Shown here in pieces: positions 1-24,048 of a stretch of DNA of 24,048 bases (position 1 is its first letter; every line of letters begins with the position of its first letter). The translations under genes and the position numbers were made by a program. The stretch is taken from the IMG/VR virus record IMGVR_UViG_3300028283_000033, positions 1 to 24,048 of that record; one strand, written 5' to 3'. Under the pieces are notes generated by a model, which saw only the letters and a list, made by a program, of their open reading frames with translations, ran no database searches and was not told the origin of the DNA. The stretch is from a virus.

Positions 1-552
1 ATCTGATACCAGTGTGCTGGTAGTTCCATGTAAAGATAAATAAGTGGCAAGGTAAGCGTTCAACTCAGCATTAGGATAAACGAATTGATTATCGAATGCT
101 AATTTTAAAGCTGCTAAAGTTACACTTGTGGCACAAAGTTTTACAATTACTGCCTGAAGAACATCATGAGTTCCTGAGGAAGCATCGACTGCTGCTAAAC
201 AATCAATATTATAATCTGCTTCGATTGTGGCAATTGCTTCGCCAAGATTAATAACTTGTTCCTGTAGATCACAACTAGCTTTAATTAGAGCAGTTACGAA
301 ATCTACAATTGTGAGATTTCCACAAACTGGTAAATATCCTCCAACTAAGTTGCAAATTATGTCTGGATCAATTACAGGATGTATTCCTGTTCCATCCAAT
401 GCACTCATAAGGAATGTAGAAAGAGATTCCTCAATGTTAGAAAGAGAATCTCCTGTAGTAATTCCTAAGGAAGGAATATTAATCCCTGTATATCTAACAC
501 ATCTGTCTGAGACTATCTCAGCACATCCGTTAAAGCAATTTGAACAACTCAT
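1..552 (-). CDS. Phage structural candidate, C-terminus beyond window edge (partial)
   Basis: An open frame of 184 codons runs from an ATG at 550-552 to the left edge without a stop, so the C-terminus is missing. The protein begins MSCSNCFNGCAEIVSD, with cysteines at residues 3, 6, 10 and 18 that could form disulfides or bind metal. The rest is acidic and looks helical, with few basic residues. I recall similar Cys-rich N-termini in Bacteroidota phage structural proteins, but no function is attached to them, so this is weak family knowledge. It starts 18 nt after the FISUMP-tipped gene 571-1872 ends and is probably co-transcribed with it, which suggests another tail or fibre component. The leader is A/T only, with no Shine-Dalgarno sequence. 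Whether it also carries a Thr/Ser linker or a tip domain cannot be seen here. Confidence 0.75.
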   Translation of the reverse strand, partial: MSCSNCFNGCAEIVSDRCVRYTGINIPSLGITTGDSLSNIEESLSTFLMSALDGTGIHPVIDPDIICNLVGGYLPVCGNLTIVDFVTALIKASCDLQEQVINLGEAIATIEADYNIDCLAAVDASSGTHDVLQAVIVKLCATSVTLAALKLAFDNQFVYPNAELNAYLATYLSLHGTTSTLVSD

Positions 553-570
553 ATTCTTATATTTTATAAA

Positions 571-1872
571 TTAAGGAATAACATAATAACACATTGCACC
601 AGCAGTAGCATTTTGCCAGTCAGTATTATCCTGAAGCATAGGTACGATTGTACCATCATTATAATGCGTACATTTCCAGTTGGAAGCAACCCATACCTGA
701 TTACCAATTTTCACTGTCTGATAAATATTACTATCAAAGTCTGTTACAGTATCTCCAGGATTCCATGTATTAGGGTCATCTTTAATAAATCGTATAGAAA
801 TGCCATAATTAACATAACCTTGAGCATTAACTATACTTGTAAGAAAACTAGCCACACCATAATACCAGTAAATAATATTGTTCGTCCAATATTCTCCAAT
901 AGTCTTAAATGAAGTAGGAGTACCATTAACTAATCTAAATCCAGAACCTCTTGCAGAAAATCCTGAACTATTAGTAGCATCAGCATTAGGAGCATTCCAA
1001 TAAGTAGTTCCTATTGTTTTAACCGCACTTCCTGCTGTATTAGGTGTCGATAAGTATCCACTTCCGTCTATAGTAATAGCATTATCTAACTCTTGAGCCA
1101 AAGTATCAAATTGTTCCTTTGTTGGTAAACTATATCCAGTTGGAGCCATTGGTGAGTCTGGAGCATCATCTCCTGTTGTATCTCCAATTGCTGCTCTCCA
1201 ATTATATAAATAACCATAATCTTCTACAATAGGAGGAGCAGTTGTAGAAGTACTTGTTGTGGTTGTAGTTGTAGAAGTACTCGTGGATGTGGATGTACTA
1301 GTGGATGTACTTGTGCTCGTGCTGGTTGATGTAGAAGTACTTGTTGATGTTGAAGTTGACGTAGATGTACTTGTGCTTGTAGACGTACTTGTTGATGTAC
1401 TTGTACTAGTTGATGTAGAAGTGCTTGTACTTGTTGATGTTGATGTACTTGTAGATGTACTCGTTGATGTTGATGTACTAGTACTGGTTGATGTACTCGT
1501 TGATGTTGAGGTACTTGTACTAGTTGAGGTACTCGTTGATGTTGAGGTACTTGTACTAGTTGTACTGGTACTAGTTGAGGTACTCGTTGATGTTGAGGTA
1601 CTGGTACTAGTTGTACTGGTACTAGTTGTACTGGTTGATGTACTGGTGGTGGTGGTTGTTCCGTAAAGATATAATATTAATGATGATGTACATGCACCTA
1701 CAGATGTAATTGTAACATTATCTATTGTAGGATCAACAGTCACAGTTTTTCCTGCTAACAATTCTGTTAATGTTGCAGTTGGAGGTACTACACTTCCCAC
1801 ATTTGCAGTAAGAGTAAAATTAGGTCCCAATCCCCCCCCTAACCCAGCATTTATACTTATAATTACATTCAT
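571..1872 (-). CDS. Thr/Ser-repeat tail fibre-like protein with C-terminal permuted FISUMP domain
   Basis: This 433-residue protein has three parts. Residues 1-70 are a short Gly- and Thr-rich head (MNVIISINAGLGGG...). Residues about 71-211 are an almost pure Thr-Ser alternation. Residues about 218-433 resemble a FISUMP domain, a C-type-lectin/formylglycine-enzyme-like fold common in Bacteroidota surface and phage proteins. Recognisable FISUMP blocks are YGYLYNW, GYSLPTKEQFDTL, SSGFSARGSGFR, ISIRFIKDD, then IYQTVKIGNQVW and YNDGTIVPMLQDNTDW. The last two blocks normally come first, so the domain looks circularly permuted. The role is inferred to be a receptor- or glycan-binding fibre tip on an extended linker. 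The ATG at 1870-1872 has the leader AATAATAGAATAAA and no Shine-Dalgarno sequence. A TATAAATA octamer (1883-1890, minus strand), matching the T4 late-promoter core, lies 10 nt upstream. Confidence 0.85.
   Translation of the reverse strand: MNVIISINAGLGGGLGPNFTLTANVGSVVPPTATLTELLAGKTVTVDPTIDNVTITSVGACTSSLILYLYGTTTTTSTSTSTTSTSTTSTSTSTSTSTSTSTSTTSTSTSTSTSTSTSTSTSTSTSTSTSTSTSTSTSTSTSTSTSTSTSTSTSTSTSTSTSTSTSTSTSTSTSTSTSTSTSTSTSTSTSTSTSTSTSTSTTTTTTSTSTTAPPIVEDYGYLYNWRAAIGDTTGDDAPDSPMAPTGYSLPTKEQFDTLAQELDNAITIDGSGYLSTPNTAGSAVKTIGTTYWNAPNADATNSSGFSARGSGFRLVNGTPTSFKTIGEYWTNNIIYWYYGVASFLTSIVNAQGYVNYGISIRFIKDDPNTWNPGDTVTDFDSNIYQTVKIGNQVWVASNWKCTHYNDGTIVPMLQDNTDWQNATAGAMCYYVIP
1240..1662 (-). repeat. (Thr-Ser)n-coding imperfect hexanucleotide repeat
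   Basis: The minus strand reads ACN followed by AGY or TCN for about 140 codons, giving an almost unbroken Thr-Ser alternation. The 6-bp unit is degenerate. Longer units such as GTTGAGGTACTCGTTGATG (plus strand) recur around 1500-1600. The tract is a protein linker; the long Val/Leu/Asp-rich open frame on the opposite strand is a by-product of the hexamer. Confidence 0.9.
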
Positions 1873-1961
1873 TTTATTCTATTATTTATATTTACATAAT
1901 CCATTTAACCTATCGCTCGATATTCTAATTATTGTAATATCAAACATTTTGACACTTAATC

Positions 1962-4364
1962 TTATAGATAATAACAACGAGCACCTGTTGAAAGAATACT
2001 CCAAGCACTAGCGTTCATTACTTCTGGGATAGGACTTCCGTCTCTATATAGTGTTTCTTTTGAATTAGACAACATCCATACCTGTGTTCCAATTTTTACT
2101 GTATCGTATGTTTGTCCATCATTTCCAGTATATTTATCGCCTATAGTCCAGCTTGAATCATCTTTAATAAGTCTTACCGAATGACCTTCTATATTCTTAG
2201 TTGCTGGATAATTCATACTATAAACATCAGCACTGGTAGTGATTCGATTTAATGCAATACCGTTTGTATAATTACCCCCAAAGAATAATGTATCACTTGA
2301 CCATAAATATAAGGTCAGCCTAGTGTTTCCAAATACTCCATCGGGTTGTCTATAACCAGCAGGAAGCCCTAGAAATCCACTACTATTTGTTGCCCCCGCA
2401 TTAGGAGTTAACCAATGAACCGTACCAGTTTCTTTTAGTGCTCCACCAGCTATCGCATCTCCACCAAGATAAGTTACAAGGTCTCTAAACTCATTATATG
2501 TTGGTACATGCCAGCCAGTATTGGCAATACTATTAACCCCAGTACCAGATATGGCAAAATAGTTATATAATCTACCATATACATCAACAATGGGAGGAGC
2601 AGTTGTAGATGTACTAGTACTAGTCGATGTACTTGTACTTGTGCTTGTAGAAGTGCTAGTACTAGTTGATGTACTTGTACTTGTTGATGTAGTTGAAGTG
2701 GTTGTACTTAAATCAATAACAATTGTTCCCCCATTATAAACACAACTAGGTAATGTCGTTGTTGAAGTACTCGTTGATGTAGATGTACTGGTTGATGTAG
2801 ACGTACTCGTTGTACTAGTACTCGTTGATGTAGACGTACTTGTTGAAGTGCTACTTGTTGAAGTGCTACTAGTTGATGTACTGGTACTTGTTGATGTACT
2901 CGTTGATGTAGACGTACTCGTTGAACTAGTACTCGTTGATGTTGATGTACTCGTTGATGTAGATGTACTGGTACTAGTTGTACTGGTACTAGTTGTACTG
3001 GTACTAGTTGTACTGGTACTAGTTGTACTGGTACTAGTTGTTGTGGTTGTACCTATTATCGGTACAACGCCAATACCATTAACAATATAATCTGGAAGTG
3101 TCCAAGACCTATTTGATTTATATGACATTGCAAATAACAGTTCTTGGTCTTCAATTAAAAATATCTTCAATTCTGTAAACACCTTACCCACAATATTACC
3201 GCTAGCATCTGCCAAATCATAATATTTAGTATTAAGAGATTTTGTGATACCACTTAATGTTTTGGTATTACCCGTTGGTACAAGAGTAATACCCATTGTT
3301 GTGGTATTTGATTTATGCCACATAATCCAAGGTATTTCTAATTTAGATGTTTTTAATAATAACTCATCACCATATGTATTTGTTGGTGCTTCATTACTAT
3401 AGTGAACGATACCCAATTTACTATAAACAGGTATTTGCTGTTGAATATATGATATAAATCCAGCATATGTTCTGCTTGGTAATTGTGTAAATTTTCTGTC
3501 GCTATATTGAGTGCCCGCAATTTCTTCGGTATATACAATTGACAAATTCCAAAAAGGAAACGAAGGGGCTGAACATTCATTATTTTGACTAAATAACAAT
3601 ACATTTTCACTAATATAATCAGTAGCCAAATCATTATATATTGTACTTCCAGTATAATTTAAAAAATTATAGTAAATCATTGCGCCAGCAATGCCATTAT
3701 ACAATGTATTTCCACTGAAATTAGGTAAATTTCTATCAACGGTGATCACTAAATTATTGTTACCCAATGTTCCAGTTTTAGAGACAATTTGGTATGTTAA
3801 ATATGGTGCTGGATTATTTTTATTTATAGTATATCCAGTTGTACTTCCATAATGCACCCATTTAACCAAAAGTAAATCGCCAATAGCTGGCTCTTGACCG
3901 CTTGTGCCATATGCGGGTGTTTTTTTTAATTTTAAAGTTCTACCACCAGTAACTCCCGTAACATAAACCATTGCGTCTGGTTGTTTAACATGGTCTGCAT
4001 TAACTATAAAAGTTGTTGCATCATCCGAAAAAAATCCAAGCGGATTTACTTTATTGGTAACATCATATGACTTTGAAGAAATTGTTGGTATTATATTATA
4101 TGGGTCGCCAGATATTATGTTGGGAACAAAAGAAATTATTTTAGGATGTTTATCCGTTGGTTGTAAAATGCTTGAACTAGCTACAATATCCGCTTCATTT
4201 GTTAATAAACTAATATTAACATCTCTAACGAAATTATAATCAATTTCACTATCACCAATAGCAAAATATTTGAACGTTAAATTTCCAGTAGATAATTGTT
4301 CTCTACCTTTTGATGTTAACATCACATTTAAAACTAAGGGGTCTTTTTTATCAATAAATGCCAC
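1962..4364 (-). CDS. Paralogous-anchor tail fibre protein with Thr/Ser linkers and permuted FISUMP tip
   Basis: This 800-residue protein starts at GTG (4362-4364). An in-frame TGA lies just upstream, so no longer start is possible. Residues 1 to about 435 form an anchor domain opening MAFIDKKDP, with TSKGREQLSTGNLTFKYFA and GDSEIDY. I recall similar openings in proteins of T4-like phages, and inferred placement is on the baseplate or tail. The domain is clearly homologous, about 85% identical in DNA at its start, to the neighbour 4446-7688. Two Thr-Ser tracts follow (about 436-535 and 553-588), separated by a short non-repetitive insert with CVYNGGTIVIDL. The end (about 590-800) is a FISUMP-like domain: YGRLYNY, GWHVPTYNEF, GALKETGTVHWLTPNAGATN, SVRLIKDD, then YDTVKIGTQVWM and YRDGSPIPEV, again permuted. 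It most likely presents a ligand-binding tip on an elongated stalk. Confidence 0.87.
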   Translation of the reverse strand: MAFIDKKDPLVLNVMLTSKGREQLSTGNLTFKYFAIGDSEIDYNFVRDVNISLLTNEADIVASSSILQPTDKHPKIISFVPNIISGDPYNIIPTISSKSYDVTNKVNPLGFFSDDATTFIVNADHVKQPDAMVYVTGVTGGRTLKLKKTPAYGTSGQEPAIGDLLLVKWVHYGSTTGYTINKNNPAPYLTYQIVSKTGTLGNNNLVITVDRNLPNFSGNTLYNGIAGAMIYYNFLNYTGSTIYNDLATDYISENVLLFSQNNECSAPSFPFWNLSIVYTEEIAGTQYSDRKFTQLPSRTYAGFISYIQQQIPVYSKLGIVHYSNEAPTNTYGDELLLKTSKLEIPWIMWHKSNTTTMGITLVPTGNTKTLSGITKSLNTKYYDLADASGNIVGKVFTELKIFLIEDQELLFAMSYKSNRSWTLPDYIVNGIGVVPIIGTTTTTSTSTTSTSTTSTSTTSTSTTSTSTSTSTSTSTSTSTSSTSTSTSTSTSTSTSTSTSSTSTSSTSTSTSTSTSTSTTSTSTSTSTSTSTSTSTTTLPSCVYNGGTIVIDLSTTTSTTSTSTSTSTSTSTSTSTSTSTSTSTSTSTTAPPIVDVYGRLYNYFAISGTGVNSIANTGWHVPTYNEFRDLVTYLGGDAIAGGALKETGTVHWLTPNAGATNSSGFLGLPAGYRQPDGVFGNTRLTLYLWSSDTLFFGGNYTNGIALNRITTSADVYSMNYPATKNIEGHSVRLIKDDSSWTIGDKYTGNDGQTYDTVKIGTQVWMLSNSKETLYRDGSPIPEVMNASAWSILSTGARCYYL
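2600..2705 (-). repeat. Second (Thr-Ser)n tract of the 1962-4364 gene
   Basis: This is a degenerate ACN-AGY/TCN hexamer tract of about 35 codons immediately before the FISUMP-like domain. It ends in the linker TTAPPIVD, which is nearly the same as TTAPPIVED at the equivalent point of 571-1872. That suggests the linker and tip were copied together. Confidence 0.8.
2755..3055 (-). repeat. First (Thr-Ser)n tract of the 1962-4364 gene, with a perfect 15-bp tandem block
   Basis: The tract joins the anchor domain to the downstream modules. Within it, positions 2965-3039 hold five perfect consecutive copies of the 15-mer GTACTGGTACTAGTT (plus strand), encoding a TTSTS period. Perfect identity there, against degenerate hexamers elsewhere, points to recent slippage or amplification. 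Confidence 0.88.
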
Positions 4365-4381
4365 TTTACAAGAATTTAATC

Positions 4382-4389
4382 ATAAATAC
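4382..4389. promoter_or_regulatory. Candidate promoter octamer upstream of 1962-4364
   Basis: The minus strand reads GTATTTAT, 17 nt before the GTG start. The same octamer at the same spacing lies upstream of 4446-7688 and 8861-13231, and at 16 nt upstream of 18638-19036. On the plus strand it reads ATAAATAC, close to the T4 late-promoter core TATAAATA plus C, so the functional orientation is uncertain. Confidence 0.4.
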
Positions 4390-4445
4390 TAAAAACAATT
4401 TTTTATATTGGACAATATTAGAACAATCACCATTCATTTATTATT

Positions 4446-7400
4446 CTAAACGGTATTATCTAAATTAGCAATTACTGTTACCACACCCCCTGCGATTATT
4501 GTTATAGGACAACTACCACTACCCGATGTTGCTGGATTATGCCATAAGGAAGCATTACATGTTACACTATTAACATGATTGTTATAATCTAAATTAGGAC
4601 AATCCCAACTTACTGTTAATATTTTATTAGTACCAATATTAGACGGGTCAATGTCAAAAGACACCCCTCTACTAAATAAATTAGGAGCTATGTACGCCCA
4701 AGGTATATCGGCAATCAAAGGATCGGTTGGTGAAACATAATCAATACCATCTATACTTACTTTAGTAATTCTTGCATTACCATATCCTTGTCCAGTTACG
4801 CTAATAGATATAAAAGTACGAACAGGTGGAACAGGAGGAGCTGTAGTGGTTGGTGTCACAGTTCTAAATGTATATTGAGCACCATAACCAGTTAAAGTCG
4901 AATTATGCGCATAAGCTTTGAATACATAATCCGTATTTGTTATCAACCCAGTCAAATCTATAACAATAACACCTGTTCCAGTGTTACCATCTGATACATA
5001 CACACCCGCTTCTGGTGGCATCCCGCTTGCAACAGTAGCATAGCAAATACCTCTAGCAATAATTGTCGACCCACCATTATCATATGCATAACCACCAAGA
5101 GTTGCAGTTGTTGCACCAATTTCATTTGGAACTGGCTGTGTGGTTGACACCCCGGGCGCACCCACTGGTGGTGCTGGCGGTCCTTCGGTGGTGGTGGTTA
5201 TTACACTTAATGTTGTAAATGTTTCCACATTAGCGGCATAATAAGTATGAGTTAAATTATCAATAACAATTGCTTTGTACACATACCCAGTATTATTAGA
5301 TAAACCGTTGACATAAAAACAATATGAACCTAATCCACCACCACTAGCATATACAGATGTACCAGCCTCTGGTGGCATTCCAGAACTATATTGAGCAGCA
5401 GTAATATAAACAATACCCTTTGCAACAACAGAGCCAGTTCCTTCTGATGTTACAGTTCCACAAACTCCCGCACTATTTTCTCCAGAATAAAATGATGCAG
5501 CTGTAACCACTGCTGGAATAGGTGGTGCAGCAGTTGTGCTGGTTGAGGTAGTGGTACTTGTTGAAGTACTTGTGCTAGTTGAGGTACTTGTTGAGGTACT
5601 TGTTGAGGTACTTGATGTTGAGGTACTTGTACTCGTTGTTGTACTTGAAGTTGAGGTACTTGTACTTGTTGTTGTACTTGTACTTGTTGTTGTACTTGTA
5701 CTTGTTGTTGTACTTGTTGAAGTACTTGTTGAGGTAGATGTGGTTGTTGATGTACTGGTGGTTGTTGCCACTGAGGTATCATATATTAAAACATTAACAT
5801 AACCACCATTTACAAAATCGATATTATTAATTAAATAGTCCCCAGCAATAGTATATGGTTGTGTATTTGTATGTCCAACTGAATCCCATACAGATACAAC
5901 TGGTAATACACCGCCAGCACCTAAAACAGATACAGTTACGGTTGAGCCAAATACTTCTCCCCTAGTCGTGCTAACTACTCCACTACTAAAAGTAACTGGA
6001 TAATCTGGAATTATGTTTAAATGATTACCATTTATTTTAGTATTTGATATTGAGATACCATTTATTCTTGTTTGTAAATAAACATTGGGTGATGGCAATG
6101 TGGTGCTTGTAGACGTACTTGTACTTGTAGATGTACTTGTAGACGTACTTGTAGATGTACTTGTTGTAGAGGTACTTGTTGTAGAGGTACTTGTTGTCGT
6201 TGTACCAATTGGTGGTAATGTCGTTGTGCTTGTTGAAGTACTAGTTGAGGTACTTGTACTTGTTGTGGTACTTGTACTTGTTGTGGTACTAGTACTCGTT
6301 GTGGTACTAGTAGATGTGGTTGTGCTCGTACTCGTTGTTGTTGGAGCAGCACCAGCACCGCCAATACTACCAACAAGATAATCTGGAAGCGACCAAGACC
6401 TATTTGATTTATAAGACATTGCGAATAATAATTCCTGATCTTCGATTAAGAACATTTTTAATTCTGTAAGTACTTTCCCAACAATGTTACCATCTAGGTC
6501 AGCTAAATCATAATATTTTAAGTTTAAAGATTTTGTTTCACCCGTTAATAATTTAACAACACCAATTGGAACAAGAGTTGCACCCATTGTGGTAGTGCTT
6601 GATTTATGCCACAATATGTTGGGTATCTCTAGTTTGGCGGTTTTTAGATATAATTCTTCTGCATATACATTTGCTGGGGAGTTATTTGTATAGTGTATTA
6701 TCCCTAATTTTTTATAAATTGGTGCTTGATTTTGAATATACGAAACAAACCCACCATATGTTCTACTATTAAACTGACCGAACTTTCTATCTGCAGTCTT
6801 AATACCCGCAATTTCTTCGGTATATATGATGGACATATTCCAATATGGAAATATAATGGTAGGACATTCAGTGTTATTTAAAAATGATGAAACACTCTCA
6901 TTTTTATATATAGCAATAGTATCATTAAACTCCGTACCACCACTATAATTAATGGTATTATAATAAATCATTGCACCAGCTTTGGCTGTGGGATAATATC
7001 CACTAAAGTTTGGTAATTTTCTGTCAACAGTAACAATCAGATTATTATTACCCAACGCACCAGTTTTACCAATAATTTGATACATCAAATATGGTGTTGG
7101 AACATTTTTATTTATTGTATATCCCGTAGTGTTTGTATAAATGCTCCATTTAACCAAAAGATAATCACCAATTAAAGGTTCATTGATGTTAGCACCATAT
7201 GTCGGTGCTTTTTTTAGACTTAAATTTGTTCCACCAGTAATTTCACTTACAACAACCATTGCATCTGGTTGTTTAACATGATTAGTATCGGTAATAAAGG
7301 TAGTTCCACTATTTGTGAAAAATCCTATTGATGTTGTTTTATTAACAATATCATAAGGCGTTGATGGTACTCTTAATATTAAATTATATGGATTACCAGA

Positions 7401-7688
7401 TATTGAATTAATCGAATTAATTGAATTACCCGTTGTATTTCTCGGAATGAAAGAAATTATATTTGGATTTTTATTAACTGGTCTTAAAATACTTGAATCA
7501 AGTGGATATGGATTATAATTGAGATGTGATTCAATTTCATTAATTTTATTTATTAATCCATAATCAACTTCACTGTCTCCAACAGCAAAATATTTGAATG
7601 TTAAGTTTCCAGTAGATAATAATTCTCTACCTTTCGATGTTAACATTATATTTAAAACAACAGGGTCTTTTTTATTAATAAATGCCAC
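4446..7688 (-). CDS. Large multi-domain Thr/Ser-linked tail fibre protein (anchor, shared domain, two FN3-like domains)
   Basis: This 1080-residue protein starts at GTG, with the same 28-nt leader as its paralogue 1962-4364. Residues 1 to about 445 are the shared anchor domain (MAFINKKDP, TSKGRELLSTGNLTFKYFA, GDSEVDY). A broken Thr-Ser tract with the spacer LPPIG follows (about 447-530). Next is a domain (about 530-640) containing INGNHLNIIPDYPV that is homologous to one in 14725-16770. A third Thr-Ser tract covers about 641-718. Two FN3-like β-sandwich domains (about 720-828 and 832-945) each carry GMPPEAG, so they look like an internal duplication. A terminal β-rich domain (about 946-1080) has IDGIDYVSPTDPLI, faintly like the shared domain. 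There is no FISUMP tip. The likely role is a tail fibre or adhesin on the same baseplate site as its paralogue; function is inferred from architecture only. Confidence 0.85.
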   Translation of the reverse strand: MAFINKKDPVVLNIMLTSKGRELLSTGNLTFKYFAVGDSEVDYGLINKINEIESHLNYNPYPLDSSILRPVNKNPNIISFIPRNTTGNSINSINSISGNPYNLILRVPSTPYDIVNKTTSIGFFTNSGTTFITDTNHVKQPDAMVVVSEITGGTNLSLKKAPTYGANINEPLIGDYLLVKWSIYTNTTGYTINKNVPTPYLMYQIIGKTGALGNNNLIVTVDRKLPNFSGYYPTAKAGAMIYYNTINYSGGTEFNDTIAIYKNESVSSFLNNTECPTIIFPYWNMSIIYTEEIAGIKTADRKFGQFNSRTYGGFVSYIQNQAPIYKKLGIIHYTNNSPANVYAEELYLKTAKLEIPNILWHKSSTTTMGATLVPIGVVKLLTGETKSLNLKYYDLADLDGNIVGKVLTELKMFLIEDQELLFAMSYKSNRSWSLPDYLVGSIGGAGAAPTTTSTSTTTSTSTTTSTSTTTSTSTTTSTSTSTSTSTSTTTLPPIGTTTTSTSTTSTSTTSTSTSTSTSTSTSTSTSTSTTLPSPNVYLQTRINGISISNTKINGNHLNIIPDYPVTFSSGVVSTTRGEVFGSTVTVSVLGAGGVLPVVSVWDSVGHTNTQPYTIAGDYLINNIDFVNGGYVNVLIYDTSVATTTSTSTTTSTSTSTSTSTTTSTSTTTSTSTTTSTSTSTSSTTTSTSTSTSSTSTSTSTSTSTSTSTSTSTTTSTSTTAAPPIPAVVTAASFYSGENSAGVCGTVTSEGTGSVVAKGIVYITAAQYSSGMPPEAGTSVYASGGGLGSYCFYVNGLSNNTGYVYKAIVIDNLTHTYYAANVETFTTLSVITTTTEGPPAPPVGAPGVSTTQPVPNEIGATTATLGGYAYDNGGSTIIARGICYATVASGMPPEAGVYVSDGNTGTGVIVIDLTGLITNTDYVFKAYAHNSTLTGYGAQYTFRTVTPTTTAPPVPPVRTFISISVTGQGYGNARITKVSIDGIDYVSPTDPLIADIPWAYIAPNLFSRGVSFDIDPSNIGTNKILTVSWDCPNLDYNNHVNSVTCNASLWHNPATSGSGSCPITIIAGGVVTVIANLDNTV
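5530..5765 (-). repeat. Third (Thr-Ser)n tract of the 4446-7688 gene
   Basis: This is a degenerate Thr/Ser hexamer tract of about 78 codons between the shared IPDYPV domain and the first FN3-like domain. It includes repeated 18-bp units with TTGTTGTTGTACTTGTAC (plus strand) around 5635-5710. Other reading frames give Gln/Val-rich or Val/Leu-rich peptides that are not genes. Confidence 0.85.
6100..6350 (-). repeat. First and second (Thr-Ser)n tracts of the 4446-7688 gene
   Basis: Two Thr/Ser hexamer blocks flank a TLPPIGTT spacer. Positions 6175-6240 are identical over 66 nt to 16328-16393 in the fibre gene 14725-16770, spacer included. This is direct evidence for exchange or duplication between the two genes. 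Confidence 0.88.
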
Positions 7689-7705
7689 TTTACAAGAATT
7701 TAATC

Positions 7706-7713
7706 ATAAATAC
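7706..7713. promoter_or_regulatory. Candidate promoter octamer upstream of 4446-7688
   Basis: The minus strand reads GTATTTAT, 17 nt before the GTG start at 7688. The whole 28-nt leader (7689-7716) is identical to that of 1962-4364, so on its own this copy could reflect duplication. The independent copies at 13249 and 19053 make conservation of a functional site more likely. Confidence 0.4.
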
Positions 7714-7747
7714 TAATAAATTAAAAAATTCCAACTAAGTCACATAA

Positions 7748-8833
7748 TTAAACAGATGGCGTTATTATGTCGCCTTCATTAAACAATCCCTGATTTGTAA
7801 TTAAATTATATGTTAACGTTGCAATTCTTTCACCAGAGGATGCTCTAGCTGCATCGCCTGTTATTGCAAATGTCACTTGTTTTCCAACAGAACTTACGTC
7901 AGCTGTTGAAGTATATCCAGCGTTCGAAAATGTGTAAGTTGAAGGATTGAGTGTCATTACGCCACCTTTATATAATTTCCCAGCAACATTGACTGGTTGA
8001 TACCCAACAGTATTATACCAAAATCCTCTCATATCCACAAGAATTTCTGTTGCAAACGGATATTGTAATCTAAATTGGACTAAATCAACTAAAACCGATT
8101 CAAATCCAGTTCCAGTATTATCGCCAGCCCACTTTAAATACTGTGTACCAACTAAGGGCCACCCTTGCAGTACACCCCACCCCAAATATGTTGATTGTGT
8201 ATTTTGTCCCACATCGGGTGTAACTATTCTAGTTCTAGTATCCAAATCTCGACCATCAGTAAATTGATAAGTTAATACCATATAATCAGCATCAAATACA
8301 AATATGTTTGGGTTGGTTAGTTGTGATTTAATTTCCCCATATCCACTTCCCACAGTATTTTTTACAAATGCCCTGTAAAAAGTTTCAACGTTCGGTAAAA
8401 GACCCGTCAATAAATTTCCACTACCAGTAAAATAACCTGTATTTATTGCAATATCTGCACTAATTGATTGTTTACTAACGTTTGGGTTTCCATATACCAT
8501 CTGTAAATCTGTTGCATATGCAACAGATTGCGTATATAATACACCATATTCATTAGCATTAAGATTACCCTTATCTGTTACACAACTATTACAAACTCCA
8601 ATACTATTCTCAGTAATATCATATGCAACACCAGTAGTTACCGTTGGCACATGTGTTGGAACTGGTAATGTTGTTATTTGACATGTTTCACCACAATAAG
8701 ATACACCGTCCACAATCATATATGCACGATATTCATATAGAGTAGATGGTAATAAACTTGCAATCGTGCAAGTATAATTATCTGCAGGGATCGCTCCCGT
8801 ATGCAATGGTGTTGTTATCCAAGGTATTGACAT
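7748..8833 (-). CDS. Phage tail-associated protein with FN3-like N-terminus and conserved β-rich C-terminal domain
   Basis: This 361-residue protein starts at ATG 8831-8833. The N-terminus enters what looks like the middle of an FN3-like domain (LLPSTLYEYRAYM...). A second, more complete FN3-like unit follows (about residues 55-175), with GVAYDITENSIGVCNS and the closing pattern VETFYRAFVKNT. Residues about 180-361 form a separate β-rich domain: FDADYMVLTYQFTDGRDLD, LVDMRGFWYNTVG, SGERIATLTYN. I recall related sequences in other Bacteroidota phages but know no named function. The gene begins 27 nt after the large baseplate/adhesin gene, whose C-terminal modules are of the same kind, so the two probably act in one fibre or baseplate-peripheral structure. 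No signal peptide or membrane segment is visible. Confidence 0.75.
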   Translation of the reverse strand: MSIPWITTPLHTGAIPADNYTCTIASLLPSTLYEYRAYMIVDGVSYCGETCQITTLPVPTHVPTVTTGVAYDITENSIGVCNSCVTDKGNLNANEYGVLYTQSVAYATDLQMVYGNPNVSKQSISADIAINTGYFTGSGNLLTGLLPNVETFYRAFVKNTVGSGYGEIKSQLTNPNIFVFDADYMVLTYQFTDGRDLDTRTRIVTPDVGQNTQSTYLGWGVLQGWPLVGTQYLKWAGDNTGTGFESVLVDLVQFRLQYPFATEILVDMRGFWYNTVGYQPVNVAGKLYKGGVMTLNPSTYTFSNAGYTSTADVSSVGKQVTFAITGDAARASSGERIATLTYNLITNQGLFNEGDIITPSV

Positions 8834-8860
8834 ATTCTATTATTATTAATTATAAGTATT

Positions 8861-11800
8861 TTAAAAAATTAAACTATCGGTTTGAGCAGTCTTTGATAAG
8901 CAATATGTTGGAGTTGTACCTATTGCAAAACTGCCAACACCATTCACAACACTTGATATTGAAATTGACGAAGTACTGGGCAATCCAGTTATTACTTGTG
9001 CATCTGAATAAACCCTTACACCCAGACAATCATTATATTTGACAAGAATCGGTCCCCACGTACCTGCACAACTGGTAGCTTGTTTACAGCTATATACACA
9101 TGAATACAATGGATTACCATTACAGTAAACATCATAGCAATGTATTAAAGGAAAACCAGCCGCAGGATTAGTACCACCCCAATTAAGATATACAGAATAG
9201 CACTCTAAAACACCAACAGGTGAAACAGAATCCACCCTACCACAAGCCAATTTACATAATTGTTGTGTATCATCGCCACCAGACTCACAATACATATTCA
9301 CATAATTAGATGTTGGTAAACCAGATGCTTGACTAATACTAACTTGTTTTGTTGTACCAATAGTTGGTATATAACATACAATACCAGACCTTGCAGCACC
9401 ACTATTTGTGTCAACAATAATTTCATTTATTGTACCTGTTGGTGACGGTGGAACTGGTGCAGAATTAATTATCCATGTAAGTGCAGGTGCTTTTGATATT
9501 GTATATACGTTAGTTGCCTCACCAATCACGCTGATATCTGAAATACTTGACGTTGATGCTAATGTTAATGTTGTTGGGCTTATTTGAATATCAGACGTAC
9601 TAGGACCCAATTCCCTATATTGCATACCATAATATTGACTATCTGCATAACGAACAATATTCTTACCACCAGTATAATCAATTGCGTATACATTTGCCGT
9701 ACCTTGACATGTACTGATATATGGCGTTGCTGCTGGGGCTGGTATTGTTATTTGCAAAGTATTTCCAGTATAACCATAAATTCCAGACACGACATATGCC
9801 CTATATTGATACACAGTATCGAATGTTAGTCCGTCTACAGATTCTGAGAAATTATCAACCGATAATGAACCATATTGAGGTACTTTAGTCCAAGCACCAC
9901 CACTTAATTTTTTATATTCAATACCATATCCAGTAAGAACATTATACCCTTGGATGAACTTACCACCACTATAAAATTTACCATTCAATGAACCATTAAA
10001 TGGTGAACCAATACTGGTTTCCACATATAATGTAGGTGGAGGCGGTGGTGGAAGTGGTATTGTCTGAGCAATCATAAATAATGCACCATCAGTACCATAA
10101 TATTGAACAATTGGGTTACCTCTTTTGTCAATTGTGGTTGATGAACCTGAATATACATTAACACCTCTTCTATACATGAATTTTTGTTTACTAAAAATAG
10201 TGTTTCTAACTAATAACCCACCTCTTCTCAAAATAATTGTTGCGGGTAATAATTGATCTACAAATCTTTGGAAGAAAGAATTATACTTACTTAAAAATGA
10301 ATATAAATTATGGAAAGTATAGCCATTGGATTTCAAAGGGTCTCCATCTGGAAGATTACTTCTTTTTAAATATTCGACATATATCCTTAATAGTGCGGGA
10401 TACCAACCACCCTTAAAATCACTAATAGTTTTTCTATTTCTAGCATTTATCATTTTTTTCTGAATTAAATCAATAAATTCAAGAAATGATAATTTACTAA
10501 TATCTCCAACACCAAAAACATCATGAATAACTGGTTTAAATATTGCATTACCACCAACAAGATAATATACACTAATAATTGTACCAAATCTAATACCTCT
10601 TGGCAAGAATATTTCATATGGATTCAATGAATTAACACTGTAATCCCTATTAGGCTCTAAAGCAATACCATCCACTAATACTTTAATATCACTTGCACTA
10701 TTTGTCTTATAATTAAGTCTATAAACAAATTTATTTGCCGATTGGTCGAAATATATTTTATTGGCGTTAATACTATCAACTCTAACAACTTCACTTCTAG
10801 CCGAAATATCATTACTACCAACAACTTCGACATATGCGATTTGAACTGTGGAATTCCCCTGTAAATACGAAATTACCTCTGGGTTTTGTATTATAAGCTT
10901 ATTATTTATACCACCAACCGTATTACTTGGATCAACAATATAATCTGCAGTAAATTGCGATGTTCCTTTGGTTAATGCAATACCGTTTATTGTGACTTGA
11001 ACATCGCCACGTGGATAACTTGGTAATGGAATTATCGTTCCTGTTACATCAGCTTTAATTCTAGTTACAACATATTCAACTGTAATTCCACTAATTGAGT
11101 GAGTTCCACCACTATATACAAATGTTGCTTGAATAACATCCCTTCTACCGCCAGAATTAATTGCTGTACCACCAATCAATGTAAATGTATTGGTATTATA
11201 GTTAATGGAGTAATCCGACTGATATGTGATTCCAGTGGTTGTTCCGCTAGTTGTTCCACTTTTAGGGGCATTTAGTAAAATACCGTTAAATCGAACTTCG
11301 AAATCTCCCAGTGTTCTATCAACATTATAAGGTAAAGTAAATGTATCTTGAGTACCATCATAATTTAGAGAGATATTGACATATGAAAATGGTAACGTAT
11401 ATCCGCTTGAGTTAATTGCAAAATCTTTTTTAATATAATCATATACATCATATTCAATTCCACGTGCAGTATCAAGTGCAACATCAACTTCTTTTGTGTT
11501 TATAACTAATTTACTATCTTCTTGATAATATTGTGGTGTTGTATCATCATATCTATATGTTGCACCACTTTGTGACCATGATTTCTTGTTATCAATAGTT
11601 CTTCTTAACTCAAATCCAGCCATACGGAATACATCCAAATATGCCTGACCACCATCGGTATCACCAGATAGTTGAAAGAAAAAATCGCTTACTTCTAATG
11701 GTGCTGAAGGATAACCCTCGGTATCATATGGCAGTGACTTTGATGGATAATCATTTATTGATAATCCAACAGTATTTGGGTTAATTTTGCCATCAACAGT

Positions 11801-13231
11801 ATATACATATTCAGTAATATTAATGAAAGGTTCGGGAATACCAATTAAAAGGAATATTGACCTAATTGCTTCTCTAGTACCTTTAGTTTTCCAAAAATAA
11901 CTAGTATTCATTAATATTCTTCTCCAAAGCTCAATATCAATCTCTGCTGGGAGTAAATTGGTATTCAAATCTCTTTCATTTTCATCAATAGTTAAAAAAC
12001 TATTAACCAATTCCCCCTCATTAACCAATGAAAAATAATCCCAACCAAAAGTATTTGACATATTTTTAATTAATTGGTCGGGAATATTATTTACCTTATC
12101 GTATGATACTCTATTGATATAAACCAACGAGTCTATGAATTCTCTTAATTGGTCAAATTCTCTACCATAAATTCTCAATAATTTAGTCATTTTACCCTCT
12201 TCGGTGAGGTCATATGCTTTCAATGAAGATGGGGTTAAAAATCTTGCAATTAAGTCTGTTTTTATTTTATCATATTTAGCACCAATAGTCAAGATGATCT
12301 CTAAAAATCTTTGATAACTTGGTGAATTTATATCGATATTATAACTATCACTTGTTACCCAAAGTAACGTAGTATCCGTATATATTATACTCCCATCATC
12401 AAGTAGTGAGGGGTCTTTAAAAGTAAATTTAAATCCTTTAGTTCCATCTCTGGTTGAGACAATATATTTTTCATATTCATTTAATAATGCCCTAAATTCT
12501 TCAAAAACAAAATTATTTGGCTTTATATGAAAATCAACCTGTGATGAAGTAGTTCCACTAATCATTGAGAACGGGTTTCCCATTACAGTTAACGTCAAGT
12601 AATTGCGACCCGAAGTATTTCCAATAAATTCAATAACATTACAAGTATTATTATCAGGTGCAAGAGATGTCCATACAACATATTTATCGTAAGATATGTT
12701 GATATTTTTTAATTCATTGTCATTTGGCAAACTAACGTTTCCATAATTATATACCAATCCAAATGTATTGTCAATACAAACTGTTGGGATTTTAAACGAT
12801 GAAGTATTTGTTACTAAATCATAGGCGTAATCAAAATATGTTACATTACCACCTCTAGATGATTGTGAATTCATGTAAATTGAGCCCGGGTACGAAGTGA
12901 TAATCCTCTCAACTGAAACTCTTAAAAATTCATATGCCGAACCAAATCTAATAAATGTGTTCAAATCCGATTTATCTAGATTTAGAACTGCATTTGTCGC
13001 ATATTGATAAATTATGTTAGACTGAGTATCAGAAACGCCCATAGTTTCTAAAGTAACGGGACGAACAAATGAACTTAGGACATTTGTATAATCAATATAT
13101 TTTCTTCCATCAAAATTTGATGTTACCGCAAAGCTGCCAAACGAAAATATTGTTTCGGATGCAGTATTATTAAAATTATTGCCATTTAAATTCTGGTCGA
13201 GATTATTATTTACAACTTTTACTTTTGCCAC
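8861..13231 (-). CDS. Very large baseplate/tail protein: P2 gpI-like segment fused to FN3-like, BACON-like and Cys-rich domains
   Basis: This 1456-residue protein starts at GTG 13229-13231, with an in-frame stop a few codons upstream. Residues about 1-600 look like a baseplate component. FWKTKGTREAIRSIFLLIG (about 446-464) fits the 'W-x-KGT...I...G' signature of P2 gpI-type tail proteins. Three tandem β modules follow (about 620-890), each with a DFEVRFNGILL-like or DIKVLVDGIALEPNRDYSV-like strand pair. A conserved helical block (about 910-1040) precedes a proline run (PLPPPPPPTLY, about 1065). After it come an FN3-like unit (about 1072-1160) and a BACON-like unit (about 1213-1303; ISPTTLTL, ARSGIV, KQVSISQASG). 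BACON domains are carbohydrate/mucin-associated in Bacteroidota and occur in crAss-like phage tail proteins. The last 150 residues hold 11 cysteines. The protein probably joins the baseplate to host-glycan adhesion. It lies downstream of a hairpin and a candidate promoter octamer. Confidence 0.82.
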   Translation of the reverse strand: MAKVKVVNNNLDQNLNGNNFNNTASETIFSFGSFAVTSNFDGRKYIDYTNVLSSFVRPVTLETMGVSDTQSNIIYQYATNAVLNLDKSDLNTFIRFGSAYEFLRVSVERIITSYPGSIYMNSQSSRGGNVTYFDYAYDLVTNTSSFKIPTVCIDNTFGLVYNYGNVSLPNDNELKNINISYDKYVVWTSLAPDNNTCNVIEFIGNTSGRNYLTLTVMGNPFSMISGTTSSQVDFHIKPNNFVFEEFRALLNEYEKYIVSTRDGTKGFKFTFKDPSLLDDGSIIYTDTTLLWVTSDSYNIDINSPSYQRFLEIILTIGAKYDKIKTDLIARFLTPSSLKAYDLTEEGKMTKLLRIYGREFDQLREFIDSLVYINRVSYDKVNNIPDQLIKNMSNTFGWDYFSLVNEGELVNSFLTIDENERDLNTNLLPAEIDIELWRRILMNTSYFWKTKGTREAIRSIFLLIGIPEPFINITEYVYTVDGKINPNTVGLSINDYPSKSLPYDTEGYPSAPLEVSDFFFQLSGDTDGGQAYLDVFRMAGFELRRTIDNKKSWSQSGATYRYDDTTPQYYQEDSKLVINTKEVDVALDTARGIEYDVYDYIKKDFAINSSGYTLPFSYVNISLNYDGTQDTFTLPYNVDRTLGDFEVRFNGILLNAPKSGTTSGTTTGITYQSDYSINYNTNTFTLIGGTAINSGGRRDVIQATFVYSGGTHSISGITVEYVVTRIKADVTGTIIPLPSYPRGDVQVTINGIALTKGTSQFTADYIVDPSNTVGGINNKLIIQNPEVISYLQGNSTVQIAYVEVVGSNDISARSEVVRVDSINANKIYFDQSANKFVYRLNYKTNSASDIKVLVDGIALEPNRDYSVNSLNPYEIFLPRGIRFGTIISVYYLVGGNAIFKPVIHDVFGVGDISKLSFLEFIDLIQKKMINARNRKTISDFKGGWYPALLRIYVEYLKRSNLPDGDPLKSNGYTFHNLYSFLSKYNSFFQRFVDQLLPATIILRRGGLLVRNTIFSKQKFMYRRGVNVYSGSSTTIDKRGNPIVQYYGTDGALFMIAQTIPLPPPPPPTLYVETSIGSPFNGSLNGKFYSGGKFIQGYNVLTGYGIEYKKLSGGAWTKVPQYGSLSVDNFSESVDGLTFDTVYQYRAYVVSGIYGYTGNTLQITIPAPAATPYISTCQGTANVYAIDYTGGKNIVRYADSQYYGMQYRELGPSTSDIQISPTTLTLASTSSISDISVIGEATNVYTISKAPALTWIINSAPVPPSPTGTINEIIVDTNSGAARSGIVCYIPTIGTTKQVSISQASGLPTSNYVNMYCESGGDDTQQLCKLACGRVDSVSPVGVLECYSVYLNWGGTNPAAGFPLIHCYDVYCNGNPLYSCVYSCKQATSCAGTWGPILVKYNDCLGVRVYSDAQVITGLPSTSSISISSVVNGVGSFAIGTTPTYCLSKTAQTDSLIF

Positions 13232-13248
13232 GAACTTTATATTTTACT

Positions 13249-13256
13249 ATAAATAC
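13249..13256. promoter_or_regulatory. Candidate promoter octamer upstream of 8861-13231
   Basis: The minus strand reads GTATTTAT, 17 nt before the GTG start and about 10 nt after a terminator hairpin. The downstream context (AGTAAAAT) resembles that at 19053-19060 (ATGAAAAT). The plus strand reads TATAAATAC, which matches a T4-like late promoter core facing the hairpin. The position after a terminator supports a promoter role. Confidence 0.45.
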
Positions 13257-13265
13257 AGTAAAAAC

Positions 13266-13296
13266 AAAAATCCCAATTTTTTAAGTTGGGATTTTT
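13266..13296 (-). terminator. Rho-independent terminator between baseplate sub-units (bidirectional potential)
   Basis: AAAAATCCCAA (13266-13276) pairs with TTGGGATTTTT (13286-13296) around a 9-nt loop. On the minus strand the stem runs into TTTTTGTTTTT. The hairpin lies 19 nt past the stop of 13316-14215 and upstream of 8861-13231. The A and T tracts on both sides would let it work in either direction. Confidence 0.85.
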
Positions 13297-13315
13297 GAAT
13301 GTATTTGAATTTTAA

Positions 13316-14215
13316 TTAAATTCCTGCAACAACAGTGTCAAAATTTTCACTTTCATCAATAGTTGCTCTTTTTTCTTTTACTTCATATAAAGGTACATTG
13401 CTAGTATCATCTTTAATTTCAAACAAATTAAACTGTTTTGTTATTACCCTATCAGCATCATAATATGTTAAAATACCGTTTTGAACATCTTTTATTTGTT
13501 CGCCCGCAACATAATTTGCCAAAGTATCAAGTGTGTTTTCAACCATCTCAACTTCAACCACCAATGGAGAAAAATAAGTATTTGACATTAATATTGTTTG
13601 ATCAATATTTCCAATAAAAGGTAAAGCATTCGGTTTAACATCAGAAGCACTACTAGGAGTTACTTGTAAAAATATTAATATGCCAGCATCGTCAAAACGA
13701 TATCTTTGTGCTTTTTGTGTTGTATTTCCAACATTTTCACTAACCACAGAAACCTTATTAGAAGTAACCACATATCTAACAACATTTCTCAATTTAGTTC
13801 CATCACTATTAACATATTCAATTCTATACCCTTGTAGTGAGTTATTTGCCTGTAATTCTGATGGTATTGAGTTCATGTCAATAACAATTCCCTTAACAGT
13901 TGGTAATGCAGATAATACGCTACAATCAACAATTATTGTAGGAACTAATTTCGGCTTAAAATAAATTGTATATATGCCAAGCTGACTAAAAATTGAGGCG
14001 GGTAACTTTAAATCATATAATCCCTCTAAAAGATTTTCTGAATATCCAGCAATCCCTTCATCATAAGTAGTTGTGGATAAAAAATCTGAGCTATTAGTAA
14101 CTTTGACAATTTCCCCTGCAGGTGTTTGCCTATTTGGAGTATAATCATAGAACATGTCAATATCTGAGATATTAACGTCTGAGGGTCTTGTTATTCCGAA
14201 TGTAGATATCGACAC
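13316..14215 (-). CDS. Unrecognised phage structural candidate (baseplate neighbourhood)
   Basis: This 299-residue protein is not firmly recognised. GTG (14213-14215) is chosen because an in-frame TAA lies two codons upstream and the next Met is residue 21. The sequence is predicted to be β-rich: alternating hydrophobic strands such as LGIYTIYFKPKLVPTIIVD and VKGIVIDMNSIPS, few cysteines and no membrane segment. The C-terminus has an acidic stretch (ATIDESENFDTVV). It lies 18 nt after 14234-14680, in a run of baseplate genes, and is closed by a strong terminator, so a baseplate or fibre-attachment role is inferred from position alone. No motif separates an enzyme from a structural protein. 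Confidence 0.75.
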   Translation of the reverse strand: MSISTFGITRPSDVNISDIDMFYDYTPNRQTPAGEIVKVTNSSDFLSTTTYDEGIAGYSENLLEGLYDLKLPASIFSQLGIYTIYFKPKLVPTIIVDCSVLSALPTVKGIVIDMNSIPSELQANNSLQGYRIEYVNSDGTKLRNVVRYVVTSNKVSVVSENVGNTTQKAQRYRFDDAGILIFLQVTPSSASDVKPNALPFIGNIDQTILMSNTYFSPLVVEVEMVENTLDTLANYVAGEQIKDVQNGILTYYDADRVITKQFNLFEIKDDTSNVPLYEVKEKRATIDESENFDTVVAGI

Positions 14216-14233
14216 GTTTTAAATTTTAATTGT

Positions 14234-14680
14234 TTATGTATTATTTACAATATTAAAGAAGTTACCGCCAGCATATGTTTCCAAATCGCTTAAATTATTT
14301 ATATATTCTAATCTGTAATTTTTATCAAATGCCGATAATTGTTGTCTTGATATAAATACATCATCATTAATTTTTGGATTGCTAATGATATTATCTTTAT
14401 TTGGATTTTTAAAATACGGCACATTAATAAAATTAGCACTTGTAATACCCTGTGGCGTAAATATATTTAATGTTGTTCCAGAAGTAGTTCCTGACATTAT
14501 ATCAACATATTTTATTCCCCCAAGATAATATATAATTTTATTCAATGGATTTGAAATTGATAAATCAATACCATCACTATTAATAGTACCGCCAGTGACA
14601 TATTTTTTTGCAAATACATCTGTTACAGTATATTTACGCAATTCACTTAATCTGCTGGTTGATGTTCCCGTTATTATCAT
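14234..14680 (-). CDS. Unrecognised small phage protein (baseplate neighbourhood)
   Basis: This 148-residue protein starts at ATG 14678-14680 and opens MIITGTSTSRLSELRKYTVT. It is mixed β with many Asn, Ile and Thr residues and ends YAGGNFFNIVNNT. It has no cysteine, signal peptide or membrane helix. The region around residues 45-80 (IIYYLGGIKYVDIMSGTTSG) looks like a β-hairpin. I do not recognise the family. It is 44 nt from the Thr/Ser fibre gene upstream and 18 nt from the next gene, consistent with one transcript of baseplate or tail components. The leader is A-rich, without a Shine-Dalgarno sequence. Confidence 0.72.
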   Translation of the reverse strand: MIITGTSTSRLSELRKYTVTDVFAKKYVTGGTINSDGIDLSISNPLNKIIYYLGGIKYVDIMSGTTSGTTLNIFTPQGITSANFINVPYFKNPNKDNIISNPKINDDVFISRQQLSAFDKNYRLEYINNLSDLETYAGGNFFNIVNNT

Positions 14681-14724
14681 TTTTGTTTTTTATTTGACAT
14701 TATAATTTTACCAATAAATCATTA

Positions 14725-16770
14725 TCATATAATTTCAACATATGTTGTCCCTGTAAATACGTTTCCATCGGGATTACTTATATTTATAATATTTAATGTA
14801 ATCTTTACATTTCCTACACTGTCTCCACAATATGTAGTTTGCACCCCACTTACAGTAAATGACGATGATTGTGATGTAGCACTACCATAATAAGCAAGAC
14901 CACTTGAAATAGTATCGGAATCACTTGTGGACGGGTCTGGATTACTTGATGATGCAGACGCTTCATAAACAGATTTACTTATGCTCTGTGGTGTACCAGT
15001 TCCATCTATTGTGTAAGTGAAACTTGCATTTGATTGTGGAGGGAAATCACAGTTAATCCAACTTTGAGATGCAAATGCTTCAACAGTTATTGTGAATTTT
15101 ACACTAGCATTCCCAATGTCACCAAAATTCAAGTTCCCTGCGGCATCTAAACCAAAATAAACAGTTGGTGGTGGTGGCAACGTTGTCGTACTAGTTGTCG
15201 TACTAGTTGTCGTACTGGTTGTAGTACTGGTTGTAGTACTGGTTGTAGTTGCTGTGGGTAATGTCCAAAAATCAATAACAGCACCATATGATTCACCAAC
15301 AGATGTTTGACAATATGCTTTCACCCAATAATGAGTATTTGGGATAAATGTATTGAGGTTGTTAATTGTTTGTGGCGTTGACGAACTTGAGTACGATACA
15401 TACACATCATACGTAATACCATCGGTGGAACGCCAAAATCCCCAATTATACATAGTGCCACTACCAACCGAAAACAATGTAACACTAACATATGCACTAA
15501 CATCTATAATGCTAGTGACACTATCAGTTAATATTGTAGCCAATACAGGCGGTTCTGTTGTCGTTGTTGAGGTACTTGTGCTAGTGGATGTTGTACTTGT
15601 TGAAGTACTTGTACTTGTTGAAGTACTTGTACTAGTGGATGTACTTGTGCTAGTGGATGTACTTGTACTGGTACTAGTTGATGTGGTTGTAGTCCCGGGC
15701 ACAGGCGGCAACGTAGTACTTGTGCTAGTAGAAGTACTTGTGGTTGAGGTTGATGTGCTGGTAGAAGTACTTGTACTTGTGGTTGATGTGCTAGTAGAAG
15801 TTGTTGTAGTTGAGGTTGATGTGCTAGTAGAAGTTGTTGTAGTTGAGGTTGAGGTTGATGTGCTGGTAGAAGTACTTGTACTTGTGGTTGATGTGCTAGT
15901 AGAAGTTGTTGTAGTTGTTGAAGTTGATATACTATCCTTAATATTGATATATACATTCCCGTTGCCAGCAAAATTTACATTAGAGAATGGATAATCATTA
16001 GGACCACTAATAGTTAAAGGTAATGTCTGAATAACACCTGATGTATCAATTATTTCAATATATGGAGTATTTGTTAACGGTCCTGCAGCGGTTACAATTA
16101 CGTTTGCCCCAAGAACCCCTAATTTTGATGTTAATCTACTTGTAGCAATCGGATAATCAGGAGTTACGTTAAGTGAAATTCCATTTATTTGTATATTTTG
16201 AAACGCATGACCCATACTAACCACTTCAATATGTACGATAGCATATGGTGATAGCGTGGTTGAGGTACTTGTGGAAGTACTAGTAGAGGTACTGGTGGAA
16301 GTACTTGTAGACGTACTTGTAGATGTGCTTGTTGTAGAGGTACTTGTTGTCGTTGTACCAATTGGTGGTAATGTCGTTGTGCTTGTTGAAGTAGTTGAAG
16401 TACTGGTTGATGTAGATGTACTGGTTGAAGTACTTGTTGATGTACTTGTACTGGTTGATGTTGAAGTACTTGTGCTTGTTGAAGTAGTTGAAGTACTGGT
16501 TGATGTAGATGTACTGGTTGAAGTACTTGTACTGGTTGATGTTGAAGTACTTGTGCTTGTTGTAGATGTACTGGTTGAAGTGGTTGTTGAGGTACTTGTA
16601 GTTGTTATCGGTGCTATATATGCATCAAAAAAACCAATATCTTTATCTTCAGATACTAGTCCAAATTTCATGTGATAAATTTTAGTTAAATCTGGAACAA
16701 TAACAGTATCCCCACCAGATGTTTTTCCAGTGGTTACTATCTGTAATATTGATTTTTTGATTATTTCCAT
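14725..16770 (-). CDS. Thr/Ser-repeat tail fibre-like protein embedded in the baseplate gene cluster
   Basis: This 681-residue protein starts at ATG 16768-16770. A short anchor, residues 1-52 (MEIIKKSILQIVTTGKTSGG..., HMKFGLVSEDKDIGFFDAYI), differs from the anchors of the other Thr/Ser proteins. It leads into a Thr-Ser tract (about 53-172) and then a roughly 105-residue domain with INGISLNVTPDYPI, homologous to the IPDYPV domain of 4446-7688. A second tract (about 279-405), an FN3-like domain (about 406-505; NTHYWVKAYCQTSVGESYG), a TTTS-period tract (about 506-530) and a C-terminal β domain (about 531-681; SWINCDFPPQSNASFTYTID) complete it. It starts 9 nt after the gp6-like gene, a spacing implying co-translation and perhaps physical association with the baseplate wedge. 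It is probably a fibre or adhesin; the ligand is unknown. Confidence 0.83.
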   Translation of the reverse strand: MEIIKKSILQIVTTGKTSGGDTVIVPDLTKIYHMKFGLVSEDKDIGFFDAYIAPITTTSTSTTTSTSTSTTSTSTSTSTSTSTSTSTSTSTSTSTTSTSTSTSTSTSTSTSTSTSTSTSTSTSTSTTSTSTTTLPPIGTTTTSTSTTSTSTSTSTSTSTSTSTSTSTSTSTTLSPYAIVHIEVVSMGHAFQNIQINGISLNVTPDYPIATSRLTSKLGVLGANVIVTAAGPLTNTPYIEIIDTSGVIQTLPLTISGPNDYPFSNVNFAGNGNVYINIKDSISTSTTTTTSTSTSTTSTSTSTSTSTSTSTTTTSTSTSTSTTTTSTSTSTTSTSTSTSTSTSTTSTSTSTSTTLPPVPGTTTTSTSTSTSTSTSTSTSTSTSTSTSTSTSTSTTSTSTSTSTTTTEPPVLATILTDSVTSIIDVSAYVSVTLFSVGSGTMYNWGFWRSTDGITYDVYVSYSSSSTPQTINNLNTFIPNTHYWVKAYCQTSVGESYGAVIDFWTLPTATTTSTTTSTTTSTTTSTTTSTTTLPPPPTVYFGLDAAGNLNFGDIGNASVKFTITVEAFASQSWINCDFPPQSNASFTYTIDGTGTPQSISKSVYEASASSSNPDPSTSDSDTISSGLAYYGSATSQSSSFTVSGVQTTYCGDSVGNVKITLNIINISNPDGNVFTGTTYVEII
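15178..15252 (-). repeat. 12-bp tandem repeat encoding (TTTS)n
   Basis: Six near-identical 12-bp units of the type GTTGTCGTACTA or GTTGTAGTACTG (plus strand) encode a Thr-Thr-Thr-Ser period. They link the FN3-like domain to the C-terminal domain of the 14725-16770 protein. The period differs from the 6-bp tracts elsewhere. Confidence 0.85.
15555..15932 (-). repeat. Second Thr/Ser tract of the 14725-16770 gene
   Basis: About 126 codons of Thr/Ser hexamers are broken once by a LPPVPG spacer near 15700. A larger unit containing GTAGAAGTTGTTGTAGTTGA (plus strand) recurs at about 15797, 15829 and 15901, showing segmental duplication on top of the hexamer. Confidence 0.85.
16255..16612 (-). repeat. 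First Thr/Ser tract of the 14725-16770 gene, with a 93/81-bp direct duplication
   Basis: This Thr/Ser hexamer tract contains a direct duplication. 16379-16471 (93 bp) and 16472-16552 (81 bp) are the same sequence, except that the second copy lacks the 12-bp GTTGATGTACTT. The length difference is a multiple of the 6-bp unit, so frame and alternation are kept. 16328-16393 is identical to 6175-6240. Confidence 0.88.
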
Positions 16771-16779
16771 TAATTTATG

Positions 16780-18621
16780 TTATACATTTTTTTTACGCAA
16801 CAAAACTTTTATGTCCTTAGCTGGATATTTGATTTCAAACATCGAATCTTCTGTAGAGTATATTGTATTATTTATGATTGTAATTTCACCAGTAGTTGTA
16901 TCAGTAATTGCTTGTGATATTGTATTATTAGAATAATTTCCCCCAACCCTATTATAAACTTTAATTCCAACGATGTTTATTACGCCATTTGCATTAAGAA
17001 TTTGTTTTTGCAATCTTCCCAAGAAAACATCTTGATTCATTTCATAATTATTAACGTTGAAATAATCTCTTACAATTGTTATAATACTATTTGCGATTTG
17101 ATTATCTGCAATATTTTCGACATACACATCTATATCGAATGCCAAATTAAATATCTTACCATCCTTAACCTCGACATAATCATTTACCATTCTAAATTCG
17201 CTTAAATATTCGGTAATATTGTTTTTTAATAGTGTATTACTTGTGTTTGATAATGTACCATCAGAACCGATGTTAAGTATTGAAATAACAACCTTGTTGT
17301 TGATTTTAAATGCATTTGCACGAAAGGGTGAACCGAACTGCCCGGGCATCTTATATATCTGCAGTAAATAATCAGTCAAACTAACATCTCTTTGTTGTGA
17401 AGAAAAATTATATTTAATTAAATATCTAATTTGTTCAACACTCAACCCATCATTTCCCCCAATGGCGGGTATTGGATTAGATACTTTTAAACTTCTCTCA
17501 ACAGACTGTTTGAAATCTTGACGAGAACCATTTGAAATTATATTATAATTTCCAAGTTGTGTTAGCACAGCTGCGCCAACATTTGAATTACTACCACCAC
17601 CTGTCCTATATTTCACGAAAAGTGTGTAATTTGATTTTAATTTTTCTCCCAAAGCAGTATTATTTAAGAAATTCTCAAGAAAAAATCTATTATTAACCCC
17701 TTCTTTAAGTAAACCATTTTTAAACGCATCAGCATCTGGGTCACCAGAACCAAACGTTATTTTACAATAACCATTGGATGTAAATTCCTTAATAAATTTT
17801 TTAGTTACATCAATCCACTGTGCTACCTTAAGACCATTTGTATTTGCAGATGAGCTATTATAATTTTCAATAAAAACCCTTTGTTGTGCCAAATAATCTA
17901 CTTCATAATATTTATTTTCTGAATTATTAAAATTACTATCAGTTGGGTTTGTTATAGAATTTGTTCCTTCCATTAAAATAATACTATCAATTTCAATCAC
18001 ATCTGAGTCAGGTAAATTTAAACTAAAAAATGGAGCAACATCATTGGCTGTTATCACTCTTTTAAAAATACTGGAAGAACCATTTATCACAACCTCTCTT
18101 TTAGTAACACTATAACTTACCACAATACCATTTGAATCCAAATTAGGAATAATCGAACGATTAGGATCACCTAAATTACTTATTGGTGAGTTCCAATCAA
18201 TAACACTCTGTGTTTCAAATATTTTACCACCACCAACAACCTGTGCACCAGCATTTAAAACGGGGTAATATGAAGCGTCAGGCTTATCACCCAGCACTGG
18301 GATAAAAACAGTAAAATCAACAACTGTAACTGATGGTCTTTTCGCTGGGATATTAAATCCCATATTCTTTGCAATATTTAATATGGATGTTCGTTGCTGG
18401 GCATATTCCAGTTGGGTCTCCTGAAAAACACGATCCGTGTTAATGCTTAAATTATTAGCAACACCAGCATTGAGGTCAATTAAAATTGCACCAATTGATG
18501 AATCGGTGAAATCACTCAAAACCTGCGGATAAGTTTGTTTAATTAATGTTATAAGATCAGTTCTTATATCCCCAAAAGTCCTTGATCCATAACGAATTAC
18601 ATTTGTTGTTGTGTCTGCCAT
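16780..18621 (-). CDS. Baseplate wedge protein, gp6 / baseplate J-like
   Basis: This 613-residue protein starts at ATG 18619-18621. The N-terminus has the helical pattern of the baseplate J/T4 gp6 family: FTDSSIGAILIDLNAGVANN (about 38-57), EYAQQRTSILNIAKNMGFNI (about 72-91), then a β region with NAGAQVVGGGKIFET. The C-terminal half has the usual NDGLSVEQIRYLIKYNF and SLTDYLLQIYKMPG segments, ending in VINIVGIKVYNRVGGNYSNN. In T4, gp6 dimers form the ring that joins the baseplate wedges around the hub. The length is close to that of T4 gp6. Lying 16 nt after a gp25-like gene, as in other contractile phages, it is one of the best-supported calls here. Confidence 0.88.
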   Translation of the reverse strand: MADTTTNVIRYGSRTFGDIRTDLITLIKQTYPQVLSDFTDSSIGAILIDLNAGVANNLSINTDRVFQETQLEYAQQRTSILNIAKNMGFNIPAKRPSVTVVDFTVFIPVLGDKPDASYYPVLNAGAQVVGGGKIFETQSVIDWNSPISNLGDPNRSIIPNLDSNGIVVSYSVTKREVVINGSSSIFKRVITANDVAPFFSLNLPDSDVIEIDSIILMEGTNSITNPTDSNFNNSENKYYEVDYLAQQRVFIENYNSSSANTNGLKVAQWIDVTKKFIKEFTSNGYCKITFGSGDPDADAFKNGLLKEGVNNRFFLENFLNNTALGEKLKSNYTLFVKYRTGGGSNSNVGAAVLTQLGNYNIISNGSRQDFKQSVERSLKVSNPIPAIGGNDGLSVEQIRYLIKYNFSSQQRDVSLTDYLLQIYKMPGQFGSPFRANAFKINNKVVISILNIGSDGTLSNTSNTLLKNNITEYLSEFRMVNDYVEVKDGKIFNLAFDIDVYVENIADNQIANSIITIVRDYFNVNNYEMNQDVFLGRLQKQILNANGVINIVGIKVYNRVGGNYSNNTISQAITDTTTGEITIINNTIYSTEDSMFEIKYPAKDIKVLLRKKNV

Positions 18622-18637
18622 GTTTTTATATTTTTAA

Positions 18638-19036
18638 TTAAAAGTTTAAGTCAATGCTTCCACTTTCGGCAAAAGCATCTTCTGAATATGTGAATTTAAT
18701 GTTTACATTTAGTTGTGTATCTGAAATTGGTTGACCATTATCATCAAGATTCCAATTGAATGTAATATTATTGATTGTTAGTGCTGGTATATATAATGAA
18801 ACTGTTCTTTTTATTTCCTGTTCAATATCATTAGCGGTTAAAGTATCATTTGGTTCGAATATATATTTTAACAAATTTGTGCCATAATCTGGTTCATAAT
18901 ATCTTTCTCCCTTTTGTGTTAACAATAGAGCAATTAAGTCTGAACTAAACGCAGTTTTGGTTACTTTGGTCATTAAAAAATACGTGTTTGTTGAAACATC
19001 GTCTCTAAGCGGAAAAGTAATATTATATGAAGTCAT
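18638..19036 (-). CDS. Baseplate wedge protein, gp25-like (GPW/gp25 family)
   Basis: This 132-residue protein starts at ATG 19034-19036 and matches the small gp25-like family in size and pattern: FPLRDDVSTNTYFLMTKV, then LIALLLTQKGERYYEPDYGT followed by NLLKYIFEPNDT, then DIEQEIKRTVSLYIPAL, and a final β strand pair ending SGSIDLNF. The YYEPDYGT-x-FEPN block corresponds to the conserved core of this family. In T4, gp25 sits beside gp6 and sheath subunits in the wedge and primes sheath assembly. This is the first gene after a strong terminator and a candidate promoter octamer, so it probably heads the baseplate transcript. Confidence 0.9.
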   Translation of the reverse strand: MTSYNITFPLRDDVSTNTYFLMTKVTKTAFSSDLIALLLTQKGERYYEPDYGTNLLKYIFEPNDTLTANDIEQEIKRTVSLYIPALTINNITFNWNLDDNGQPISDTQLNVNIKFTYSEDAFAESGSIDLNF

Positions 19037-19052
19037 TATATAAGATTTTCAT

Positions 19053-19060
19053 ATAAATAC
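19053..19060. promoter_or_regulatory. Candidate promoter octamer at the head of the baseplate transcript
   Basis: The minus strand reads GTATTTAT, 16 nt before the ATG of the gp25-like gene and about 10 nt after a terminator hairpin. That is the same arrangement as at 13249-13256. On the plus strand it reads TATAAATAC. Promoter function is inferred from position and recurrence, not from a known consensus for this host. Confidence 0.45.
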
Positions 19061-19067
19061 ATAAACA

Positions 19068-19099
19068 AAAAAATCCCGACCTGTTGAGTCGGGATTTTT
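19068..19099 (-). terminator. Strong Rho-independent terminator (bidirectional potential)
   Basis: ATCCCGAC (19073-19080) pairs perfectly with GTCGGGAT (19088-19095) around a 7-nt loop, and flanking A and T runs extend the stem. On the minus strand the stem is followed by seven T residues. It separates the accessory block ending at 19137 from the baseplate unit starting at 19036. Confidence 0.9.
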
Positions 19100-19136
19100 A
19101 ATCGTGTTATAAAATCTATTAAAATTAATATATTTT

Positions 19137-19601
19137 CTAAATGTTTTTTGGCTTTCTACCTCGTTTTCCGCTTGCCAATGCTTTTGCTTCATCTGCCTCT
19201 TGTTTTTGTTTATCAAATAAACTTTTAACAGATTCATGTAAAACAATTGGTTGATTTCCGTATTTATTCAATATTCCAGAATAAGTACTAATATCAGGTT
19301 GTTCATAAGATACCGTATCTGTTTCAGATACCGCAACCCCTGCAAGACATTCCTCTATCGCAATTTTTTGTAAGTCTTTTGGCAATTCATCAAAAATTGA
19401 TTCGTTGATGATAATTGCAAAATTAACACCATCACTAAGTGTCTCAACCAATTCATTTGATTTAAATGCTTTAACAACGCTTTTCTTTTGTTTGTTGTTA
19501 CATAAGACTTTGAATTCTACCCAACTTTTGATACTTGTTGCGTCTCTAACCACATCAAAAATTTTTACTACTTCTTCAGATGCTTCTACTAGCTTTGCCA
19601 T
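19137..19601 (-). CDS. Conserved phage protein with AT-hook-like C-terminal tail
   Basis: This 154-residue protein starts at ATG 19599-19601. Residues 1-115 look like a compact α/β domain with FAIIINESIFDELPKDLQKI and then EECLAGVAVSETDTVSYEQP, ending SGILNKYG. The helix bearing EECLAG sits where zinc-peptidase-like phage proteins would have HExxH, but no histidine pair is present, so any relation to metallopeptidases would be to an inactive form; this is a weak guess. The tail (about 125-154) is charged and ends GKRGRKPKNI, which resembles an AT-hook (RGR-P core) and suggests DNA contact. It lies 18 nt after 19620-20096 and is followed by a strong terminator. The role is unknown. Confidence 0.72.
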   Translation of the reverse strand: MAKLVEASEEVVKIFDVVRDATSIKSWVEFKVLCNNKQKKSVVKAFKSNELVETLSDGVNFAIIINESIFDELPKDLQKIAIEECLAGVAVSETDTVSYEQPDISTYSGILNKYGNQPIVLHESVKSLFDKQKQEADEAKALASGKRGRKPKNI

Positions 19602-19619
19602 GAAATTTGTTTTTAATTG

Positions 19620-20096
19620 TTATTTTTTAAAATTCGAGATATATTCTATAAATTCTTTATAGTTCTTTTTTATTTCTTCAATCTTAGTTATTAAGTCAGT
19701 AAACATTGGATTTGCTTTATCTAACTCCGAATCGAATTTTTCTTCAAGTTCATCAATAAATGTCAACATATCAACAACACTTAACTTAACCATGTCCTCA
19801 ATTTCAACAAGTGTTGCTAGTTGTACGTTTACAACATCACGTTTTTTAACGTCTTCCATATATGCTTCATATTCAGCGTTTATTGCTGCTGCTTCTTCCT
19901 CTGTAACAGTAACCGCATTATCACCAACCAATTTTTCCTTTACGGTGTTTAATTTTTCGGTAAGTTCTTCGTTGGTTTTAGGAACAAATTTAGTGTCTGC
20001 CAAATTACCAATTTCAATAAGTTTTCTCGCTGCTTCTGAGTTGAAATCTCCGTTATCAACAGCGTTTTTTAAGTTGTCCAAAAATGACGTTGCCAT
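19620..20096 (-). CDS. Acidic, helical phage protein of unknown function
   Basis: This 158-residue protein starts at ATG 20094-20096. It is rich in Glu, Lys, Asp and Leu and almost certainly mostly helical. Likely coiled-coil stretches are EELTEKLNTVKEKL (about residues 43-56) and FIDELEEKFDSELDKANP through to IEEIKKNYKEFIEYI (about 112-153). It has no cysteine, signal sequence or membrane helix. I recognise no family. The gene sits in a tight run (18-27 nt gaps) with 19137-19601 and 20124-21080, and the leader is pure A/T. An assembly or chaperone-like role for a small coiled-coil protein beside structural genes is possible but unsupported by any motif. Confidence 0.75.
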   Translation of the reverse strand: MATSFLDNLKNAVDNGDFNSEAARKLIEIGNLADTKFVPKTNEELTEKLNTVKEKLVGDNAVTVTEEEAAAINAEYEAYMEDVKKRDVVNVQLATLVEIEDMVKLSVVDMLTFIDELEEKFDSELDKANPMFTDLITKIEEIKKNYKEFIEYISNFKK

Positions 20097-20123
20097 GTTT
20101 ATTAATTTTATATTTATTTATTT

Positions 20124-21080
20124 TTAACATACTCTCACATTCTCCATTTCAATCCCTTCGAATTTCCATACTTCATATGCATTGTTATGTTTTATTCTTT
20201 TACTAAATTTGATAATACCAAATCCCATTAATTCTCCGTATTCATTTTTCACAAAGATACTATTAAAATTCGTAAGATCAAGGAAAATTTGAGAATTTTC
20301 TTCAATTTCTTCAGTTTTATATTTTAACGGTATAAAAAACTCTAATTGTCTATATTCAAAACCAATTTTCTTGATGTGTAAATATTCGGTTAATTGTTCA
20401 ATTTTATTTACAATATCCTCATTATCACGAGATGCCTTAATTGGAAATGTAAACGTTTTTGATTTACTTAATATATCTAAAACCTCAAAAACTTCATTGT
20501 TGGTTGATTCATCGATTAACGGGTCTTCGGTAATTACTGGTTCTACATTATCCTCAATTTTCTTTAACACATCAAACGCTTTTGAAAATCCCACCTCAAC
20601 TGGATTGTTATCAAAAATGTATAATAATTCATATGAATCATCTTTTGTTCGTCTTTCTTCAAATTCCAGAGCAACTACCTCACCAATAGTTTTACCAGCA
20701 TGTTTGTGTTTATCATCGAAAAAACCATAGTGCTCATATCTTCTACCATACTGGTCTTTCATTCCATAGTTCATTCGATGTTTATCAGCAGTAACAGCAA
20801 CCTTGTGAGGGGTTGCTGTTCTAACGAATTTGTCCGCTTTTTTTAAAATCTCGTAATAATCACGTGTATATTTGGTATCTTCCTGTCCAGCATAAAATTT
20901 CTCAAGTAAATTGCTTCTATGTAATTTCCTTGTGGTTTTTTTATCCTTTTCTGGAATATCCAAAGTGCCAGCCCTAAGTATTTCATTATCAGTATTAACC
21001 ATAGAAATACCTAACTTGATTAGAAAACTATGGATAAAAAGATATAGCCAAAGAATTTTTTTCTGAAAGAATCTCTTCAT
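20124..21080 (-). CDS. Conserved phage protein of unknown function, translationally coupled start
   Basis: This 318-residue protein has its ATG (21078-21080) overlapping the TAA of the upstream gene by one base (TAATG), which argues for coupled translation. That start adds 26 residues with a hydrophobic stretch (ILWLYLFIHSFLIKLGI, about 9-25) that could be a membrane anchor. An alternative start at Met27 (ATG 21000-21002, MVNTDNEILRAGT) gives a soluble 292-residue protein. The conserved-looking core is LHRSNLLEKFYAGQ (about 53-66) and YGRRYEHYGFFDDKHKHAGK (about 111-130), rich in aromatic, His and Arg residues. The C-terminal part is α/β with EVWKFEGIEMENV at the end. I recall homologues in other Bacteroidota phages without an assigned function. 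No catalytic motif is clear. Confidence 0.72.
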   Translation of the reverse strand: MKRFFQKKILWLYLFIHSFLIKLGISMVNTDNEILRAGTLDIPEKDKKTTRKLHRSNLLEKFYAGQEDTKYTRDYYEILKKADKFVRTATPHKVAVTADKHRMNYGMKDQYGRRYEHYGFFDDKHKHAGKTIGEVVALEFEERRTKDDSYELLYIFDNNPVEVGFSKAFDVLKKIEDNVEPVITEDPLIDESTNNEVFEVLDILSKSKTFTFPIKASRDNEDIVNKIEQLTEYLHIKKIGFEYRQLEFFIPLKYKTEEIEENSQIFLDLTNFNSIFVKNEYGELMGFGIIKFSKRIKHNNAYEVWKFEGIEMENVRVC

Positions 21081-21712
21081 TATGTTGTTTTAATAGCCAT
21101 TAACCTTTTATTTACTTTAACTGATTTTAATATACCCAACGCTGTTTTGCTGGATAATTTCATGTCAGGAAATAACTTCTTGATTTTTCTAATTTGAAAA
21201 TATAACCAAATTTGATAATAAATCAAACTTAGTTTAATTTTTGTTTTAGTGATAAAATTGTAATAAAAACTAAATTTCTTTTTTTTCTTTATACCGTATT
21301 TCTCAAAAAATTTCTGAAATGTTAAGTATGGACTTTCAATCTTTTCATCCCTAAAATATTGAATAAGTTTTATTGTGCTACATTCACTAAAATATTTAAT
21401 AAGTTTTGTTCGATATGGCTGTTCAACCCTTTTTTTCTTAGTACCTAGTTTAAGATATTTATCATATAGATTTTTTTGATAAAAATAAAACACTTTCTCA
21501 AATTCCTTTAAAAATATTTCTTCACTTTTTTTATCTTCAACATCAAGACCAACCAATACATTATTAACTCTCTTTAGATTAATCTCGTCTCTAATTGTTA
21601 AATTAGATAAAATATATTTTCGAATATCTTTTGCCTTTTCATCAACTAATTTATCAAATTCTTTAACGGTAAGGACTTTTTTCTTTTTTAAAAAACTAAA
21701 TATTTTCCACAT
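21080..21712 (-). CDS. Lysine-rich phage protein of unknown function
   Basis: This 210-residue protein starts at ATG 21710-21712 and is strongly basic, with Lys runs near both ends (FLKKKKV, GIKKKKKF, IRKIKKLF). It is predicted to be helical with many aromatic residues in the C-terminal half (FSFYYNFITKTKIKLSLIYY and IWLYFQI, about 148-176). That hydrophobic and aromatic stretch could be a buried helix or a membrane-associated segment. I recognise no family. Its stop overlaps the start of 20124-21080, and it begins 23 nt after the glycosyltransferase gene, so the three are probably one transcriptional unit. The basic charge would suit nucleic-acid or membrane-surface contact, but this is inference only. 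Confidence 0.7.
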   Translation of the reverse strand: MWKIFSFLKKKKVLTVKEFDKLVDEKAKDIRKYILSNLTIRDEINLKRVNNVLVGLDVEDKKSEEIFLKEFEKVFYFYQKNLYDKYLKLGTKKKRVEQPYRTKLIKYFSECSTIKLIQYFRDEKIESPYLTFQKFFEKYGIKKKKKFSFYYNFITKTKIKLSLIYYQIWLYFQIRKIKKLFPDMKLSSKTALGILKSVKVNKRLMAIKTT

Positions 21713-21735
21713 GATGTTTATTTTTAAATTTTATA

Positions 21736-23121
21736 TTATTCTATCTCTAATGTTTTTGCAACCGCTGCCCTATAAAAATCTGCACGTTTCTTTGTAACGT
21801 TAGCTAAATTATATTCTTCTTTAAAATCCTCATATAATTGTTCGCCAAGTTTTTTTCTCAAATCAGCATCCAAAATAAGTTTTTTCAAATATTTCTTCCA
21901 ATATTTATGAGCATTTTTCTCTGATGGAATTAATACACAATTTTCCATATGTCTACCGTGAACATTATATGGTGGAATGTCTGAACAAATAATTGGTAAT
22001 TTTCTTGTCCAGCATTCAACTTGTTTCAAGTTTGATTTCATTCTGTTAAACGAGTTATCTGCCAAAGGCGCAATCACGATATCGGTTTCATCTAAAACCT
22101 GAGCATATACGTTTGCTTTTTGCGTCCAACGTCTGGCAAAATTACCCTCGTCTTCATATTGAACGTTTCTTTCATAATTCGAAAGCCATTGCATATAGTC
22201 TGGGTTAGTAATCATCTTATGATTATTTGTCAATAAATTCTCATAGAGAAGATAAACACTTTCCTCTGATTTAATATCTCTTTGTTTTTCACTAAAAACA
22301 TTTCCCCTATACTTTTCTTTCAATGCATCTGGTATTTTTGTATGCATCATATCTACATTACCCTTTGAATTGTTGATAGATTTCAAAACCTCGTGCGTCC
22401 ACAATCCCTTTTTCTTTAATTCTTCACCAAATTCTTCGTTAAATGTTACGTCAGTTGTACTACCCTCAGCATCCCAACCAGCAACAATCACTTTAAATTT
22501 ATCCTTTAATTCATAATCGCTTGATATTACATTCATAACAGTTTCAAGCTGTATTACATCACCCCTATGCGAACTTCCAGCCATGTACGTTATTCTAACT
22601 CTTCCATCTGGGTCTGGCTTCCAATTATTTTGAAATTGTTTCATCCAAATTGGGTCAATAGAGTTATAAAATACACCAACATTATCTCTACCAGTTATTT
22701 TACGAATTTCATTGGCAAATATATCTGTAGTGGTTGTGACATAATCAGCAATTTTTAGATTCTCAATTATAGGCAATTGTAATTTTTTTTCTTTACCCAC
22801 CATATAATATGGATGGTCTTTATGCAATTCCCAATAGTCATCAATATCGTTAATTAAAATTGTACCAGACTTTCTTAATTCAGCAGCTAAATTATACATC
22901 TGTTTTGTATTATCTAAAAATTGACGATGATAATGTATTATATGAAATGTTTTCAGATATTCAACAATATTTGGGTCATTAAAATCTAATTGTGGATTGA
23001 TTTCTACGTGAAATTCATCTGAATGATTTCTTTCTAGTTCCATTGCGGGTGTGAGAGTGCGAAAATAGTTGACCCCAGCACCATCTAGATTGTAAAAAAG
23101 TATTCTAATTTTTCCTTCCAT
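21736..23121 (-). CDS. GT-B (GT4-like) glycosyltransferase
   Basis: This 461-residue protein starts at ATG 23119-23121. It has two Rossmann-like halves, as in GT-B enzymes. The N-half has IRILFYNLDGAGVNYFRTL (5-23), INDIDDYWELHKDHPYY (90-106), IADYVTTTTDIFANEI (124-139) and VFYNSIDPIWM (150-160). The C-half has VRITYMAGSSHRGDV (175-189) and a donor-binding block IVIAPLADNSFNRMKSNLKQ (348-367), then CSDIPPY (379-385). These match GT4-like glycosyltransferases that move a sugar from a nucleotide donor. About 100 extra residues (about 222-325) lie between the usual β strand VIVAGW and the donor site. No signal peptide is seen, so it acts in the cytoplasm. Substrates are unknown: host glycans, phage DNA or virion proteins are possible. 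It is the first gene after the 23210 terminator. Confidence 0.82.
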   Translation of the reverse strand: MEGKIRILFYNLDGAGVNYFRTLTPAMELERNHSDEFHVEINPQLDFNDPNIVEYLKTFHIIHYHRQFLDNTKQMYNLAAELRKSGTILINDIDDYWELHKDHPYYMVGKEKKLQLPIIENLKIADYVTTTTDIFANEIRKITGRDNVGVFYNSIDPIWMKQFQNNWKPDPDGRVRITYMAGSSHRGDVIQLETVMNVISSDYELKDKFKVIVAGWDAEGSTTDVTFNEEFGEELKKKGLWTHEVLKSINNSKGNVDMMHTKIPDALKEKYRGNVFSEKQRDIKSEESVYLLYENLLTNNHKMITNPDYMQWLSNYERNVQYEDEGNFARRWTQKANVYAQVLDETDIVIAPLADNSFNRMKSNLKQVECWTRKLPIICSDIPPYNVHGRHMENCVLIPSEKNAHKYWKKYLKKLILDADLRKKLGEQLYEDFKEEYNLANVTKKRADFYRAAVAKTLEIE

Positions 23122-23209
23122 GTCTTACTTATAAAGTATTATAAAATAATGTAATTTATTATTAATACGTATAATAGACAGAAATCTTGAATTTTTAAAA
23201 AATAATTAT

Positions 23210-23235
23210 AAAAAAAGCCAACGAAATGTTGGCTT
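23210..23235 (-). terminator. Rho-independent terminator after 23261-23611
   Basis: GCCAAC (23217-23222) pairs with GTTGGC (23228-23233) around GAAAT, and flanking AA/TT extends the stem to 8 bp. On the minus strand it is followed by seven T residues. It ends the unit containing 23261-23611 and lies inside the longest gap of the window (23122-23260). The rest of that gap is AT-rich, with no promoter I can name, though TATTATAC on the minus strand near 23170 could be a -10 element. Confidence 0.85.
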
Positions 23236-23260
23236 ACATATATATAAACTTAATCAAAGC

Positions 23261-23611
23261 TTATTTTTCAGGTTCTTTCTTTTCAATAACCTTTTTCTCA
23301 ATCTTTTTTATTTCCACTTGATCGATAAGTACATTTTCTGGTTTTGGTGTTTCTTTGACTGGTGTTTCTTTGGTTGATGTTTCGCTTAATATAACATCAT
23401 CTACTTCTGAAACAGTTATTAAATTTTTAACCCTCAGTCTATGTACCGATAAAGGTAATGTCGGTATTGTTAAATACACGTTATCGTTTGGTTTTATGGT
23501 TACAATTTTTTTAATCATATTATCTACAAATTCAACATCTAAGTTTGAATTATATTTGTAATCACGCTTACCTAGAAAATTAGTAATGTTTGTTATTTTG
23601 TATGTGCTCAT
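23261..23611 (-). CDS. Small phage protein with K/E/P-rich tail, function unknown
   Basis: This 116-residue protein starts at ATG 23609-23611. Residues 1-70 look like a small β domain: YKITNITNFLGKRDYKYNS, then IKPNDNVYLTIPTLPLSVHR. The second half (about 71-116) is low-complexity and probably disordered, with the repeated KETPVKETP and a charged end (VEIKKIEKKVIEKKEPEK). Similar small proteins with a TVPxLPxSVHRLRVK-like strand occur, as I recall, among T4-like phage virion or neck-region genes, but I cannot assign a role. It begins 29 nt after the truncated gene at the right edge and is closed by a terminator. Confidence 0.72.
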   Translation of the reverse strand: MSTYKITNITNFLGKRDYKYNSNLDVEFVDNMIKKIVTIKPNDNVYLTIPTLPLSVHRLRVKNLITVSEVDDVILSETSTKETPVKETPKPENVLIDQVEIKKIEKKVIEKKEPEK

Positions 23612-23640
23612 TTTATAAAATTTATTAAAATTGTTAATTT

Positions 23641-24048
23641 TTATTTTAATCCTTGAATTATTTTATCACCGTATTTTACCCCATCGAAACCGTGCTTCAT
23701 CGCTTTTTCAGCAATTGCCTTGTTTTTTAAATTAGCTACGGGCATATCATATTGTTTACTTATTTTTTCGAAGTTTACATGTGGAAACCATATCTTTGCT
23801 AAAATATCAACAGGTTCTTGGCTGTCTTTATATGTTACACCCAGTGCATTTGTATCAAGAAGATTATCAAAATCAATTTGATATTTACTATATCCATCAA
23901 CTGGATTTAATGTGAAAAAATTTCCAACAGAAGAGTTTTCTTTAATTGGGTCTTTTCTATAACCAATAATTGTTTGTTGGTTTGTATTCGGTGTTTCGTA
24001 TTCGATATTATTATTATCCTCTTCCAATGCATTTAGGAATTGATTTTC
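23641..24048 (-). CDS. Phage protein, N-terminus beyond window edge (partial)
   Basis: The frame is open to the right edge and gives 135 residues before TAA (23641-23643). The visible part starts ENQFLNALEEDNNN, so the true start lies outside the window; an apparent TTG start at 24025-24027 is not needed. The middle is polar (TNQQTIIGYRKDPIKENSSV), and the C-terminus is helical with a turn: NLKNKAIAEKAMKHGFDGVK then YGDKIIQGL. A 'G-[FY]-DG-[VI]-x-Y' turn near the end is seen in some phage ADP-ribosyltransferase-like polyvalent domains, but without the catalytic residues in view this is only a hint. No function is claimed. Confidence 0.68.
   Translation of the reverse strand, partial: ENQFLNALEEDNNNIEYETPNTNQQTIIGYRKDPIKENSSVGNFFTLNPVDGYSKYQIDFDNLLDTNALGVTYKDSQEPVDILAKIWFPHVNFEKISKQYDMPVANLKNKAIAEKAMKHGFDGVKYGDKIIQGLK

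Follow-up and report, generated by a model that had tools for sequence, protein, structure and literature searches.

Conserved baseplate proteins of the phage analysed here appear to act as sockets for C-terminal tips carried on Thr/Ser stalks, and these tips would be exchanged by recombination, with the stalk DNA as one source of homology; we put the probability of this account as a whole at about three in four. The window, i.e. the entire stretch of DNA under analysis, is a complete IMG/VR record of 24,048 bases and a phage fragment. It is a piece of a jumbo-type, T4-like myophage, and four of its genes, A to D, all intact ORFs on the minus strand, lie within the baseplate cluster: the minus-strand tail cluster comes after adjacent gp25-like (PF04965) and gp6-like (phrog_219) baseplate genes, and this order is the same in relatives. 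The features referred to below are the following.

571-1872, minus strand: gene A, 433 aa; anchor 1660-1872, Thr/Ser tract 1240-1659, FISUMP tip 574-1239
1962-4364, minus strand: gene B, 800 aa; anchor 3051-4364, tract 2754-3050, 15-aa spacer, tract 2601-2708, FISUMP tip 1965-2600
4446-7688, minus strand: gene C, 1080 aa; anchor 6342-7688 (paralogue of the B anchor), tracts 6219-6341 and 6099-6203 flanking LPPIG, IPDYP domain 5766-6098, tract 5532-5765, FN3-like repeats and end domain 4449-5531
7748-8833, minus strand: gene E (fifth slot); FN3-like anchor 8309-8833, phrog_24956 tip, tract-free in the window
8861-13231, minus strand: gene F, 1456 aa; FN3-like array at the C-terminus and phrog_24956-type tip
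14234-14680, minus strand: x148, conserved baseplate-region protein, next gene after D
14725-16770, minus strand: gene D, 681 aa; anchor 16615-16770, tracts 16372-16605 and 16255-16356 flanking LPPIG, IPDYP domain 15928-16254, tracts 15712-15927 and 15556-15693, FN3-like 15250-15555, tract 15181-15249, end domain 14728-15180
16318-16395, minus strand: tract-LPPIG-tract block in D, 26 codons (D residues 126-151), with its counterpart at C residues 483-508 (6165-6242)
16619-16830, no strand assigned: segment nearly identical to contig G002, 212 nt, end of the gp6 gene and D anchor
16780-18621, minus strand: gp6-like baseplate wedge protein, phrog_219
18638-19036, minus strand: gp25-like baseplate wedge protein, PF04965

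The initial annotation had described A to D as a family built on the plan anchor, (Thr-Ser)n, tip, and this description is borne out by the intact ORFs, by tracts of 23-140 residues (a tract being a Thr/Ser run of at least eight residues) and by three types of anchor. The runs measure 140 residues in A, 99 and 36 in B, 41, 35 and 78 in C, and 78, 34, 72, 46 and 23 in D. Anchors are about 71 aa long in A, about 438-449 aa in B and C, where they are 64% identical to each other, and about 52 aa in D. For the B anchor, a PDB search by sequence found no relative, and the structural route was dropped because the AlphaFold model was poor (pLDDT 53.6) and gave no fold match. The mixture of FISUMP, FN3-like and common IPDYP tips was likewise recovered. 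FISUMP (PF09603) passes the curated Pfam cut-off of 33.9 in both gene A (61.2 bits, 2.1e-16) and gene B (84 bits, 2.1e-23), and the D and B tips of the related contig G002 are FISUMP by the same cut-off. The IPDYP domains of C (residues 531-641) and D (173-281) are homologous (33% identity, E 2e-12); a wider IPDYP family taking in the G002 E tip and domains of C in contig G001 was rejected because hhalign scores were too low. The FN3-like segments (C 714-1028 and D 399-602) had no fn3 match in Pfam and are linked by profile to the FN3-like arrays of the neighbouring genes E and F. Genes A to D would encode virion adhesins with surface-exposed tips that bind host receptors, probably glycans. 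The A and B tips belong to the FISUMP/Fib_succ_major family (PF09603), which here serves the baseplate anchors as one tip among several that can be exchanged. Among the papers searched, none linked FISUMP with phage, and none dealt with Thr/Ser stalks.

Scans of IMG/VR yielded 22 relatives with the B/C anchor and at least 80 (125 found) with gp6, on contigs of up to 365 kb. Close comparison was made between the window, three near-identical contigs (G002, G003 and G004) and a 327-kb contig (G001), which are the only ones with Thr/Ser tracts among the loci examined; tract-free relatives have other stalks (Thr-Pro in L032, poly-Thr in L049) or none. Gene order from the gp25/gp6 region through B is kept in the window, G002 and G001, and the genes flanking the tips are 83-93% identical between the window and G002, while the tips differ. 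Anchors are thus constant and C-termini unrelated: B and C anchors that are 71-85% identical carry different tips, and D, with its fully identical anchor, also has unrelated parts behind it. Past its anchor, D continues with IPDYP and FN3-like domains in the window, with an A-anchor-like domain, a tract and FISUMP in G002, and with an unrelated part of 695 residues in G001. The B slot carries FISUMP in both the window and G002, only 39% identical as against 83% for the anchors, and an unrelated tip in G001. In the C slot the middle domain between two tracts differs, and the FN3-like region beyond it is homologous again (51%). Gene E, which the initial annotation did not include, is a fifth slot. 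Its phrog_24956 tip is tract-free in the window, G002/G003 have a different tip and a tract of 192 or 235 residues, and in G001 the anchor is bare; in some relatives E is fused to F.

Tip families also cross slots, as the initial annotation had proposed in seeing the same pieces behind different anchors. FISUMP is found in slots A, B and D, and other families are spread across B, A, D, E and F: the A tip of G001 matches the B tip of L032 (52%) and the end of F in L048, P24956 tips occur in slots D, E and F, and FN3 tips in B, D, E and F. The A cassette itself has a different place in each: behind B in the window, behind D in G001, and as a part of D in G002. A fixed pairing of anchor and tip among the collinear relatives was looked for and did not occur in the window, G002 or G001, so that the predicted swapping of tips between baseplate positions holds. 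A search of IMG/VR for close donors of three window tips found no contig with a recent identical tip. The FISUMP tree (88 domains, quick and weakly supported) is compatible with a single origin and was hence not used as proof of exchange.

The anchors themselves are widespread without such tips. Among 57 distinct ORFs with a D anchor, 32 are small and bare and 18 are fused directly to x148, which means that the D 'anchor' forms the N-terminal end of a fusion protein in the latter and that the D tips sit in a gene break. Complete B-type anchors (27 distinct) are bare in nine cases (431-448 aa) and extended by several unrelated families in 18. Since anchors are bare, or fused to a neighbour, in many distant relatives, the tips seem to have been added to baseplate proteins of an ordinary kind, and the distribution of the anchors suggests that these came first. 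The series of bare, fused and tip-bearing anchors illustrates a path from a structural baseplate protein to an adhesin.

The sharpest junction was found in D, whose anchor is 100% identical over 51 residues (99% in DNA) between the window and G002, with no similarity beyond. At positions 16619-16830 the two differ by one mismatch in 212 nt, whereas the flanks are 83-88% identical, the remainder of gp6 diverges by about 12% (P about 5e-11 for the 212-nt segment) and x148 by about 17%. Constraint does not account for the identity of this segment, because G001 is only 81% identical there. The segment marks a recent exchange, its edge at 16618 being the recombination junction. That junction falls at anchor codon 51, 4-22 codons ahead of the tracts. 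In G001 a homing endonuclease gene (phrog_559, 3e-61) lies between gp6 and D and is plausibly another driver of exchange.

These observations would fit a rival scheme, to which we give somewhat under even odds, in which exchange proceeds only via conserved anchors, neighbouring genes and homing endonucleases, the tracts being flexible spacers that resemble one another by composition. The D junction lies outside a tract with near-identical DNA upstream of it, many tract-free relatives vary their tips too, and only about 6% of tract pairs are closer than synonymous shuffles at p<0.05. What argues against this scheme is the tract DNA itself. The E and B tracts of G002 share 71 identical nt, compared with a maximum of 35-38 in synonymous shuffles (Bonferroni p 3e-6). 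The tract-LPPIG-tract block of the window has 23 of 26 codons identical between C and D, next to IPDYP domains that are only 33% identical; its local score is 84, and none of 1000 synonymous shuffles scored above 70. In slots B and C, moreover, homology ends at the tract or a few residues before it, and the next domain differs. The E tracts of G002 and G003 differ in length by 129 nt bounded by 63-nt direct repeats, although this polymorphism could be a short-read assembly error.

The notion that repeat DNA provides the recombination points is consequently retained in part. It stands for the tract DNA common to genes (E/B of G002, C/D of the window), for the repeat-bounded indel and for slots B and C, where homology reaches the tract; it does not stand for D, nor as a general rule, given that most tract pairs are no closer than shuffles and that tips vary in the absence of tracts. 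Common recombined DNA in most tracts was rejected after correction, with two of 253 pairs significant (Bonferroni), one of these within a single gene, and with the B/A pair of the window borderline (0.07). Because the D swap breaks at the end of the anchor, the tracts are one exchange route and not the sole one; they are a real, if not exclusive, site of exchange.

We thus favour recombination that draws on both anchors and stalks. The sockets for accessory C-terminal tips would be conserved baseplate proteins, namely the B/C and D anchors, the C-terminus of F/E and the mobile A anchor, and a long and probably flexible Thr/Ser stalk would space each tip from its socket. The constancy of the sockets, the exchange of tips and their movement among slots, the copying of tract DNA from gene to gene and, assembly error aside, a change in tract length are direct results of the comparison. 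Tips and stalks may be replaced and relocated through recombination between co-infecting phages, presumably homologous rather than end-joining. Conserved anchors or neighbouring genes would provide the homology at one end; at the other end, or for exchange inside a single genome, it would come from the resemblance among the repetitive stalk sequences, which may also lengthen and shorten by repeat recombination. It would be a concrete, repeated case of host-attachment domains that move from phage to phage and also among positions with unrelated anchors on a single baseplate, and low-complexity stalk DNA becomes testable as a site of exchange.

Another possibility concerns the purpose of the stalks and is compatible with exchange of tips by recombination. 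In G001 and G002, B is followed by phrog_4417 (with a DxD-like motif), by differing glycosyltransferase/methyltransferase genes (GT6 and FkbM, or a DXD GT and GT2) and then by a conserved 240-residue gene. Sugar-transferase genes are present there in both related tract-bearing lineages with sequence beyond B. About 19 tract-free relatives have none behind B: in about 16 the 240-residue gene follows B directly, and in three more other genes do (Fisher 0.005, with shared ancestry ignored). The stalks might be mucin-like and glycosylated by these phage-encoded transferases, which we consider possible but rather unlikely: the two lineages share ancestry and may represent a single event, relatives of phrog_4417 occur in tract-free phages too, phage glycosyltransferases often modify DNA, and the window ends before the place of the sugar genes. 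It is an equally doubtful step further that the stalks are decorated by an exchangeable transferase set of the same cluster, tip and sugar coat being swapped as cassettes. Several core glycosyltransferases have also been reported from moraphages, another lineage of large phages predicted to infect Bacteroidota (PMC12619734). If the association holds, phage glycosyltransferases would be connected to virion stalks.

That repeat tracts made the assembler join unrelated tips to anchors is very improbable. The tracts do contain exact repeats of up to 132 nt, in metagenome contigs; however, the correct conserved downstream gene lies behind every tip, G002 and G003 agree at 99.6-99.8%, the B and C proteins recur in G004, the D junction falls outside repeats, and tract-free contigs, too, have anchors that are bare, fused or extended in other ways. 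The C-type lectin fold is the fold of retroelement variable proteins, and the good predicted model of FISUMP (pLDDT 89.6), for which a sequence search found no solved structure, matches a C-type lectin (1egg) only weakly (Z 3.4) and no PDB entry strongly, a result that also tells somewhat against the favoured account of the tips. That tips change where they stand, through rapid point mutation or a diversity-generating retroelement, could in that light be read from the low identity of the B FISUMP tips, but this is the least probable reading, as tips at one slot are often non-homologous, the same family recurs at other slots, and no reverse transcriptase (PF00078) was found in the records of 14 relatives, including contigs of 327-365 kb, the window itself being a fragment. 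No convincing inverted repeat pair of an invertible switch was found around the tips in the window; a serine invertase (PF00239) is absent from G001 and G002 and present elsewhere in G006 and G008.

The principle of modular receptor binding is ordinary; what is unusual is the stalks, the movement of tips among several baseplate positions and the direct DNA evidence of tract copying. In the available part of its description (PMC11414711), the branched tailspike complex of Ackermannviridae similarly has several receptor-binding proteins per baseplate with conserved N-termini and C-terminal exchange, the conserved 5' gene ends having been proposed, and shown, to recombine, whereas low-complexity stalks such as the Thr/Ser stalks of the window are not mentioned there; in the phages compared here, moreover, relatives use some of the anchors as baseplate proteins in their own right, and one tip family can be found behind anchors of unrelated type. 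Collagen-like side tail fibres of E. coli prophages (PMC3368898) are also modular, with a repetitive stalk and domain mixing attributed to recombination, but are trimeric Gly-X-Y collagen from prophages of one species, and in the present case a direct test of the tract DNA showed copying from gene to gene. The nearest isolates by gp6 (27% identical) are the Flavobacterium immuto group (MW353176), where a gp25-type gene likewise precedes a gp6-type gene and where large genes and others with tail fiber and tail spike annotations come next; the B anchor had no match in any record of the phage collection, this group included.

A pattern scan of IMG/VR returned at least 120 stretches. Inspected contigs of unrelated viruses (e.g. 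L202, L224, L229 and L255) have Thr/Ser-linked paralogue sets with recurrent anchors and varied tips, and differ from the window in anchor families and gene sets, which makes the layout a recurrent solution. The A anchor of the window is probably homologous to one anchor of such contigs, the L195-type anchor (hhalign 91%), although hmmsearch with that profile did not list A, and L202 has a FISUMP-like tip.

Sugar-gene cassettes are found 3′ of gene B in two IMG/VR relatives that carry Thr/Ser tracts, G002 (L108:1813-5553) and G001 (L113:2149-5225), and consist of phrog_4417 with a DxD-like motif followed by either GT6/FkbM or DXD-GT/methyltransferase/GT2; among the loci seen, such a cassette after B occurs in tract-bearing lineages only. 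At the position of this cassette the window harbors, downstream of gene A, an incomplete ORF (1-552, beginning MSCSNCFNGC), for which a search of the phage collection gave no match. The window also encodes a glycosyltransferase at 21736-23121 (phrog_7162, 1.6e-31), which is conserved, with 46 matching ORFs in tract-bearing (Thr/Ser) and tract-free relatives.

Several relatives have DUF6734 genes (L034:12652-13521, L103:3698-4531 and others) inserted in the gap that separates the D anchor gene from x148, a conserved baseplate-region gene, which marks this gap as an insertion site. In G001, a homing endonuclease (phrog_559, 3e-61; L112:4402-5112) is flanked directly by gp6 on one side and the D slot on the other. 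A second ORF, resembling a treble-clef nuclease (L112:1590-2552), lies between gp25 and gp6.

The protein encoded at L018:7973-9943, adjoining a phrog_4417 relative, ends C-terminally in a (Ser-Cys)17 tract that is unique among the family loci. Several Thr/Ser-linked paralogues apiece, on recurrent short anchors, are present in seven unrelated phage contigs (L195, L202, L224, L229, L231, L240 and L255), and one of these anchors is probably related to that of A.
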